DNA from: a virus
IMG/VR virus record: IMGVR_UViG_3300009103_000035
Coordinates: 1-59,031 of that record
Reading direction: 5' to 3' (one strand)
Length of the DNA stretch: 59,031 nucleotides
Part shown: piece after piece, positions 1-59,031 of the stretch
Position numbering within the stretch: the stretch's first letter is position 1
Layout of the letters: each line of letters opens with the position of its first letter
Made by a program: the position numbers and the translations under genes
The notes under the pieces: model-generated
Seen by the model: the letters and a program-made list of their open reading frames with translations, nothing else
What the model was told of the DNA's origin: nothing
The model's database searches: none

Positions 1-810
1 TTACGGTGGTCAACCAATAATACAGGACTGCGTATATGGCCAGACTGGATACAGGTGGGAGATGAGATTCGTGTAGCTCCTGGTGGTGAAGGGTTCTTAG
101 ATACCAATGGCACAACTTATGAATGGGCAACTGTTCTTGACGTTGATAATGTCAATAAGCTAATTAAACTGGATAGGGATACTGTATATGCTAGTCCAGC
201 AACACAAGAGTTAAAAGTCAGTCCAAAAAGAAAAGATATCACTAGCTGGGAGATCTATAAACAAAGTAGCCCCGTAAATATGCATAGTGGAGCTGGTAAA
301 GCTTACACTGCTGATATCTGCAATCTTGATGAGTTTGAAACCCTCAATTTCAGACCCATTATGAGAGTGTATACTAACGAACAAATTGATGAGCCAGATG
401 GTAACTTACCACCTGCAGGAATTTACACTAGCGTACCGGTTCCTACGGATGTCGCTTTTCGTATTCGATCTGATGGGAAAGTAGAAGCTAAAACAACTTA
501 TTTAACAGGTTCCTCCAGGAATATAAAACAAAATATTGAAAACCTATCAGAAGAAAAATCTAGTTTAATATTAGAGGGATTACAACCAGTAACATTTGAA
601 TATAAAACAAGTCCTGGTGAATCTCGTATAGGTTTTATTGCAGAAGATGTTCCAGAATATGTTGCTGAAAAAAATAGAAAATCAATTTCAACATTAGACA
701 TTGTTGCAGCAATAACTGGAGCCCTTAAATCACAAAGTGAAAAGGTAAAAACCCTTGAAAAAGAAATTGAAGATATGAAACAACTATTACAAAACTCAGG
801 AGTAATTTAG
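1..810 (+). CDS. Tail fibre/spike protein, C-terminal part, with S74-type intramolecular chaperone (5' end outside window)
   Basis: The frame is open from the first base, so this is the C-terminal part of a longer protein; a GTG at 55 is only an internal codon. The last ~100 residues match the endosialidase-type (peptidase S74) intramolecular chaperone: a Ser-Ser-Arg followed by IKQNIENL (around base 511), a central GFIAEDVPEYV segment, and a terminal coiled coil with Leu/Val heptads. In this family the domain trimerises the fibre and then cuts itself off at the conserved serine before the IKxNI motif. The residues before it are beta-rich fibre shaft. It is followed closely by three co-directional genes. 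The domain call is strong; whether self-cleavage occurs is inferred, since the usual Ser-Asp pair reads Ser-Ser here. Confidence 0.85.
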   Translation, partial: LRWSTNNTGLRIWPDWIQVGDEIRVAPGGEGFLDTNGTTYEWATVLDVDNVNKLIKLDRDTVYASPATQELKVSPKRKDITSWEIYKQSSPVNMHSGAGKAYTADICNLDEFETLNFRPIMRVYTNEQIDEPDGNLPPAGIYTSVPVPTDVAFRIRSDGKVEAKTTYLTGSSRNIKQNIENLSEEKSSLILEGLQPVTFEYKTSPGESRIGFIAEDVPEYVAEKNRKSISTLDIVAAITGALKSQSEKVKTLEKEIEDMKQLLQNSGVI

Positions 811-814
811 TGAA

Positions 815-1219
815 ATGGCAAACATAGTTAAAAAGGTAGATCGAGGAGTCGCAACGGCTCAACGCACACAAAACTTCACTCAAGCAGATATAACTGGAGA
901 TGGAGATATACTCAAGATTCAAGAATCCTTAGGGAAAATGGCAACACATATTGTAATTGAAGTTCCAGGTGGTGGAGGCAGCATGACTGTTAGGTTTAAT
1001 GTTATCAGAACAATCTACCCGAACAGAACAAAAGAAGAATATGATTGCCTATATCCAGAAATGTATAAGAATCTTGCCTTGGGGCAAGAAGTAGAAGATA
1101 CTACTGGAGCATTGGTTACAATTGGTGCTGGTGAAACATTCGAGCTTGACAATGATCTACCTGTCAAAGATATTAAGATCGTATCTGCATCTACCAATTT
1201 CGATATTTTCGTATGTTAA
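815..1219 (+). CDS. Small beta-rich phage protein, probably virion-associated
   Basis: I do not recognise this 134-residue protein. It begins 4 nt after the fibre stop, with AGGAG 12 nt upstream of the ATG. The sequence is soluble, beta-strand rich, has a Gly-rich turn (PGGGGS, about residue 50) and ends in a Cys. There is no signal peptide or membrane segment. Its place directly behind a fibre gene suggests a small structural or fibre-associated protein, but this is inference from position only. Confidence 0.6.
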   Translation: MANIVKKVDRGVATAQRTQNFTQADITGDGDILKIQESLGKMATHIVIEVPGGGGSMTVRFNVIRTIYPNRTKEEYDCLYPEMYKNLALGQEVEDTTGALVTIGAGETFELDNDLPVKDIKIVSASTNFDIFVC

Positions 1220-1229
1220 GGAGTGTCTT

Positions 1230-1568
1230 ATGGCTAGAAAAAATAAACAAGCCAGTATTTCATTAGAAATAGATGGTGAACAACTAGAAAAAATTGCAGA
1301 AAAAATGGCAATTACTATAGGTAAAGAACTAGCCAAGGCCCTATCTGGAGGAGTTTCAGTAAGTACAAAAAGTACTGGATTTAAGTCTTCTGGTCAGATA
1401 CAAGATATTGGTGGGGTAAGTATTGATGAATCAATCATCCCAATGAAAGTAGAAGCAACCCTAAGCTCAACAAGCAAAGAGCTGGGCAAAGAAGAGAAAT
1501 CAGAAGACAAAGGTTTATCTGATTCTAAGAAAAAATTAGCAAACCTATTTAAGAAAAAAGGAGAGTAA
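1230..1568 (+). CDS. Small charged protein upstream of the actin-like ATPase
   Basis: This 112-residue protein starts at the ATG preceded by AAGGAG (1218-1223); an in-frame start further upstream would overlap the previous gene and lacks a ribosome site. The N-terminal half has an amphipathic helix with an IAEKMAITIGKELAKAL pattern. The middle is Ser/Thr/Gly-rich and likely disordered, and the tail is strongly basic (KKKLANLFKKKGE). The family is unknown. It lies 3 nt before the actin-like ATPase, with that gene's Shine-Dalgarno inside its own end, so the two are probably co-expressed. A partner role for the ATPase is possible but unproven. Confidence 0.65.
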   Translation: MARKNKQASISLEIDGEQLEKIAEKMAITIGKELAKALSGGVSVSTKSTGFKSSGQIQDIGGVSIDESIIPMKVEATLSSTSKELGKEEKSEDKGLSDSKKKLANLFKKKGE

Positions 1569-1571
1569 GAA

Positions 1572-2570
1572 ATGCCCAAAGGCCTTGATGTGGGAACTTC
1601 TTTTCTAATCACTGCAGAGGAAACTCTAGAAGGAGTATCCTACAAAGAGATGCGTGATGCATTTTACAGAATGAAACCAGCAACAAAAATTGCTGCCAAG
1701 ATGATGGAAAGAGGATTACAGAACCTTACCTACCTAAAAGACGTTGACGGGTCCTATGTTGTCGTAGGAGCTGATGCAATTGCCAAAGCAATAGAAAGAC
1801 ACCAATCCGCACAGCGGCCCCTATACAGGGGTGTTATTAGCCCCAGAGAGCCTGATGCTCGAAGGGTGCTTAAGTTTATTTTAGCCGAGCTTGTCGGTAA
1901 ACCACAAACCCAAGGAGATACCCTTGTTTACTCAATTCCTGCTGAACCTGTTGATCAATCTGACGAAGACTTTAATACCGGATACCACGAAGATGTACTT
2001 AGAAAGGATCTTGGTGAACTTGGTTGGGATGCTAGAGCACTCAATGAAGCGGAGGCTATCTGCTATTCTGAGTTAGAAAATGAAGACTATACTGGAATCT
2101 GTATGTCCTTTGGAGCGGGTATGGTTAATGTATGTGTTATGTCTTCTGGAGAACCAGTAATCAAGTTCTCTACTACAAAATCAGGAGACTGGGTAGACAG
2201 AATGGCAGCCCAATCCACTGGACAGCCAGATAGTATTGTTCAAGTTGAAAAAGAAGAAGGTGATTTCACTGTAGGAGAAGAGTCAGAGAATCCAATCTTG
2301 TCTGCAGTAAGTTCTTATTATGTAAGACTTATTGATTACACTACACAACACCTGGCATTACGGCTTTCAAATAGCAATGACCTTCCTAAATTCCAGGGAC
2401 CTATCCCTGTGGTGGTAAGTGGAGGAACTAGTAGAGCAGGCGGATTCGTAGAAGCATTCCGCAAGAGGATGTCTCAAGCTGATTTTCCTTTAGAAATCAG
2501 TGAAGTACGTCATGCAACAGACCCCTTAAGAGCTGTTGCTAGGGGCTGCCTACTCGCAAGTATCTTGTAG
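1572..2570 (+). CDS. Actin/ASKHA-fold ATPase (ParM/MreB-like)
   Basis: The 332-residue length matches bacterial actins. Three nucleotide-binding signatures appear in order. A phosphate-1 loop, GLDVGTS, lies at residues 4-10. A phosphate-2 loop, MSFGAG, lies at 178-183, preceded by an NEAEA segment (158-162) that resembles the connecting helix E-x-x-A of MreB/ParM. An adenosine motif, VVVSGGTSRAGGF, starts near 280. The Asp usual in phosphate-2 is replaced by Ser179. Members of this superfamily bind ATP and often polymerise; in phages and plasmids they move or segregate DNA. GGAG lies 8 nt before the ATG. It sits between a basic small protein and a small winged-helix-like protein, an arrangement like an actin-type partition operon. 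The fold is well supported; filament formation and DNA segregation are inference. An Hsp70- or Ppx-like enzyme is the main alternative. Confidence 0.75.
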   Translation: MPKGLDVGTSFLITAEETLEGVSYKEMRDAFYRMKPATKIAAKMMERGLQNLTYLKDVDGSYVVVGADAIAKAIERHQSAQRPLYRGVISPREPDARRVLKFILAELVGKPQTQGDTLVYSIPAEPVDQSDEDFNTGYHEDVLRKDLGELGWDARALNEAEAICYSELENEDYTGICMSFGAGMVNVCVMSSGEPVIKFSTTKSGDWVDRMAAQSTGQPDSIVQVEKEEGDFTVGEESENPILSAVSSYYVRLIDYTTQHLALRLSNSNDLPKFQGPIPVVVSGGTSRAGGFVEAFRKRMSQADFPLEISEVRHATDPLRAVARGCLLASIL

Positions 2571-2602
2571 TATGCTATACTATTCGAATGGGGAATTCGA
2601 AT
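2568..2602 (+). promoter_or_regulatory. Palindrome cluster with possible leaderless promoter at the start of the small gene
   Basis: Two features overlap here. TAGTAT and ATACTA form an inverted repeat (2568-2573 and 2577-2582, 3-nt loop). The self-complementary octamer ATTCGAAT occurs twice, at 2582-2589 and 2595-2602, spaced 13 bp start to start and flanking the ATG at 2588. TATACT at 2576-2581 is a good -10 hexamer; with it the transcript would start at or next to the ATG, which fits the lack of any Shine-Dalgarno for the next gene. No good -35 is seen. An operator bound by the downstream protein is a plausible reading. Confidence 0.4.
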
Positions 2603-2815
2603 AACACTTCAATAGATAGATTGGACGGGCTCAAGCTCGTTTATGACCTTCAAAAAAATGAGGAAGAAGTCTCATCCGTTAAGCTGATGAAGATAAAGTC
2701 CTATATACTTGATTGGTTAGAAAAGCAGGAATATATTTCTTGGAATGAGAATAAAACAAAAGCTTCTATAACTGATAAGGGGATAGGGTATCTTGCTGAA
2801 CGAAAATGGATTTAA
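2588..2815 (+). CDS. Small winged-helix-like protein, possible DNA-binding partner of the actin-like ATPase
   Basis: The 75-residue protein looks like a compact winged helix. Two helices (KLMKIKSYILDWLEKQEYI) are followed by a beta hairpin (SWNENKTKASIT) and a last helix (DKGIGYLAERKWI), a layout common in small MarR/ParR-size DNA-binding proteins. It has no Shine-Dalgarno, and its start lies inside palindromes and a TATACT box. It follows the actin-like ATPase gene by 17 nt, where actin-type partition systems place their adaptor. Its stop overlaps by 3 nt the stop of the convergent nuclease gene. The fold call is by eye and the role is inferred. Confidence 0.5.
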   Translation: MGNSNNTSIDRLDGLKLVYDLQKNEEEVSSVKLMKIKSYILDWLEKQEYISWNENKTKASITDKGIGYLAERKWI

Positions 2816-3168
2816 TATGGCTTAGCTAAACCTTCGTTGATCATTAAGCTATTTACACAGATCCAATCTGGGCTTGTAGTATAGATCTCTCCAAGGTAGC
2901 GTCCGTATTTTCCTTTCTTATCTTTGACTGTCTCAAGAGCAATCTCTTTTCCAAGGACTAGTTCCTCTAGCCTATTTTTTGCCTTCATACCTGCCTTGTA
3001 TTCCTCTGAGTCTTTTTTAACTCCATAGGTTTCAGGAGTATTTATCCTGGCGAGACGTATTCTTTCTTTCACAAAGACATTCATCCCTAGATCAATCTCT
3101 AGGTCTACTGTGTCTCCATCTACTACTCTAACTACAGTAGCTTTATATAGGTAATAGTTCCTCTGCAT
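2812..3168 (-). CDS. Staphylococcal nuclease (SNase/thermonuclease) domain protein
   Basis: The 118-residue protein is a single SNase domain. VDGDT (residues 16-20) gives the calcium-site aspartates, IRLARINTPE (37-46) gives the catalytic Arg38 and Glu46, and KKGKYGRYLG supplies Arg90, equivalent to Arg87 of the staphylococcal enzyme. The usual second calcium Asp (Asp40) reads Asn43. The family cleaves DNA and RNA with calcium. I start at the ATG 13 nt downstream of the previous stop; an upstream ATG at 3225 would overlap that gene by 44 nt and add a basic stretch that is not a convincing signal peptide. It is the last gene of the inverted three-gene cassette. With no signal peptide it is probably cytoplasmic unless the longer start is used. 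Confidence 0.85.
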   Translation of the reverse strand: MQRNYYLYKATVVRVVDGDTVDLEIDLGMNVFVKERIRLARINTPETYGVKKDSEEYKAGMKAKNRLEELVLGKEIALETVKDKKGKYGRYLGEIYTTSPDWICVNSLMINEGLAKPY

Positions 3169-3181
3169 TTGCTTTCTCTTT

Positions 3182-5041
3182 CTACCTGCAAATATCAGTG
3201 AACATATCTTTGAGCATATCGACATAGGAACTCACATCATTTACAAGAATATTTTTTATTTTATTTGGATCAGACTCCACTACAGGCAACCACATTTGTG
3301 TAAAGATAGGCTTTGTAATGACAAAGAATTCATATATATCACCGGCAGTGCAGTCACCAACTGTACAATGATTTGAATATAGTGCAACATCTGATGGGCT
3401 TACGTTGGTCATTGTTTGTCCAACCTCATCTGTCATTAATATAATGTATGGATGAGCATCTTCTCTCCAATTGATCCCTATTGGATCTTCAGGCATACAA
3501 GCCATATATGAAATATCATATGTGTACTCATAAGATCCTCCATTTGCTTGCAATCCACCAAGAATACCAGTTAGTTGATTTACATCTACTAGCATATTCC
3601 CAGGGACTCCAGTTCTTATCTCATAGGTATTACTGCCAGCGTATCCTACACTTGTTGTAATTAAACCAAACTTATGTTCAGTGCCTTGAAAATCAGAGAC
3701 ATACAGCCCCAATGCATGCGATAAAGCATCAATATAACTCTGCATAGAGCCAGAGATATCAACAACAAATATTATATCAACCTTGTCATGTGGATCTAGT
3801 TCCTCATCAACTAAGCCGTCACAGTCATTATCGAGACCATCACAGAATTCCTGTTCAGGATGGACCTCACCAATACATTCAGAGTAGATACCCATTTCAC
3901 ATTCAGTTTGCCCAGCCCTGCATTCTCCAATACCAACTAGCTCTGGATTATCTGAACAGGGAAGAACGATTCCATCTATCTCTCCATCGCAATCATCATC
4001 CCATGCATTGCAAACTTCTGGTAAGGTTCTAACAAAAAAACAATCTCCATACTCTCCATATATATCGCAGTATTGTATCCCTTCCCCACAGGGATAGGGA
4101 GCACCCAGTTGTTCTCCTGTATTGATATCGAACATAGGACTTTCCACACAGATTTGCGTATCTCCAAAAGCGCATGGACAGCCTTCGTCTACTTCCCCAT
4201 TGCAGTTATTGTCTACACCATCGCATAGTTCTTGACTTGGCTCTGGAGCTGTACAGTTATACCAATCTCCACTGTAGCAAATCTCTATTCCCTGACCACA
4301 TGCTGTCTCACATAATTGATATATGTTGTTATCCTTGATTCCATCACAATCATTATCAATATTGTCACATGTTTCTGCCTGAGGATATTCTGCTCCCACA
4401 CAAGTCAGCTCACCATTAACACAATGGTTTTGTCCATAAGAACAAGCACCCCAATTGGTTTCTGGTCCACAAATGGTTGGAATAATATCTTCATCAATTA
4501 ATTCGTTACAGTTATCGTCTATGCTATTGCATAGTTCGTCAGCTCCTGGATTGATATGTGGGTTGTTATCATCACAGTCTCCATCACAAACTGGATATTG
4601 ATCATTATCAATATCAGCTTCATCTTGAGAAACATGACCGTCACAATCATTGTCTAGATTATCACATAGCTCTGGGGCTCCTGGATAAATGGTATTATTT
4701 CCATCATCACAATCCCCATTACAGGTAGTGAAGGTATCTTCGTCTAGATCATAACCATCATCAATTATCTCGTTACAGTCATTGTCTATCCCGTCACAAA
4801 TGTCTTCTGACGGACGTACAAATCCCTCACAAATAATTGAATTTTCTCCTGTACATTGTACTGTTCCGGTTTGACATGCCCCAATGTTGAGTGTAGTGTA
4901 CTCGGGACTTTCAGGCTCAAGTAATTGAACTTGATCGTCAACAATTATGCAGGCCTTTGTAGATGGACAGTAATTTAGAATGTCTTGATTGCTGCAGCTG
5001 ATAAGAGAAATAGCAACAGCCAGGGAGAGCAATACCCTCAT
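3182..5041 (-). CDS. Surface lipoprotein with MopE-type metal-binding repeats and a von Willebrand A domain
   Basis: The 619-residue protein opens with a lipoprotein signal peptide and a textbook lipobox, LISC (Cys16). Residues ~40-420 hold seven copies of a Cys/Asp module of the type CDGxDNDCDGxxDE, some with GDCDDxNPxxxPGA spacers; this is the putative metal-binding motif seen in MopE and many myxobacterial surface proteins. A von Willebrand A domain follows (about 420-600), with the MIDAS motif DISGSM near residue 427 and a later MTDE strand. The expected place is the cell surface, anchored by lipid, binding Ca2+ or another metal through repeats and MIDAS. AGGAGG precedes the ATG. It lies between a protease and a nuclease in a cassette opposite to the structural genes. 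Such a protein is unusual for a phage and may be a host-derived conversion gene. Confidence 0.85.
   Translation of the reverse strand: MRVLLSLAVAISLISCSNQDILNYCPSTKACIIVDDQVQLLEPESPEYTTLNIGACQTGTVQCTGENSIICEGFVRPSEDICDGIDNDCNEIIDDGYDLDEDTFTTCNGDCDDGNNTIYPGAPELCDNLDNDCDGHVSQDEADIDNDQYPVCDGDCDDNNPHINPGADELCNSIDDNCNELIDEDIIPTICGPETNWGACSYGQNHCVNGELTCVGAEYPQAETCDNIDNDCDGIKDNNIYQLCETACGQGIEICYSGDWYNCTAPEPSQELCDGVDNNCNGEVDEGCPCAFGDTQICVESPMFDINTGEQLGAPYPCGEGIQYCDIYGEYGDCFFVRTLPEVCNAWDDDCDGEIDGIVLPCSDNPELVGIGECRAGQTECEMGIYSECIGEVHPEQEFCDGLDNDCDGLVDEELDPHDKVDIIFVVDISGSMQSYIDALSHALGLYVSDFQGTEHKFGLITTSVGYAGSNTYEIRTGVPGNMLVDVNQLTGILGGLQANGGSYEYTYDISYMACMPEDPIGINWREDAHPYIILMTDEVGQTMTNVSPSDVALYSNHCTVGDCTAGDIYEFFVITKPIFTQMWLPVVESDPNKIKNILVNDVSSYVDMLKDMFTDICR
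3755..4930 (-). repeat. Seven Cys/Asp (MopE-type) modules within the lipoprotein gene
   Basis: Seven diverged copies of C-(D/N)-x-x-D-(N/D)-(D/N)-C-(D/N)-(G/E) followed by acidic residues are spread over this stretch. They are read on the minus strand, are variably spaced, and are separated by other Cys-containing strands. Boundaries are approximate. In known MopE-type proteins such modules bind metal ions and are cross-linked by disulfides, which would require export from the cytoplasm. Confidence 0.8.
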
Positions 5042-5071
5042 ACCCTTTTCCTCCTGGTTGTGAAGAACTAA

Positions 5072-5782
5072 CTATTTGGCGATAGTCTTTTTAATAAATT
5101 CTCTTATCTCATCTACAGGGACTGCTAATGCAGTTTCATGAATGCCGAGGGGTTGTACAACAACCATCCCTACGACCTCACCGTTTCTCAATACGGGAGA
5201 ACCACTGTTTCCTGCTTCGATATTAACGGCTATAAAAATCATATCACTAAATTGCTGAAAACGATAGGCAAGAGAGGAAATAATTCTCCCTTCTCTTCTT
5301 ACTGGAAAGAATCCACGAGGTGCTCCAATGATTGTGACCTCATCTTCAGTAGATAATTCAGCTACTGACTCTGCAAGAGACAATGGTTCCATTCCATGAT
5401 CAATAGATTCTATAATACAAATATCGTTAGGTCTGTCATACCCAACAATTCTTGCAAGGATAGGGGTTCTGGGCATACCTCTTTTATCTGAACGAACAAG
5501 AAGAACCTTTTCACCAACTAATCCCTGAGCAAATAAAATAGAACTAGATTCGCAAAAATGACCAGCAGTTAATAAATGCCTTTCATCAATTGCAAAGCCT
5601 GTGGCAGTTCCACCACCATGACCTTTTTTCCCAGGAGTAGACTGAAGCAAAGCAACAGAGTTGTAAAACTTAGTCTTTAATAAGCTATTGATTTTATTTG
5701 GAAACCTGCTACAAGAAATACAAGACACAGTTAGAGTTAGACCTAGTGAAACTAGTGCCAACAAGTTCTTCATTTTTATCAT
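5072..5782 (-). CDS. Exported trypsin-like (S1/HtrA-type) serine protease without PDZ domain
   Basis: The 236-residue protein has an N-terminal signal segment with cysteines at 21 and 24; it may be a lipoprotein, but neither cysteine has an ideal lipobox. The mature part is a single chymotrypsin-fold protease with the complete triad: His75 in LLTAGHF, Asp120 in NDICIIE and Ser193 in GNSGSP. The C-terminus ends soon after the domain (AVPVDEIREFI), so no PDZ domain is present. It is expected in the periplasm or on the cell surface. It is the first gene of the inverted cassette, 30 nt before the MopE/VWA lipoprotein, behind its own promoter-like element. GGAGG lies about 10 nt upstream of the ATG. 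It might process the lipoprotein or other envelope proteins; the substrate is not deducible. Confidence 0.85.
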   Translation of the reverse strand: MIKMKNLLALVSLGLTLTVSCISCSRFPNKINSLLKTKFYNSVALLQSTPGKKGHGGGTATGFAIDERHLLTAGHFCESSSILFAQGLVGEKVLLVRSDKRGMPRTPILARIVGYDRPNDICIIESIDHGMEPLSLAESVAELSTEDEVTIIGAPRGFFPVRREGRIISSLAYRFQQFSDMIFIAVNIEAGNSGSPVLRNGEVVGMVVVQPLGIHETALAVPVDEIREFIKKTIAK

Positions 5783-5810
5783 TGGTTGTTACCCTCCATA
5801 CCCTATAGTT

Positions 5811-5838
5811 ATGATAACAGCTTAAATAGGTTTTTCAA
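5811..5838 (-). promoter_or_regulatory. Sigma70-like promoter for the protease/lipoprotein/nuclease cassette
   Basis: Read on the minus strand: TTGAAA (5838-5833), a 16-nt spacer, TATCAT (5816-5811). It is the best -35/-10 pair in the 119-nt divergent region and points into the inverted cassette. It stands back to back with the plus-strand promoter candidate. Confidence 0.5.
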
Positions 5839-5848
5839 ATGAAGTGAA

Positions 5849-5876
5849 TTGAAGTATAAACTCCTCATGGTATACT
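5849..5876 (+). promoter_or_regulatory. Sigma70-like promoter for the lysis/fibre block
   Basis: TTGAAG (5849-5854), a 16-nt spacer and TATACT (5871-5876) lie 25 nt before the ATG of the first gene of the fibre block, leaving a short leader that carries its GGGGGAG ribosome site. Confidence 0.55.
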
Positions 5877-5901
5877 GCTAATAGTTGGGGGAGTTGTACA
5901 C

Positions 5902-6183
5902 ATGAAAGAACCGGGGTATAAGTGGATGATAGGGCCGATGATTACGGTCACTATGTTAGTATGTGGATTAGCTACTAGTTGGGGAGTCACTAAGACTTCT
6001 TTAGATCAATTAAATACACAATTAGTAAAAGTAGAATTGAAAATAAATGAACATGAGGATAAGATTAGAGATATACAGATACAGCAAGCTGGGACAAACC
6101 AAGTCCTAAAGAGTATCCAAAATAGCTTAGAAGAAATAAAGGAAGATTTAAGAGTCTTACGTTCTCACACAAAGAGAAAGTGA
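5902..6183 (+). CDS. Small membrane protein with coiled coil (spanin- or lysis-accessory-like)
   Basis: The 93-residue protein has one N-terminal transmembrane helix (about residues 9-29, IGPMITVTMLVCGLATSWGV). A long charged coiled coil follows to the end, with an N-in, C-out-compatible layout. This resembles inner-membrane spanin subunits and other phage lysis accessories, but there is no specific family signature. GGGGGAG lies 8 nt before the ATG and a TTGAAG/TATACT promoter lies just upstream. It is followed 1 nt later by a holin-like gene, which supports a lysis role. Confidence 0.65.
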   Translation: MKEPGYKWMIGPMITVTMLVCGLATSWGVTKTSLDQLNTQLVKVELKINEHEDKIRDIQIQQAGTNQVLKSIQNSLEEIKEDLRVLRSHTKRK

Positions 6184-6184
6184 G

Positions 6185-6436
6185 ATGGAAGAACAGAAAA
6201 TAAGAAACGGAAGAAAGTTCAAACTAACTATCCTTCTTAGTGTTTTATGTTTGCTTGGATTCTTTGTTACTGTAACTCACACAGAGTTATCAAAAAATTA
6301 TGAAGAACTGTGTGATACTTTAGTAACAATATTGCTTGTATACTGTGGAGGCAACGTTGGTAATAAGTGGCTAAGCGCGGCACCACCGCCTGAGACACCA
6401 AAGCCAAAAGGAGCTTCAAGAAAAAAAACAACTTAG
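6185..6436 (+). CDS. Holin-like membrane protein with two transmembrane helices
   Basis: The 83-residue protein has two hydrophobic helices (about 14-32 and 46-62) separated by a short acidic loop, and a basic, Pro/Lys-rich C-terminus. This layout is typical of class II holins, which form lesions in the inner membrane at the end of infection. It starts 1 nt after the preceding spanin-like gene and is probably translationally coupled to it. The matching endolysin candidate, an amidase, is 40 kb away. The holin call rests on topology, size and neighbour only. Confidence 0.55.
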   Translation: MEEQKIRNGRKFKLTILLSVLCLLGFFVTVTHTELSKNYEELCDTLVTILLVYCGGNVGNKWLSAAPPPETPKPKGASRKKTT

Positions 6437-6445
6437 AGGTTGTTA

Positions 6446-8626
6446 ATGTCTCTTACAAATACTGAAGAGTTGAGACTGAAGGCTATAGAAAGCAAGCTCA
6501 ATACTTTTCAGAAAGCAATTAGAAATCTTGCTTCTAAAGAAGAATTAAAACAGTTACTGCTGGTGAAAGACACAGTGGAAGTAGTGTTGCGTCAAATTGT
6601 TGACGAAACTGTTAACTTGGAAGTACTAACAGATACTAACTTACAACTACCTGTACAGAATAATCAAATTCTGAGATTTGATTCAACTGAACAAAGATGG
6701 AAGAATGTAAGCCTAAGTGATAGTGGCGGTGATGGTGGTGGTGGAAGTAGCGATGTCACTGTGTTGGGAGACCTGGCCAATGTGACTTTACCTCAGAGCA
6801 GCAACATGGATAACCAAAGTATCCTTTGGTATAACAGTGCGCTTGACGAGTGGAGACATGCAAACGTAATTAATTCTACTGATCTTAACGATGGAACCTC
6901 AAATAATATAACTCTAGTTCCTCAAGATCAGGGCACCGTAAAGGTAGCAGCAGACTATAAAGATCGAACAGAGTTTGATGAAAACGCATTGACACCAAAA
7001 GGATATGTCGATGCTGAGTTAGCAAAGTTTTCCCCAATATCCCCCCCTGACTTTCCTAACTCTCAAACTCTATTTCTTGTTACAAGTGCAGGTGGAACTA
7101 CACCAAGAACTGCGATAGGAAATAATCCAAAACTAAGTAGCGGAGCAGTTACAGATAACAGTGCTGGACAAAATCCACCAGCTACTGCAGGGCAAGCAGT
7201 TCTAAGAATTCCAAGTGGAACACTTATACATACAAATACTATTGCAGAATGTGGTCCAGGGAATAAAGGGAATCTAAATCTTTTACTAAATGGAGTATCT
7301 GCTGGGTTAATTAACTTTACGGATTCTGATGATAGTCAGATATTAGCCTCTTTAAGAATCAGCAATAATATTGATTTCCCAGATATATTTCCAGGGTTTC
7401 ATATGAAATTTGATGCCAGAGGAGATAATATCAATGCTACCCAACCAGGATGGTCTAGCTTGGTTATGCAGCACAGTGAAATAGCAGAAACTCTTGAAGT
7501 TTATTTTCTTCTGGATGATATGACAGCAAATCCTGGTTTAGTAAATCCCAATGCAGTAACAATAACAGAGTCAGCAGAAGGCACCTTAAGTTATATTACA
7601 GGCATTCCACACTATAGTTCAGATAGTAAATTGCTAATTTCTAATTTGGAAATGACAGGAGTTACAGGGGAATGTTATTTTGATGGTTCTCCGGTGGTTG
7701 CACATACAAATGAAACATCTTCTGGGGTTAACTCAAATAATAAAACCTACGAATCTATTGGAGCTGCAGGAGCAACTATAGATGGTAGCTTTATTCCAGA
7801 AGTAGATATAGGGGTTCTTGCTTTAAATCCCGTAGAATATACAGTAAATACTTCTGATGCTCCCGGTGAAATTCACCTTGCTGTTACATTTAAGAATTGT
7901 AATGGGTCGGAAACATTTGAGTTTCCTAGTCAGAAAATATTAATCAATCCCTCAAATGCTCCTGGTGGTAGTGTGAATGAAATAGCTGGCTTGCAGGTGT
8001 CAGGGCTTGGGTCACAGCCTAATAATAATAATGCTTTTAGGGGAGTTACTGGTTCTGGAGATACGCCAGACATTGATCCAGATTCTATATTCGATCATAC
8101 TGCATCTTTGGTTGGCGATTTGGAAACAGCAATTACTGTAGGTGGTGTTTTAAAACATAGCGTAGAAGATTTTTCAAATAGATTGCCTGCTGGACCTGAC
8201 TTATCCCAAACACCAGGAAGATCGGGAAGACAATATGCAACTTATAAATTTCAAAGAACAGGTCAAAAGAAATTCGACTTAAGAGTTGTTGGAAAAGTTT
8301 CTGGTTTGTGGATCAAACAACCACAAGCAACAGAAGCATACACAACAGCAGAACAAAACGGATGGTTTGATACAACAAAACCATATGCAGGATCTGGTAT
8401 TCCTGGAAACGGTCCTGGAGGAAATGGAGACAATAATTATGGTTGTGCTGTTTGGAATGTCAACACAGAACCACTTGTGACTGGACAACAAACAGATCAA
8501 ACAATTACTTGTACATTTGGCACTTTAAGCACGACAGGATCTTATAATAATTTTATTCTTTTAAGGATTGCTCTTGAGTCTGGAGACTCAATAACAAATC
8601 TCCAAATAAATCAAGCAACTAATTAA
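6446..8626 (+). CDS. Fibre/adhesin protein 1, helical N-terminal docking module
   Basis: I choose the ATG with GAGG 7 nt upstream, giving 726 residues; an in-frame TTG six bases earlier is less likely. The N-terminal ~50 residues are helical (an LRLKAIESKLNTFQKAI pattern) and are related to the start of the protein at 19221. A Gly-rich linker (GGDGGGGSS, near residue 95) leads into beta-rich modules. The region from about residue 190 to the end is paralogous to the C-terminal part of the next gene, including a SGIPGNGPG turn, a CTFGTL segment and an ALESGDSITNLQ end. It is probably a virion-attached fibre or baseplate adhesin. There is no enzymatic motif. It heads a series of eight fibre-type genes. 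Confidence 0.7.
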   Translation: MSLTNTEELRLKAIESKLNTFQKAIRNLASKEELKQLLLVKDTVEVVLRQIVDETVNLEVLTDTNLQLPVQNNQILRFDSTEQRWKNVSLSDSGGDGGGGSSDVTVLGDLANVTLPQSSNMDNQSILWYNSALDEWRHANVINSTDLNDGTSNNITLVPQDQGTVKVAADYKDRTEFDENALTPKGYVDAELAKFSPISPPDFPNSQTLFLVTSAGGTTPRTAIGNNPKLSSGAVTDNSAGQNPPATAGQAVLRIPSGTLIHTNTIAECGPGNKGNLNLLLNGVSAGLINFTDSDDSQILASLRISNNIDFPDIFPGFHMKFDARGDNINATQPGWSSLVMQHSEIAETLEVYFLLDDMTANPGLVNPNAVTITESAEGTLSYITGIPHYSSDSKLLISNLEMTGVTGECYFDGSPVVAHTNETSSGVNSNNKTYESIGAAGATIDGSFIPEVDIGVLALNPVEYTVNTSDAPGEIHLAVTFKNCNGSETFEFPSQKILINPSNAPGGSVNEIAGLQVSGLGSQPNNNNAFRGVTGSGDTPDIDPDSIFDHTASLVGDLETAITVGGVLKHSVEDFSNRLPAGPDLSQTPGRSGRQYATYKFQRTGQKKFDLRVVGKVSGLWIKQPQATEAYTTAEQNGWFDTTKPYAGSGIPGNGPGGNGDNNYGCAVWNVNTEPLVTGQQTDQTITCTFGTLSTTGSYNNFILLRIALESGDSITNLQINQATN

Positions 8627-8636
8627 GGCAAATATA

Positions 8637-10946
8637 ATGGCAGTTAATGATTCAGAAAAAATTGATTTATTGATAAAGAAGCTGATCTATTCTGTATCAA
8701 AAACACAGAATGCTTCTGACTTAGCTCCTTATGAAGAGGGGGTCGCTAGCCCTCTGTGGTGTGCAGGAAATGAAATCTGGATTAATGCAAAAGAAATTCC
8801 GGCAATTCCTCCTACTGAAAACAATGAAAATATCAAATTAGAAACAGTAAATCTAACAAGAGATGAAAGTGCAACAGGAATTAGATCTTGGTTGGCTATA
8901 GATGGAACTGGAACTAGGTTTCAAAATTGGATTCCCAGTTCCTTTGGTCCACAGTATAGCGTAAAGCTCTACAAGGGTGATCCTTCTTCAGGAGGAACTT
9001 TGTTATTTCAAAGCTTGGTTGATTATCTTTTTGATTATAGAAGTGGAGTCTTAAGTTTCATAGGTCAGAATGCTCCGTCTTTCACAGGTATAACTGAATC
9101 AAGCACAGATCTTTTTCTTGTTGGATATAGATATATTGGGCCAACAGATATCTCTGATTATCTAAGTGGGGGAGGAGGCGGTGGCTCAGGCGGTGGTGGC
9201 CTTGGCAACGAGATAGAGCTAGGTTCTCCTACCGACACTGACTTAACAGATGGTCGCTTAGCAAAACCACCAGCAATTACTCTTACAGAACAAACAACAG
9301 TAACAGACGCGATAGATTCTCTAAACGAAACAATTGGATTGTTATTGCCAACAGCTCCACCTGTATTTCCGGGGGATCAATCTTTAACATTTTCTAGTGT
9401 TGGAAACACGCCCTTTCTATGTGCAGGTGTTACTGATTATTCAGATGAGCCAACTGGTTCTGCGAACAAAGTTCTACCAGGAGATGCTGTAGTAAGAGTC
9501 ATTACAGGAACAAATGTTCTTTCAAATACGATAACCTCTTGTGGACCAGGAGATGCCGGAACCCTAACTGCCACATTAAATAAGACAACTGCTGATGAGG
9601 CAGCCATAGGAACCCCTGTTGTACTTGATAGTCAAGATAACTCAACAGACCCTAACGACAACTCGATTGAGTTAATAATCACAAACAACACATGGTATCC
9701 AATAGAGACTCCTGGTTTTTGGCAGTCATTTGATAGCTCTCTATCTATAAACTATAACAATATTTTACCAGGAATACACAAGGCAACAATAGAGCATACT
9801 TCAGGAACGGAGTTGCACGGGTTCTTTGTTTTCGATGATTTTATCAGCAATCCCAACATCGATGCCTCCGAAATGACAATTTCTGATGTGAACAGAAACA
9901 CTGTCTACTCTTCTGGTGTTGGTCACTTTGGACAAGGGGCTAAGGTTATTCTTTCTGGTATTAAACTATCTAATATAGTCGGAAAAACTTACTATGGCGG
10001 TGACTTTATTACAGTTAGTATCTCTAACTCGCTTGATATGGGGAGTGACGTAACTCCCCTTGCAGGTGGTCCGATTTCCTACAATCACACAGACTTTGGA
10101 AAGCCCCCAGAACTAAGCGAAACAGACTGGCAATCACCAGAAGAATTATCAAATGGAGTCGATATTTTATTAAACAATACAGACTCTATAAAGGTTTTTC
10201 GTTTACAAATGTCAGTTACCAATGTGAATGCAACAGAAAGCATACAGCTATCTCCTACATTTCTATATGCAAACGGGAATCCTGTTGATGCTATTGTTGA
10301 GGATGCGATCCCTGTTGTAGGCTTCTCAGGAGCAACAAATGCAGAAAGAATTAAATTTCCTGCAAGCGTTGGTTCAGCAACAGACCAACCTATAAATGCA
10401 TACACTCCCACTGATTCTGATTTTTTCTGGAATGGTGGAACATCATTTGCAAATTTATTATACGCTACTGTTGTTGGTGGGCAGATATCCCATGATACTA
10501 CAAACTATCAAAGCTACTATCCTGCTGGACCAAATTATAGCGGCTCAGATCGTCAAACAAACGTGCAGTATATTACATTTAGATTTACAGGTGCAGGTAT
10601 TAGCAATTTTGATATAGATATAAAAGGACAGATAAGAAAATGTTTTGTAAAACTAGAAGGAATTACAGATCAGTACAGTAGTACAAAATGGTGGTCGATG
10701 AATACGGCTGCTGAATCTGGAATACCTGGAGATATTCCAGGCCTTCCAGATGTTAGTGGTAGTCTTGGTTGCGCTTCTTCAAATACTGTGATGCCTTCTG
10801 GATCCACAATTGATGGTAGATTTAATTGTACATTCGGATTGGCTAACAGCACCAATGCTGCAAATAACGGAATACTTATTCGTTTTGTTTTGGATTCGGG
10901 AGACTACATTAAAAAACTTAGATTCGTAAATCCTTCTTCTACTTAG
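8637..10946 (+). CDS. Fibre/adhesin protein 2, paralogue of its neighbours on both sides
   Basis: The 769-residue protein is a mosaic. Its first ~180 residues are clearly related to the N-terminus of the giant protein that follows: KIDLLIKKLIYSVSKT, then a NEIWINAKEIPA segment and an RYIGPTDIS end. Its region after a Gly-rich hinge (SGGGGGGSGGGG, near 178) is related to the C-terminal part of the preceding protein. So the N-terminus is shared with one neighbour and the C-terminus with the other. This fits a docking module followed by an exchangeable receptor-binding part. AAGG precedes the ATG. It is a structural protein by inference and carries no catalytic motif. Confidence 0.7.
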   Translation: MAVNDSEKIDLLIKKLIYSVSKTQNASDLAPYEEGVASPLWCAGNEIWINAKEIPAIPPTENNENIKLETVNLTRDESATGIRSWLAIDGTGTRFQNWIPSSFGPQYSVKLYKGDPSSGGTLLFQSLVDYLFDYRSGVLSFIGQNAPSFTGITESSTDLFLVGYRYIGPTDISDYLSGGGGGGSGGGGLGNEIELGSPTDTDLTDGRLAKPPAITLTEQTTVTDAIDSLNETIGLLLPTAPPVFPGDQSLTFSSVGNTPFLCAGVTDYSDEPTGSANKVLPGDAVVRVITGTNVLSNTITSCGPGDAGTLTATLNKTTADEAAIGTPVVLDSQDNSTDPNDNSIELIITNNTWYPIETPGFWQSFDSSLSINYNNILPGIHKATIEHTSGTELHGFFVFDDFISNPNIDASEMTISDVNRNTVYSSGVGHFGQGAKVILSGIKLSNIVGKTYYGGDFITVSISNSLDMGSDVTPLAGGPISYNHTDFGKPPELSETDWQSPEELSNGVDILLNNTDSIKVFRLQMSVTNVNATESIQLSPTFLYANGNPVDAIVEDAIPVVGFSGATNAERIKFPASVGSATDQPINAYTPTDSDFFWNGGTSFANLLYATVVGGQISHDTTNYQSYYPAGPNYSGSDRQTNVQYITFRFTGAGISNFDIDIKGQIRKCFVKLEGITDQYSSTKWWSMNTAAESGIPGDIPGLPDVSGSLGCASSNTVMPSGSTIDGRFNCTFGLANSTNAANNGILIRFVLDSGDYIKKLRFVNPSST

Positions 10947-10954
10947 GAATAAAC

Positions 10955-13900
10955 ATGGCAATTAATCAAAATGAAATCGTAGATTTACTTTACAAAAAAC
11001 TCGCATATGGCGTTGCAAAAACGAATACAGAATTAGAAAGATCTCCAACTGAAGAGAATATTCCTTCACCTGTAAGTAGTTTCGGAAACTATATTTGGAT
11101 ATCTGCAAGTAGCATTCCTGCGACTCCTCCAGCTTCTTCTAATGTGATCGTAGAAAGATATCAAAGAGTAGACGATCCAACAACGCACATTGAACTTACA
11201 AGAAATACGGAAGTTTCAAATAATAGATCCTGGATGGCTAAAGATGGAAACAATGACGCATTAAGAAATTGGATTCCTCCTGTATTTGGCAGCGGTTATT
11301 CAATCAAAGTCTGGGCAGGCAATCCGCTTACTGGAGGAACTAGACTCTATCCAAAAGGAAGTGGAAATAATGATGAATTTTATTTTGATTATGATTCTGG
11401 AACATTAAATTTTATTGGAAATACTGTTCCGGTGGACGCCTTTACTAAAATCTATATAGAAGGTTACAGGTACACTGGATCCACTGACATCGGAAGTTTT
11501 GTTGCAGATAGTCTTGGAGACTTACTTGATGTTAATTTAAGTGGAACAATAGATATAGGGCAAACAATTGTATGGGATGGAAATGAGTGGATTAACTCAA
11601 TGCCTCCTGGAGGATCTGATAGCAATTTTTTGATTGTTGGTCCGCAAGCAGGAGAAGCCCTACTTTATGATCACACAGATTCTAAATTCAAAAATCAATA
11701 CTTGAATATTGAAAACCTTGGGAATGTTGGAGATCTTTCTTTACATGCAGGTGAATTTCTAAAGGTAAATGATACTGCTGATGGTGTTGATTTTGCTTTA
11801 TTCTCTTCTCTCTTTACTGCTGGAAATAAAATTGATTTAAGTGGTTCTCAAATCGGACATGAACCAGCCATGAGTCCTGTTGATTTTGCTCCAGGAGCAA
11901 CAATCACAGCACAAGATTGGGTTGGAACAGAGACCCTGCATGGACAAAGATATGCAGCTTCTTTGCAATTAAAGCTATTAAAAGATATCGAGATGGATGC
12001 AGAAGGTCATGTTCTTGCTCGTGTTTGGACAGATATTACTGGAGAGCTTTATAATTATGTAGATAAAGATGAATGGCAAGAAAGATGGGACCGACACGTA
12101 AATGTAACCACCATGAGTCACAGTATATGGGACGTTGAAGAAATTACAGGTATAGATCCACAACTAAGAAATGGACTAACAAATCAACAACTACTAATTA
12201 GAAACAGGATAACTGGAGATTCTGGAGCTACAGAGGATGTTCTTCAAGCCATTGATCATAATGGTCTTCTGGTTATAGCAGATCATATTCCAGATCCTTT
12301 GGACCCTCCTGCACATCCTACACAAAAAATTACAGAAGTTCATGCAACGCATTTGTTAGATATTGACTTAGAAGTATCAAATCCTCCTGTTGCTGGAGAT
12401 GTTCTTGCTCTGCAAGATGTGGATGGACAAGGTCAACTCAGGTGGGGCTATGCTGCACTTGGGGAGGATCAAGGCGAGAGCAACAGTGGTATTTCTTTAA
12501 CTGGAAATTTTGCAAATAGTTTCGATATTTTTGTAGACAAACCGGATGGTTCAACAGACCTTAGATTTAGAGGTATCAAATTTGTTGATGGAGGTGGAGC
12601 AGCAATTACCACCGACAATCATACATGGGATGACGGAACAGATCCCAATGCTCCTTTTCCGTTAACAGTTGGGCTGATCAAAGAAGATACTGATTTGCCA
12701 AACGTAGATACTACGTTAGAGATTGGGTTTGATCCTAGTAAAATTCGAATTTATAACCTATCAGATCAAATGAGTCCGGGTGATATCGGATACCCAACAG
12801 AGGTATTGCAGAGCTGGCGAGATGATGATCCTCAAGGATCAAGACCAGGGTCAGGAGGAGGAGTGCCAAGCACCTTTGCAATGCAGTATGCAGATGGATG
12901 GTATTCTTGGGATGATACAACGGGAACGAATATAACTGACAAACCCAATACGTTGTCTCCTGATATGTGGGGTGCAATCCAAGGTGGAGGTGGCCAGGAT
13001 AACACAACTCACAGAAGCCGAAGACTAAGGACATCTGCTAGCCCGTCTTGGCAGCAATTCTCTACTCCACCACAGAGCTTACAGCAGCAAATAGATGACA
13101 AGTTGCAACTGAAATACTTTATTGACCATATGACCCTTGGTGGAAAAGTTGATCTATATCAAGACCCAAGTTTCGGTGGTTACTTCAGTAATACAGGTCA
13201 TTACGGAACCCCAACAGATGTAACAACATCAGAGGGTTTAACAAATCCAATTTTTGCAGGTAATGGCTGGGCACATGAAGCTAAAGGTATCATATTTGAT
13301 GCAAGTGACTTAAAGCACTTTGAAGAAACTGGCACATGGGGAGCATCATTTCGAGCGGATACTTCAGAGGCAGCACACCTAGCTGGAGGATATGGAAATG
13401 TAGATAATGACTGGTATAACGATGGGATAGCAGAATGGTCAATGGCACCATTCCCTGATCATTTTCATACAACAAGATCAGTAATAAAACGACACATATT
13501 AACACACGATGATAACCCGCATGGAGTAACTCATGTACATGTAAAATCAGATGAGGCTCACTGGAATGCAAATGCTTTGTCAGATGCACCACTAAATATT
13601 TCGAATCCTGAACTAGGACAAATTTTAAAATTTAATCCAAATGCTAATAATGGTGCAGGCGAATGGTATAATGCTGGTGGAGAAGCCTATGCTGGAGAAT
13701 CCAACATTGGTGAAAACCATATCCCATTAGATGGGAATGGAGATCCAATCACAACTGGAGTTGGATACTTCTACAAAGAAAAAAATCACTCTGCTTTTGC
13801 ATTGGTATTTAAGGGGATAAATTCTTCAAGTAACTTATTAACTGTTACTGATTCTGCAGAAGTAGTTACCTTAGGTTTTGATGAAACTGCTATTAGGTTT

Positions 13901-16900
13901 TTAGATCTAGATTTAACAGATGCAAACGGAGCTACAGTTTGGCCTCCAAGTTTGAATACCAATACAGATGTCAATACCGATACAAAAGCTACTGGCCAAG
14001 TTTTGGGATGGGACGGAGCAGTATGGTCAGCGGTTGATGCAATATCTAATATAGATTTAGCAAATATTCAAGATAACCAGTATCTAACTTCTAGTATTAC
14101 CGGAGGAGTTATAAGCTGGGTAGGCTCTGATTATACAAAAGCCAACTACCTAGCAGGAAGTGATGGGGCTGGAGGAGCAGAATCAAAAGAAGTTACTGTT
14201 GATTATTCCACAATTCAAGATAACGAAGTTCTGGCTTATAACGCAGCAAGCAGCAGTTGGAAAGCCATTGGCCTTGGTAGCGTTGGACAAGCAAACGAAC
14301 TGGACAGCTATGCTGGAACAGCCCCCGATCCACAAAATGGAATCGCAGGAGATCCGGCAGTACCCCTGGCAGCAGAAGGTACACACAATAAAGATGGAGT
14401 TACATTATATGTAAAAGGGGTTAAAGACACAGATACAATAGTCGTTGATACTGCTCGTAGTGGTAGTCAATATATTGCCTTTAAAGTTAATCCAGTAGAA
14501 GTTAAGTTGGAAGATCTTGGAGGTTCATTAGCACCTGCTCAAATTGATACAGGTGGACAACCAGCAATTACAGCAGGTGATCTTGGAGCTTTATCTGGAG
14601 CCGCAGGTGGAACTGGAACGCTTGGTAGCAAAATCGGAAATCTAGAAACAGAGACCGCAAGAATCGATCAAGAAAAAGCTGGGCAAGACGAACTTGATAC
14701 TCTTTCTAATGCAGAAGATCCTGTCACTGGAGAAAAAACAGCTCAAGCTGCCTACGATAAGGCAGCACCAGAGTATACAACTGGGAGTGCAGAGAATGGA
14801 AATTTAGAAACAGTTGAAGTTGATGAAGACTTAAAAATGCAACCATATGAAGTAGGGAATACAATTCCCATATGGAATGCGAACAAGCTCTTAAATGCCC
14901 CAATAGATCCATCACTAGCAGGAACAACAGATATAGTTAATGCAGATGGGGATGTTATTGGTAAAGAATATACATCAAACTTAACTCTGCTTCAGGAAGG
15001 CAAATATCTTAAGTGGGATGGAACAAAGTGGGGACTTGGTGGCGGTGGAGAAATTGTTGAAGGTGAACATGGCCAATTTGGTTTCTTCTGGGCAAGCAAT
15101 CCACTTCAGAGTACAGCAACAAATATAATTAAACCAACGGGTGGTGCATTTAATTTCTACGAAGGGAATGCATCAATTGGAGAAGAATCCAAAATTGGTA
15201 TTCATACAAGTGCCCCCCCAGAAGCGCTCAGTATTGCTGGATTTTCTCCTTGCCTTGCTGTCCAACAAATTAGTAGCACAAATTACGAACCAGAAGAGCT
15301 TATCGGATGGGGCAAGCTTTATGCACGTACAGCTATTGGTGGAATCTCTGCAGAATCTAAAATTGTCTTACATTTTGATGGTCCGCATAATGCAAATTCA
15401 TTTATTAATGATGGCATTGGAGAAGTATATTTTCTACCAATGCATGACGCAGATGGAAATGGAACTCTTGAATACAACAATGTAAAAACAGTTTCAGATA
15501 AATATGTTTATGGGGATAGTTCAGGATTTTTTCCTGGAGGCTTTGGAGACTATATAGCTGGAAACAATAGCACAGATATCACCATTGCAATGAAGCCATT
15601 TGACTTGGATTTTTGGATGATGCCTTTAGGGGATTACCCTTTAGATGCAGATGGAAATCCCGATACAAGTCAACCAAGAAATGATCCTTCAGGCAAAAGA
15701 TATCTTGTTGGTCAATATGCAATGTCAGAAAGTCGTTGGCATCTGAGTGTAGACTTTGATTCCGCTACTCATGATTTTGAATTTTTCTATAGAGATTATG
15801 ATTCTTATAACGCAACCTTTACAGACTATACGATAACTCTACAAAACCCACTATCACATCAGTTACAAGATGGGACATGGTATCATGTTGTTTTTCAAAG
15901 ATATCAAGTAGATCATAATGGCGTTCAAAAAGATATGTGGGAACTCCATATTGCAGATGGAGCAGGAGGAACAGGACAAGGAGCCCCTGCAGTATCAGCA
16001 ACAGGAGAGGGAATCCCTCATCAGATGGTATGGGAAAGAACAGAGCCGCCACTCTTAATCCAGTCTGTAGATGGTGAATTAATCATTGGACATGCAAACA
16101 GAAAAGGTGATGAAGGAGGAACAGGATTAAATCTTGGATTCAGAGGTTATATGGATGAATTCAGATTTCAAATTGGATCTTTTATAAACTGGACAAGTCT
16201 TTCGGTATTTAGAACATTTCTCTTGCCCTATGATACTGGTCAATCTTCTTTAATCTTTAAAGACTCTGGAGGCTCTTACGACCTATTGAATGCAGCAGGT
16301 GTTGTTAGAAAATTATTGGATCAAGATGGAGACACAAGGGTTGAGGTTGATTTCAATGATGTCAATGACAATACAATACGTTTCAGAGCTAACGGAAATG
16401 AAGTTGCGACAATCACCAAAGATGGCTTAAATTTTGTTGGCGGGGGGACAATTGCAAGACTAGATGATCACTTAAATACAAACAATGTCAATGCAGTGGT
16501 TAGTCAAAGAGCAATCAAACAAGCTATAGATAATATATCTACTAGCAGTATTGTTGATAGTGGTGGACAAACTTATGTTCACACAGAGCAAACCTTAAAT
16601 GATTACACCATCAGAATGGTTGCTCAAGGGAACGAACAACTCGCTATTGATGCAAATGGGATTGATATAAAATCTCAGCTTAAACTTAGTGGAGTGTCTC
16701 CAGCTGAAGGAGACGCAATAATAGTTGATGCTAATGGCGACTTAACTTGGGGAACTGTTGCTGTTGATGGAATTGCTGCTGGAGGAGAAGGCAGCTTAAC
16801 AACATACACAACAAGTGGAACGGAATTGGGACCAGCAACAGGACTTAGTTGGAACCTCAATCTTGTTAATCCAGAACAAACAAATTTACAAATAAAAGGG

Positions 16901-19087
16901 AAGCAAAGACTTCATTACGTAAATATAGATCAAGATGATCTTATGGATGATACAGCAGATGTTTATATACAACATTATGCAGATGGAAACGATGCAGATA
17001 CTACCTGTTTATTGCAGTTTGATTCTCCAGATTCAAACGGAAGAGTAGATTCAATAGCTGTAGGTGGAGATGCGAATGGAGGAATGAGCCCTTCTAGTGC
17101 TGGTGATTCTGGAGCAGATACAAACTTTAAAATGTTTGGTGCTAGTTCCTGGAGAAGTGGGCCACATGACTCAAATGGAGACCCAGAAGTTGGAACCACT
17201 GATTGGGGAAATTCAAATCATTCCCCAGGAGGAACAAGCTACAGTCCGGGTAATGACTTAAGAATACACTGGGATGCATGGACTACTGACTTTTGGATTA
17301 TGCCGACAACTAGTTATGCTCATGGAAGCAATGGTGTTTGGTCAGGAAATGCTCCGCAAGCAGGAGATTATTTTGGGCCACACTCACAGGTATTCAAGGC
17401 TGGAACAGTCGGTGATAGTGGAAGATCTTGGGGATTTTATGTTGATCAACGCAATGGTAATAATCCAAACTTATCAGAAATAAACATGTATGTGGTAGTT
17501 GAAGATTGGGCTACAGTAACAAATTCTTATAGATATGCTGGAAAACTGTCAGTAAAAGAGTGGACGCATATAGCGATCATGAAGAAAAATAGCAACCTGT
17601 ATGTTTTTAAAAATGGGTTTCCTATTTATTTTTCAGACAGCGTTAATTGGTGGACTACCAGTAATTATCATTTTGCAAAATTTGCAGCAGCTGATGTGGT
17701 TCAAGATTTTTGTGGTTATCTTGATGAATTCAGACACTCTAAAGTAGCAAGATATGATGAGACTGCTGGATTCGTTCCAAGAGATAGTCGTTATGGAGCA
17801 AGAGATACACAATTAATAGTAGAAGATAAAAGTGGATATAAAACAGATGTTATGCAATCAGATCCACATTCAATTTACACTACAGATATAATCCATGGGA
17901 ACTACCTCATTAAAGGACAGGGGGAGTCCTCAAAAAGGATGGTAGAGTCTGCAATTTATGAGACAGGCGATTCCTTGTATATTCCTTCAGGCAGTCTTGT
18001 TACTGGAAACTGGAATGCATATACCAATGGCTGGACTCCTCAACGTTCATTTATTTCTACAACGACAGGGGTAAGCAGCCATACTCATTCCTTAGTATAT
18101 GGGGACCAGTCTTACGATGCTGGAGGATATGATAGGCAAGATAGTCTTGCCCCAAATAAACATAACTCCTGGAAACTCCATAATAAAAACACAAGTATAA
18201 GGTCTAAGTTTGGAACCATGGGAGTGGTTACAGCATTTAGCGGAGTATACGGAAGCTATTCCCCTCCTGGGTTTTCAATTTACGATGGATGTATAGAATT
18301 CTGGATCAGATCGAATAATACAGATACTGGTACTGGTGAGTTTATGAGGTTTAGCGGAGACTCGTCACCTTATCTAAGCTGTTCTCTCAGTTTTTCCAAT
18401 GGAGAAGGTAGTTTTTCTTTTTCTGGAAACAATAGTGGTCATGGACATAGCCATGAAGCATATCCAGCAGATCAAAGTAATTTAAAATATGCAGCTGATG
18501 GAGAATGGCATCATTTTGCATGGGTAAGAAACGGAACCTTTAGTGGATTCTTTATAGATGGGGCTCTTAAGGCCTCAACAACAATGAGTAATAACTATGA
18601 TATTAAAGATGGCTACTATTGGAACAGGTGGAATGAAGACACTGCAGGGAGACAAAAGATTGGCTGGACTGATCCTTTGGTTTCGCAGACATACCTTTGT
18701 GACCTAGAGATAACAATTGGTCATTCAAAATATGGGACTACAAATTTCACACCTCCGTTAGAAAGAAATCAGGAAACTTTGATTTATACAAGTAGTTTAG
18801 GTTCAATAACAAACGTTTCAACAGTAAGCAGAGCTTTTGAATCTGGAGATATTCCAACTGTTTCAAGTATCAATAATGGGGCCAATATGCCTACAGGAAG
18901 TTTGGTGGCTTGGGCTGGAAGTTCAGCACCTACTGGTTGGCTTTCTACAGATGGATCTGACATCAGCAGAACAACTTATGCTGGTTTATTTTCAGTAATT
19001 GGAACAACCTATGGAGCAGGGGATGGTTCCACAACATTTGGGCTTCCAAACTTCAATAGCCCCGCTCCTTGGATAATTAAAACATAG
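10955..19087 (+). CDS. Giant tail fibre (2710 residues) with LamG-like domains and C-terminal tail-collar domain
   Basis: The N-terminal ~180 residues form the docking module shared with the previous gene. The middle is a long array of fibre modules. At least three LamG/concanavalin-like sandwiches follow, at about 1465-1760, 2010-2280 and 2436-2600, with GYMDEFRF and GYLDEFRHSKVARY motifs marking the ends of the first two. The last ~65 residues are a phage tail-collar domain (PTGSLVAWAGSSAPTGWL, then GDGSTTFGLPNF), which is normally at a fibre tip or near a short-fibre attachment site. LamG domains bind carbohydrate or protein ligands, so the distal half is a likely host-surface-binding region. 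AGGA lies 8 nt before the ATG. At over 8 kb it is the largest gene in the window, with no frameshift or stop inside. Confidence 0.85.
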   Translation: MAINQNEIVDLLYKKLAYGVAKTNTELERSPTEENIPSPVSSFGNYIWISASSIPATPPASSNVIVERYQRVDDPTTHIELTRNTEVSNNRSWMAKDGNNDALRNWIPPVFGSGYSIKVWAGNPLTGGTRLYPKGSGNNDEFYFDYDSGTLNFIGNTVPVDAFTKIYIEGYRYTGSTDIGSFVADSLGDLLDVNLSGTIDIGQTIVWDGNEWINSMPPGGSDSNFLIVGPQAGEALLYDHTDSKFKNQYLNIENLGNVGDLSLHAGEFLKVNDTADGVDFALFSSLFTAGNKIDLSGSQIGHEPAMSPVDFAPGATITAQDWVGTETLHGQRYAASLQLKLLKDIEMDAEGHVLARVWTDITGELYNYVDKDEWQERWDRHVNVTTMSHSIWDVEEITGIDPQLRNGLTNQQLLIRNRITGDSGATEDVLQAIDHNGLLVIADHIPDPLDPPAHPTQKITEVHATHLLDIDLEVSNPPVAGDVLALQDVDGQGQLRWGYAALGEDQGESNSGISLTGNFANSFDIFVDKPDGSTDLRFRGIKFVDGGGAAITTDNHTWDDGTDPNAPFPLTVGLIKEDTDLPNVDTTLEIGFDPSKIRIYNLSDQMSPGDIGYPTEVLQSWRDDDPQGSRPGSGGGVPSTFAMQYADGWYSWDDTTGTNITDKPNTLSPDMWGAIQGGGGQDNTTHRSRRLRTSASPSWQQFSTPPQSLQQQIDDKLQLKYFIDHMTLGGKVDLYQDPSFGGYFSNTGHYGTPTDVTTSEGLTNPIFAGNGWAHEAKGIIFDASDLKHFEETGTWGASFRADTSEAAHLAGGYGNVDNDWYNDGIAEWSMAPFPDHFHTTRSVIKRHILTHDDNPHGVTHVHVKSDEAHWNANALSDAPLNISNPELGQILKFNPNANNGAGEWYNAGGEAYAGESNIGENHIPLDGNGDPITTGVGYFYKEKNHSAFALVFKGINSSSNLLTVTDSAEVVTLGFDETAIRFLDLDLTDANGATVWPPSLNTNTDVNTDTKATGQVLGWDGAVWSAVDAISNIDLANIQDNQYLTSSITGGVISWVGSDYTKANYLAGSDGAGGAESKEVTVDYSTIQDNEVLAYNAASSSWKAIGLGSVGQANELDSYAGTAPDPQNGIAGDPAVPLAAEGTHNKDGVTLYVKGVKDTDTIVVDTARSGSQYIAFKVNPVEVKLEDLGGSLAPAQIDTGGQPAITAGDLGALSGAAGGTGTLGSKIGNLETETARIDQEKAGQDELDTLSNAEDPVTGEKTAQAAYDKAAPEYTTGSAENGNLETVEVDEDLKMQPYEVGNTIPIWNANKLLNAPIDPSLAGTTDIVNADGDVIGKEYTSNLTLLQEGKYLKWDGTKWGLGGGGEIVEGEHGQFGFFWASNPLQSTATNIIKPTGGAFNFYEGNASIGEESKIGIHTSAPPEALSIAGFSPCLAVQQISSTNYEPEELIGWGKLYARTAIGGISAESKIVLHFDGPHNANSFINDGIGEVYFLPMHDADGNGTLEYNNVKTVSDKYVYGDSSGFFPGGFGDYIAGNNSTDITIAMKPFDLDFWMMPLGDYPLDADGNPDTSQPRNDPSGKRYLVGQYAMSESRWHLSVDFDSATHDFEFFYRDYDSYNATFTDYTITLQNPLSHQLQDGTWYHVVFQRYQVDHNGVQKDMWELHIADGAGGTGQGAPAVSATGEGIPHQMVWERTEPPLLIQSVDGELIIGHANRKGDEGGTGLNLGFRGYMDEFRFQIGSFINWTSLSVFRTFLLPYDTGQSSLIFKDSGGSYDLLNAAGVVRKLLDQDGDTRVEVDFNDVNDNTIRFRANGNEVATITKDGLNFVGGGTIARLDDHLNTNNVNAVVSQRAIKQAIDNISTSSIVDSGGQTYVHTEQTLNDYTIRMVAQGNEQLAIDANGIDIKSQLKLSGVSPAEGDAIIVDANGDLTWGTVAVDGIAAGGEGSLTTYTTSGTELGPATGLSWNLNLVNPEQTNLQIKGKQRLHYVNIDQDDLMDDTADVYIQHYADGNDADTTCLLQFDSPDSNGRVDSIAVGGDANGGMSPSSAGDSGADTNFKMFGASSWRSGPHDSNGDPEVGTTDWGNSNHSPGGTSYSPGNDLRIHWDAWTTDFWIMPTTSYAHGSNGVWSGNAPQAGDYFGPHSQVFKAGTVGDSGRSWGFYVDQRNGNNPNLSEINMYVVVEDWATVTNSYRYAGKLSVKEWTHIAIMKKNSNLYVFKNGFPIYFSDSVNWWTTSNYHFAKFAAADVVQDFCGYLDEFRHSKVARYDETAGFVPRDSRYGARDTQLIVEDKSGYKTDVMQSDPHSIYTTDIIHGNYLIKGQGESSKRMVESAIYETGDSLYIPSGSLVTGNWNAYTNGWTPQRSFISTTTGVSSHTHSLVYGDQSYDAGGYDRQDSLAPNKHNSWKLHNKNTSIRSKFGTMGVVTAFSGVYGSYSPPGFSIYDGCIEFWIRSNNTDTGTGEFMRFSGDSSPYLSCSLSFSNGEGSFSFSGNNSGHGHSHEAYPADQSNLKYAADGEWHHFAWVRNGTFSGFFIDGALKASTTMSNNYDIKDGYYWNRWNEDTAGRQKIGWTDPLVSQTYLCDLEITIGHSKYGTTNFTPPLERNQETLIYTSSLGSITNVSTVSRAFESGDIPTVSSINNGANMPTGSLVAWAGSSAPTGWLSTDGSDISRTTYAGLFSVIGTTYGAGDGSTTFGLPNFNSPAPWIIKT

Positions 19088-19220
19088 CAGCAACTTTAAA
19101 TTTACATTTTCTGTTATAAAATAAAATTAAGTATCTAAATGGGGGATAAATTCAACACAAGACTCTTGATTTTGTAGGTTTCTATGACAAAAAGCACTCA
19201 AGAGTTCTAAGGAAATTTCT
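19088..19220 (+). promoter_or_regulatory. Intergenic region with AT-rich promoter-like element and long-range inverted repeat
   Basis: This 133-nt gap is one of the largest in the fibre block. It contains GTTATAAAATAAAATT, an extended AT-rich -10 without a recognisable -35, and an 8-bp inverted repeat ACTCTTGA/TCAAGAGT (19162-19169 and 19198-19205) enclosing 28 nt just before the AAGGAA ribosome site of the next gene. No T-run follows the repeat, so it is not an intrinsic terminator. It could shape the 5' leader of the next mRNA. Confidence 0.35.
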
Positions 19221-20225
19221 ATGGCACTTACAGATGAAGAGCTTGCAAGAATTACAAGTATAGAGACAGCAGTAAATACGATTCAGTCCTATGTGACTAA
19301 TTTGGCAAGCAAAACAATCGTTAAACAGTTAAATTTACTCAGAGAAAAAAGCATTGAAGAATTAAATACACGTATAGACAATTTAAATGGAGAATCTTCT
19401 GATGGTTTAACCATTGAAGACCTTAGCTTGTTTGCAACAAAAGAGCAGATGAAGCAACTTCTGCTTTTGAATCAAGAAAGCTTAACAAGAATTGAAAATC
19501 AAGCGAATGCAAGTTCTTATTTGAGAACTATGGAAGATGTTACAATCGAGGGAGACCCAGAAGAAGGACAAGTACTCTTATTCGATAATGTTGACGGATG
19601 GACAAACCAGGATTTAGCCAACGCAGGATTCGCATTAGCAAATCATGGACACAGCCTAGAAAGCTTAAGCAATGTTAGTTCTGCAGGGGCACAGGCAGGA
19701 TATATATTACAATATAATGCCACCAATAATACCTGGGTAGCTAGCGAAGCAAATATGGCAATGATTTTGGATGGTCCAGCAGGATCATTCGGTATCTATA
19801 ACGATGACACTTCGACAATCATCCCCCTTACAGCATTAAATTGGGATGAATTAACTTCTGCACTTACAGTTGATGGAGATTTATCTCTCAGTGGAAGCAC
19901 AGAAATCAAGGGAAAAGTTATTGACAATATAGGGGTGGCTCCAACCACTCTAGATATTTTTAATATTTCTCAATATAGGACGATCAAGTATCTAGTTGAA
20001 ATTAAAGATAAAGACAACAGTAGTTATTTATCGCAAGAAATTCTCCTAGTTCATGACGATCAAAATGTTTACATAAGCGAATATGGTGTTATATTTACAT
20101 CAGAGGACAATTTTACCACGTTTACAGCGGAACTGGATACTAATGCGGGCACGATTGCGTTGCGTTGCCAGTGTACCGGTCCGAATAATGTGGCTAAAAT
20201 AACTAGAATAGTTATGACTGCTTAA
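19221..20225 (+). CDS. Fibre protein 4 (334 residues), module shared with both fibre groups
   Basis: The N-terminal helical segment (EELARITSIETAVNTIQSYV, then NLASKTIVKQL) is related to the start of the protein at 6446. The C-terminal ~85 residues (an IKYLVEIKD strand, ILLVHDDQNVYISEYGV, and a final VAKITRIVM) form a beta domain that reappears at the C-terminus of the next gene and near the N-terminus of the one after. The middle has a LLFDNVDGWTNQDL-type repeat found in many phage fibres. AAGGAA lies 7 nt before the ATG. It may be a connector that carries a docking module and the shared beta domain. No catalytic motif is visible. Confidence 0.7.
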   Translation: MALTDEELARITSIETAVNTIQSYVTNLASKTIVKQLNLLREKSIEELNTRIDNLNGESSDGLTIEDLSLFATKEQMKQLLLLNQESLTRIENQANASSYLRTMEDVTIEGDPEEGQVLLFDNVDGWTNQDLANAGFALANHGHSLESLSNVSSAGAQAGYILQYNATNNTWVASEANMAMILDGPAGSFGIYNDDTSTIIPLTALNWDELTSALTVDGDLSLSGSTEIKGKVIDNIGVAPTTLDIFNISQYRTIKYLVEIKDKDNSSYLSQEILLVHDDQNVYISEYGVIFTSEDNFTTFTAELDTNAGTIALRCQCTGPNNVAKITRIVMTA

Positions 20226-20248
20226 TTTTTTGGAGGTATATATACAAA

Positions 20249-23200
20249 ATGGCAAACAAACAATTTATTGTAAAACACGGTATGGATGTCAAAAGAACCG
20301 ATGGGACTTCGTCACTTAGTATCGCAGCTGATACTGGTGCGTTGACTATGGGTCAGGCATTAAATACAACAAGCACAATAGAATCGGGAGCAAAACTTAC
20401 AGTTGCTGCTGGTGGTGCAGACATCAACGGAATGTTAGATGCAAAAGGTGGCTTAAATGTCACTGGTGGTGACGTAGTCGTTACCGGAAACTTAACTGTA
20501 AATGGAACAACCACTACAGTTAATTCAAACACGGTTACTATTGACGATCCGGTTTTCACCCTTGGTGGAGACGCGGCTCCGAACTCAGTATCCACAAAAG
20601 ATCGTGGAATTGAATTCCGCTGGCATGATGGTTCAAACCCTAAAATGGGTTTCATGGGTCGTAGTAATGCAAGTGGAAAATTTCTCTTCATTTCGGATGC
20701 TTCTATTAGCAATGATACCTACAGTGGTACTGCAGCAACTCTTGTTGGTGCATTAGAAGGTAATGCTGATACAGCAACCAACTTTAACAGTGATCGTACT
20801 TTAACGATTACTGCTGATGATATCAATGGAACTAGCAGCACAAGTGCTACTGGCAATCACAGTGTTTCACTAACAATTGGTGCAAACAAGGTAACTTTCG
20901 CTAAGTTCCAAACTCTTTCCGACTTAAAAGTAGTTGGTAATGTTTCAGGTGCTACTGCTAATGCAGCAGAAATTAGCATTGATACAGACATGGCTGGCGG
21001 CGTTTCTGGAAGTCACGATTCTTTAGCTTCTGCTAAAACAATCAAAGAGTATGTTGATGCGCAACTTTCATCTGCTAACTCTATTGCAGAGATGACTGAT
21101 ACTGACATTTCAGGTATCGATCAGGCTCATGTTTTAGTTTATGACAAAGATGATGATGAGTGGCAGAACCAAGTTTTAACTGGCGACGTTACTATGACCA
21201 AAGACGGTGTAACCGCAATCGGTGCACAAAAAGTTACTGATGCAATGATTCAGAACGGTGGTCTTGCTAACGCAAGTCTTACTAATTCAACTGTTGCTTT
21301 TGGTGGCGTTTCTCTTGCACTTGGTGCAGCGGATACAACCCCAGCATTCAACTTAGAAGATGCAACTGGTTATCCTACTAGCTCTCTCGTTGGTACTATT
21401 ACTAACGCACAGTTAGCAGGCTCAATTGCAAATGATAAATTAGCTGGCTCTATCGCTAACGATAAGCTTGCTAATTCAACCGTTGCTTTCGGTGGTGTTT
21501 CATTGGCCCTCGGTGGGACTGATGCAACACCTGCATTCAATCTTTCAGATGCGACAGCATATCCAACAAGCTCACTTGTCGGTACAATTACCAATAATCA
21601 GCTTGCTGGTTCAATCGCTTCAACTAAGATTGCAGAACTTAACAACTTTTCTACTGATGACTTAGCAGAAATAGCTGGAACAGAGGCTGAGAAACTTGCT
21701 TCTGGCAAAGCCTATTTCAGTGTAGCTCGTGGAAGAGCAGCTATCCCTGCTCCTACAGTAACTAACCCAGATTCAATGGGTAACTTTGAATATAATAGCA
21801 CATCAGGTGTAATGACTTACACTGCCCCAACCAATGCAGAAACTGTAGCGCAATTTGACGCTTCAGCAGATGATGGTTTCAACCTTAGCAATGCTGGTGT
21901 AATCACTCTTGATCAAAGTATCAAGACTGGTGCTACTCCTACTTTTGCTGGCTTAACTATTACTGGTAATTTAGTTACTAACGGAACTACCACTACTGTT
22001 AATGCCACTCAAATGGATATCCAAGATCCAGTTATGCGTCTTGCATCTAACAACGGTGCAGATAGTCGTGACATTGGTCTTGTTGGTAAGTACAATGATG
22101 GAGCTGACAAGCATACCGCTCTTTTCCGTGACGCAAGTGATGGAAAGTGGAAGCTTATCACCGAATCTACCCAAGCAGATATTTCTACAGCGAATGAAAT
22201 CGTTGCTGCAAATGGAACTAAGGGTACACTTGTTGCTAACCTCGAAGGTAATGTCGTTGGTGACGTTACTGGTGATGTTACCGGTAATGCAGATACTGCA
22301 ACCGCTCTTGCAGCTACTAGAACTTTTGCTATCACTGGCGGCGGCATTACTGCTGCAGCTCAGGACTTCAATGGTTCACAAAACGTAAGCCTCAGTGCTT
22401 CAATTGACGCAAATGCAGTTACTCTTGCTAAGATGGCTCAGCTTGCTGACATGAAAGTTATCGGTAACGTTTCTGGCGGTACCGCTGATCCAGCTGCTGT
22501 AAGCATTCTTGATGAAGATGATCTATCTTCTGATTCTGCTACTGCTCTTGCTACACAGCAAAGCATTAAAGCATATGTTGACAGTGAAATCACTGCTGCT
22601 GGTTCTATGGCAGCTCTTTCTGACACAACTGTTGCAGCTGCAGCTGATGCACACATCATGGTTTATGACAATGCCACTAGCAAGTGGGAAAATCAGGTCA
22701 TGGCTGGCGATGTAACCATGAGCAAAGATGGTGCAACTACTATTGGTGCTACTAAAGTAACCAATGCAATGTTAGCTGGTTCAATTGAGAATGGAAAACT
22801 CCAGAACTCAACTGTAGCTTTTGGTGGAGTAAGTCTTTCCCTCGGTGGAACTGATACAACTCCAGCATTTGATCTTCAGGATGCAACCAATCTTCCAACT
22901 ACTTCTCTTACTGGTACTATTACCAATGCGCAGTTAGCTGGAAGCATTTCAAATGACAAACTAGCAGGAAGCATCGCAAACGATAAGTTAGCGAACAGCA
23001 CTGTTGCCTTTGGTGGCGTATCTCTTTCCTTAGGTGGTAGCGATACTTCTCCAGCATTTGATCTTTCTGATGCAACTGATTACCCAACAAGTTCTCTTGT
23101 AGGAACAATCACAAATGCACAATTAGCGGGTTCAATTGCTAATGACAAGCTAGCTAATAGCACTGTTTCTGGTAAGGCTCTTGGTACTAACCTTGACGCA

Positions 23201-23707
23201 CTTACTTCAGCAAGTAATGCATTAACTATGTCTGGCGACTACAACGGTAGTGCAGCTAGAACAGTAACTCTGTCTCTTCATGACAATGATGCTCTTGAAG
23301 TTGGCGCAAGCGGTCTTGATCTTAAGGACACTATCGCAGGTGCTCGTACTTTCAGTGAACAAGTTACTGCTAGTGCAGGTGTTGACATGGGTCAAGCTGC
23401 AATGGCAACTGCTACATATACAGCTTCAGATGCAAATGCAGGAACTGCAGATTCATTTGCAAAAGGAACTTTCCGTTCAGCCAAGTATGTTGTTCAGGTA
23501 ACCAGTGGAACTGATTACCAGTGCAGTGAATTACTTGTAATTCATGACGGTGTAACTGCAAGCGTTGCAGAATACGGTCTTATGCATACAAGTGCAAGCG
23601 CACTTATGACTTTCGATGTAGACATCGATGGTGCTGATGTAAGACTAAGAGCAACTGGTTCTGCTAACGATGTCGTTAAGCTAACTAGAAGCTGCATTAA
23701 GCTTTAA
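20249..23707 (+). CDS. Repetitive fibre/structural protein (1152 residues) with distinct codon use
   Basis: The protein is Ala/Gly/Thr/Asn-rich with two kinds of internal repeats. One is VTGNLTVNGTTTTVN followed by a DDPVFTLGG-like strand, twice. The other is a ~55-residue module beginning NSTVAFGGVSL and ending LVGTITNAQLAGSI, four times. The C-terminal ~80 residues are the beta domain shared with its neighbours (AKYVVQV, LLVIHDG, AEYGLM). Such modules occur in shafts of tailed-phage fibres. GGAGG stands 12 nt before the ATG, and a strong intrinsic terminator follows directly. Codon choice (GGT, GCT, ACT, CTT) differs by eye from the GGA/AGA-rich neighbouring fibre genes, which suggests high expression or a different origin. 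Confidence 0.75.
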   Translation: MANKQFIVKHGMDVKRTDGTSSLSIAADTGALTMGQALNTTSTIESGAKLTVAAGGADINGMLDAKGGLNVTGGDVVVTGNLTVNGTTTTVNSNTVTIDDPVFTLGGDAAPNSVSTKDRGIEFRWHDGSNPKMGFMGRSNASGKFLFISDASISNDTYSGTAATLVGALEGNADTATNFNSDRTLTITADDINGTSSTSATGNHSVSLTIGANKVTFAKFQTLSDLKVVGNVSGATANAAEISIDTDMAGGVSGSHDSLASAKTIKEYVDAQLSSANSIAEMTDTDISGIDQAHVLVYDKDDDEWQNQVLTGDVTMTKDGVTAIGAQKVTDAMIQNGGLANASLTNSTVAFGGVSLALGAADTTPAFNLEDATGYPTSSLVGTITNAQLAGSIANDKLAGSIANDKLANSTVAFGGVSLALGGTDATPAFNLSDATAYPTSSLVGTITNNQLAGSIASTKIAELNNFSTDDLAEIAGTEAEKLASGKAYFSVARGRAAIPAPTVTNPDSMGNFEYNSTSGVMTYTAPTNAETVAQFDASADDGFNLSNAGVITLDQSIKTGATPTFAGLTITGNLVTNGTTTTVNATQMDIQDPVMRLASNNGADSRDIGLVGKYNDGADKHTALFRDASDGKWKLITESTQADISTANEIVAANGTKGTLVANLEGNVVGDVTGDVTGNADTATALAATRTFAITGGGITAAAQDFNGSQNVSLSASIDANAVTLAKMAQLADMKVIGNVSGGTADPAAVSILDEDDLSSDSATALATQQSIKAYVDSEITAAGSMAALSDTTVAAAADAHIMVYDNATSKWENQVMAGDVTMSKDGATTIGATKVTNAMLAGSIENGKLQNSTVAFGGVSLSLGGTDTTPAFDLQDATNLPTTSLTGTITNAQLAGSISNDKLAGSIANDKLANSTVAFGGVSLSLGGSDTSPAFDLSDATDYPTSSLVGTITNAQLAGSIANDKLANSTVSGKALGTNLDALTSASNALTMSGDYNGSAARTVTLSLHDNDALEVGASGLDLKDTIAGARTFSEQVTASAGVDMGQAAMATATYTASDANAGTADSFAKGTFRSAKYVVQVTSGTDYQCSELLVIHDGVTASVAEYGLMHTSASALMTFDVDIDGADVRLRATGSANDVVKLTRSCIKL
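21284..23150 (+). repeat. Four protein-level repeats (NSTVAFGGVSL module) inside the fibre gene
   Basis: Copies start at 21284, 21473, 22805 and 22994. Each encodes about 55 near-identical residues, ending in QLAGSI and a KLA-type tail. The DNA copies differ at many third codon positions, so they are conserved as protein but not as DNA. Confidence 0.8.
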
Positions 23708-23722
23708 TAATACTATAGGTTT

Positions 23723-23767
23723 AGCCTCCCTCCGGTTTAATCCGGGGGGAGCCTTTTCCTTTTTTAA
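23723..23767 (+). terminator. Strong intrinsic terminator
   Basis: A 13-bp stem (23723-23735 paired with 23742-23754, one G-T wobble and one mismatch) has the loop TTTAAT and is followed by TTTTCCTTTTTT. It lies 16 nt after the stop of the repetitive fibre gene. It is the only clear rho-independent terminator I found in the window. Confidence 0.85.
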
Positions 23768-23816
23768 TTTTTGGAATTTGGTTAATATAAAAAAATCAGT
23801 GGAGGATATTTAAAAC

Positions 23817-26800
23817 ATGGCAACTGTACCATTTAAACTAAGACAAGGATTGCGAGCACATGGCGATAATTTAGTCGTCACCGATGTGGGTGTCGCAATC
23901 AACAAAGACAATCCAACCGTAGCACTCGACGTGGATGGATCAATTAAGAGTAATGAATTACAATTACAATCGAACTTTTTAATAGCATCGGCTTCAACAC
24001 AAGTGGGAACAAGCCTTGAAACTGTGGATAGCTTCCCTAAAGATGATTTCCATGCTGTTAAGTATGTTATCGGGGTTGACACAAATGATGGGACTGAAAG
24101 ACAAATCGCTGAAGTTCTTCTTGTTGTAGATTCTGATAACGATGATGCATACATCTCAACTTATGGTGTACTTTATAGTGGCGCGAGTGCAATTGCCACT
24201 TTCACCAGTGATGTAAATGCAGGAAACGCAAGATTACTAGCGACGTGCACAAGTGCAAACTGCACAGTCAAAGTACAGAAAATAGCCACATACACTGGGA
24301 CAGGCAGCGCAGCCTCTCCAAGTGAAATAACCTTTAATCTTACTGATTTAAATGGGGTTACAGTTAGTAACGCTCAAGCTAACCAGGTTCTTCAATACGT
24401 TGGCGGGGAATGGACAAACCAGACCTTAAACGTTTCAAGTACTTTTGCAGGCTTAACTGATGGTCCTGGTGCTTTGAATGCAAATCAATGGATTAAGGTA
24501 AATACGGCAGGAAATGCTCTAGAATATACAGCAGCTCCAGCGGCAGCAGGTCACAATCACGATGCTGATTACGTATCTGCTACAGCTTCAGTTCTTGCTC
24601 ATACTTCAAATATTGATTTCAATGTTAACTCAACAAAGTTGGGTGCATTTAAGAGTCATCAATATACAGGGGCAGATATTGTAAGTGGTGGCGTAACAGT
24701 TATCCAACAAAATCAAACATTTACAGGCTTAATGCCTGGTGCACACCACACTCATAGTCTGGGTGCAGTTGATAACTCTTGGGATTATGTATTCGCTAGA
24801 GAAATGTACATTACTTCTGGAAACTCTCTCTATATTGATGGAAAGAAGTTTCTCCAGAGTGATGCAGAAACAATCAACATCTCTGCAGATACAGATCAGA
24901 ACATTACAATCCAAACTTCTGGAGATGGAAATGTTGAACTAGATCCTGTTGGAGCTGGTTCTATTAACATGAAGGGCAACATTGTTATGACTGCCGCGAA
25001 GACTATTTCTTCGGCTTCTGGAAATATAACCTTCAACTCTCCTATTGATATGGATAGTCGTAAGATTGTTAACGTAACAACTCCAACTGCTGCAGGTGAT
25101 GCAGCTAACAAGGGATACGTAGATGGCGAAATCACTGCCTTAATTGGTGGTGCTCCTGGTGCTCTTGACACTCTTAATGAGTTAGCAGCAGCGCTTGATG
25201 ATGATGCAAGCTATGCAACAACTATTACTAACGCATTAGCAGGGAAATCAGATACAAATCACACACACACTTTAGCTAGCTTAAGTGACACTTCTATTGG
25301 AACCCCAAATAATGGACAAGTTCTAACTTATGACACTACTTCAGGTAGTTGGGAACCAGCAGAACCACAAACTGGAACCATGGGTGGAGCAATGACTGCT
25401 CACATCATTCCAGATACAAATGCAGCCTACGATTTAGGTAATGCAGAATATAAAATTAGACACTTATTCTTATCTGATAACTCTCTCTGGGTAGGTGATC
25501 AACATAAGATCTCTATTTCTAGTGGGAATATGAAGTTCAGAAAGAGAAAAATGACTACTCCTGAAGCAGTAATTTCTGCAGGTGGTAACGAAGCAGCAGC
25601 TCTCGCACATGGTGGAGTAGCTTCTGTAAATGATATGACAATTGCTAAGTGGTTTGCTTATTATAAAACACTTGATGGTCAGTCTGGAGCAAGAATCAAC
25701 GATATCTTTAGAGATAACGCAGCTGACTGGGACAAGGATGATGAAGCAGGTAGCGTAGCAAGTTCTAACTTAACTGATCTTAAAGACGTAGCTTCTGCAG
25801 GAGCAGAAGACGGACAAGTTCTTAAGTGGAGCGGATCTTCTAGTGCATGGGTTGCAGGCAACTCTGGTGGAACAGCTAAAGTAGATTCAGATACTGAACT
25901 ATATGTTTCACCATTAAGCACAGATAGTGTTATTGCAGATAAATCTGGCAATGGAATGACTGTAGGGTCATCCGGTAGCCCAGCAATTAGCTCTGCACAG
26001 ACACACTTTCCGAATACGAATCCGGTATATTTTGACGGAACGGATGATAACTTAACCTTCACAACAGAGGCATCACTACATAGTTCAAACTTTACATTTG
26101 AATGTTGGATTTATACAGACTTAAGTCAAGGTGGCCGCCTTTATAGTGTAGGTAATGATCACAGTCCTGGTTATCGTACTTGGATTTCATTTGATACAGC
26201 TGGGGTAGTATACGCAGCTGGTTACACGCACCCAAATGGTGGTGGTATCAAAACTTCAGCTGGAGCATTAACCGCTAATACTTGGACTCATGTCGCAGTA
26301 GTAAGAAACAGCGGTAGCGACTACATTTACATAAATGGTACTGGACATAACACAGCATATGATTTTGGTTATGGTGCTGGTGGTTCAATCATGACTCAGC
26401 CTAGTGATACAGGCTATAGATTGATTGGTTGTGGACAATCTGGACACACTGGAGCGAAAAACAGCTTCTTCAAAGGCTATATGGATGAATTACAAATCTC
26501 CAAGATAGTAAGATATACTGCAAACTTTACAGCCCCTACTTATAGAGGTGATGCAACAAGCACATTTGTTCCTTCTACTCTTAATGATCTTTCAGGTGTA
26601 AGCACTACTGGTGTTACTTCTGGACAAGTTCTTAAGTACAATGGATCTAGTTGGGCCGCAGCAGATGATGCTGCAGGCAGTGCAGCTGTATTCAGTACAA
26701 ATGGAACAAATGCATATTATAATGCAGGAACAGTATCCTTTGGAAGCACTACTGCTGACCACAGTTCAAACTTTTATTCAAAGAACACAGCGGCTGCAGA

Positions 26801-29462
26801 TAGCGATCACCTCACTATTTTTGAAGGTAGCAGAAGATCAAATATCCAACTAAGAGGTAACAGAACTGATGATAACGATTTAGGTTATATCGCTTGGTTC
26901 AATGGAGCTAATGGTGTTGCAAGTATGACCGCTCAAAGAGACGGTGCAGATGATGCTGGTGAGTTACACTTCTATACAAAGCCTACTGGAGGAAGCAATA
27001 CCCAAAGAATGACTATTGCCTCAGACGGCAATGTAGGTATTGGAACAGATACCCCATCTCAAGCACTTGAGGTGGTAGGAACAGTAACAGCAACAGCATT
27101 TGTTGGAGACGGCTCAGCCTTAACGGGAATCAATGCTTCCTTCAATGGAGGAACTATTACTAACGGATTAACAATTGACGATAATTCATCTGATGGTTCA
27201 AAAGGCCTTACTGTTACAGGTGGTGGTCAAGGCAATGCAATTGCAACATTTACTAGAGATGTTGGAGCAACTGGAACAATTGCTATTCACTCAAGTGGTG
27301 AAGATCCTGCAATTTACTTCCAAAGTTCTAACAATACTTTTGTTCTTGGAACTAATGGAAGCTCATTTGAGATTGCAGATAATGGATCTTTAGGAACCAA
27401 TACAAGATTTACCATAGACAGCTCAGGCAACATTGATGTTGGCGGATCTATAACTGCAGGTAGCTTTGTTGGTGACGGCTCAAATCTAACTAATCTTCCA
27501 GCATCCTCATGGGATGGCGGGACAATTGCTACTCCATTAACAGTTGCAAACAATAGCGAGTCTGCCCCTTATGCAAAAATAATTCTCAAAGATACTAATA
27601 CGGCAATGAACAACAATGCCTATAACGCATGGACCTCATATACTGATTCAAGTAATAATGAGGCTGGCTGGACAGGCTTTGGAGCAAGTGCAAATAAGGA
27701 ATACTATATTCACAATAACCAAGGTGGAGTTCGTGTTGACGTAAAAGCAGGAAATGAATTTGCTGTTTACAGCGTAGCAAATGCGAGTAGCTCAGTATTC
27801 ACAGTAAGTGATGCTGGTGCAGTTGTTGGAGCTAGTTTTACTGGAGATGGTTCAGGACTTACTAATTTACCTTCTTCTGAATGGGACGGAAGTCTTACTG
27901 GAAATGCAGATATTGGCGGAACTCTTGAAGTTCTTACAGGATCTGGAGCAGGTGCTCGTAAGATTAAGGTTTATGACTCTGATGGTGGTGGTTACATCAC
28001 TATTGATGCTCTTAGAAATGACAACGATGCCTCAAGAGATCTGTCTTTACAGATGGCTGGAAGCAATGTTGGTATTGGAACTTTATCTCCTTCAGAAAAA
28101 TTAGAAGTTAACGGGACTGTTAAGGCAACTGCATTCTCAGGTGATGGTTCAGCTCTAACAGGAGTTAGTGCTTCATGGAATGGTGGACAAGTAAGTAATC
28201 CGGTCATGATCAACACTTCTAGCAACCTAAATGCTCAACTTTATGTAGAGCAAACTGCAAATACGACAAATGGTGGTATTGCAATTGGACGCAATGGTGG
28301 AGTGCAGGCATTCTACATGTCTAATGTTTCAAGCCAATTAAAAATTGGAGCAGACAATGACGGTAATGGAACTATTGATGTTGATGCATTGACTATTAAC
28401 TATGATGGAGAAATTACTGCAAGCAATCATCTCTTTGTGGAAGGTGATGGAAAATTCCTAAGAGTTAAGAGCAGTGACTTTGACAATGTTGCAATAGGTT
28501 CTGCAGGTGGCGGAACTCCTGATTCTGGTTGGGTTGGAGTTAAGAAAGCTGGCTCTACAATTATCAGCTTAAATGCAGATAGTGGACTTGTTACAGCAAC
28601 CACATTCGCAGGAAGTGGGGCTTCTTTAACAAATCTCCCAGCTGCTCAGTTGACAGGAACTTTACCTGCAATAGATGGTTCAAATTTAACCAATCTTCCT
28701 GCTGGTAGTAATCTTACCACTAAAGGTGACTTAGAAGTATACACTACTTCAGCAACTAGATTGGCTGTTGGAACTAATGGCCAAGTACTTACCGCAGATT
28801 CTTCTGAAGCTTCAGGAATGAAGTGGGCAGACGCAGCTGCTGGTGGTGGAGCAACTTTTACTGCTGCTACTACTGCACCAGCTGGTCCAAGCAATGGAGA
28901 TACCTGGTATGACACTGATGACAATATACTTTATCAAAGAATTACTGACGGTGGTGGCACCGGAGTATGGTTAGATATCTCAAGCACCAGCGGTGGTGCA
29001 AACACATGGAGTAGAAGTGGTGACAACATCAACTATGCAGATGGCAACGTTGGTATTGGAACAGCTTCACCTTCACAAAAATTAGAGGTAGCTGGTTCTG
29101 TCACAATAAGTGAGGATTTACACCAAAACGGTGTTTCTAGGATAACAAAAGGTGGCACAACGAATTGTAATGAAACGGTATCATTCACCATAAGTAATAC
29201 CAATGGAGGCACATTCAAAATCCGTGCTGGTTTTTTCCATTACGGAAATAGTAACTTTGGCTGTGCATATGAAGCAATTCATTGCAACGGCGGTGGGGGA
29301 ATGACTAATCTGACTCCTACAATTGACCATTCTACAGCCAATGGAGGGGCCTGGTCAGTAACAAGGGTTGATGCTAATGATATAACAATATCTAAGAGTG
29401 CTGGTTCTTATAACGGTACTGGGAAGTATTACATTGTTGTAGAGGGAGCAGATTTAACATAA
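23817..29462 (+). CDS. Large fibre/adhesin protein (1881 residues) with one LamG domain and repeated fibre modules
   Basis: Near the N-terminus (about 75-160) lies the beta domain shared with the two preceding genes (VKYVIGV, EVLLVVDSD, ISTYGVLYS). A module with KGYVDGEITALIGGAPGALD is a common fibre element. A LamG-type sandwich occupies about 690-915, ending GYMDELQISKIVRYTANF. Then come several modules of the kind VGIGTxxPSxxLEV plus GDGSALTG or GDGSNLTNLP. The C-terminal ~120 residues are a separate beta domain with three or four Cys, possibly the tip. GGAGG lies 11 nt before the ATG. It is downstream of the terminator, so it needs its own promoter; the leader contains TTAATATAAAAAAAT but no clear -35. 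Function: virion adhesin, by inference. Confidence 0.8.
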   Translation: MATVPFKLRQGLRAHGDNLVVTDVGVAINKDNPTVALDVDGSIKSNELQLQSNFLIASASTQVGTSLETVDSFPKDDFHAVKYVIGVDTNDGTERQIAEVLLVVDSDNDDAYISTYGVLYSGASAIATFTSDVNAGNARLLATCTSANCTVKVQKIATYTGTGSAASPSEITFNLTDLNGVTVSNAQANQVLQYVGGEWTNQTLNVSSTFAGLTDGPGALNANQWIKVNTAGNALEYTAAPAAAGHNHDADYVSATASVLAHTSNIDFNVNSTKLGAFKSHQYTGADIVSGGVTVIQQNQTFTGLMPGAHHTHSLGAVDNSWDYVFAREMYITSGNSLYIDGKKFLQSDAETINISADTDQNITIQTSGDGNVELDPVGAGSINMKGNIVMTAAKTISSASGNITFNSPIDMDSRKIVNVTTPTAAGDAANKGYVDGEITALIGGAPGALDTLNELAAALDDDASYATTITNALAGKSDTNHTHTLASLSDTSIGTPNNGQVLTYDTTSGSWEPAEPQTGTMGGAMTAHIIPDTNAAYDLGNAEYKIRHLFLSDNSLWVGDQHKISISSGNMKFRKRKMTTPEAVISAGGNEAAALAHGGVASVNDMTIAKWFAYYKTLDGQSGARINDIFRDNAADWDKDDEAGSVASSNLTDLKDVASAGAEDGQVLKWSGSSSAWVAGNSGGTAKVDSDTELYVSPLSTDSVIADKSGNGMTVGSSGSPAISSAQTHFPNTNPVYFDGTDDNLTFTTEASLHSSNFTFECWIYTDLSQGGRLYSVGNDHSPGYRTWISFDTAGVVYAAGYTHPNGGGIKTSAGALTANTWTHVAVVRNSGSDYIYINGTGHNTAYDFGYGAGGSIMTQPSDTGYRLIGCGQSGHTGAKNSFFKGYMDELQISKIVRYTANFTAPTYRGDATSTFVPSTLNDLSGVSTTGVTSGQVLKYNGSSWAAADDAAGSAAVFSTNGTNAYYNAGTVSFGSTTADHSSNFYSKNTAAADSDHLTIFEGSRRSNIQLRGNRTDDNDLGYIAWFNGANGVASMTAQRDGADDAGELHFYTKPTGGSNTQRMTIASDGNVGIGTDTPSQALEVVGTVTATAFVGDGSALTGINASFNGGTITNGLTIDDNSSDGSKGLTVTGGGQGNAIATFTRDVGATGTIAIHSSGEDPAIYFQSSNNTFVLGTNGSSFEIADNGSLGTNTRFTIDSSGNIDVGGSITAGSFVGDGSNLTNLPASSWDGGTIATPLTVANNSESAPYAKIILKDTNTAMNNNAYNAWTSYTDSSNNEAGWTGFGASANKEYYIHNNQGGVRVDVKAGNEFAVYSVANASSSVFTVSDAGAVVGASFTGDGSGLTNLPSSEWDGSLTGNADIGGTLEVLTGSGAGARKIKVYDSDGGGYITIDALRNDNDASRDLSLQMAGSNVGIGTLSPSEKLEVNGTVKATAFSGDGSALTGVSASWNGGQVSNPVMINTSSNLNAQLYVEQTANTTNGGIAIGRNGGVQAFYMSNVSSQLKIGADNDGNGTIDVDALTINYDGEITASNHLFVEGDGKFLRVKSSDFDNVAIGSAGGGTPDSGWVGVKKAGSTIISLNADSGLVTATTFAGSGASLTNLPAAQLTGTLPAIDGSNLTNLPAGSNLTTKGDLEVYTTSATRLAVGTNGQVLTADSSEASGMKWADAAAGGGATFTAATTAPAGPSNGDTWYDTDDNILYQRITDGGGTGVWLDISSTSGGANTWSRSGDNINYADGNVGIGTASPSQKLEVAGSVTISEDLHQNGVSRITKGGTTNCNETVSFTISNTNGGTFKIRAGFFHYGNSNFGCAYEAIHCNGGGGMTNLTPTIDHSTANGGAWSVTRVDANDITISKSAGSYNGTGKYYIVVEGADLT

Positions 29463-29534
29463 TTGCTAAATTAGAAAAAGCTTTAAAAAATAAATAGGAA
29501 TAACTTGAGACATTAACCGGAGGTACTTGATAAA
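29463..29534 (+). promoter_or_regulatory. Leader of the LamG-array gene with strong ribosome site
   Basis: This 72-nt gap is very AT-rich (AAAAAATAAATAGG in the middle) and ends with CCGGAGG followed by 11 nt and ATG. It resembles the leaders of the neighbouring fibre genes: an AT-rich element, GGAGG, and ATGGCA. No convincing -35 or terminator is present. Confidence 0.3.
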
Positions 29535-32500
29535 ATGGCAAATTTTCCAACCAATCCTAGTATTGGAGACTTATTTGAAACAAAACATGACACTTTTAAG
29601 TGGAACGGGAGCGGATGGGAAGCTCTCGGGAGAATTCTTACCCATAGACAAAAATCAGGAACTCCGTATTCCTCGCTCTCCATTAAGGAGAGCGGGGGTG
29701 TCTTGGACACTGACGATACAAGTACTGTTCTTCTTATAGGAGAGCAGATAACAGAAGGACAAGTTAGGGCAGCTCATTTAAGTGATGCAAACACAGTCTT
29801 TTTATCTGGAGAAACAGCAGCAACTGGAATCTCTGAATTTTCAAATGATGGAAATACTCTTTTTCTTTCAGGAGAAGGTGCTACTGCAGGACTAGAAGCA
29901 CACACAGCAGATGTGGCAACAACAGCACTTGTAACCGGAGAAAGAGACGCATCTAATTATAAAATGAGATGTAGTCTTAGCAATGATATGGTAATGAGGG
30001 AAGGCTATCGCTTTGAGCATGAAGATTGGATCAGCACTCCATCGAGCAGTGATTTTGCATTTGGAACTGGAGATTTTACAGTTGAGTTTTGGGCATACAA
30101 TGAAGACGTAAGTAATAGCACCCAAAAAGGATTAATGCAGATTTCAGATACCGCAGGAGGCATTAAAACTTCCTATGATACAGGGTTTATTTTAAATCTT
30201 GGAGGTGGCATAGGGGACGGTGTGCTTAGGTTGCATGATGGAACTCAAACAGTTGCAACAGGTGTTGGCATTATGAAAGAAAATACCTGGCAACATGTTG
30301 CAGTAAGTAGAACTAGTGGAACAGCAAAAATATTTATTGACGGGAAAGAAGAAGCTTCAGGCTCTTTCACAGCAGACGTGGTTGGAACAAATCTTGGTAT
30401 AGGCATGTATTATGGGTATAACCAAGGAGGTTATGACTACGGGATAATTGGCTATATGAAAGATATTAGAATATCTAAAGGCATAGGAAGATACACTGCA
30501 GATTTCACAACAGAGATTACGACAAAAGATAGCAACCATAAGTTAATTCTTGAGGGCAAGGATGATATTTCTGATTCAGGGCACACGGTAACCTTTCATA
30601 ACAGTGCCCATCAAGTATCTAAAACAGGAAACAAATCTTGGCACAAATTCGGATCACCTTTAGGCTACATAAGATCATATGATAGTATCTCTCTTGATGG
30701 AGACTTTACAATCGAATGGTGGTACCTATCGAAAGAAACTGGAACACAGCACATGTTTACTATCGGAGATAGTCAGCAAAGCTCTGGACTAGAATTCTAT
30801 CAGGGTGGTGACGGCCAAAAACTATACACAAACAGTGGATATATATGGACCAATGGTGGATATGTATCTACGAATACCTGGTATCATTTTGCTGTAGTAA
30901 GAAGCAGTGGAGTAGTAAAAGTCTACAGAGACGGAACTCAAATTGGTTCTGACTGGAGTACTAATACTACATTTTCAGGTCGAATCGGAGTAGGTGTGGA
31001 ATGGTACGGAAACCAAGCCTATACAAATGCGAAAGAAGCCTATTATGATGACTTCACTATACATAGAAGCGCAAAATACACTAGTGCTTTTACCCCTTCA
31101 ACCACAGCAGCTCCAATAGATGGACTCAATACACTATTTAAAGCGACAACTGATTATGACACATCAGATAGAATGCAAGATATCATTGGGTTTCACGGAA
31201 ACGCAACAACTATTGAAAAGGGCTACTATTATACAGGAAACAATAGTTCAAATAATATATTGGTTGGCAATGCAGGAACTGATTTTAATTTTGGCTCAGA
31301 TAAGTTTACTATAGAATTTTCTGTTAAATTTGATGATGTAAGTCAATACATGGGAATTCTAAAAATTAAGCACCCTTCAGAGAGTAGAAAATATCTAATT
31401 ATAGATGCACCAGGACCAAACGCTAATGAAGGTTTAAGACTCTATGTAAATGATGGCAGTGGAAGTAACAATAGTTGGAAAACCTATTGGGTTGCAGAAC
31501 CAAATTTTGAAAACGACAAGTGGTATCATATCGCTATAGTAAGAGATGGAACTGGTTCAGGTGATTGGTATTTCTTTATCAATGGAAAAGAGGAATCAAA
31601 ATGGAAGCATCCAACTGTTGCTCCAGGGGATCACTATGCGCTAGCTATCCCAGATCTCACTGATGGGATCGAAATTGGGGGCAATTCAGACAACTACATG
31701 ATGGTCGGCAACATTACAGACATCAGAGTTTCTAAAGGTGTAGCTAGATACACTAGCAACTATAGTGCACCAGTAACAGCAATTGATTCAGATCATAAAC
31801 TCGTATTAAGTGGTGGAGCAGAAGACGAATCGGATTCCGCTCACACAATAACTTTTAATGGAACTTCAGATGTAGCAACAAAGCGTGGAGATCGTTCTCT
31901 ATATTTTGATGGGACCGGAGACTACGTTACTATCCCAAGTAGTTCAGATTTTGCACTAGGAACCGGAGATTTTACAATAGAATGCTGGCTGAAATATGAA
32001 ACTGCAGATACTTTCCCATATGTATTTGATTTTAGAGATGCAGGAGCACAAGGAGTATTCCCTACTTGCTATCTAAGAAGCGACGATGGTTACAAACCAG
32101 TATATTATGTTGATAGCGCACAAAGAATCACATCTTCTGTGAGTTTAACCATCGATACTTGGTATCATCTTGCAATTTCAAGAGTTAGCGGAACAACAAC
32201 CATGTATTTGGATGGAGTAGATGTGGGTTCTTTTTCTGATTCTTATGATTATCAAGCAAGCCCTATAAGATTAGGGGCATATAGCAATGGTGATTATGAG
32301 TTAACAGGCTACATTAATGATTTTAGAGTTTCTAAAGGCACAGCTAGATATACTAGTGCTTTTGATCTTGAATCTGGAACTGGTCTTTTGGATAAAAGTT
32401 CAAATTCTCACAGCATAACTCTGTCAGGGAATGCAGCATTAAGTACAGCAGAAAAGAAATTTGGAACACATTCCTTATATTTTGCAGCAGACAATGATTA

Positions 32501-35500
32501 CGTAGCCATCACAGATCATTCTGATCTCCAATTTGGAGCAGATGGAGACTTTACAGTTGAATGCTGGTTTAAAGTTCCTAATATCACAGCCTATGCGCAG
32601 TATCTATGGATTAAACATGATAGTGGAGCATTCGCCAAATTTGGTATGCAAATACAAATTGATGGAACCTTAAGACTCCTTGCAGCTAACTCTAGCGACA
32701 ATGCTTACTTAGCGCTTGCTGCAACTTCTGGTCATGCAGCTCTTGATGACAATGAATGGCATCACTGTGCTTTAACTAGATCTAGCGGAACAACTAAAAT
32801 CTGGGTAGACGGCACAGAAAGAATGTCAACTACAGATGCGTATAATCCTAGTTTTGCAGGGCACAACTTCAATATTGGAGGAACTCCTCTTAATGTATAC
32901 ACAGGCTTAATCAATGGTTATGTTGATGATTTTAGAATTTCAGATACGGCAAGATACACTAGTAACTTCTATCTTGATGCAGTAACTTATCCTAGTGATC
33001 AAAGTTCAAATTCCCATAGTGTAACTCTGTCAGGAAATGCAGCTTTAAGTACAGCTCAAAAGAAATTTGGAACATATTCTTTATCATTTGATGGCAATGG
33101 AGACTATGTCTCTATTGCTGATTCAGATGACTTCCAATTAACAGGTGATTTTACAATTGAAACTTGGGTACGCTTTAATGCAATTCAAGATTCCTGGTTT
33201 GCATGTCAAGCTGTAAACGACAACAATGCATGGGCCTTTGGTTATATGAATTCTGGAAATGGTTTAACATTTAAACATGCAGAAGGAAGCTGGGGAAGCC
33301 CAACAATCCTGGTAGAAGGAGCATGGACCCCATCTACAGGACAATGGTATCATGTTGCAGTTACAAGAAGCGGAAATGATTTCAAGTTATTTGTCGATGG
33401 CACGCAGGTAGGTAGCACAGTTACAGACACCACTGCTTTTGCAAACTTTGGAGCCCCTGTAGTCTTAGGAGTCTGGGGGACAGGTAGTTATTCAGGAAGT
33501 CCACTTAATGGATACCTTGATGACTTCCGTATTTCTAGCAGTGCAAGATATACTTCTGCATTTCTAATAGAGGATACAAAGACACCTCTAGATAAGAAAG
33601 GGAATCACACCTTAACTCTTAATGGAGATGCATTGATTACTTCTTCAGGTTCTACAGGTTCTAATGAAAATACCAAGTTTGGTACAGGAGCTATATATTT
33701 TGATGGAAGTGGAGATTATATTTCTACAAGCTCCATGACACTTGATGGGGATTTTACAGTTGAAGCATGGATTAAACCAACAACAGCGAACCTGTGTAAG
33801 CTAATGACTATTGGAGATATTAAGCAAACTAGTGGTTTTGAACTTTTTAGAGGCGGTGGAACTCCAAGTCTTCGAGTCGATACCGGTAACGGGACTGTAA
33901 ATTCACTGCTCATTCAGGGCTCTGAAGATGTGACTGTAAACTCATGGCAACATGTTGCAGTTGTAAGAAGTGGCTCAACTTTGACTTTATATAAAGATGG
34001 GGTTTCAATTGGATCTACAACTAATTCTGCTACCTTCAGTGGAACACTAATTATTGGAGGAGAATGGTTTGATGGAGCACTCAACGGATCAATGACTGGT
34101 TATATGGATGAATTCCGTATCTCAACAAGTGCTCGTTATACAGCAAACTTTACTCCTCAATCAGTAGAACATGATTTGATTGATGTTAGAGGTTGGGGTA
34201 GCCCAGTTCTTGGAAGCGGAGAAAGAGCACTCTTTGTAAATAAGAATGGTCTTGTAATGAAATCTTCTGATGGAACACTTACCAAATTAGATACAACCTC
34301 TATAGCTGGAAGGAAACTAAAAGAAGGTGACGAACCTGCTGCAACCGCAGATACAAGTACATTATTATTGCTACACTTTGAAGGAGATAATAACTCTCAA
34401 ACGTTTGTAGATTCTTCTAACTATGGACATACTGTAGAAGCAAGAATTGAAAATGGAACCGCAACTGATGTTAAGATGGTAACCAGCAATAAGAAAATTG
34501 GTACCTCTTCTGCATATTTTGATGGAAACTCAGAAGTCTTAAGAGTTGCAGGAAATTCTGCCTTTCAATTAGGAACTGGAGATTTCACAATAGAAACATG
34601 GTATAAGCAGCCAAATGATGGCGGTGAAGATTATGTGTTCGTACTTGGAAGCACGGGAGACTGGGTTATCTTAGCCTCATATATTTCCGGAGGAAATGTA
34701 TTTTGGGGATATCTCAATGGTTCATCATGGGTTGATACGGTGACCACCTCTGGACAAACTGTCACAGACAATGAATGGCATCATATTGCATATGTTAGAG
34801 CGTCAGGAACAATGACAATCTATATCGATGGAATTGCTCGTGGAAGTGTGGCTTCTACACATAACTTAACAACAATAATGGGTTCTGAACCTTTATGGAT
34901 TGGTGGTTATTATGGAGGAGGAAATCAAGGTCCAAATGTTTACATGGATGAATTTAGATTTTCAGATACTGCTAGATATACTGGAGCTTTTACACCCTCA
35001 ACAACTGCCTTCAAAGTGGCAGGGAAGCCAGCATTATATGTAGCTGCAGGAGAGGACAGTAATACAAAAGCAGCCCTGATAGGAGACTCTTTAACTTGTC
35101 TTACTGGAAAAACTCTTGCAGATACAGATGCTACGGTTGATACATCAGAAAAGCATTTTGGAGACAGCAGCTTAAAGTGGCAAAGTTCACAGACCAACTT
35201 CTTAAAGTATGATGATCATGATGATTTTCATATTGGAACTGGCGACTTTACAATCGAGGCTTGGATCAAGCCTACATTTGGAGTTGTTGAACCAATTTCA
35301 TTCATGTTTGATGGAACCACTAACAATAGATTCGCATTCTATGGGCAGGGAGGAAAGCTAATCTTCTTCTACGTTGAAGGGGGTTCTTCACAAATTGAAT
35401 TTAATGCAGGAGCAAGCAGCTTTACCAATAACACTTGGCAGCATGTAGCTATTGTTAGAAGTTCAGGAGACTGGTCAATTTATGTTGATGGAGTAGCTAA

Positions 35501-35741
35501 ATCACTAACCTTTTCAAACGGAAGTCAAGGTGATGCTCCAAACATTCAGAACTTTGATCGAGGAATGTACATTGGCTATCAATATTCAGGAAGTCACTGG
35601 TATCTTGATGCAAATATTCAGAACTGGAGATTTAGTAAAACCGCTAGGTATACTTCAAACTTTACACCTTCCACAGAGTCCTTTGACTCAGGTGGATTAA
35701 TTTATAGAGACCCCAGTGGTGTCAAAACAAAAATTAGCTAA
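29535..35741 (+). CDS. Giant adhesin (2068 residues) with nine tandem LamG-like domains
   Basis: A short N-terminal docking module (MANFPTNPSIGD, then TFKWNGSGWEAL) is shared with the next gene. After about residue 150 almost the whole protein is nine LamG/concanavalin-like (LamG_3-type) domains of 160-210 residues. Each has a start like YFDGxGDYV, a core GDFTIExW, a central WYHVAVxR, a DG turn, and an end like DDFRISxxARYTSxF. Approximate starts are 155, 355, 555, 790, 965, 1165, 1380, 1610 and 1860. LamG sandwiches bind glycans or proteins, so this looks like a multivalent surface-binding fibre. Two adjacent domains are joined by nearly identical DNA linkers, a sign of recent duplication. 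GGAGG lies 11 nt before the ATG. Confidence 0.85.
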   Translation: MANFPTNPSIGDLFETKHDTFKWNGSGWEALGRILTHRQKSGTPYSSLSIKESGGVLDTDDTSTVLLIGEQITEGQVRAAHLSDANTVFLSGETAATGISEFSNDGNTLFLSGEGATAGLEAHTADVATTALVTGERDASNYKMRCSLSNDMVMREGYRFEHEDWISTPSSSDFAFGTGDFTVEFWAYNEDVSNSTQKGLMQISDTAGGIKTSYDTGFILNLGGGIGDGVLRLHDGTQTVATGVGIMKENTWQHVAVSRTSGTAKIFIDGKEEASGSFTADVVGTNLGIGMYYGYNQGGYDYGIIGYMKDIRISKGIGRYTADFTTEITTKDSNHKLILEGKDDISDSGHTVTFHNSAHQVSKTGNKSWHKFGSPLGYIRSYDSISLDGDFTIEWWYLSKETGTQHMFTIGDSQQSSGLEFYQGGDGQKLYTNSGYIWTNGGYVSTNTWYHFAVVRSSGVVKVYRDGTQIGSDWSTNTTFSGRIGVGVEWYGNQAYTNAKEAYYDDFTIHRSAKYTSAFTPSTTAAPIDGLNTLFKATTDYDTSDRMQDIIGFHGNATTIEKGYYYTGNNSSNNILVGNAGTDFNFGSDKFTIEFSVKFDDVSQYMGILKIKHPSESRKYLIIDAPGPNANEGLRLYVNDGSGSNNSWKTYWVAEPNFENDKWYHIAIVRDGTGSGDWYFFINGKEESKWKHPTVAPGDHYALAIPDLTDGIEIGGNSDNYMMVGNITDIRVSKGVARYTSNYSAPVTAIDSDHKLVLSGGAEDESDSAHTITFNGTSDVATKRGDRSLYFDGTGDYVTIPSSSDFALGTGDFTIECWLKYETADTFPYVFDFRDAGAQGVFPTCYLRSDDGYKPVYYVDSAQRITSSVSLTIDTWYHLAISRVSGTTTMYLDGVDVGSFSDSYDYQASPIRLGAYSNGDYELTGYINDFRVSKGTARYTSAFDLESGTGLLDKSSNSHSITLSGNAALSTAEKKFGTHSLYFAADNDYVAITDHSDLQFGADGDFTVECWFKVPNITAYAQYLWIKHDSGAFAKFGMQIQIDGTLRLLAANSSDNAYLALAATSGHAALDDNEWHHCALTRSSGTTKIWVDGTERMSTTDAYNPSFAGHNFNIGGTPLNVYTGLINGYVDDFRISDTARYTSNFYLDAVTYPSDQSSNSHSVTLSGNAALSTAQKKFGTYSLSFDGNGDYVSIADSDDFQLTGDFTIETWVRFNAIQDSWFACQAVNDNNAWAFGYMNSGNGLTFKHAEGSWGSPTILVEGAWTPSTGQWYHVAVTRSGNDFKLFVDGTQVGSTVTDTTAFANFGAPVVLGVWGTGSYSGSPLNGYLDDFRISSSARYTSAFLIEDTKTPLDKKGNHTLTLNGDALITSSGSTGSNENTKFGTGAIYFDGSGDYISTSSMTLDGDFTVEAWIKPTTANLCKLMTIGDIKQTSGFELFRGGGTPSLRVDTGNGTVNSLLIQGSEDVTVNSWQHVAVVRSGSTLTLYKDGVSIGSTTNSATFSGTLIIGGEWFDGALNGSMTGYMDEFRISTSARYTANFTPQSVEHDLIDVRGWGSPVLGSGERALFVNKNGLVMKSSDGTLTKLDTTSIAGRKLKEGDEPAATADTSTLLLLHFEGDNNSQTFVDSSNYGHTVEARIENGTATDVKMVTSNKKIGTSSAYFDGNSEVLRVAGNSAFQLGTGDFTIETWYKQPNDGGEDYVFVLGSTGDWVILASYISGGNVFWGYLNGSSWVDTVTTSGQTVTDNEWHHIAYVRASGTMTIYIDGIARGSVASTHNLTTIMGSEPLWIGGYYGGGNQGPNVYMDEFRFSDTARYTGAFTPSTTAFKVAGKPALYVAAGEDSNTKAALIGDSLTCLTGKTLADTDATVDTSEKHFGDSSLKWQSSQTNFLKYDDHDDFHIGTGDFTIEAWIKPTFGVVEPISFMFDGTTNNRFAFYGQGGKLIFFYVEGGSSQIEFNAGASSFTNNTWQHVAIVRSSGDWSIYVDGVAKSLTFSNGSQGDAPNIQNFDRGMYIGYQYSGSHWYLDANIQNWRFSKTARYTSNFTPSTESFDSGGLIYRDPSGVKTKIS
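32398..33074 (+). repeat. Recently duplicated LamG unit (606-nt period)
   Basis: A 71-nt segment at 32398-32468 recurs at 33004-33074 with 63 of 71 matches by my count, 606 nt (202 codons) apart. It codes for the linker SSNSHS(I/V)TLSGNAALSTA(E/Q)KKFG in front of LamG domains 5 and 6. The other LamG linkers are much more diverged. Confidence 0.75.
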
Positions 35742-35759
35742 TTAGGAGGACAAATTAGA

Positions 35760-36830
35760 ATGGCAAATTTTCCAACATCACCCGCAGTAGGTGAACAATT
35801 TTCAACAAGCAAGGTAACCTACAGATGGAATGGGTCTGCTTGGGACATCGTAGAGGGTGTCAAACAAGGGACAATACAAGATAACGGCAGCCCAGTAGGA
35901 AGCTTGCAGTTTACAGAAGGTAACGAGCCTGATACTGTAGCAAATTCTTCAAGCATTTATGCCACCTCTAGTGGTATGTTTGTTAAGAATTCTTCAGGAA
36001 CAGTGTCCCCACTAATAGCTGGTGCAAGTGCAACTACCACGAGTGTAGAGCTTCCAACTATAACTTCAGCTCCAAGTGGAATTGATTCAACAGGACAAAT
36101 GGTTCACTGGGATAGAAGTGGAGAAAGTACACCCGATGGAAACGTAAAACTATTGCTCACAGGAGATACATCTACTGACGGCTCTCAGTCTAGTCACAGT
36201 ATTAGCTATAATGGCAGCACAACAACAAGTACTGAACAAGCTAAATATGGCTCTAAATCTATAAAATTTAGTGGAAGCACAGTTTCAATAGCAGATTCCG
36301 AAGATTGGAATTTTGGTTCAGGAGACTGGACAGCTGAATGTTGGGTTTATCTGAACGGTACTGGAGGACAAGGGATAATTAACCAATCTAATCCAGGTGC
36401 TAGCTCTAATTCCTCTATGATTATTTGGCTTGATGGAACTGTTGGTATCTATGTTAGCTCTGGAGCTGGTTGGACATACAACAATATAAATTCAAATAGT
36501 CTTAGTAGTGGTCAATGGATTCATCTTGCAGCTGTTAGATATGGCACATCACTAAAGATGTATGTCAATGGAACGGCAACTTCAGATACGACTCTTCCAA
36601 GCAACTGGTCTTTAGGTAATTCTTCTTTAGCATTTGAATTAGGAGCACAGGCTGGAGGATCACCTCTCAGCGGATACATGGATGATGTCCGTATCACAAA
36701 AGCAGCACAATATACAGGAAACTTCACCCCTCCAACAGCGCAGCTAACTGCAAGCACAGCTGGAGGAACAAGTGGACTTTATTACGTAGCTCCTGACGGA
36801 ACAGCAACCTTAATTAAGGAAGATTCATAA
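35760..36830 (+). CDS. Short adhesin (356 residues) with one LamG domain
   Basis: It shares the N-terminal module of the preceding giant (MANFPTSPAVGEQF, TYRWNGSAWDIV). It has a region PDTVANSSSIYATSSGMFVK and one LamG-like domain at about 130-325, ending GYMDDVRITKAAQYTGNF. It looks like a one-domain version of the nine-domain neighbour. GGAGG lies 10 nt before the ATG. The stop overlaps the start of the next small gene (TAATG). It is probably a virion adhesin. Confidence 0.8.
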   Translation: MANFPTSPAVGEQFSTSKVTYRWNGSAWDIVEGVKQGTIQDNGSPVGSLQFTEGNEPDTVANSSSIYATSSGMFVKNSSGTVSPLIAGASATTTSVELPTITSAPSGIDSTGQMVHWDRSGESTPDGNVKLLLTGDTSTDGSQSSHSISYNGSTTTSTEQAKYGSKSIKFSGSTVSIADSEDWNFGSGDWTAECWVYLNGTGGQGIINQSNPGASSNSSMIIWLDGTVGIYVSSGAGWTYNNINSNSLSSGQWIHLAAVRYGTSLKMYVNGTATSDTTLPSNWSLGNSSLAFELGAQAGGSPLSGYMDDVRITKAAQYTGNFTPPTAQLTASTAGGTSGLYYVAPDGTATLIKEDS

Positions 36831-36988
36831 TGTTTGAGGGTCTACCACTAACTATCTTTCATGCTACAGTGGTATTGCTTGGGGGAGTTGTGTTACTCGG
36901 CTTTAAATTTCTTGTCGATGTAACACGCTCTCCCAGACCCAGACCTATTAAAGTAAGGAGGAACCCTAATGAGCGCAAAAGAATGTGA
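36830..36988 (+). CDS. Small single-pass membrane protein (52 residues)
   Basis: The ATG overlaps the previous stop as TAATG, so translation is probably coupled. One hydrophobic helix (about 7-28, LTIFHATVVLLGGVVLLGFKF) is followed by an Arg/Pro-rich cytoplasmic-type tail (RSPRPRPIKVRRNPNERKR). No family is recognised. Its 3' end contains the Shine-Dalgarno and start of the Cys-rich peptide gene, overlapping it by 20 nt. It could be a lysis accessory or a membrane anchor. Confidence 0.55.
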   Translation: MFEGLPLTIFHATVVLLGGVVLLGFKFLVDVTRSPRPRPIKVRRNPNERKRM

Positions 36989-37064
36989 ATGTAGTTGCGT
37001 TACTACTGAATGTTGCAAGGCAGGAACTTGCGAATGTTGTTCAGAAGTATGCTGCTGCGAATAG
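36969..37064 (+). CDS. Metallothionein-like cysteine-rich micropeptide (31 residues, 11 Cys)
   Basis: The reading frame runs from the ATG at 36969 to TAG and encodes 31 residues, 11 of them Cys (positions 6, 8, 10, 15, 16, 21, 23, 24, 28, 29, 30). They fall in C-x-C-x-C, CC, C-x-CC and CCC clusters, with no aromatic residues and several acidic ones. That is the composition of metallothioneins, which bind Zn, Cu or Cd through thiolate clusters. The ribosome site AAGGAGG, 7 nt before the ATG, is close to ideal, which argues for real and strong translation. It lies between a small membrane protein and a fibre-type protein. No homologue is known to me. A thiol-rich structural peptide or disulfide-knotted toxin is an alternative, but there is no signal peptide. 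Confidence 0.65.
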   Translation: MSAKECECSCVTTECCKAGTCECCSEVCCCE

Positions 37065-37067
37065 GGA

Positions 37068-37658
37068 ATGGCAAAGAAACCATTCGTCGCCCATAGACTA
37101 AAAATAAATACTACAGAGATTTCTTCCGATAGAGATCTTTCCCCTAGTATCAATTTCTCAAACAAAATTACAGGAACTTACCCGGATGATGGCTTTAAAG
37201 TTGGTTACGATAGTGACGACTGCAAGGCCTTTATTCATATAGATGAGTGCGCAGGATTTAAGATCCACATACATCATAAGGATAGATTTGTAATATCTGA
37301 TAAAGGTAATATAGGTATAGGGAGACAGCCGACAAACTGTCTACTTCATATAGGAGGTAGCTTAGGCTTGCAATACAAAGGAATAGATGACAGCCTATAT
37401 ACAATAGAAGGAAAAGACTGTATCATAGGTATAGAGAAGGTTAAGCATAATAACGTAGAGATTACGATACCTAACTCAGAGAATATAAAAGGTCGAGTTC
37501 TTATAATAAAAGACGAAGAAGGACAGGCCAGTCAATATCCAATAACAATAAGAGCAGAAACTCCAAGCTCAATCAATAATAAGTTTGAAGTTCATATACA
37601 AGAAGACTATGGTAGTCTAACTGTATATTGCAATGGGAGTGACTGGTTCAAAATATAA
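37068..37658 (+). CDS. Fibre-type beta protein (196 residues)
   Basis: It carries the fibre signature DKGNIGIGRQPTNCLLHIGG (about 84-103), as in shafts of other fibres in this window. A DGFKVGYDSDD region precedes it, and the C-terminal segment is SLTVYCNGSDWFKI. It is beta-rich, with several Cys and a cluster of His (KIHIHHKD). Translation starts 3 nt after the Cys-rich peptide stop without a good ribosome site, so coupling to that peptide is likely. It may be a small fibre tip or baseplate component; there is no enzymatic motif. Confidence 0.6.
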   Translation: MAKKPFVAHRLKINTTEISSDRDLSPSINFSNKITGTYPDDGFKVGYDSDDCKAFIHIDECAGFKIHIHHKDRFVISDKGNIGIGRQPTNCLLHIGGSLGLQYKGIDDSLYTIEGKDCIIGIEKVKHNNVEITIPNSENIKGRVLIIKDEEGQASQYPITIRAETPSSINNKFEVHIQEDYGSLTVYCNGSDWFKI

Positions 37659-37684
37659 AGGAATTACAATGAAGGAATTGGGTC

Positions 37685-37993
37685 ATGGATATCCTAGAGA
37701 TGGCATTTGGACTGCTAGGTATGATCATATTTTTTTCCTTTATTGTTGTAATGAGGGTCCTTGGCATACTATCAAGGACACACATCAGGCACACAAAGGA
37801 TGTGACACAGTTGAAAACTCATGAAAAGATAAACGATTTAAACTTTAAGACTCAGGTAGTGGTACATGTCACTGGGTCTGTAAAGAATAGTGAAAGCGCA
37901 GCCCAGATCACACATGATATAGAGGCGGCCTTAAAAGATATCATAAAAGATATAGATGTTAGTGTGAAAGTAAGAGTAGAAAAGATTGATTAA
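37685..37993 (+). CDS. Membrane-anchored small protein (102 residues)
   Basis: One N-terminal hydrophobic helix (about 6-28, MAFGLLGMIIFFSFIVVMRVLGI) is followed by a soluble alpha/beta domain (TQVVVHVTGSVKNSESAAQITHDIEAALKDI...) ending in alternating charged strands (VSVKVRVEKID). No family is recognised. GGAA stands about 8 nt before the ATG. A competing 51-codon reading from an ATG at 37670 has no coherent features and is not favoured. It is the last gene before the DNA-metabolism group. Confidence 0.55.
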   Translation: MDILEMAFGLLGMIIFFSFIVVMRVLGILSRTHIRHTKDVTQLKTHEKINDLNFKTQVVVHVTGSVKNSESAAQITHDIEAALKDIIKDIDVSVKVRVEKID

Positions 37994-38066
37994 CCCTTGC
38001 ATCCCGCAAGTAGATCAACTAGATTAGAAACACAAGCTGCCAATGCTTTTTAAAGAAAGGAATTGC
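37994..38066 (+). other. 73-nt intergenic gap between fibre and DNA-metabolism genes
   Basis: There is no tRNA fold. A short CTTGC/GCAAG hairpin and an AAGC/GCTT pair before TTTTTAA could be a weak transcription end, but the stems are only 4-5 bp. The end carries the ribosome site AAAGGA of the next gene. Confidence 0.25.
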
Positions 38067-38945
38067 ATGGCCTACGATAATTATGATTTGTTCGGACACG
38101 TTGACGAACATTTAACCCGCCCTAAATTCAAAGCTCCCCGAGCTAAAAACTTTTACCCCTCAGAAGCCTCAGTCGTTACTTATGATCAACATGGAGATAG
38201 AGTTGTTCATGGTGGATGTATGCGTGCTGCATACTTTAGATGCAGTAGCCATGAGTTTGAAAGAATTCCAAATAGTGCCAGATCTGAGTACATTTTCAAA
38301 CAAGGAATTGGTGTTGAAAAGATTCTAATTGATCTCTGGAAAGAGATGGGAATCTGGGTAGACAATAATGTAAAGTTTGTTGATGCTGAAGCTGGAATCT
38401 CAGGAGAGCTAGATGCTCTACTGATGGAACCAGATGGAACTGTATATGGTGCAGAGGTAAAGTCTTTCTATGGATACTTTGCAGAGAAAGAACTCTTTGG
38501 GAATAGAAGCACTAAGGCATTTCCAAAAATGCCTCATTTATTACAGACACTTATTTATCTGAACTTCTTTAAGGACAGGCTTCCCTACTTCAGAATCGTT
38601 TACTTTGCTAGAGACTCTGTAAAAAGACGTACCTTCAAGGTTGAACTTCATGAAGAAGGAGATATTATCTATCCGAAGGTTGAAGGGGAAGTCGTTCGAT
38701 CATTTACAGTTAATGATATTTATAACAGATATCAAGAGTTACAAACCTTTTTAGATAATGACTTAGTTCCACCAAATGATTTTGAATTATTTTATTCAAA
38801 TGAAAAGATAGAGGACTTCTATAAAAAAGGTAAAGTTGCAAAAACTAAATATGCAAAGTGGAAAGCTGGAAAGCTAGGACCACATGAGCAAATTGGTGAT
38901 TGGAATTGCAGCTACTGTGCTTTTAAAAATGTTTGCTGGTCTTAA
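38067..38945 (+). CDS. Cas4/RecB-like PD-(D/E)XK nuclease with Fe-S cysteine set
   Basis: I start at the ATG with AAAGGA 5 nt upstream (292 residues); an ATG 24 nt earlier lacks a ribosome site. The nuclease core shows GELDAL (Asp116) and AEVKS (Glu130, Lys132), followed by an H-x-x-Q-x-x-x-Y-L helix. One Cys near the N-terminus (Cys51 in CMRAAYF) and three near the C-terminus (Cys281, 284, 290 in CSYCAFKNVCW) match the 4Fe-4S arrangement of Cas4 and AddB-type nucleases. These enzymes are DNA exonucleases that resect ends. No cas genes or CRISPR array occur here, so a role in phage recombination or host DNA breakdown is likelier than adaptation. Next to primase-helicase. Confidence 0.85.
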   Translation: MAYDNYDLFGHVDEHLTRPKFKAPRAKNFYPSEASVVTYDQHGDRVVHGGCMRAAYFRCSSHEFERIPNSARSEYIFKQGIGVEKILIDLWKEMGIWVDNNVKFVDAEAGISGELDALLMEPDGTVYGAEVKSFYGYFAEKELFGNRSTKAFPKMPHLLQTLIYLNFFKDRLPYFRIVYFARDSVKRRTFKVELHEEGDIIYPKVEGEVVRSFTVNDIYNRYQELQTFLDNDLVPPNDFELFYSNEKIEDFYKKGKVAKTKYAKWKAGKLGPHEQIGDWNCSYCAFKNVCWS

Positions 38946-38960
38946 CCAGGGGAGTATTCC

Positions 38961-41423
38961 ATGAAAATTGAAAACTATGAGGAAGTGATTGAAAAAATCC
39001 TTCCACACCTACCAGAGTATCTAGATGAGCAGGGAATAGATCCCTCTAAATTATTTTGCTGCATAAATCCAGCACATGATGACAAGAACCCTTCTTCGGG
39101 AGTGGTTCCTGGAGAAGATGTATTCCATTGCTTCTCTTGTGGTGCCTCAGGAAACATCTTTCATGCTGCACATTACCTAGAGAATAAGCCTCTAGTGGGT
39201 GTTGGTTTCATAACTGAGAACCTAGCATATCTTGCTGAGAAATACGGCTTAGAATTAAAGCATAAGCCTCTCACAGAGGAAGAGATCTATGAACTAGATA
39301 CGTATCGAGCATATCAGAATGCATGCGACTACCTCACCATGGGCAACAAACCAGAGTTATTCGATCAAGCAATCGTAGAGCGTGGTTGGTCAGAGGATAT
39401 CTGCAAAGAATATGGTGTAGGGAGTATTGGAAGCTACAGAGACTTCAGAGAACACATGAAGGATCTAGGCTTCACAGCAAGGTTCCAAGATGATGTAGAC
39501 TTGGGCAGAAAAGAAATCTTTGGACCAGACAGGCTTGTCTTTACCATCAAAGATCCTGGTGGAAGAGCTGTCGGCTTTGCCTCTAGAAATCTAGAATACA
39601 AAGAAGATAGATCTAACGGTGCCAAGTATGTGAATCAAAAACATACAGGTGTTAAGTGTAATATCTACAAAAAGAGTACTCGTTTATACGGATTGGATTG
39701 TCTCCTTAAGAAGCGCAAGAAGGGTAAGCAATCAGTATATATATTTGAAGGTTATTCTGATGTAATTACTGCAGCTCAACATGGGCTTAAGAATACAGTA
39801 GGCCTTGGGGGTACAGCATTTAGTCTGGATCAATTGTTTTTACTTAAACAATACAATCTTTATGACATTATCTTGTGCTTAGATGGAGATGAGGCTGGAC
39901 AGAATCGTATTGAATCTATTCTAGATACAACACTAGCAGGTCACAAAGACTTGAGAGTTCACATCATAATGATCCCTGACGGTAAGGATCCTGATGAATT
40001 CATTAGAGAACAAGGTGTTGAAGAGTTTAAAAAGCTCAGAAAATGGACAGCTTTCGAGTGGAGATTGTCCAGGTTTGCAGAGGATGAAGACGAAGAGATC
40101 ATCTGCAAGAATATGATCCCCCTTATTGTTAATGAGACCTCTTATATTGCACAAGAAAAAATGTGCGAGATCTTAGCGAAAGCCACAGGCATTAGCATCA
40201 AGGCAATTCAGTCAGAGCTGGAACGTCTACAAAACATTAGAGAAGCTGAGAAAGCTAGAGAACGTCAGAATATTACTGACAAGATGGTCAACTTAATCCA
40301 GAGAGACCCATCACAAATTGAATTTGTATTACAGGATGCACTTAATGATTTATACAACTTGGCAAATAAATATGATGAAGATAATTTCTCCGAACAATCC
40401 TGTCTTTCACTTGTCAGAGGAAGAAGAGAATACGAAGAAGCTAAAGATGGAAGCTTTAGTGGCTTTGTTTTGGGCCAGGATTTAAAAAGACTAGAAAATG
40501 CACTAGCTGGAGACTGGAAAAAAGATGTTTGGTTTTGTCTGGGAGGGAATCCCAACGCAGGAAAGACAAGTTTTCTATGTAAAATGGCATTTGAAATTGC
40601 AAGACATAAAAAACAAAACGATGCATTGGTTATCTATCATAGCATTGACGATACAGCTGAGCAGCTTATACCTAAGTTTGTTTCTATTGCAGAAGGAAGC
40701 AGAGAGTTAACACTGAATCAGGTTATGGATCCTAATTACTATCTTAGAACTGGATATGGAGATGAGCTTTTAGAGAAAAGAGATATGGGATATAATGTAT
40801 TTGAATCACTTATCGATGATGGAAGAATCATTCTTAGGGATGCAAACAATGGGAATAGTTTGTCCTATGCGGATGCACAGATCCGACATTTTAAAAATAA
40901 ATATCCCAATAGAAACATTGTCTATATCTTAGATAACTTTCACAAGCTTCACGACTTTGGTGGTGGAGGAGATGAACGTGTTCGTTTCAAAAAGGTAAGT
41001 AACATGATGAAGAACTTGGCAACCAAGCATCACATCGCAGTTATCACTACTATTGAATACAGAAAGACACAGGGTGGTCGTAAGGCTACCAATGAAGATA
41101 TCTCTGAGACAAAACAAATAGAATATGATGCCAACATCATTGCCCACTTGCACAATGAGGTGCATGAAAAGGGAGATGATGCAGCAAAATTTCACACAGC
41201 TTTAGTTGAAGGTAATCCAGTACGAATGCCAATTATTGAATTAAATATTGGTAAAAATAAAGTAAGTGGATTTAAAAACAAACTATGGTTTGAATTCTAC
41301 CCGGACTATTCAGACTTTAAGAATATAGACGAGAGCATTATTCTCGCTAAAGAAGCAGAGGCCGAAGAGAATGCAGCCACTAGTTATGAGAAAGCAGGAG
41401 AAAGGAATAGTTTATTCGGATGA
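38961..41423 (+). CDS. Fused DNA primase-helicase (DnaG-type zinc finger, TOPRIM, DnaB-type helicase)
   Basis: The 820-residue protein has three parts. The N-terminal CHC2-type zinc finger reads FCCINPAH...FHCFSCGASG (about 31-62). The TOPRIM primase core has Glu263 in FEGYSD and Asp308/Asp310 in LDGDEAG. The C-terminal RecA-fold DnaB-type helicase has Walker A GGNPNAGKTS at 528-537 and a Walker B-like YILDNFHKL. The arrangement matches T7 gp4-type bifunctional proteins: it unwinds DNA 5' to 3' and lays down primers for the lagging strand. GGGGAG lies 6 nt before the ATG. It would act with the DNA polymerase III alpha encoded at the window's right end. Confidence 0.92.
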   Translation: MKIENYEEVIEKILPHLPEYLDEQGIDPSKLFCCINPAHDDKNPSSGVVPGEDVFHCFSCGASGNIFHAAHYLENKPLVGVGFITENLAYLAEKYGLELKHKPLTEEEIYELDTYRAYQNACDYLTMGNKPELFDQAIVERGWSEDICKEYGVGSIGSYRDFREHMKDLGFTARFQDDVDLGRKEIFGPDRLVFTIKDPGGRAVGFASRNLEYKEDRSNGAKYVNQKHTGVKCNIYKKSTRLYGLDCLLKKRKKGKQSVYIFEGYSDVITAAQHGLKNTVGLGGTAFSLDQLFLLKQYNLYDIILCLDGDEAGQNRIESILDTTLAGHKDLRVHIIMIPDGKDPDEFIREQGVEEFKKLRKWTAFEWRLSRFAEDEDEEIICKNMIPLIVNETSYIAQEKMCEILAKATGISIKAIQSELERLQNIREAEKARERQNITDKMVNLIQRDPSQIEFVLQDALNDLYNLANKYDEDNFSEQSCLSLVRGRREYEEAKDGSFSGFVLGQDLKRLENALAGDWKKDVWFCLGGNPNAGKTSFLCKMAFEIARHKKQNDALVIYHSIDDTAEQLIPKFVSIAEGSRELTLNQVMDPNYYLRTGYGDELLEKRDMGYNVFESLIDDGRIILRDANNGNSLSYADAQIRHFKNKYPNRNIVYILDNFHKLHDFGGGGDERVRFKKVSNMMKNLATKHHIAVITTIEYRKTQGGRKATNEDISETKQIEYDANIIAHLHNEVHEKGDDAAKFHTALVEGNPVRMPIIELNIGKNKVSGFKNKLWFEFYPDYSDFKNIDESIILAKEAEAEENAATSYEKAGERNSLFG

Positions 41424-41665
41424 AAGATTTTAGAGTCAAACTAATGTTCATTGGCCTATTGGCAGCCATTGCACTAGCATGGGGTGTAGCCAACTATGTA
41501 CCCTCTATTATAGAGGCACAACAGCAATGCGTATCACCTAGAGTCATAGACGATATGTCAAAAGAACTTATGATCTGTTATGAAAATATAGATAGATGCA
41601 ATAAGTATTTTGAAGCATGTGTTAATACTTATTTGGGCTTAGATCCAAAAGAGGTAGTTCCATGA
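41420..41665 (+). CDS. Small membrane protein with cysteine-bearing extracytoplasmic part
   Basis: The 81-residue protein has one N-terminal hydrophobic helix (about 8-29, LMFIGLLAAIALAWGVANYV), either an anchor or an uncleaved signal. The rest is soluble and has four Cys (CVSPRV, ICYENIDRCNKYFEACV), which suggests disulfides outside the cytoplasm. Its ATG overlaps the helicase stop (ATGA), so it is translationally coupled. No family is recognised. Confidence 0.55.
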   Translation: MKDFRVKLMFIGLLAAIALAWGVANYVPSIIEAQQQCVSPRVIDDMSKELMICYENIDRCNKYFEACVNTYLGLDPKEVVP

Positions 41666-42183
41666 ACATTTTTATTCTTGATAAAGATCCAAAAACATGC
41701 GCCCAATATCATTGTGACAAGCATGTTTTGAAACAAATTCCAGATATAGCAAAAATATTATGCACAGTAATGAGAGAAAGTGGAATTCCCTACGGTTATA
41801 CTTCAAGTACCCCGAATCACCCATGTGTAAAATGGGCAGCTGAGGCTGATGGAAATTTCATGTGGTTAAGAGAACTAGGAATAGAGCTATGCAAAGAATA
41901 TTCTTACAGGTATTCTAAAGGAGCTAACGGTGGTCATGCTTCCGAGCATATAATTTTAGACTCTTATCCTAAAAACCTAGGAGACAGAAACCAAAGAGCT
42001 AAAGTAAGAGAACCCGTGGGAATGACACCCCCAGTTCAGTGTGTCCCAGATCATTTCAAATGTAATGATCCAGTAAAGGCATATAGAGATTACTATCTCG
42101 GAGAGAAATCAGACATTCTTTCTTACACAAAAAGAAATGTTCCCGAATGGATTGAAAAGATGGGAATGGGTGAACACAAATAA
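41662..42183 (+). CDS. Conserved phage protein of unknown function (HCDKHV...DPVKAYRDYY family)
   Basis: The 173-residue protein has motifs I recall from a family widespread in tailed phages, especially large marine ones: MNIFILDKDP, HCDKHVLKQIPDIAKIL, then HPCVKWAAEADGNFMWL, a YRYSKG segment and a final DPVKAYRDYYLGEK. Its function is not established to my knowledge. Conserved His, Asp, Lys and Cys near the N-terminus suggest an enzyme or metal site. GAGG lies 7 nt before the ATG, and the gene overlaps the previous stop by 4 nt. It sits in the replication/nuclease group. Confidence 0.75.
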   Translation: MNIFILDKDPKTCAQYHCDKHVLKQIPDIAKILCTVMRESGIPYGYTSSTPNHPCVKWAAEADGNFMWLRELGIELCKEYSYRYSKGANGGHASEHIILDSYPKNLGDRNQRAKVREPVGMTPPVQCVPDHFKCNDPVKAYRDYYLGEKSDILSYTKRNVPEWIEKMGMGEHK

Positions 42184-42209
42184 TTCAAAGCCACCACAGG
42201 AGATTTAAA

Positions 42210-43211
42210 ATGAAAGAATACCTAATAATAGGAGTATTAACACTAGGTTTAGTTTTGTGTGGTGGCCTTGTAGTTAAAATGAAATTAGATAAATTGCATG
42301 CAGAAGAAGTAAGCTCTGAATTAAATAAAAAATTAATGGAAGCAAATCTAGAAATAGGTAGGGCAGAAAGTGAATTTGGAGACGCCTCACAACATATCAA
42401 ACACCTAGAGAAGCATCTCAAGAAAGAAATAAAGGAGAGGAATGCCCTCTTAACCAGATATGGAGAGCTTAAGGCAAGATATGATGTAGAAGTGTCTCGT
42501 AAAATAGAAACAAGAGTAGAAATAATCAATACAGTAAGTGTGGCAGAATGTCCGTCACTAGGCTTGCTTGAAGAAGGAAGATTATATGTTGCAAAAGGTG
42601 AAGAATTGGGTGCATTGGATCCTTTCTCGATTAGATACAAAGACCATCGTATTATTATTGGTTGCTCAGTTACTCCAAGAGTTACTGATGCCGGAATTAT
42701 CCCCGTGGATATCTCTTATAATTTAAAGCTAAAATTAAAAGCTAATATTATAGAGAGTATTACTCCAAGTGGAGCAATAAATAACTATGTAAAGTTATAT
42801 GAAGTAGATGACAATGGAATTGCAATTGGAGAATTTGAAGTTCAAGATTTCAAAATGATTATTGATGATCAAAGAACTCCAAGATTTTCTTGGTGGGATC
42901 CACATATGGATATAGGTGTCGGGCTAGGACTTAGAGGAAATAGTACAATTGGGAATTTAAACTGGGAAGGCTTAGCTTCCGTAGGTATCAGCGCAATGAG
43001 CTATGGCTTATCAAGCAAAGATCTTGCATGGAAATTCTTAAGATTGTCCCTAGATCTAGGACAAGAAGTATCAGTGGGCTTAACACCTGTATTGTATAAT
43101 ATAGGTAATGACATTCCACTGTTTACAAACTTATGGATCGGTCCTTTTGGACACTATGGTTTAGCAGATAATGAGTGGGGGTTTGGTTTGATATTAGGAG
43201 CTAATTTGTGA
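42210..43211 (+). CDS. Membrane-anchored coiled-coil protein with beta-rich, porin-like C-terminal domain
   Basis: The 333-residue protein has an N-terminal transmembrane helix (about 4-22), a charged coiled coil (about 25-105) and a middle domain. The final ~105 residues alternate hydrophobic and Gly/polar residues (MDIGVGLGLRG, LASVGISAMSYGL, LSLDLGQEVSVGLTPVLY, EWGFGLILGANL), as in beta-barrel or beta-sandwich envelope proteins. One reading is a protein that spans from inner to outer membrane, like a unimolecular spanin, but spanins are usually smaller. AGGAG lies 7 nt before the ATG. It is followed by a membrane-anchored nuclease gene with a GTGA overlap. The family is unknown. Confidence 0.5.
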   Translation: MKEYLIIGVLTLGLVLCGGLVVKMKLDKLHAEEVSSELNKKLMEANLEIGRAESEFGDASQHIKHLEKHLKKEIKERNALLTRYGELKARYDVEVSRKIETRVEIINTVSVAECPSLGLLEEGRLYVAKGEELGALDPFSIRYKDHRIIIGCSVTPRVTDAGIIPVDISYNLKLKLKANIIESITPSGAINNYVKLYEVDDNGIAIGEFEVQDFKMIIDDQRTPRFSWWDPHMDIGVGLGLRGNSTIGNLNWEGLASVGISAMSYGLSSKDLAWKFLRLSLDLGQEVSVGLTPVLYNIGNDIPLFTNLWIGPFGHYGLADNEWGFGLILGANL

Positions 43212-43696
43212 CAATACTTGAATGGATTTTTATTACGAGTTTCTCCCTGAGTACTTTTATTTATATAATTTATAAGTATAAACAAAGAATAGAAGACTCT
43301 GTACGGGAGAAATTGAAAGATGAAATTAATACGCAAGCCAATAACGTTATTAATTATAACATGCGTGAGCTTGAAAAAATTGTTTCGGAAGTTCCTGAAA
43401 AAGTCCTAAAGAGTATTACCTCTTCTTCTAATGTTAAGAAGGGGGCTCTTGGAGAACTCATAGGCTACGTAGAATTAAAAGCTAACTATGACAGGATTAT
43501 TCCGCTTGGTAATATTGTAGATTTTATTGGAATTAAATTCGATAAAGAAACCGAGGAAGGTTATATCGATTTTATAGATGTGAAGACAGGTAAATCAGCG
43601 AGACTATCTAAGGATCAGAAAGCCCTACAACAGCTGGTAACAGATAAGAAAATCAACTTTGTGAAAGTGAAGGTTGAAAGTGAAAATCGACCTTAA
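43208..43696 (+). CDS. Membrane-anchored Holliday-junction-resolvase-like endonuclease
   Basis: The 162-residue protein begins with GTG overlapping the previous stop. A transmembrane helix (about 4-22) and a helical stalk precede a nuclease domain with GALGELIGYVELK (Glu83), GNIVDFIGI, and YIDFIDVKTGKSARLS (Asp124, Lys126), ending in a beta strand NFVKVKV. This layout fits the bacterial family described as endonuclease related to archaeal Holliday junction resolvase, with a PD-(D/E)XK core. Such an enzyme could resolve branched phage DNA at the membrane before packaging. The next gene starts within its last codons. Confidence 0.7.
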   Translation: MTILEWIFITSFSLSTFIYIIYKYKQRIEDSVREKLKDEINTQANNVINYNMRELEKIVSEVPEKVLKSITSSSNVKKGALGELIGYVELKANYDRIIPLGNIVDFIGIKFDKETEEGYIDFIDVKTGKSARLSKDQKALQQLVTDKKINFVKVKVESENRP

Positions 43697-44393
43697 ACAA
43701 TTAAAAACTTTTTCCAGGTGTCCTTTAGCTTTTTGTTTAGATCAAAAAAACAAAGAGGACTTAACTACAGAACAAGAAAGAATAGTTTCTAACGTAATCT
43801 CTAAAGGAATATTACAAGTTATGGAAACTTCTTATCGTGCTGACTGGAGAAAGATTGTTAGTTGGGTTGATAGAGAGGTATTTAAAAATTGTAATATATA
43901 TTGTTCAGAACAATACAGTGCTGCAAAGAAAACCTCTGAGTATATTCTAATGGCAATAGGGGCTTGGTATGATCAGATTTACTTGCAATGGTCAACAGAA
44001 GCCTTTACAAATGTTCCACTAGGCGTGGAAACTTCAGGTATTTTTGTTGAAGGTAAAGCTGCGGTGATAAATTTAAGAAACCCTATAGTATGTACTCAAA
44101 TAAATACAAATGTCTATGCTACAAAAAAAGAACACTTCAATGATATAGAAACTAGAGGTTTAGCATGGCTAGTAAGTGAACATTTGAAGTGTGAAGAGGT
44201 AACAATGCAGTGCTTATCTCTTGGAAAAAGAGGCAAGTTAGATATCAATATAGTAAAATATGATAGAAGTTCTTTAAATAAGACAAGCAGATATATAGAC
44301 AATATGTGCAGGATCATAAAGAGAAAGCTATACTATCCCTCAATCACAGAGAATTGTACTAGCTGTAAGTTTTATGAAAAATGTAATCCATAA
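43680..44393 (+). CDS. Second Cas4-like Fe-S protein, catalytic motifs not evident
   Basis: I start at the GTG with AAGG 6 nt upstream (237 residues). The protein starts with KTFSRCPLAFCLD, as in the Cas4/RecB family where the first Cys contributes to a 4Fe-4S cluster, and ends with NCTSCKFYEKCNP, which supplies the other three Cys. Between them I cannot find the GxxD and ExK pair of an active PD-(D/E)XK core; the matching strand reads GIFVEGKAAVINL. It may be a catalytically dead partner of the active Cas4-like protein encoded 5 kb upstream, or a strongly diverged nuclease. It overlaps the resolvase-like gene by 17 nt. Confidence 0.65.
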   Translation: MKIDLKQLKTFSRCPLAFCLDQKNKEDLTTEQERIVSNVISKGILQVMETSYRADWRKIVSWVDREVFKNCNIYCSEQYSAAKKTSEYILMAIGAWYDQIYLQWSTEAFTNVPLGVETSGIFVEGKAAVINLRNPIVCTQINTNVYATKKEHFNDIETRGLAWLVSEHLKCEEVTMQCLSLGKRGKLDINIVKYDRSSLNKTSRYIDNMCRIIKRKLYYPSITENCTSCKFYEKCNP

Positions 44394-44402
44394 GGAACTA
44401 CA

Positions 44403-44585
44403 ATGTTGAAAATTAAAGATAAGAACGGCAAAGTTATCGGTACTTTAAAAGATGAAGATACTGAGCCAACGATTGAATGTATTAAATGTGAAGGAACTGG
44501 ATGGAATTTCAAGGACGGAGGTCCACCTTTTCCTGAATGCAATTGCAGAAAAAGAAAGGAAGAAGACAATGCAAACATATACTGA
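44403..44585 (+). CDS. Small zinc-binding protein (60 residues)
   Basis: The short protein has a DnaJ-type or rubredoxin-type knuckle CIKCEGTGW (about 26-34) and CNC near the end. A Lys-rich start (MLKIKDKNGKVIGTLKDED) precedes them. It probably folds around one zinc ion. GGAA lies 6 nt before the ATG. It overlaps the next gene, also a zinc-ribbon protein, by 17 nt. Specific function unknown. Confidence 0.6.
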   Translation: MLKIKDKNGKVIGTLKDEDTEPTIECIKCEGTGWNFKDGGPPFPECNCRKRKEEDNANIY

Positions 44586-44907
44586 TTTTGAAAGAATGAA
44601 TAATGCGACAATGAGAGCGCAAGAGGCCAAGAAAAAAGAATGCGTAGCTTGTCCAAAGTGTAGCTCACAATGGTTTCAGCAATTTAGAGTGGGGCGTTTT
44701 GTTTCTGATCACAATGTGATTTTAGGACAAGAAGTCCCAGGAGTTGCTGGAGAGATGAGCTATGTAGTGTTAAAATGTATACGTTGTGAAGAGCTATTAG
44801 AGCCGCGTATTTTACATTCAACAAGGGATCTAGGAGGAGATGCTTATGATCAATTGTTGGATACACTGGAGGGAGAAGGAGACATAAGATCGAAACCTGA
44901 AGAATAA
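44569..44907 (+). CDS. Zinc-ribbon protein (112 residues)
   Basis: I start at the ATG with GGAAG upstream, inside the end of the preceding gene. A longer in-frame reading from 44452 would overlap that gene by 134 nt. The protein has two Cys pairs, CVACPKCSSQWF and LKCIRCEELL, spaced about 50 residues apart, consistent with a zinc ribbon. Such ribbons in phages often belong to transcription or nucleic-acid-binding proteins. No specific family is recognised. Confidence 0.6.
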   Translation: MQTYTDFERMNNATMRAQEAKKKECVACPKCSSQWFQQFRVGRFVSDHNVILGQEVPGVAGEMSYVVLKCIRCEELLEPRILHSTRDLGGDAYDQLLDTLEGEGDIRSKPEE

Positions 44908-44910
44908 AAT

Positions 44911-45228
44911 ATGCGATTCTATATTAAAAATAAAAATATCTTTCCTATGCCTGGAAATCAACACCTAATCCATTTAGCAACAATTGGATATGGCTTAAGA
45001 GAATTCGTTGTGATGGTTGGAGTAAGGGGAGAGATTAAAGGAAAAGCATATATTGAAGAAGCTGTTTTAAATACAGTAAATTACAAAGAAGATGTATTTG
45101 CAAATTTAAAATTTATTGATGATGATAATCTTGCAAATGATCTAGCTCAATGGGTTATGGACAAAAACCTATTAGATATGAAAGAGAGGGGACATGAAGC
45201 CTTTGAGCAAGGAATAAGACTATGGTAG
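44911..45228 (+). CDS. Uncharacterised protein (105 residues)
   Basis: I do not recognise it. It is soluble, alpha/beta, with an IGYGLREFVVMVGVRGEIKGKAYIEEAV core of strands and an acidic C-terminal helix. There are no metal motifs and no membrane segment. It follows the zinc-ribbon gene by 3 nt and overlaps the next gene by 7 nt, so it belongs to the same transcription unit. Confidence 0.55.
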   Translation: MRFYIKNKNIFPMPGNQHLIHLATIGYGLREFVVMVGVRGEIKGKAYIEEAVLNTVNYKEDVFANLKFIDDDNLANDLAQWVMDKNLLDMKERGHEAFEQGIRLW

Positions 45229-45452
45229 ATAATCAATGGAAGAGTCGTTTTGAAGAAGTTGTTCATGAAAAAAACGACCTAGAATCTCCTGACTTGCTCA
45301 GGAAACGAGAATTAACTTTAATTGTTCTAAAGCATCTTGAGGAAGGTCTAGAAGAACATGAGTATCCAGATTGGGATTCAAATGATTTTGAGGTGAGCAA
45401 GGATGTTGTTACTGCAATATTTGAAGACCCTGAATACTATAAATTTTACTGA
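45222..45452 (+). CDS. Small acidic uncharacterised protein (76 residues)
   Basis: It is a highly acidic, mostly helical protein rich in Glu, Asp and Leu (LTLIVLKHLEEGLEEHEYPDWDS) with an aromatic end (DPEYYKFY). Small acidic proteins of this size in phages often inhibit host enzymes or mimic DNA, but nothing specific supports that here. Its start overlaps the previous stop as ATGGTAG. Confidence 0.5.
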   Translation: MVDNQWKSRFEEVVHEKNDLESPDLLRKRELTLIVLKHLEEGLEEHEYPDWDSNDFEVSKDVVTAIFEDPEYYKFY

Positions 45453-45459
45453 GGATTAA

Positions 45460-46146
45460 ATGTCAAAGAGATGGACAGAAGAAGAGAAAGAAATATTAAC
45501 AAAACTATTAGAGAGACAAGATACTTACACTTATCAAGAACTAGCAGAGGTTTTGTCTCGACCAGTTAGTGGTGTCAGAGCTATCTGCGCACAATTAAAC
45601 CTGCAATCCAGCGTAAAGAGAATTAATTCCAGAGGAGAAGAGATACTTTTTACGCTGTTGCGGGAGATCTATCCTTCATTATCACTACAAAAACAATACC
45701 CTGTAGGAGATAAGCTTCATCTTGATCTCTACATCCCTGATTTAAATTTAGGCTTCGAGTATGATGGGGTACAACATACAGAAGAGAACTCCTTTTTCCA
45801 TAAAAATAAAGATGCCTTTTTACGAGGCAAGATATTAGATGAAAAGAAAGAAGATCTCTGTGCTTCTCAAGGAATCCATTTAATTAGAATAAGTTACGAG
45901 GAAAAGCTGACTAAAGATCTGGTGGAATCTAAAATAGAAGCTATTGGTCCTGGTCCTGGAGCTGGGAATTACTCTAGAGAATTAAGTGCCAAAGAGAAAA
46001 AACAAGTGTATAATAAAAAGTGTTATGAGATGGCAAAAACTAATAGAGATAATTCTGAATATCATAAAGAACTTAAGGAGCGCCAAAGAAATTACAGGAG
46101 GGAAAGATACCTCTACCTCAAGAGTATCAAAAAACAAAATGAATAA
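45460..46146 (+). CDS. HTH plus Vsr/EDxHD-type endonuclease
   Basis: The N-terminal ~50 residues form a SANT/Myb-like helix-turn-helix (KRWTEEEKEILTKLL then SGVRAICAQLNL). The nuclease domain follows, with Glu60/61 (RGEEIL), Asp89 (LHLDLYIP), Glu100-Asp102-His106 (EYDGVQH) and Asp127, ending IHLIRISYEE. This order fits the very-short-patch-repair fold and in particular the EDxHD homing-endonuclease type found in phages. The C-terminal ~60 residues are very basic and probably bind DNA. GAGG lies 5 nt before the ATG. It may be a free-standing homing or repair endonuclease. The same HTH type heads two other enzymes in this window. Confidence 0.75.
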   Translation: MSKRWTEEEKEILTKLLERQDTYTYQELAEVLSRPVSGVRAICAQLNLQSSVKRINSRGEEILFTLLREIYPSLSLQKQYPVGDKLHLDLYIPDLNLGFEYDGVQHTEENSFFHKNKDAFLRGKILDEKKEDLCASQGIHLIRISYEEKLTKDLVESKIEAIGPGPGAGNYSRELSAKEKKQVYNKKCYEMAKTNRDNSEYHKELKERQRNYRRERYLYLKSIKKQNE

Positions 46147-46825
46147 ATATCAAGAAGCTTTAGACTTAATACATATGACAGATGAGATAGATTTAAGTGA
46201 AGAACTTCCTAGACATCCCACAAAAACTTATAAACAAAGAGACCTTTCAAAAATCAAAAGGATAGTTGTCCATACAACTGATTGGACAACCACTCCCCAA
46301 CGAATTGCAGAGTATGATATAGAACCAAATCATATCTCAGATACAGGTTGCGCTGCCATTACCTATCACGATATGATAGGAACTGACGGTGAAAGATATC
46401 ACACACTCCCTTATGAAGAAGTCTCTTGGCATGCTGGCATGTGGAACGGAGGTTCCCTTGCTGTGGCCCTTATTTATCGCTGTAGCAACAAGAAGGGGCA
46501 AGATGTCTATGGCCCTAAGCGTAAACTTTTACACTCATTAGAAGTCCATTGTGGACAAATTTGTTTGAAGTTGGGCTTAACTCCTGATAAGGTCGTTGGG
46601 CATAGAGAATTAAAAGGTACTGGCTGGACAATGTTTAAAGGCAGTAAGCGTTTAAGAAAGACATGTCCAGGACTTAAAGTTGACTTAGACAGATTGAGAG
46701 GAAACATTGCTAGATTTATGCAAATTGTACTTGGAGCTAATGGTTTTTATACAGGTAAAGTCGATGGATTGTTTGGCCCACAATCTAAAAAAGCCCTTCA
46801 ACGTTATCTCTCGCAGGAGTTCTGA
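46139..46825 (+). CDS. N-acetylmuramoyl-L-alanine amidase endolysin with C-terminal peptidoglycan-binding domain
   Basis: I choose the ATG overlapping the previous stop (228 residues). It is an Amidase_2/PGRP-type zinc amidase, with ligands His45 (VVHTTDW), His155 (VGHRELKGTGW) and Cys176 (KTCPGL). The C-terminal ~35 residues (VLGANGFYTGKVDGLFGPQSKKALQRYL) are a peptidoglycan-binding repeat. It cleaves the bond between MurNAc and L-Ala of the cell wall and should lyse the host once a holin or spanin system lets it through. It has no signal peptide, which fits holin-dependent release. The holin- and spanin-like genes are far upstream at 5902-6436. Its neighbours are nucleases and a sigma-like factor. 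Confidence 0.9.
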   Translation: MNKYQEALDLIHMTDEIDLSEELPRHPTKTYKQRDLSKIKRIVVHTTDWTTTPQRIAEYDIEPNHISDTGCAAITYHDMIGTDGERYHTLPYEEVSWHAGMWNGGSLAVALIYRCSNKKGQDVYGPKRKLLHSLEVHCGQICLKLGLTPDKVVGHRELKGTGWTMFKGSKRLRKTCPGLKVDLDRLRGNIARFMQIVLGANGFYTGKVDGLFGPQSKKALQRYLSQEF

Positions 46826-47397
46826 TGTTTAGAGGCAAGGTCAAATGGAGTCCAGTTGAGATAGATTATCTTAAGAAGAATAGAAGTGAGATGTCTATTA
46901 ATCAACTGACTATAGCATTGGCTAAGTCTAGAAATGCTATTAATAAAAAATTAGATGAAATAGATGGTAAAATTACTACCATTAAAAGAAATAAAAAATC
47001 TTACATTGGTAAGAGAAAAGACTTAGACGGGCAGTTCATGCGTTCCAGATGGGAAGCAAACGTAGCTCGTTGGTTAAACTATAAAAACAGGAGATGGGAA
47101 TATGAACCCGAAGTTTTCTTTTTTGATGGCATTAAGCATGGAACTGTTTCTTACTTGCCTGATTTCAAGGTTGGAACCTTATGGCTTGAAGTTAAGGGAC
47201 AGCTTGATCCAAAGGGTAAGACTGCTGTACGCAGATTTAAGAAGTTTTATCCTAAGGAATTTAAGAAACTACGGGCAGTCGTTGGTCGGCGCGGAACTAA
47301 AGCGGATCAATTCTTTATAGATATAGGTGTACCTATTATGGCATACTACAATGAACTCGATAAAAAATATAAAGACACTATCCCTAATTGGGAATAA
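46825..47397 (+). CDS. HTH plus PD-(D/E)XK endonuclease
   Basis: The 190-residue protein begins with the same helix-turn-helix type as the gene two places upstream (VKWSPVEIDYLKKN then SRNAINKKLDEI). The nuclease core has Glu77 (RSRWEANVARWL), Pro112-Asp113 (YLPDFKV) and Glu122-Lys124 (LEVKGQ), the PD-(D/E)XK layout found in phage resolvase- and restriction-like enzymes. GGAG stands 5 nt before the ATG, which overlaps the amidase stop by one base. Likely roles are branch cleavage, host DNA breakdown or homing. I cannot separate these. Confidence 0.75.
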   Translation: MFRGKVKWSPVEIDYLKKNRSEMSINQLTIALAKSRNAINKKLDEIDGKITTIKRNKKSYIGKRKDLDGQFMRSRWEANVARWLNYKNRRWEYEPEVFFFDGIKHGTVSYLPDFKVGTLWLEVKGQLDPKGKTAVRRFKKFYPKEFKKLRAVVGRRGTKADQFFIDIGVPIMAYYNELDKKYKDTIPNWE

Positions 47398-47987
47398 TGA
47401 ATGTTTTAGAAAATTTTAAAGATCTCTTTGAAGATCTAGTCAATATTACTTATGATACCTACTGGGATCAAGAGCTGTATCCAAAAGCTAAGTGCCTAGT
47501 TGCCCTCCAAGAAAATCTTCACGAACTATTTAAAACCAGAAAACGCAGCCTTGTTCTAACAAGGGAAGAGATTGAGCAGCAACTATCCTTGTTGTGGCTT
47601 GGTTATGAAGATCAATATTATTCTAATAAGTCAAAGCCAACCTCAAGTATACGTGGCTATCTTACCTATAGATCTATCTGGGGTATCAGGGATTGGTTAA
47701 AATACGAATTAAATATCATAAGAGAATGTCAATTTGTATATCCTGAAGAAGAGCTAGAATATGACTTTAAAATAGATTTGAATTTTCTAATCAAGGGTGT
47801 TAATTATAATTTGTTAGCAGATCTCTCTCCTTATGAGAGATACTTAATTTTCTTAAGATTTAATGAAGATAAGAATTTAAAAGAAATTGCTCGCATCGTA
47901 CAAAAAGATTCCCGAATGATTAAAAAACATTTAGGTTCAATACTAACAAAGCTAAAGGATAGTAGTCATAATGGATTACAAAATTAA
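47397..47987 (+). CDS. Sigma70-family-like factor, probable phage late sigma
   Basis: I start at the ATG overlapping the previous stop (TAATG), giving 196 residues. The C-terminal ~55 residues match sigma region 4: LSPYERYLIFLRFNED, then a helix-turn-helix LKEIARIVQKDSRMIKKHLGSILTKL. A segment SSIRGYLTYRSIWGIRDWLKYEL near the middle resembles the end of region 2. It would bind host RNA polymerase core and redirect it to phage promoters, as T4 gp55 does for late genes. The AT-rich leaders of the fibre genes, which lack good -35 boxes, are possible targets; this is inference. Region 2 is weak, so a sigma-like regulator is the alternative. Confidence 0.6.
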   Translation: MNVLENFKDLFEDLVNITYDTYWDQELYPKAKCLVALQENLHELFKTRKRSLVLTREEIEQQLSLLWLGYEDQYYSNKSKPTSSIRGYLTYRSIWGIRDWLKYELNIIRECQFVYPEEELEYDFKIDLNFLIKGVNYNLLADLSPYERYLIFLRFNEDKNLKEIARIVQKDSRMIKKHLGSILTKLKDSSHNGLQN

Positions 47988-48198
47988 AAAAACTCAAGAA
48001 GATTTAATGAAAGATAGTTTATCTTATCCTCCAGAACAAACCACTGTTAAAGTGGCTGTTCCGGGGATAAAAAATTTACATATGAAATCAGTAGAAGAGA
48101 TTGCGGATACATTATCTAATGTAATTAGATCTCAAAATAATGTTACTGAAATTCGTTATGTTTTAGGTGAATATATAGAACTTACTGTGGGCTCTTAG
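47971..48198 (+). CDS. Small uncharacterised protein (75 residues)
   Basis: I do not recognise it. It starts within the end of the sigma-like gene (17-nt overlap) and ends 17 nt inside the stop region of the convergent minus-strand gene. The C-terminal half (VEEIADTLSNVIRSQNNVTEIRYVLGEYIELTV) is a helix followed by two strands, like the soluble half of the protein at 37685. No motif suggests a function. Confidence 0.5.
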   Translation: MDYKIKKTQEDLMKDSLSYPPEQTTVKVAVPGIKNLHMKSVEEIADTLSNVIRSQNNVTEIRYVLGEYIELTVGS

Positions 48199-48637
48199 CC
48201 TGCATATCCTGCATTAAGGAAGGGATAAGCTTGTTCCAAGTTTGTTCTAGCTCCTCATCGGTTACTACAGCATTTGCTTTCAGTGTTTCAATGAGTGTTT
48301 GTAGATGTGCTTGCGTGGTCCACTGACCAGCAATAGATGACTCCATACTCTTGATGACACCAACGGTATCATGCTGAAGCATGTCAATAAACTCATCCAT
48401 ATTCTTTAAAGTTTTCTGGATAGAGTTCATCATATTACACATCTCAGGATAGCCTGAATCTGCATCATATGTTTCGATTGCTTTATCAAGCATAGATAAT
48501 CCACCCTTGATTCCTCGCTTAATCATCTCAACATTAATGCCGTCTTTGCCTTCAGGCATTGGCTCTTCATTAAATGAATCCACAATCGAATCCATTTGTT
48601 CTTTTTCTTTATTTGGTAAATCAATTACATTAGACAT
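48182..48637 (-). CDS. Helical uncharacterised protein (151 residues)
   Basis: It is almost wholly alpha-helical, Met-rich and acidic (MEDK-type composition; KTLKNMDEFIDMLQHDTVGVIKSMES), with no Cys pairs or membrane segments. It looks like a coiled-coil structural or scaffold-type protein, but no family is recognised. GAGG stands about 8 nt before the ATG. Its 3' end overlaps the plus-strand gene tail to tail by 17 nt. Confidence 0.6.
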   Translation of the reverse strand: MSNVIDLPNKEKEQMDSIVDSFNEEPMPEGKDGINVEMIKRGIKGGLSMLDKAIETYDADSGYPEMCNMMNSIQKTLKNMDEFIDMLQHDTVGVIKSMESSIAGQWTTQAHLQTLIETLKANAVVTDEELEQTWNKLIPSLMQDMQAKSPQ

Positions 48638-48900
48638 TAATTGTCCTCTTTCTTTGTTGTCTGTTCTTCAAGGAGAACAAGGTACTCTTCCCATGATGAA
48701 ACCCCCTCTTTATAGAGTTGAATTCCATCCATATGAGAATTTAAATCCAAATCAATAGACATGGCTTCTTTGTCTTCTGGTGTGTGTCCAGAGAACCCAC
48801 ACTTCCAACACTCAGGCCAAGCCCAGTTGGTTGATTCATTTATCATAACGACTATAAAATTACCATCACAAATCGGACATTTACGAGATACCTTGCTCAT
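48637..48900 (-). CDS. Zinc-ribbon protein (87 residues)
   Basis: The N-terminal CPICDGNF and CWKCGFSG pairs form a classical zinc ribbon of the kind found in small phage proteins. The C-terminal half is an acidic helical region (LYKEGVSSWEEYLVLLEEQ). AAGG lies 6 nt before the ATG, and its stop overlaps the next gene's start. Role unknown; nucleic-acid or protein binding is possible. Confidence 0.65.
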   Translation of the reverse strand: MSKVSRKCPICDGNFIVVMINESTNWAWPECWKCGFSGHTPEDKEAMSIDLDLNSHMDGIQLYKEGVSSWEEYLVLLEEQTTKKEDN

Positions 48901-48920
48901 ATTACACCTTGAACTTTAAA

Positions 48921-49427
48921 TTATTTTTTTGCTAAACTAGAAATATGCTTTCCAATTAAACTCCATAAACCACCTGCTGATGTAGAGATGGCTAAGGCAT
49001 CTGCTAAAATTCTTTCCCATGGCCAACCAGAAGTCATTCCAACTGCTGCTGAGCCCAAGACTGCAATTCCTGCTGTAATCCAGGGGACTGCATCAGGAGG
49101 GAAAGATGACCAGAAGCTTCTGAGCGTCCAGATAAGAATCATAAGCAACAAGCCCATGACTAACTGGATTTTTCCTGCTTGAATTGCTTCTAGCATTTGC
49201 ACACCTAGTACTACTACCTCATTCATATCATTTCCTTCTGGAATTTCTACTACTAAAGGCTCATTAATAATTGGTAAATTTGTTTGCTTAGTTTCTGAAT
49301 CAGAAATTTCAACAGTAGGTGCTTCTACTTGTGATTGCCAGTCTTCGCTACTGGGAACCTCAGCAATAGCAAATGCTGCTGCAGAAATACCTGCTGTAAA
49401 TAAGCAAATAGTTAATAAATTTTTCAT
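48921..49427 (-). CDS. Exported membrane protein with two transmembrane helices (holin-like?)
   Basis: The 168-residue protein has an N-terminal signal peptide (LLTICLFTAGISAAAFAIA) and an acidic, Pro/Glu-rich periplasmic stretch to about residue 70. Then come hydrophobic helices at about 90-107 (IQLVMGLLLMILIWTL) and 117-135 (WITAGIAVLGSAAVGM). The C-terminus is amphipathic. Such an arrangement occurs in phage proteins annotated as holins, but the cleavable signal and long acidic region are not typical. GGAG lies 5 nt before the ATG. Confidence 0.55.
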   Translation of the reverse strand: MKNLLTICLFTAGISAAAFAIAEVPSSEDWQSQVEAPTVEISDSETKQTNLPIINEPLVVEIPEGNDMNEVVVLGVQMLEAIQAGKIQLVMGLLLMILIWTLRSFWSSFPPDAVPWITAGIAVLGSAAVGMTSGWPWERILADALAISTSAGGLWSLIGKHISSLAKK

Positions 49428-49428
49428 T

Positions 49429-49881
49429 TTAACTCCTAACCTTGGGCTTCTTAGTTTTTCCTTTGGGAATAAAGCCTGGTTTTTTATAGTTTCCTTTGTG
49501 AGGAATCACGAATCTGACTCCTCCCGTGGGATCTTCTATATCTTTTTCATATCGTGGAATGATATGTATATGAAGATGGTCTATAGTCTGTCCAGCAGCT
49601 TTACCCAAGTTCATTCCAATATTATATCCATCAGGATTGTGAAGCTTATCCAGTATAGTCTTTATCGAATGCAAGGCAAGGAAGGTAGAGATGAATGTTC
49701 TTAATGGTAGGTCAAAGAGAGAAGCCATGTGCTCCTTAGGAATAAGCAACACATGGCCTTTATTTACAGGATATTTATCATAAATGGCAAAGAAATATTT
49801 ATCTTCCCAGAGAATTTTTCTATCAGGTTTACAAAATATGCAATCAGATCGTGCACTTATCTGAGTCGCAGTATTTGCCAC
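49429..49881 (-). CDS. HIT-family nucleotide hydrolase
   Basis: The histidine-triad motif HLHIHIIP (His102, 104, 106 from my chosen start) is preceded by CIFCK near the N-terminus and an NKGHVLLIPKEHM strand, as in HIT hydrolases that cleave nucleoside phosphoramidates or dinucleoside polyphosphates. The start is uncertain: no ATG lies near the CIFC motif, so I use a GTG overlapping the RNR stop by 38 nt. An ATG at 49950 or 49983 would overlap the RNR gene by more than 100 nt. It lies next to the RNR in the nucleotide-metabolism group, and its basic C-terminus (KPGFIPKGKTKKPKVRS) is unusual. Confidence 0.8.
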   Translation of the reverse strand: MANTATQISARSDCIFCKPDRKILWEDKYFFAIYDKYPVNKGHVLLIPKEHMASLFDLPLRTFISTFLALHSIKTILDKLHNPDGYNIGMNLGKAAGQTIDHLHIHIIPRYEKDIEDPTGGVRFVIPHKGNYKKPGFIPKGKTKKPKVRS

Positions 49882-51832
49882 CTGCTTCAGTGTTTGTATC
49901 GCCTTCTTGCTGTAAGAAGACTGGTTTAATCTTCTTTGCAGCAGCTTCATACTCTTCTCTAGTAATCGGTTGAATAGGGGCATGTTTATATCCGTGTTCT
50001 ATAAACGGAAGAAAGCTAATTGATTTCAATTTATGATCATAAAGTTCTAAGATCTTTTTGATATCTTTAGCTTCTTCTGGTTTAAAGTTTATCGTAACAG
50101 ATACTTGATTGTCTGCCCAGTAGTGTTGCATCTGTGCAGCAATTTCAACTTGTTCCCAGATGGTTAAGTTCTGTACAGATCTAGAAAAGTTTTCTTCCTT
50201 AACTGGGAAGTAAACAATTGCTGTTGTCTCTGTTTCCCCTTGTTCTATTCTGTATCCAGCATTTCGAAGCGCCGCAGTGATAGCTGAGCCCTTGTCAAAT
50301 CTAATTGTTCTCCAGTAGTACTCCGAATATGGGAAATGAATTCCATGAGTAGAACCGGGGAGAAGTGATACAGTTCCAGATGGTTTAACAGATGTGACTT
50401 TAATCGACTCAGGTACACACAACCATCTACTGTAAATCCTGTCCAGATTTCTGATATATTGGTATCCTTCATCGCACCATCGAAAATGTTCGCGTATGCC
50501 GTGTCTCGTAAATGATTGGGCAACTCCAGACTGAGAAGTCCCAATTCGTCTGTTTCGTAACATAACAGCATTTGTACGTTCGTTGTGTGTCTTAACGAGA
50601 GTAACAGTTTTCGCGTATAGATAGGCAAATTTAAGAGTTCTTTGATACTCGTCAAATGATCCATGTCTTGCGGGGAAAGTTTCTACTAAGCAGCATAACT
50701 CATACGACTCCAGAGATTGTTCGGAACATGGGTTAGCTCCTTCGACTAGCATGTCTTTGTAGTCTGGTGGATCACACATCCGACCATACTCTCTTGCTGT
50801 CTTAAGCCAGAAGTATCCAGGCTCACCATTCTTTGCTGTAATATTAGCAAGATTAGAATAGTTTGAGCCCACGTCAACGAATACACTATTGTTGCTTGTC
50901 CAACGCCATTTATCAAGCATTTCTTGATTAACTTCTGGATCTTTTAATCTTAAAAATTCCTCATCATTTGCTTCACCAAACATAATTTCAGCTGAACGTC
51001 TTACATTTCCACTGACTACACACCGACCAATAGCATTAAAGATATCTACAATAGCTGTGCTGTTGATCTGCTCTCCAATGATGGGATTAAGAATATCTTG
51101 TAAATCCTGGACAAGTCTTTCTAATGGAGCCGGTCCAGAGGAAGTTCCTCCGAATCCCTTGATGGGCTGTCCATAGGGTCTAATTTGATCGTAGCTGATG
51201 TTTGAGGGCAACATACCCTTTCCTACGTAGCTATTAAGAACGTCTCTTATAAGCTCAACCCAGCCCTCTCTGGTGTCTGTTACGGTGTATAGTTCTTTAC
51301 CTGGTTTAGGTTTTCGAATTTTTACCTTGCCTACCCCTTTGGTATCACCACCTACACCCACTCCTAGCATGCTCATGTCCATGAGAAAGCAGAATGGGTC
51401 AGCAAAGTCAGTTGAAAGCGCCTTTGTGCTGACAAAGGAGCAGTTATTTAGACAGGCTCCACCTTTTTTCCATAGGAATTCCGTTCCCATCATCCATAAG
51501 CCCCTTCCGGGGGGTAGAAATTTAAAGTCCCAGATTAATTTAAACATTTCCTGGGCAGATTTCTGTGCTTTATTAGCATTCCATGGGAGACCTAGCTTCT
51601 TACAGTGGTAACGTTGAATAGTATAGGTTCCTTCTACTACTCTCTTAACTGTTTCCCACCACTCTTCTGATCGATTCTCTTCTAGGATTGGTCTGGCATA
51701 TGTTCTTTTGTAAGTAACATATCCAATAGGACCCCAGTCTGGTTGTTGTCCTTCGTATTCTTTCATAAAATTTTCATTTAAATTAAACTTAGAAGCTGAA
51801 AGCTCCTTGGGGGCGAATGCTTGATCTGACAT
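49844..51832 (-). CDS. nrdJ: Class II (adenosylcobalamin-dependent) ribonucleoside-triphosphate reductase
   Basis: The 662-residue protein matches the monomeric Lactobacillus-type enzyme. The N-terminus has GPIGYVTYKRTYAR, and the redox Cys131 lies in NNCSFVST with its partner Cys380 (ELCCLVE). The catalytic Cys369 and Glu371 are in NPCSEQ. PSGTVSLLPGSTHGIHFPY forms part of the phosphate site, and the C-terminal CDSDKC pair (655, 660) transfers electrons from thioredoxin. It reduces NTPs to dNTPs and needs vitamin B12 cofactor, so it depends on host cobalamin but not on oxygen. GAGG lies 6 nt before the ATG. It sits with the MazG-like, PhoH and HIT genes upstream and downstream. Confidence 0.95.
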   Translation of the reverse strand: MSDQAFAPKELSASKFNLNENFMKEYEGQQPDWGPIGYVTYKRTYARPILEENRSEEWWETVKRVVEGTYTIQRYHCKKLGLPWNANKAQKSAQEMFKLIWDFKFLPPGRGLWMMGTEFLWKKGGACLNNCSFVSTKALSTDFADPFCFLMDMSMLGVGVGGDTKGVGKVKIRKPKPGKELYTVTDTREGWVELIRDVLNSYVGKGMLPSNISYDQIRPYGQPIKGFGGTSSGPAPLERLVQDLQDILNPIIGEQINSTAIVDIFNAIGRCVVSGNVRRSAEIMFGEANDEEFLRLKDPEVNQEMLDKWRWTSNNSVFVDVGSNYSNLANITAKNGEPGYFWLKTAREYGRMCDPPDYKDMLVEGANPCSEQSLESYELCCLVETFPARHGSFDEYQRTLKFAYLYAKTVTLVKTHNERTNAVMLRNRRIGTSQSGVAQSFTRHGIREHFRWCDEGYQYIRNLDRIYSRWLCVPESIKVTSVKPSGTVSLLPGSTHGIHFPYSEYYWRTIRFDKGSAITAALRNAGYRIEQGETETTAIVYFPVKEENFSRSVQNLTIWEQVEIAAQMQHYWADNQVSVTINFKPEEAKDIKKILELYDHKLKSISFLPFIEHGYKHAPIQPITREEYEAAAKKIKPVFLQQEGDTNTEAGGKYCDSDKCTI

Positions 51833-51833
51833 G

Positions 51834-52055
51834 TTATTCCTCTAGGTCTAAAATTATTTGTTTGAATCTATCAATTCTGGAGGTATCTGACTTTGAAGAT
51901 GTTCCTCTGATTCTTGCAGTTGTTCCATCAGAAGTTCTATAAATATAAATAACGTCTTCATTGGGTAGCGTGGAGGAAGTTACGGATAAAACTTTTGTTC
52001 CTAGACTGCTAATGTCTATGTACGAAAAATTATCGTAATCATAATCTCCTGCCAT
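51834..52055 (-). CDS. Small uncharacterised protein (73 residues)
   Basis: It is a soluble beta-rich protein (DYDYDNFSYIDISSLG, then VIYIYRTSDGTTARIRG) ending in a helix FKQIILDLEE. No family is recognised. It starts at an ATG with AGG upstream, overlapping the PhoH-like stop by one base. It lies between the RNR and PhoH genes in a tight series. Confidence 0.55.
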   Translation of the reverse strand: MAGDYDYDNFSYIDISSLGTKVLSVTSSTLPNEDVIYIYRTSDGTTARIRGTSSKSDTSRIDRFKQIILDLEE

Positions 52056-52909
52056 TATACCTCAAAAACATCTGCAAACAGTTGGCTCACTGGGCTACGT
52101 TCACTTTTTATCAGCTCAAGTGAAGCAACAAAGGGGCTCTTTTGGGCACCTTTTGAATTCACAAATTTATAGATGCCTGTTTTTTCTATTTCAATTTTCT
52201 CATCTCTTTGTCCTAGGTCGCCCATGATAACAAGTTTACTGCCCTCTGCAACCCTGGTTCCTAAAGTAACCATCTCATGATAGTCAAGAGTTTGTACTTC
52301 ATCAGCAATAATAAAGGCGTCATGCCATGAAGCTCCTCTAATTAACTGTATAGGAATAAACTCAATTCTATATTGGTGCACTAGGTCAACAACTGCATTT
52401 GGGTTTCCCCCGAGCATGAACTCTAGGTTACATAAATAGTTCTGTAGATATGGTCTAAACTTTTCATCCACATCTCCAGGTAATGCACCTAAGCCATGCT
52501 TTCCAACCCAGCTCATTGGTCTGGTAAGAATAATTCTTTGATATTTTTCTCTGTCCATTGCCTCTATTGCAGCAGCTAGAGTCAATAATGTTTTTCCTGT
52601 TCCCGCACGTCCTGTCAATGTGACGACTTTAATTTCATCATCAAGGAGCGCATCCATTGCCATACGTTGTTCTTTATTTCTCGGATAAAGATTTTGACAT
52701 GAGATATTTACATCAAGAAGAATAAGCTCTCCCTTTTCTACCTTAGCTAAGGCGGAAGAGCTTTGTCCCGTAATATCTTTACATACAACGTATAGATTTT
52801 CGGGACAGTCTCGGACTTCCTCCCAAAGAGGAATAACTTTATTCTCATATAAAGAATTAATAACAGATTGTTCTACTTCTAGAACTTTAACACCAGTGTA
52901 AGCTTCCAC
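52055..52909 (-). CDS. phoH: PhoH-like ATPase
   Basis: The 284-residue protein starts with GTG. The C-terminal two-thirds is the PhoH ATPase, with Walker A GRAGTGKT (100-107), RPMSWVG, a Walker B-like FIIADEVQTL, and a GDLGQRD sensor. The first ~80 residues resemble the linker found before the ATPase in two-domain PhoH2/YlaK proteins, but no PIN nuclease domain is present here or in the gene upstream. Many phages carry phoH; the role is unclear and may be RNA metabolism. It lies between the MazG-like gene (3 nt upstream) and a small gene. Confidence 0.92.
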   Translation of the reverse strand: MEAYTGVKVLEVEQSVINSLYENKVIPLWEEVRDCPENLYVVCKDITGQSSSALAKVEKGELILLDVNISCQNLYPRNKEQRMAMDALLDDEIKVVTLTGRAGTGKTLLTLAAAIEAMDREKYQRIILTRPMSWVGKHGLGALPGDVDEKFRPYLQNYLCNLEFMLGGNPNAVVDLVHQYRIEFIPIQLIRGASWHDAFIIADEVQTLDYHEMVTLGTRVAEGSKLVIMGDLGQRDEKIEIEKTGIYKFVNSKGAQKSPFVASLELIKSERSPVSQLFADVFEV

Positions 52910-52912
52910 TAG

Positions 52913-53293
52913 TTATTCTTTCCAGCCCTGCTCTTTCAGTAGGGTTTTTATGTCTGGGGGTTGCCAGCCTTCTGGCTTAAGTAGTTTGCCATCAGCTCTG
53001 TTATTTCCAGGGGATTTTGCCATGTTGGTTTTTTGAACTTCCTGCCAGATAGGTTCAATGTCCACCCCTGTTGCAATTGCGGTACCTAGGAGTACGTAAA
53101 TAGAATCTGTTATTGCGTCCACGAATGAAGGGAAATCATTCTCTTCACAAGCTTCCTTAAGCTCTAGTACTTCTTCTTCTACTAGAGCGATTCGTAATTT
53201 CATAGTATCTTCATCAGAAAAACCAGGGTCATCCCCGATTTTTTGTTCAAACTTTTTGTGGAACTGTTCCACGTCCTGTTGCCAGTTATTCAT
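52913..53293 (-). CDS. MazG-like nucleoside triphosphate pyrophosphohydrolase
   Basis: The 126-residue protein has the all-alpha NTP-PPase signature: LVEEEVLELKEA supplies the metal-binding glutamates, and DAITDSIYVLLG supplies the Asp pair of the second helix. A C-terminal segment EVQKTNMAKSPGNNRADGKLLK is typical of the PRA-PH/MazG-like group in phages. It hydrolyses (d)NTPs to monophosphates plus pyrophosphate and could clear non-canonical or alarmone nucleotides. AAGGA lies 6 nt before the ATG. It fits the RNR and PhoH neighbourhood. Confidence 0.85.
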   Translation of the reverse strand: MNNWQQDVEQFHKKFEQKIGDDPGFSDEDTMKLRIALVEEEVLELKEACEENDFPSFVDAITDSIYVLLGTAIATGVDIEPIWQEVQKTNMAKSPGNNRADGKLLKPEGWQPPDIKTLLKEQGWKE

Positions 53294-53302
53294 TATCTAT
53301 CC

Positions 53303-53509
53303 TTAGAGATCTAATAAGTTTTTTTCAATTGCCTCTTCAAGCCAAGCTTGAAATCTTTTATTGGACCATCTCTTTAGTCCTTGTTCTTTTTTAAACCAGA
53401 TTTGAAATTCATCAGGAATATCTAAAACCATTTCTGATGTTCCGTCGTCTAGTTCTTTTACTTCAACAATTTTCAAAGTAAACATTGGTGAATCTTTAGA
53501 TTTTGTCAT
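53303..53509 (-). CDS. Small uncharacterised protein (68 residues)
   Basis: I start at the ATG with GAGG 9 nt upstream, which overlaps the previous stop. An earlier in-frame ATG lacks such a site. The protein is soluble (FTLKIVEVKELDDGTSEMVLDIPDEF, then a basic-acidic helix). The pattern VLDIPDEFQIWFKKEQGLKRWSNKRFQAWLEEAI resembles small phage proteins that have no assigned role. Confidence 0.55.
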   Translation of the reverse strand: MTKSKDSPMFTLKIVEVKELDDGTSEMVLDIPDEFQIWFKKEQGLKRWSNKRFQAWLEEAIEKNLLDL

Positions 53510-53894
53510 CACAGCCGTCCTCGATGTCATTAATAATTGCCTCCCATCTCTTTAAAGATTTATTAGTATTATCTTCGCTAAAATAGGATAGGTAAATAGA
53601 AACTTCTCCTATTTTACCTGGCAAATAAATCTCTAACATTCCAGTTGCTTTTAGCTCTGTAATTTTTTGAATAGGGCTGTAAGCACATGTTTTATGTTCT
53701 ATGTCTAGAGATTTCATCTCCCAGAAAGCGATTTGATTTTCTATTACCTTTAAATAGTCTAAGTAGCCTTGAAATTCAAGCATTAATAAGGGTCGCATAG
53801 AACCCGTATAGCTAAGTAAGCCATTACATATCTCTGCCCACTTACCTTTAATTCTTTGAACAATCTTAAGTTCTTCTTGATTCAAGTGTCTCAT
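53496..53894 (-). CDS. Uncharacterised protein (132 residues)
   Basis: It is a soluble protein, helical in its first half (EELKIVQRIKGKWAEIC...MLEFQGYLDYLKVIENQI) and beta-rich near the end (IYLPGKIGEVSIYLSYFS). No signature is recognised. Its ATG lies within the last codons of the phosphoesterase gene (29-nt overlap), so it is probably translationally coupled to it. Confidence 0.55.
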   Translation of the reverse strand: MRHLNQEELKIVQRIKGKWAEICNGLLSYTGSMRPLLMLEFQGYLDYLKVIENQIAFWEMKSLDIEHKTCAYSPIQKITELKATGMLEIYLPGKIGEVSIYLSYFSEDNTNKSLKRWEAIINDIEDGCDDKI

Positions 53895-55026
53895 CGTTTG
53901 AGTGAGGCCATTCTACGAAGCTAAAGCCCCAGATAGGCTCCTCAGGTGTTACAAAGAAGTAACCCTGTCTAGCTGTATCCTCCTTGCCCATTTGTTCTGC
54001 GAGATCGTCAGGACCACACATGCAGCCATTACACATCACAAAACGTCCGAGCCAGTTTCCTACATGCCACTCATGCCAATGACCATGAACCATAAAATCA
54101 AATTGCTTGCCAGCTATCCATCCAGCAACCTTTTCTCTCATATTGGAGGTTCCTGTATGTTTTACTCCATGGTGATTAGCCATTCCAATTCTATCTTTAA
54201 CTAAGAAGGTTCGGAATGTATCAAAGTTGCAATTCATAATGATTTTATCATCATTATATTTTTTTGCTATCATGCTGACAATCATATAGACAACATTATC
54301 CCAGTTTGTTTTTTCATTGGCAGTCTTACTAACTCTACCATGATTTCCAGGAACTGTTTCTATTCTAACTACAGTATCAGGGAATAAAGCTCTAAACTTT
54401 AATATCATTTCCCAAGTAGATTCTGCACAAACCTGAGTTTGTTCAATTGCAGAGCATTCAATATGATTGTTTTGTGTAGGGTAAATGTCTTCACCTTCAA
54501 CCAGATCTCCTGCTAAAATAACTACGATTTCATCTAAGTCATTAAGTTTACTTGTTTTTAGCTTTAAATTATCTGGAATACTAAGTAATCTTTTCTTAGC
54601 CTCTTCCATATTAAACCACTTAGTATGTTTACCAAAATGAAGGTCAGAAAGTACCAAACATAGAGAAGTCCCATTAGTTTGGGGAGGAATTTTGTGAGTT
54701 AAAGTAGTGTATTCTGTTTGAGCTAAATCAACTAAGCCTTCCAGCCATAGCCTTGCTTTCTCTTTATTTTCTTTTTTCTTTTGAGCTAAGTCTGTCTGTC
54801 CTAATAAAGAACCTGGATTTAGTAATGTTTCAATATTATTTTCAAAGTCATCCTCATCAGGTTCGTTTGAGTAAGCATCTCTTAGTTTTTTAATTTTCTT
54901 TTGTAAAGAGTCGTAGGTTCTTTGTGAAGAACCAAAGTAATTACAAAATTCTAAGTAAGCTTCTTTAGTGCTAAGCTCTAAGCATTGAGATAAAATTTCT
55001 ATCTCTTGATCTGTCCAATGTTTCAT
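53866..55026 (-). CDS. HTH plus calcineurin-like metallophosphoesterase
   Basis: The N-terminal ~55 residues are the same helix-turn-helix type as in the nucleases at 45460 and 46825 (KHWTDQEIEILSQCL then YDSLQKKIKKL). A helical linker leads to a metallophosphoesterase with Asp128/His130 (LSDLHFG), AGDLVEGED, Asn228-His229 (PGNHGR) and His314/316/318 (HGHWHEW), the complete two-metal site. The family includes SbcD/Mre11-type nucleases and phosphatases; with a DNA-binding head, a nuclease is the likelier role. It follows a small membrane-protein gene with an ATGA overlap. Confidence 0.85.
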   Translation of the reverse strand: MKHWTDQEIEILSQCLELSTKEAYLEFCNYFGSSQRTYDSLQKKIKKLRDAYSNEPDEDDFENNIETLLNPGSLLGQTDLAQKKKENKEKARLWLEGLVDLAQTEYTTLTHKIPPQTNGTSLCLVLSDLHFGKHTKWFNMEEAKKRLLSIPDNLKLKTSKLNDLDEIVVILAGDLVEGEDIYPTQNNHIECSAIEQTQVCAESTWEMILKFRALFPDTVVRIETVPGNHGRVSKTANEKTNWDNVVYMIVSMIAKKYNDDKIIMNCNFDTFRTFLVKDRIGMANHHGVKHTGTSNMREKVAGWIAGKQFDFMVHGHWHEWHVGNWLGRFVMCNGCMCGPDDLAEQMGKEDTARQGYFFVTPEEPIWGFSFVEWPHSNDETLESRRT

Positions 55027-55211
55027 GAGGATTCCTTTGCCTTTTCATCATCATTAGAAGGTTCAGGAAGTCCTTTGTGGATACAGTATCCAGCACCTGC
55101 AAGAATAAATAATGGCCAAGCATGTATAAATAAATATAAAATGCCTACCCCAATTGAAATTCCAATTCCTAATGAGATTAAGTTAAAATTAAAGTTATTG
55201 TCTTTGTCCAT
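55023..55211 (-). CDS. Small membrane protein (62 residues)
   Basis: There are one or two hydrophobic helices between about residues 11 and 46 (LISLGIGISIGVGILYLFI and PLFILAGAGYCI), with polar ends rich in Asn and Glu. The start lies inside the last codons of the polymerase gene (17-nt overlap), and its stop overlaps the start of the phosphoesterase (ATGA). No family is recognised. Confidence 0.55.
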   Translation of the reverse strand: MDKDNNFNFNLISLGIGISIGVGILYLFIHAWPLFILAGAGYCIHKGLPEPSNDDEKAKESS

Positions 55212-57834
55212 TTTTTATATGGTCCAGTTTAGTTATAAAGTTTTCAATATTATCAATTGCAAAAGAATACAAGGGGTTGAATTTTGTTTTGTCTTTAGCA
55301 ATAAACGTTAAACAAACTTCACTTGTTGAGCCTTTATATTCCTTTACTAAATTGATAATTTTTTCCATATGTTCAATTGGGCATTCAATAACTGTTTTGC
55401 TTGCAGTGTCTAATGATTCTAACTCTAATGGTTGTATTTTTTCAATGATAAATTTAGTTATTTTTTCATTTTCTGTACTAGTAACCTCTGTTGAGCCAAT
55501 AAAGACCAAGGGTACACCTTCTTGTAAGTGCTCCTTGCATCTTGTATAGTTCCGAGGAAAACAGACTGCTTCAATACTTCCCGTAAGATCTTCTAAAACA
55601 AAAAAGGCCATTTGTTTTTTAGATTTAGTTGTAATCTCTTTTATATTTGTAATTACTGCACCAAGATTAACTTTAATTTTGCCGGTAAATTCTTTTAAAG
55701 AATCTATACTAAAGAAATTTTTAGAATAATTTTTTGGATCAAAATTTCCAAGAGGATGATTTGTTATATAAAACCCAAGTAACTCATATTCAGCTTGATA
55801 TAATTCTTTTTCACTTAGCTCTGGAAGACAATTAATTTCTGGAAACTCAGGTTCTTCTGGCATAACTGGAAGCTTAAAGGGCTTTAATGTTTTGCCTTTA
55901 TCAGATAGTATTCCATTCTCAATATCATTTAGACGTTTATTAAATGCCTCTAATTTACGATGATAGGTCTCCATTTTTCTTTCATAGGATTTTTGATTTT
56001 TTCTGTAATCCCAGACAAGAGTAATGGCCTCTAACAAAGAGGCTCTACTTCTACCTAAAGAGTCGAAACAACCTGACTTAACTAATGATTCAATTTTTAG
56101 CTTGTTGATAACAGAAAGGTCTACTCGCTGAGAGAAATCTTCAAAGTTTTTAAAAGGATTCCCTTCTCTCTCCTGCATGATTGTGGCAACGGGAGTTTCT
56201 CCGAGGTTCTTAATGGGGCTTAATCCAAAGCGAATGTTATCATCACCATCAACATAAAATAAATTTTTACTTTTATTGATATCTGGAGGCAGAACATTAA
56301 TCCCTATGCGACGACACTCTGCCAAGCACTTAATCATCTCATCTCTGTTGCCAGATTCAGAGATCATTACTGCACACATAAATTCTCTTGGATAATGAGT
56401 CTTTAACCATGCAGTTTGATATGTAATGTAAGCATAAGCTGCAGCGTGACTCTTATTAAATGCATAGTCACTAAAGGCAACGATATCATCCCAGATTTTA
56501 TTAGCCTTATCTAGTGGATAACCGTTAGCTTCCCAGCCTTTTTTAAAGGCTTCTTCTTGTTCTTTAAGGGTGTCGGTTTCTTTTTTTCCGATGGCACGTC
56601 TGAGAAGATCAGCATCGGCCATACTAAAACCAGCAAGCTGTTTAACAATTTCAAGGACTTGCTCCTGATAAATAATCCATCCAGCTGTAGGTTGTAGAAT
56701 GGGTTCTAGTTCTGGAATTAAATATTTTGGCTCACTATTGCCTGCTCTAATATCAAGATAGGTTTCTTTATAATCAGATCCTAAAGGACCAGGACGATAA
56801 ATAGCAACCAAGGCAATAAGATCTTCAAGACAATCCGGTCTAATCTGAACAAGAAGGTCTCTCATACCAGAGCTTGCTTCTAATTGGAAGACTCCAGTTG
56901 CATTACCTTGCCTTAGGTTCTTGTAAGTTTCAGGATCGTTGAGATCAATAGAATCAATAGTAAAATCTCCCACGTTGTCATGTCGTTCCTTAATTAAATC
57001 AACACATCTGTGGATTTTACTTAGAGCATCTAGTCCTAGGAAATCAAACTTGATCAGACCATACTGTTCAATGTTTTTCATTTCCCACTGAGTGGTTACT
57101 TCTCCACTCCTACCTAAGAATAGAGGTACAGTATTGTGCAAGGAATCATTTGAGATAACAATTCCAGATGCATGTACCCCGGAACTGGAGATAATATCTT
57201 CCAGCTTACAAGCCCAGCGTAATGTTTCACCTTCAGGTCCATTTGATTTACTATATTGTCCTAATTTTTTAACTTTTTCAATTGAAGTTTCTAATTTTTG
57301 TGGCTTACCATGAATAGGTTCTAGCAATAATCTAGAAAGCTCATCACCTACAGAGTAAGGATGTCCTAATGTTCTTGCAACATTTCTTACCGCAGCCTTG
57401 GCTCTTTGTAAATTAAATGTTCCAATGTGGGCAACACGGTCGTCACCATATTTTTGAGTAACATAATCTATAACCCTATCTCGATATCGTTTCTCGAAAT
57501 CAACATCAATATCAGGCATAGATAAACGAGCAGGATTTAGAAAACGTTCGAAAATTAACCCGAGTTTTATAGGGTCTAAGTTTGTAATCCCCAAACAATA
57601 ACAACAGAGACTACCAGCTCCTGATCCTCGACCAGGACCAACATAGATATCGTTTTCTTTTGCCCAGTTAATAAAGTCTTGAACAATTAGGAAGTATCCA
57701 GAGTACCCCATCTTATGAATGACAGAGATCTCATAATTCAACCTATCTATATACTCTTGATCTGTATGTAAATTTTTATTTTTTAATCCGCTTAAGCATT
57801 TGAATTTAAAATAGTTATCAAGAGTTCTCCCCAT
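55195..57834 (-). CDS. dnaE: DNA polymerase III alpha, polymerase part of a split gene (C-family)
   Basis: The 879-residue protein begins at the junction after the PHP domain (a DNYFKFKCLSGLKNK-type start) and carries the whole catalytic part. VGPGRGSGAGS comes first, then LNPARLSMPDIDVDF with Asp108 and Asp110, and KFDFLGLDALS with the third catalytic Asp264, followed by helix-hairpin-helix and an OB fold near the C-terminus (VNLGAVITNIKEI...FVLEDLTGSIEAVCF). It lacks the PHP domain, which is encoded by a separate gene upstream. C-family polymerases copy chromosomes in bacteria. Its start overlaps the metallopeptidase stop by 17 nt. It probably works as a two-subunit enzyme with the PHP protein. 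Confidence 0.92.
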   Translation of the reverse strand: MGRTLDNYFKFKCLSGLKNKNLHTDQEYIDRLNYEISVIHKMGYSGYFLIVQDFINWAKENDIYVGPGRGSGAGSLCCYCLGITNLDPIKLGLIFERFLNPARLSMPDIDVDFEKRYRDRVIDYVTQKYGDDRVAHIGTFNLQRAKAAVRNVARTLGHPYSVGDELSRLLLEPIHGKPQKLETSIEKVKKLGQYSKSNGPEGETLRWACKLEDIISSSGVHASGIVISNDSLHNTVPLFLGRSGEVTTQWEMKNIEQYGLIKFDFLGLDALSKIHRCVDLIKERHDNVGDFTIDSIDLNDPETYKNLRQGNATGVFQLEASSGMRDLLVQIRPDCLEDLIALVAIYRPGPLGSDYKETYLDIRAGNSEPKYLIPELEPILQPTAGWIIYQEQVLEIVKQLAGFSMADADLLRRAIGKKETDTLKEQEEAFKKGWEANGYPLDKANKIWDDIVAFSDYAFNKSHAAAYAYITYQTAWLKTHYPREFMCAVMISESGNRDEMIKCLAECRRIGINVLPPDINKSKNLFYVDGDDNIRFGLSPIKNLGETPVATIMQEREGNPFKNFEDFSQRVDLSVINKLKIESLVKSGCFDSLGRSRASLLEAITLVWDYRKNQKSYERKMETYHRKLEAFNKRLNDIENGILSDKGKTLKPFKLPVMPEEPEFPEINCLPELSEKELYQAEYELLGFYITNHPLGNFDPKNYSKNFFSIDSLKEFTGKIKVNLGAVITNIKEITTKSKKQMAFFVLEDLTGSIEAVCFPRNYTRCKEHLQEGVPLVFIGSTEVTSTENEKITKFIIEKIQPLELESLDTASKTVIECPIEHMEKIINLVKEYKGSTSEVCLTFIAKDKTKFNPLYSFAIDNIENFITKLDHIKNGQRQ

Positions 57835-58306
57835 GTCTTTTTCTTTCTAGCTCCTCTAGGAACCAGTTACGCATCCAGGTTTTGGGCCAAGGATATAAAT
57901 AATGTTTTGATAGTAATTTTACAACCCAATCAACATCTGTTTCGTTTTCAATGTTGGCTTCAAGATAAGCTTCTCGTTCAAATTTCCACCGAAAATAAGA
58001 GAACAAGAACGGCAAGGGACATAATAAGTATAAAAATAAGTATAGCGGAACTCCATATTGATTATATTGTTTTACATGTACCATCTCATGCTTAACTATC
58101 TTGTAGTGTCTAATAGATAGTGGAGACTTAACTCCTGTTGGATAGTAAATCTTATTACCAATTGTAGTCCAAAGATTTGTCATAAATGCAGGATAAATCA
58201 AGCCGATAATTCGCATTAACAAAGAATTCTTCTTATTGATAAACTCTACATCTTCATCAATATATCCACCAAATCCCTTTTTAACTCGTAAGGTCACTCT
58301 GCGCAT
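57818..58306 (-). CDS. Membrane HEXXH metallopeptidase-like protein between the two polymerase pieces
   Basis: I choose the ATG with GGAG 8 nt upstream (162 residues); an ATG at 58360 would lengthen the overlap with the PHP gene. The motif KHEMVHVKQ (His73, Glu74, His77) is a zinc-protease HEXXH, and Glu110 or Glu112 in FEREAYLEAN could be the third ligand. Hydrophobic stretches lie at about 29-46 and 85-105. The C-terminus is rich in Trp and basic residues. The gene sits in the linker between the PHP and polymerase domains of an otherwise continuous DnaE and overlaps both. It is not an intein or homing endonuclease by sequence. The family is unknown to me and the substrate cannot be deduced. 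Confidence 0.7.
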   Translation of the reverse strand: MRRVTLRVKKGFGGYIDEDVEFINKKNSLLMRIIGLIYPAFMTNLWTTIGNKIYYPTGVKSPLSIRHYKIVKHEMVHVKQYNQYGVPLYLFLYLLCPLPFLFSYFRWKFEREAYLEANIENETDVDWVVKLLSKHYLYPWPKTWMRNWFLEELERKRHGENS

Positions 58307-59031
58307 TCCCTTTACTCCATTCTCTAAATTGTTCATAGTCTGGTTCTTTAGTGATATCAAAATAAGGCATCTGATATTCTCCTAAAGTAATATTCAGGTT
58401 GCACATCTTAGGAATCTCTAAGGTATTATAAAAAGATTCCTCTGAACCTATTTTTTGAGCGGCTTCAAGCATTTCTTCAGGAGATCTGAGGTAAACACCG
58501 TCACCATATACATCAGTTTTATTACACCCATCTTCGTCACCTTCATACTCATCAAGAGTCTTTTTAAACTGCTGTGCCATGATTAAATTGTGTGCTCGCT
58601 TGTCTTCCTTTGTTAAGAAGTGAGCATCAGCAGTAATAACAAGAGGAATATTTTCTGTTTTAGATGTTTTAATTGCCCAGTTATTAAATTTTTGCTGAGC
58701 TGGCATAATATTATCTTGTATTTCTAGGTACAATCTCCCATCAAAGATATCATAAAGCTTATTTAGTCTTTTTAAGGCAAATTCTTGATAATCATAAGGT
58801 TTTAGTTTTTCATTAACATAATTTTGCATTGCTAAATCGTATTCTTCTTGAGATAACCCTTTTCTTGTGGGTTTTTTAGGGAATCCCTTCTTTGCAATGA
58901 CTCCTCCGAGACAAGCAGTCGTAGCAACAATGCCTTCAGCTCTTGTTTCGAAATGCTTTTCCCAAATTCGTGGTTTATAATAAAAATTATGTAAATTTGC
59001 TTGGTTTGTCATCCAAATAAGATTCTCAAAA
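58281..59031 (-). CDS. dnaE: DNA polymerase III alpha, PHP part of a split gene (5' end outside window)
   Basis: The frame is open to the window edge, so the ATG at 59012 is internal. The visible ~250 residues match the second half of the PHP domain of bacterial DnaE: a CLGGVIAKKG turn, YLEIQDN, IPLVITADAHFLTKEDKRAHNLIM, then a LRSPEEM segment and a cn-type end NITLGEYQMPYF. It ends with a stop just after TKEPDYEQF, exactly where DnaE would run into the polymerase part. In DnaE the PHP domain supports the polymerase structurally and in some lineages proofreads. Here it is a separate protein. Confidence 0.9.
   Translation of the reverse strand, partial: FENLIWMTNQANLHNFYYKPRIWEKHFETRAEGIVATTACLGGVIAKKGFPKKPTRKGLSQEEYDLAMQNYVNEKLKPYDYQEFALKRLNKLYDIFDGRLYLEIQDNIMPAQQKFNNWAIKTSKTENIPLVITADAHFLTKEDKRAHNLIMAQQFKKTLDEYEGDEDGCNKTDVYGDGVYLRSPEEMLEAAQKIGSEESFYNTLEIPKMCNLNITLGEYQMPYFDITKEPDYEQFREWSKGNAQSDLTS

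Follow-up and report, generated by a model that had tools for sequence, protein, structure and literature searches.

The 59,031-bp IMG/VR virus record analyzed here in full (hereafter, the window) encodes a 332-aa ATPase that is actin-like and, by its profile match and predicted structure, a member of volactin, the haloarchaeal actin family. Together with the gene directly upstream, which encodes a 112-aa protein, it forms a two-gene module (table 1). Sequence comparisons with other viral loci identify this upstream protein, not the 75-aa ORF downstream, as the true conserved partner of the ATPase. The family is already known and its setting is new; the partner is conserved and the proposed binding code plausible. 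Neither the literature naming volactin nor a broader literature search, in the texts available, contained a description of phage volactins. Volactin, so far studied only in salt-loving archaea, is now found in many uncultured large phages, and the pair suggests how such filaments attach to membranes.

Table 1. Features of the volactin module and its surroundings in the window.
Feature	Position	Strand	Evidence and remarks
Tail fibre, C-terminal part, with Peptidase_S74 chaperone domain	1..810	+	Pfam S74 4.9e-9; PHROG tail fibre 7.9e-15; neighbor, outside the module
134-aa protein, function not assigned	815..1219	+	Just 5′ of the module; common to close relatives only
Adaptor partner, 112 aa	1230..1568	+	Amphipathic helix at the N-terminus, then a loose linker and the conserved bipartite tail (about residues 63–112)
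Phage volactin, actin-fold ATPase, 332 aa	1572..2570	+	Pfam Volactin 1e-64, full length; AF2; Foldseek
TAGTAT/ATACTA and double ATTCGAAT inverted repeats	2568..2602	+	Start of the 75-aa ORF; not conserved
Winged-helix-like ORF, 75 aa	2588..2815	+	Window-specific, outside the conserved module; DUF6293_C 0.023, below cut-off

PHROG and profile searches matched genes of the window to tail-fibre and baseplate-wedge proteins, DNA polymerase, ribonucleotide reductase, and primase-helicase, and the window is therefore a fragment of a large contractile-tailed phage. A previous sequence-only reading had placed a fibre gene near the ATPase, and this gene indeed encodes an S74 chaperone domain. The adjacent 134-aa gene has a homolog at the same position in four representative loci, L009 among them. 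Its product had no match in Pfam or PHROGs, and a single-sequence scan of IMG/VR found nothing, although L009 holds a relative. Elsewhere in the window, positions 5072–5782, a few kb from volactin, encode a secreted trypsin-like protease, and a similar-looking secreted protein lies near volactin in ten representative viral loci. On the minus strand, positions 3182–5041 encode a 619-aa protein, predicted to be secreted, that has seven repeats of the MopE metal-binding type together with a weak von Willebrand A domain; such a protein is unusual in a phage. The 2068-aa protein encoded at 29535–35741 contains nine stretches matching the same baseplate/virion families and is apparently repeat-built. 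PADLOC returned nothing relevant.

The three ORFs of the sequence-only reading, encoding 112, 332, and 75 aa, were confirmed at their positions, and Shine–Dalgarno-like sequences precede the starts at 1230 and 1572. The 332-aa protein matches the Volactin profile (PF25216) over residues 1–329 with 219.5 bits, against a curated cut-off of 35 (E = 1e-64). The Salactin and MreB profiles of Pfam match it weakly, and the salactin and MamK models of NCBIfam match far below their cut-offs. A PDB sequence search with the protein gave no match. Its AF2 model (pLDDT 93.4, pTM 0.90) is actin-like, the best Foldseek matches being MreB, MamK, and BeeR (E-values from 2e-14, for MreB, to 1e-13). The three nucleotide motifs follow one another as had been described: GLDVGT (phosphate 1), SFGAGM (phosphate 2, with Ser in place of Asp), and VVVSGGTSRAGG (adenosine). 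Over 56 aligned volactins, the residues G-D-G-T of phosphate 1, S-G-G-M-N of phosphate 2, and G-G of the adenosine motif are invariant; the family pattern GLDVGT / SxGAGM / GGTS...G, formed by invariant or nearly invariant columns of this alignment, is present in the window protein. As the phosphate-2 Ser occurs in 56 of 56 volactins, it is a family trait. The sequence-only reading was thus right about an actin-type ATPase and about the Asp-to-Ser replacement, but the new branch of the superfamily that it had derived from this replacement was rejected, the ORF being a full-length Pfam Volactin.

Only two of the 50,697 deposited phage records encode a volactin, and both belong to uncultured huge phages (485 and 595 kb); named phages lack the family. 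In IMG/VR, an alignment-based scan identified at least 584 contigs encoding a relative, whereas a single-sequence scan with the window volactin found nothing. Genome contigs yielded 290 relatives, with many haloarchaeal proteins among the best 80, and PHROGs has no family for volactin or for its 112-aa partner. Each searched viral record contains exactly one copy, and the five longest (162–298 kb) carry a T4-type gp23 capsid protein. According to the volactin tree, 29 of 31 viral rows form one clade (100/99), which includes the window and L086, whose contig was binned as Flavobacteriales; outside this main viral clade are the huge phages L002 and L003. The tree requires three or more switches of label between virus and cell, and its long branches call for caution. 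Contigs L086, L087, L088, and L146 are filed under bacterial or archaeal MAGs yet are phage-like by gene content, so that the "cell" labels of L087, L088, and L146 are unsure.

The window partner gene lies 5′ of volactin on the same strand, with a gap of 3 nt, and its product ends in the basic tail "...SKKKLANLFKKKGE". A small operonic, basic-tailed protein before the ATPase had been mentioned only in passing in the sequence-only reading, and this remark proved correct. The partner HMM, whose training set includes the window protein, matches it with E = 2.9e-13. Each of the 82 main-clade viral loci encodes a partner relative, and most of these partner sequences also trained the profile; the gene is always on the same strand and is at most 100 nt from volactin in 76 loci. 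The gene order, partner then volactin, is likewise shared by 76 of the 82 viral loci. In its usual form, the partner starts with a short membrane helix (..LGYxxGRxD..), which a loose, variable linker connects to a conserved bipartite tail; in the tail, an ID-[DE]..[FIVY][IV] stretch is followed by "..LG......DI..AV.KLA.LKK". The membrane helix was found in 27 of 29 representatives; it is absent from the window and L007 partners, which retain the tail. In L006 and L071, members of the same clade as the window, it is present if GTG or TTG starts are used. The N-terminal helix of the window partner is amphipathic (moment about 0.44), and no DNA-binding domain was identified in this protein. The huge phages L002 and L003 also have small ORFs 5′ of volactin, where the tail motif is not supported.

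In L072, 17 codons separate the partner stop codon from volactin in the same reading frame, and we read this stop as Gln to obtain a linked construct. The AF2 model of this artificial read-through (partner, 17-aa linker, and volactin), computed with only 44 sequences, has per-residue confidence values of 90–97 for the membrane helix, about 50 for the natural linker (disordered), 90–95 for the conserved tail (residues 61–100), and 65–70 for the read-through linker. The tail, with a strand at 81–85 and a helix at 90–104, lies between the two poorly predicted linkers. For a mostly extended 40-residue segment, values this high are best explained by docking on volactin; such docking of the partner tail is thus predicted from the per-residue confidence values by themselves.

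With a 19-position profile built from phage tails only, we scanned 81 cellular volactin loci, which contain 1026 ORFs. Adjacent same-strand genes accounted for 19 of the top 20 ORFs, 2.2 being expected. Because haloarchaeal sequences are alike, the analysis was repeated on 552 families: the three best-scoring ones were all adjacent (30 adjacent families; p = 1.5e-4), as were six of the top 15, where shuffled profiles placed two to four. A rank-based test across all adjacent families did not reach significance (p = 0.38), the enrichment being confined to the top ranks. Column-shuffle p-values, obtained for families chosen after scoring, were 0.001 for L088 and DUF7139 and 0.003–0.006 for L095, L089, L091, and L120, with weaker values for L087 (0.03), L109 (0.054), and L097 (0.09); by the same comparison, L002 and L003 show no tail. 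The tail carriers differ: haloarchaea and Archaeoglobaceae have the tail on DUF7139 membrane proteins and L088 on a coiled-coil-like protein, further carriers are Omnitrophota proteins, and others lie near gas-vesicle genes (GvpL/GvpF in L095). Of the 33 haloarchaeal genomes that encode volactin, 25 have DUF7139 directly 5′ of it, as counted from coordinates. Neighbor genes of cellular volactins, haloarchaeal DUF7139 among them, thus appear to encode a similar tail, the match being weak for single families. Tentatively, and as a possibility that falls somewhat short of probable, we suggest one binding code for phage, bacterial, and archaeal volactins: a bipartite tail on otherwise unrelated proteins (one-pass membrane helix, DUF7139, coiled coil, winged helix, and gas-vesicle-cluster proteins) would couple cargo or membranes to the filament, and large T4-like phages would thereby build a membrane-tethered actin skeleton during infection.

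Cellular loci show further variation. Bacterial volactins are found in gas-vesicle clusters at 2003–9221 of L095 (GvpL/GvpF by Pfam) and 389–4679 of L090 (similar-looking genes), where volactin may organize gas vesicles. Two tandem volactin genes, one of them longer (about 450–660 aa), are present in L094, L097, L108, L116, L120, L129, L136, L139, and L149 (Omnitrophota and Planctomycetota). In the haloarchaeal genomes G024, G055, G058, G062, G063, G073, G075, G076, and G077, open frames of about 770–1260 aa contain another volactin match, which is diverged; they perhaps encode a large multi-domain volactin protein.

Haloferax volcanii is the only species for which volactin filaments are known in vivo; there they are dynamic, their tips touch the membrane, and the study gives the binding factors as not known (PMC10869688). 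For the phages, we consider it reasonably likely that the adaptor fastens the volactin filament to the membrane of the host, or to another anchor in the window phage, and so positions phage DNA or assembly sites. The second gene of the module would provide the actin-fold ATPase volactin, from which dynamic filaments are expected, and the C-terminal bipartite tail of the adaptor would grip it while the N-terminus anchors the complex. Where the anchor is the single transmembrane helix, as in most relatives, the host inner membrane would be the attachment site of the filaments. Since this helix is missing and an amphipathic helix is left in the window phage and L007, their anchor may be peripheral membrane binding via that helix, or another protein. 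By analogy with AlpA–AlpC of prophage CGP3, the filament probably positions sites of phage DNA replication or virion assembly. The module sits among replication-type genes in most relatives and behind the fibre gene in the clade of the window.

The repeats at the start of the 75-aa ORF are as the sequence-only reading described them. TAGTAT...ATACTA spans 2568–2582, ATTCGAAT occurs at 2582–2589 and 2595–2602, giving TATTCGAAT-N5-ATTCGAATA, and the first palindrome takes in the A and T of the ATG at 2588. They are perhaps a local operator; ATTCGAAT is not rare (three copies in the window, and at least three in 9 of 100 shuffles), and the RNA hairpin at the repeats is unremarkable (z = −1.1). 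The co-occurrence of these inverted repeats with an actin-like ATPase and a winged-helix-like ORF had been likened to actin-type partition operons; in such a ParMRC- or AlpAC-like system, the 75-aa protein would bind the palindromes and couple phage DNA to the filament. We hold this to be the least probable of the explanations considered, because no relative has the 75-aa protein or the palindromes: the protein has no relative in INPHARED phages or IMG/VR, the loci with related volactins have other genes 3′ of volactin, and none of the 28 other representative loci contains the palindrome. This is an outcome that the sequence-only reading had itself named as refuting. The 75-aa ORF was accordingly rejected as the volactin partner. 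It has no Shine–Dalgarno-like sequence before it, no parC-like iterons were found upstream of the module and no tandem direct-repeat arrays in six loci, and partition is not expected in a contractile-tailed phage with its own replication enzymes. In a separate observation, unrelated-looking phage proteins encoded just 3′ of volactin in L018, L019, and L042 have in common an N-terminal "MKIT..QLRRIIREE"-like sequence, which could be a virion- or capsid-targeting tag.

PilM is bound by PilN, and FtsA by FtsN, via a short peptide of a one-pass membrane protein. Phage volactin might similarly be a scaffold that forms no filaments and is held at the membrane by such a peptide; the Foldseek matches include PilM and FtsA, with PilM:PilN and FtsA:FtsN entries among them, and the partner has the same architecture of one membrane helix plus a binding peptide. 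However, the filament proteins MreB, MamK, and BeeR rank higher among these matches, and the studied volactin forms filaments in vivo, which makes a pure scaffold unlikely. Because the module lies behind a fibre gene and the adaptor has lost its membrane helix, the filament or the adaptor might act with tail-fibre or virion proteins in the clade of the window, where the S74 fibre and the shared 134-aa gene are 5′ of the module; virion-looking genes also adjoin volactin in the huge phage L002 and in L146, the syntenic contig. We judge this a still smaller chance, as most other main-clade phages have the module among replication and nucleotide genes (clamp-loader-like AAA, RecA-like, and dUTPase-like, as read by eye). 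Lastly, the predicted fold being closest to MreB, phage volactin might disturb host MreB filaments or cell shape and build no structure of its own. This is highly improbable, since a dedicated, always-present partner with its own binding tail favors a self-contained system.

The adaptor-anchored volactin filament that we favor can be compared with several known systems. Haloarchaeal volactin (VolA, HVO_2015, PF25216) belongs to the same family over its full length, with the invariant phosphate-2 Ser and 36–37% identity; the phage version differs in being encoded by large tailed phages. Their partners are a one-pass or soluble adaptor in phages and a multi-helix DUF7139 protein in haloarchaea, with a similar tail on both. 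This shared tail names testable candidates for binding factors, the DUF7139 protein in H. volcanii and the adaptors in phages. PilM–PilN and FtsA–FtsN also combine an actin-fold protein with a short peptide of a one-pass membrane protein, but no sequence match to them was seen and no pilus or division genes were noticed near the phage module. ParMRC likewise pairs an actin-like ATPase with a small binding partner, whereas the phage volactin module has neither iterons nor a conserved DNA-binding partner. The nearest parallel, by function, is AlpA–AlpC of the Corynebacterium prophage CGP3, a phage-encoded actin-like filament with a co-transcribed small adaptor, in which the adaptor links phage DNA to the filament and both are required for efficient replication (PMC4446434). 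Unlike AlpA, which binds DNA, the adaptors of phage volactins bear a membrane or an amphipathic helix.

Follow-up and report, generated by a model that had tools for sequence, protein, structure and literature searches.

Why would a phage carry a short block of lipoprotein genes oriented opposite to its tail genes? The locus that raises this question is part of a 59,031-nucleotide stretch of DNA (positions 1 to 59,031 of IMG/VR virus record IMGVR_UViG_3300009103_000035), the whole of which we call the window. A preliminary description had proposed three genes opposing the structural block, two of them with signal peptides, and both points were borne out: three minus-strand ORFs occupy 2812-5782, between a plus-strand gene ending at 2815 and another starting at 5902, and two of the products, the lipoprotein and the protease, carry lipobox-type signals (called with a regular expression in the former and read by eye in the latter). 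The features of the locus are as follows.

2812..3225, minus strand: staphylococcal-nuclease-like ORF (Pfam SNase, 4.6e-13; phrog_452 endonuclease, 7.2e-38)
3182..5041, minus strand: MopE-repeat/VWA lipoprotein, 619 aa (Pfam PF11617, 5.3e-38; AlphaFold model; family alignments)
5072..5782, minus strand: lipoprotein trypsin-like serine protease, 236 aa (Pfam Trypsin_2, 6.6e-13)
5811..5838, minus strand: promoter-like site TTGAAA-16-TATCAT (promoter scan and sequence)
5902-6183, plus strand: XhlA/spanin-like coiled coil, a small membrane protein (Pfam XhlA, 3.1e-4, below cut-off; phrog_739 Rz-like spanin, 9.3e-5)
6185-6436, plus strand: second small membrane protein, adjoining the XhlA/spanin-like gene (homologue in L031/G003)

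The central gene encodes a protein with a lipobox (Cys16), seven MopE motifs, and a C-terminal integrin-I-like VWA domain (about residues 415-619) with a DISGS MIDAS motif; it contains 46 cysteines, 122 acidic residues, and 15 basic residues. PF11617 (Cu-binding_MopE) matched it with 129.4 bits, against a cut-off of 27 (E = 5.3e-38), and the match comprises seven stretches at E ≤0.1, four of them at E ≤0.001, in agreement with the seven Cys/Asp modules described earlier. The Pfam VWA model PF00092 gave 16.3 bits, below its curated cut-off of 23.8 (E = 0.012). Despite this score, the MIDAS-containing VWA domain that had been proposed is upheld: the DxSGS motif of the window protein is invariant across 45 aligned VWA rows, as are D41/S43/S45 within it, E118, D122, and D151/E152, and the predicted structure superposes on integrin I domains. 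The AlphaFold model of the lipoprotein (pLDDT, 77.5) indicates an integrin I-domain fold for its VWA portion, which aligned with 1mf7 over 178 residues (Z score, 17.9; rmsd, 2.6).

We defined a family by a lipobox signal peptide and at least two MopE repeats ahead of a C-terminal VWA domain with a DxSGS MIDAS, and the window lipoprotein has both (lipobox Cys16; MopE repeats and DxSGS VWA). After removal of five loci without a VWA-type match (L025, L026, L027, L148, and L149), the viral family consists of 70 IMG/VR loci in 51 groups at 80% identity, with a lipobox, two to eight MopE motifs, and a C-terminal MIDAS/VWA as common features. DxSGS is present in 68 of the 70. A lipobox starts 59 of the 70 relatives, the window included, versus 12 of 331 other long ORFs from the same loci, so chance does not explain the lipoprotein signal. 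All 33 members tested matched PF11617 at E ≤0.001, and 10 of the 33 matched PF00092 at that threshold. The dN/dS ratios (0.03 to 0.09 in the 17 of 29 pairs with unsaturated dS) point to strong purifying selection wherever the family could be tested. As judged from these comparisons, the window lipoprotein belongs to a large viral family and is no stray host gene.

This family of at least 51 groups, integrin-like and linked to a predicted surface protease, had no counterpart in our searches of named collections: none of the 33 members matched a PHROG model or an NCBIfam model at E ≤0.001, the latter including MIDASAdhsBdello (NF052240) and CglD (NF033765), and tblastn with three queries against 50,697 GenBank phages gave no match. 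No PADLOC anti-phage defence family matched the lipoprotein, and the protease and nuclease matched protease- and SNase-domain models partially only. Among open-licence PMC papers, we found none on phage MopE/VWA proteins of this kind. The spread of the lipoprotein through dozens of uncultured viruses suggests an unnamed route to host-surface remodelling.

Genes of this kind had been described as common in delta-proteobacterial chromosomes and not in phages. That is true of the MopE repeats, for which a scan of genome contigs with one MopE pattern found at least 64 loci, with little beyond the repeats in most, but the combined lipoprotein is a viral family. The suggested search for host homologues was run on a sample of 377 genomes of the Myxococcota phylum, with seven candidates scored per genome, and the sole strong match to the lipoprotein sits in a phage-like contig. 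In a VWA tree of 54 rows (45 viral and 9 labelled host), seven host rows fell outside the viral rows with support of 82/79, which is not strong; the two labelled host rows inside were L161, from a phage-like contig, and L042_41, which was discounted, having no VWA on inspection and a branch of 7.3. The Myxococcota chromosomal protein L162 (a 599-aa frame) shares both MopE motifs and a VWA domain with the viral proteins, but its score against a VWA model built from viral rows was 78 bits, whereas 70 of 76 viral rows scored at least 126. Another Myxococcota VWA lipoprotein, L163, is related to the viral VWA (hhalign, 96.8%) and matches the NCBIfam model MIDASAdhsBdello and that of the gliding lipoprotein CglD. 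One family member was found in a contig that binning had assigned to a Myxococcota-phylum genome; for phage contigs, such assignments cannot be relied on.

In the protease, the lipobox Cys24, the triad H75/D120/S193, and C77 and C122 are all invariant in a 14-member alignment. It matched PF13365 (Trypsin_2) with 50.1 bits, against a cut-off of 27.6 (E = 6.6e-13), and gave a profile match of 2.8e-13 to the HtrA/DegP-like structure 1l1j. It resembles HtrA/DegP-like and Spl proteases in its trypsin-fold triad but differs from them in its lipobox and conserved cysteine pair, and its 236 residues leave no room for a PDZ domain. A homologous protease is encoded in 20 of 50 lipoprotein-bearing contigs; none was found in the other 30, many of which are fragments. 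The two genes adjoin in the window, L008, and L009, with gaps of 31 bases in the window, 13 in G009, 18 in G010, and 761 to 855 in four others. In several long contigs they lie 16 to 127 kb apart, which, together with the 30 contigs in which no protease was detected, makes the protease no obligatory neighbour. The two genes nevertheless lie closer together than expected from random placement (p between about 5e-5 and 1.5e-4 for eight lineages grouped by hand, with two contigs under 15 kb, G404 and G416, excluded from the combined test). In a reverse search from the protease, 23 of 80 protease loci, all with contigs of at least 27 kb, were taken as whole contigs, and 11 of the 23 carry the lipoprotein; several of the 23 (G011, G012, G014, and G417) had already come up when searching with the lipoprotein.

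The nuclease stands apart. Its first ATG falls within the lipoprotein gene, and an alternative ATG at 3168, 14 bases past the lipoprotein stop, is the likelier start; no signal peptide was seen in it. Besides the window, just one of the 70 loci (L120) has a homologue nearby, and a further homologue lies in the G244 contig; the nuclease is thus probably a passenger outside the cassette unit, contrary to its earlier inclusion. The cassette had also been said to have its own promoter. The TTGAAA-16-TATCAT site (5838..5811) is present and precedes GGAGG and the protease ATG, with TG just ahead of its TATCAT hexamer; promoter-like sites in window 1-9000, however, are no commoner than in shuffles (24 observed versus 26.7 ± 5.2), so the site is weak evidence. 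In the L108 group, a search for a conserved promoter came up empty.

The position of the cassette is that of an accessory locus. Counting the window, 6 of the 51 group representatives have it inverted relative to the genes on either side. In a distant relative, L031/G003, the flanking membrane proteins are kept (homologues L038 432-824 and 130-432; E = 2e-12 and 9e-13), and between them, at the cassette site, lies an unrelated glycan-modification cluster with epimerase-, sulfotransferase-, and glycosyltransferase-like ORFs, named by eye. The site thus appears variable, in a comparison that draws on this distant relative and two small membrane proteins. Two close relatives considered for an empty-site comparison were set aside, as neither reaches the cassette: L030/G002 (81% identical in DNA to window 37068-51967) begins near window 32.3 kb, without the cassette region, and L029/G001 falls entirely inside window 37111-48616. 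No relatives of the volactin-like gene or of the neighbouring tail protein (6440-8626) were found in viral contigs. In many relatives, the lipoprotein gene sits in replication blocks, not structural ones; DnaB, RNR, GroES, ThyX, and DnaE families are each found near 10 to 14 of the 51 representatives, which makes expression before the late genes likely there. The preliminary view of a moron-like envelope cassette therefore stands as regards an accessory unit for envelope proteins, given the inversions, the differently filled site, the intact MIDAS and triad, and the replication-block positions, but not as regards the nuclease.

We propose an envelope-remodelling role for this phage-borne cassette, a reading to which we give an even chance, with superinfection exclusion or conversion/altered adhesion as its likeliest net effect. 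The host lipoprotein pathway would export both proteins to the outer membrane during infection, where the lipoprotein would form a long, acidic, disulphide-rich MopE stalk bearing the integrin-I-like MIDAS/VWA head. The head may bind a protein or glycan through a metal-bridged acidic contact, on the infected cell, a neighbour, or an incoming phage, and the protease may trim nearby surface proteins or free the lipoprotein; adsorption to the infected cell, or its adhesion, would be altered. More speculatively, and improbably on present evidence, uncultured large phages of predatory or surface-living bacteria might hijack host adhesion by catch and release, using phage-encoded, integrin-like MIDAS adhesins borne on MopE stalks together with a partner surface protease. 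For viruses of barely studied hosts, the module offers a candidate surface-takeover system that is open to test, and its MIDAS and catalytic residues point to the mutants to make.

Most of the phage lipoproteins known to act on the host envelope are small proteins from phages of enterobacteria. Like the Llp/Cor proteins of T5, T1, and phi80, encoded near receptor-binding or tail genes, the window protein is a lipobox protein of a phage contig. T5 Llp blocks FhuA, and its gene adjoins that for the receptor-binding protein (PMC9586334); a reference cited there describes Llp in its title as early-expressed. Llp is, however, small and periplasmic and jams FhuA, whereas the window protein has a MopE stalk, a VWA head, and a protease partner, and its 619 residues rule out an identical mechanism.

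An alternative, possible though doubtful, is that the MIDAS lipoprotein is a phage-encoded adhesin that alters host attachment, gliding, aggregation, or predation to the advantage of the phage instead of blocking phages. Chromosomal lipobox MIDAS adhesins of predatory delta-type bacteria, namely Bd0875 and the myxobacterial CglB and CglD, share with the window protein a lipobox and a VWA/MIDAS head. The resemblance of the head to the adhesion domains of integrins, the matches of L163 to both adhesin models, and the member binned with a Myxococcota-phylum genome favour such a role; against it, none of the 33 phage members matched those models, and the bin assignment is of the unreliable kind. 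Bd0875 is required for correct prey invasion but is chromosomal, with a small beta-rich domain, and MopE repeats go unmentioned in the part of the source consulted (PMC11003981). That the protease and lipoprotein are lysis or release accessories, acting late to weaken the surface layer or outer membrane, is unlikely: the XhlA/spanin-like membrane pair adjoins the cassette, and M15-type peptidase ORFs, read by eye, lie near the lipoprotein gene in L002 and L024, but the amidase endolysin of the window is 40 kb off (45986-46825), no transmembrane or fusogenic feature was seen, and the gene occupies replication blocks in many relatives.

The tail-fibre context could also suggest a receptor-binding or decoration protein of the virion, and gp164 of Bacillus phage 0305phi8-36, encoded among baseplate/fibre genes, reportedly contains a VWA domain, with lipoprotein or MopE features unmentioned in the portion consulted (PMC2147016). 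Lipoboxes in 59 of 70 members versus 12 of 331 controls, the strand opposite to the tail genes, and the replication-block positions elsewhere make this quite improbable. Metal acquisition or copper handling through the MopE repeats, suggested by the Pfam family name, is less credible still; conservation is strongest in the MIDAS head and the Cys/Asp framework, and Pfam terms the motif putative. Least plausible of all is an assembly chimera or host contamination: host genomes do hold many MopE repeats, but phage genes continue on both sides of the cassette, window 37111-48616, a part without the cassette, is 99.96% identical to another contig, and relatives with low dN/dS are found in dozens of phage contigs.

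Three minus-strand ORFs were found amid plus-strand genes, consistent with the preliminary description of a cassette running against the structural block. One flank holds a Peptidase_S74 tail-fibre protein, three unnamed ORFs, and a volactin-like actin, and the other a pair of small membrane proteins plus large tail proteins, all on the plus strand.

5072-5782, minus strand: trypsin-like protease (ORF call)
3182-5041, minus strand: MopE/VWA lipoprotein (ORF call)
2812-3225, minus strand: staphylococcal-nuclease-like ORF, its first ATG inside the lipoprotein gene; the ATG at 3168 is the likelier start
815-1219, 1122-1568, and 2588-2815, plus strand: three unnamed ORFs, on the flank of the Peptidase_S74 protein

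The protease and lipoprotein genes each follow a good ribosome-binding site and lie 30 bases apart, an arrangement that fits an operon. The cassette had been given its own promoter; a promoter-like site is present at 5838..5811, but such sites show no excess over shuffled sequence (24 versus 26.7). A nuclease homologue was found near just one other of the 70 loci listed, and also in contig G244; the nuclease was set aside from the module reading. The volactin-family homologue among the tail genes (1572-2570, plus strand; PF25216, E 1e-64) belongs to a family named from a Haloferax cell-shape protein; a search for its relatives in viral contigs found none.

A first scan gave 27 viral contigs, three of which align over nearly the full length (43-48% identity), and a second, using a VWA-region alignment, gave at least 50 loci, partly overlapping with the first. 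The combined protein (lipobox, MopE repeats, C-terminal VWA with MIDAS) occurs in at least 70 loci including the window, in 51 groups at 80% identity; IMG/VR records are fragments, and these counts are lower bounds. Among the 70 matches listed, 59 carry a lipobox, versus 12 of 331 other long ORFs of the same loci under the same rule, and 68 carry DxSGS; members have 2-8 MopE motifs, and the MIDAS residues are invariant across 45 aligned rows. PF11617 matched all 33 members tested, Pfam VWA 10, and NCBIfam and PHROGs none; tblastn with three members against 50,697 GenBank phages gave no match. dN/dS was 0.03-0.09 in 17 of 29 pairs, those with unsaturated dS. A single viral contig carries a tandem pair of MopE-type genes (L135, 7138-10747).

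Genes of this kind had been described as common in delta-proteobacterial chromosomes and not in phages. MopE repeats are indeed frequent in Myxococcota and related genomes, but the combined protein is present in those 70 or more viral loci, and viral VWA domains score much better against one another than against host ones. A search for host homologues across 377 genomes of a Myxococcota phylum, shallow at seven candidates scored per genome, gave five matches that passed 1e-12, a single one of them strong (2.9e-49), which does not bear out a host-type gene: it sits in a 34.9-kb contig that, from its member-phage-like neighbours and homologous nuclease, looks like a phage contig within a Myxococcota bin. 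That bin hints at the host without proving it. VWA lipoproteins from hosts are distantly related, and the tree places them outside the viral rows with moderate support (82/79).

The AlphaFold model of the lipoprotein has a mean pLDDT of 77.5, with its best values at and near the VWA part. Superposition of residues 415-619 on integrin I domains gives, for 1mf7, Z 17.9 and rmsd 2.6 over 178 residues, and the top PDB match by sequence profile is integrin alpha-X (4.8e-7). The modelled VWA fold is an adhesion-domain fold, a likeness that alone does not prove function.

The protease is itself a lipoprotein; its lipobox Cys, the residues H, D, and S, and a pair of Cys do not vary across 14 rows. Homologues lie near 25 of the 70 loci listed; of 50 contigs searched over their whole length (one per group, the window's group excepted), 20 contain one. 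In the reverse search, 11 of 23 protease contigs of at least 27 kb held the lipoprotein. The gap between the genes is 31 bases in the window, 13 in contig G009, 18 in G010, about 0.8 kb in loci L108, L116, L124, and L142, where two small secreted/membrane ORFs intervene, 4-11 kb in another set, and 13-127 kb in others; against random placement, proximity combined over eight lineages gave p 5e-5 to 1.5e-4. From co-occurrence, gaps, and placement, we conclude that the gene pair tends to travel together, adjoining in several layouts, the protease not always being nearby. The two-ORF insert, lying between divergent genes (L108, 9026-9789; L124, 9089-9800; L142, 9021-9794), is possibly a fixed component of that cassette type. 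On the opposite side of its lipoprotein gene, L124 encodes a second trypsin-like secreted protease (11116-11892, minus strand).

In the biggest set of relatives the lipoprotein gene lies amid DnaB, RNR, GroES, ThyX, and DnaE genes. Near neighbours are co-oriented with it in 390 of 475 cases over all group representatives; it opposes them in L002, L108, L116, L124, L142, and the window. G003, a contig of a distant relative phage, retains the membrane pair that adjoins the cassette in the window and fills the cassette place with a run of minus-strand ORFs (L038, 825-8898) that we read as sugar-epimerase, sulfotransferase, methyltransferase, and glycosyltransferase-like. Gene content therefore marks a variable accessory site, both of whose fillings appear surface-related.

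Both proteins are predicted to be exported to the host envelope, where the MIDAS head would bind a ligand and the protease would act as its partner. These features, the cassette's independence of the late structural genes, and the other surface-modifying filling in the relative together fit an envelope-remodelling module, for which superinfection exclusion or altered adhesion would be the likeliest use. Of the envelope moron first proposed, the accessory site and the lipobox protein pair stand, the nuclease probably not belonging to the unit. Phage lipoproteins with such an effect are exemplified by T5 Llp (PMC9586334), and Bd0875 is described as a lipobox MIDAS adhesin, of a kind important in predatory bacteria (PMC11003981); as described there, neither is the same system as the cassette.

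Elsewhere in the window, a DnaE-type DNA polymerase (55195-59012, minus strand) spans two ORFs, which are separated by a small ORF containing HEXXH (57818-58360); in the relative locus L033 (3247-6660) the same polymerase carries an in-frame insert of ~258 aa, absent in the window, whose ends resemble those of an intein and which bears an HNH-like motif. A long repetitive tail/baseplate protein (29535-36830, 2068 aa) has many internal repeats that can be aligned with relative L032 (1-4906) in several registers, as if repeat number changes fast.
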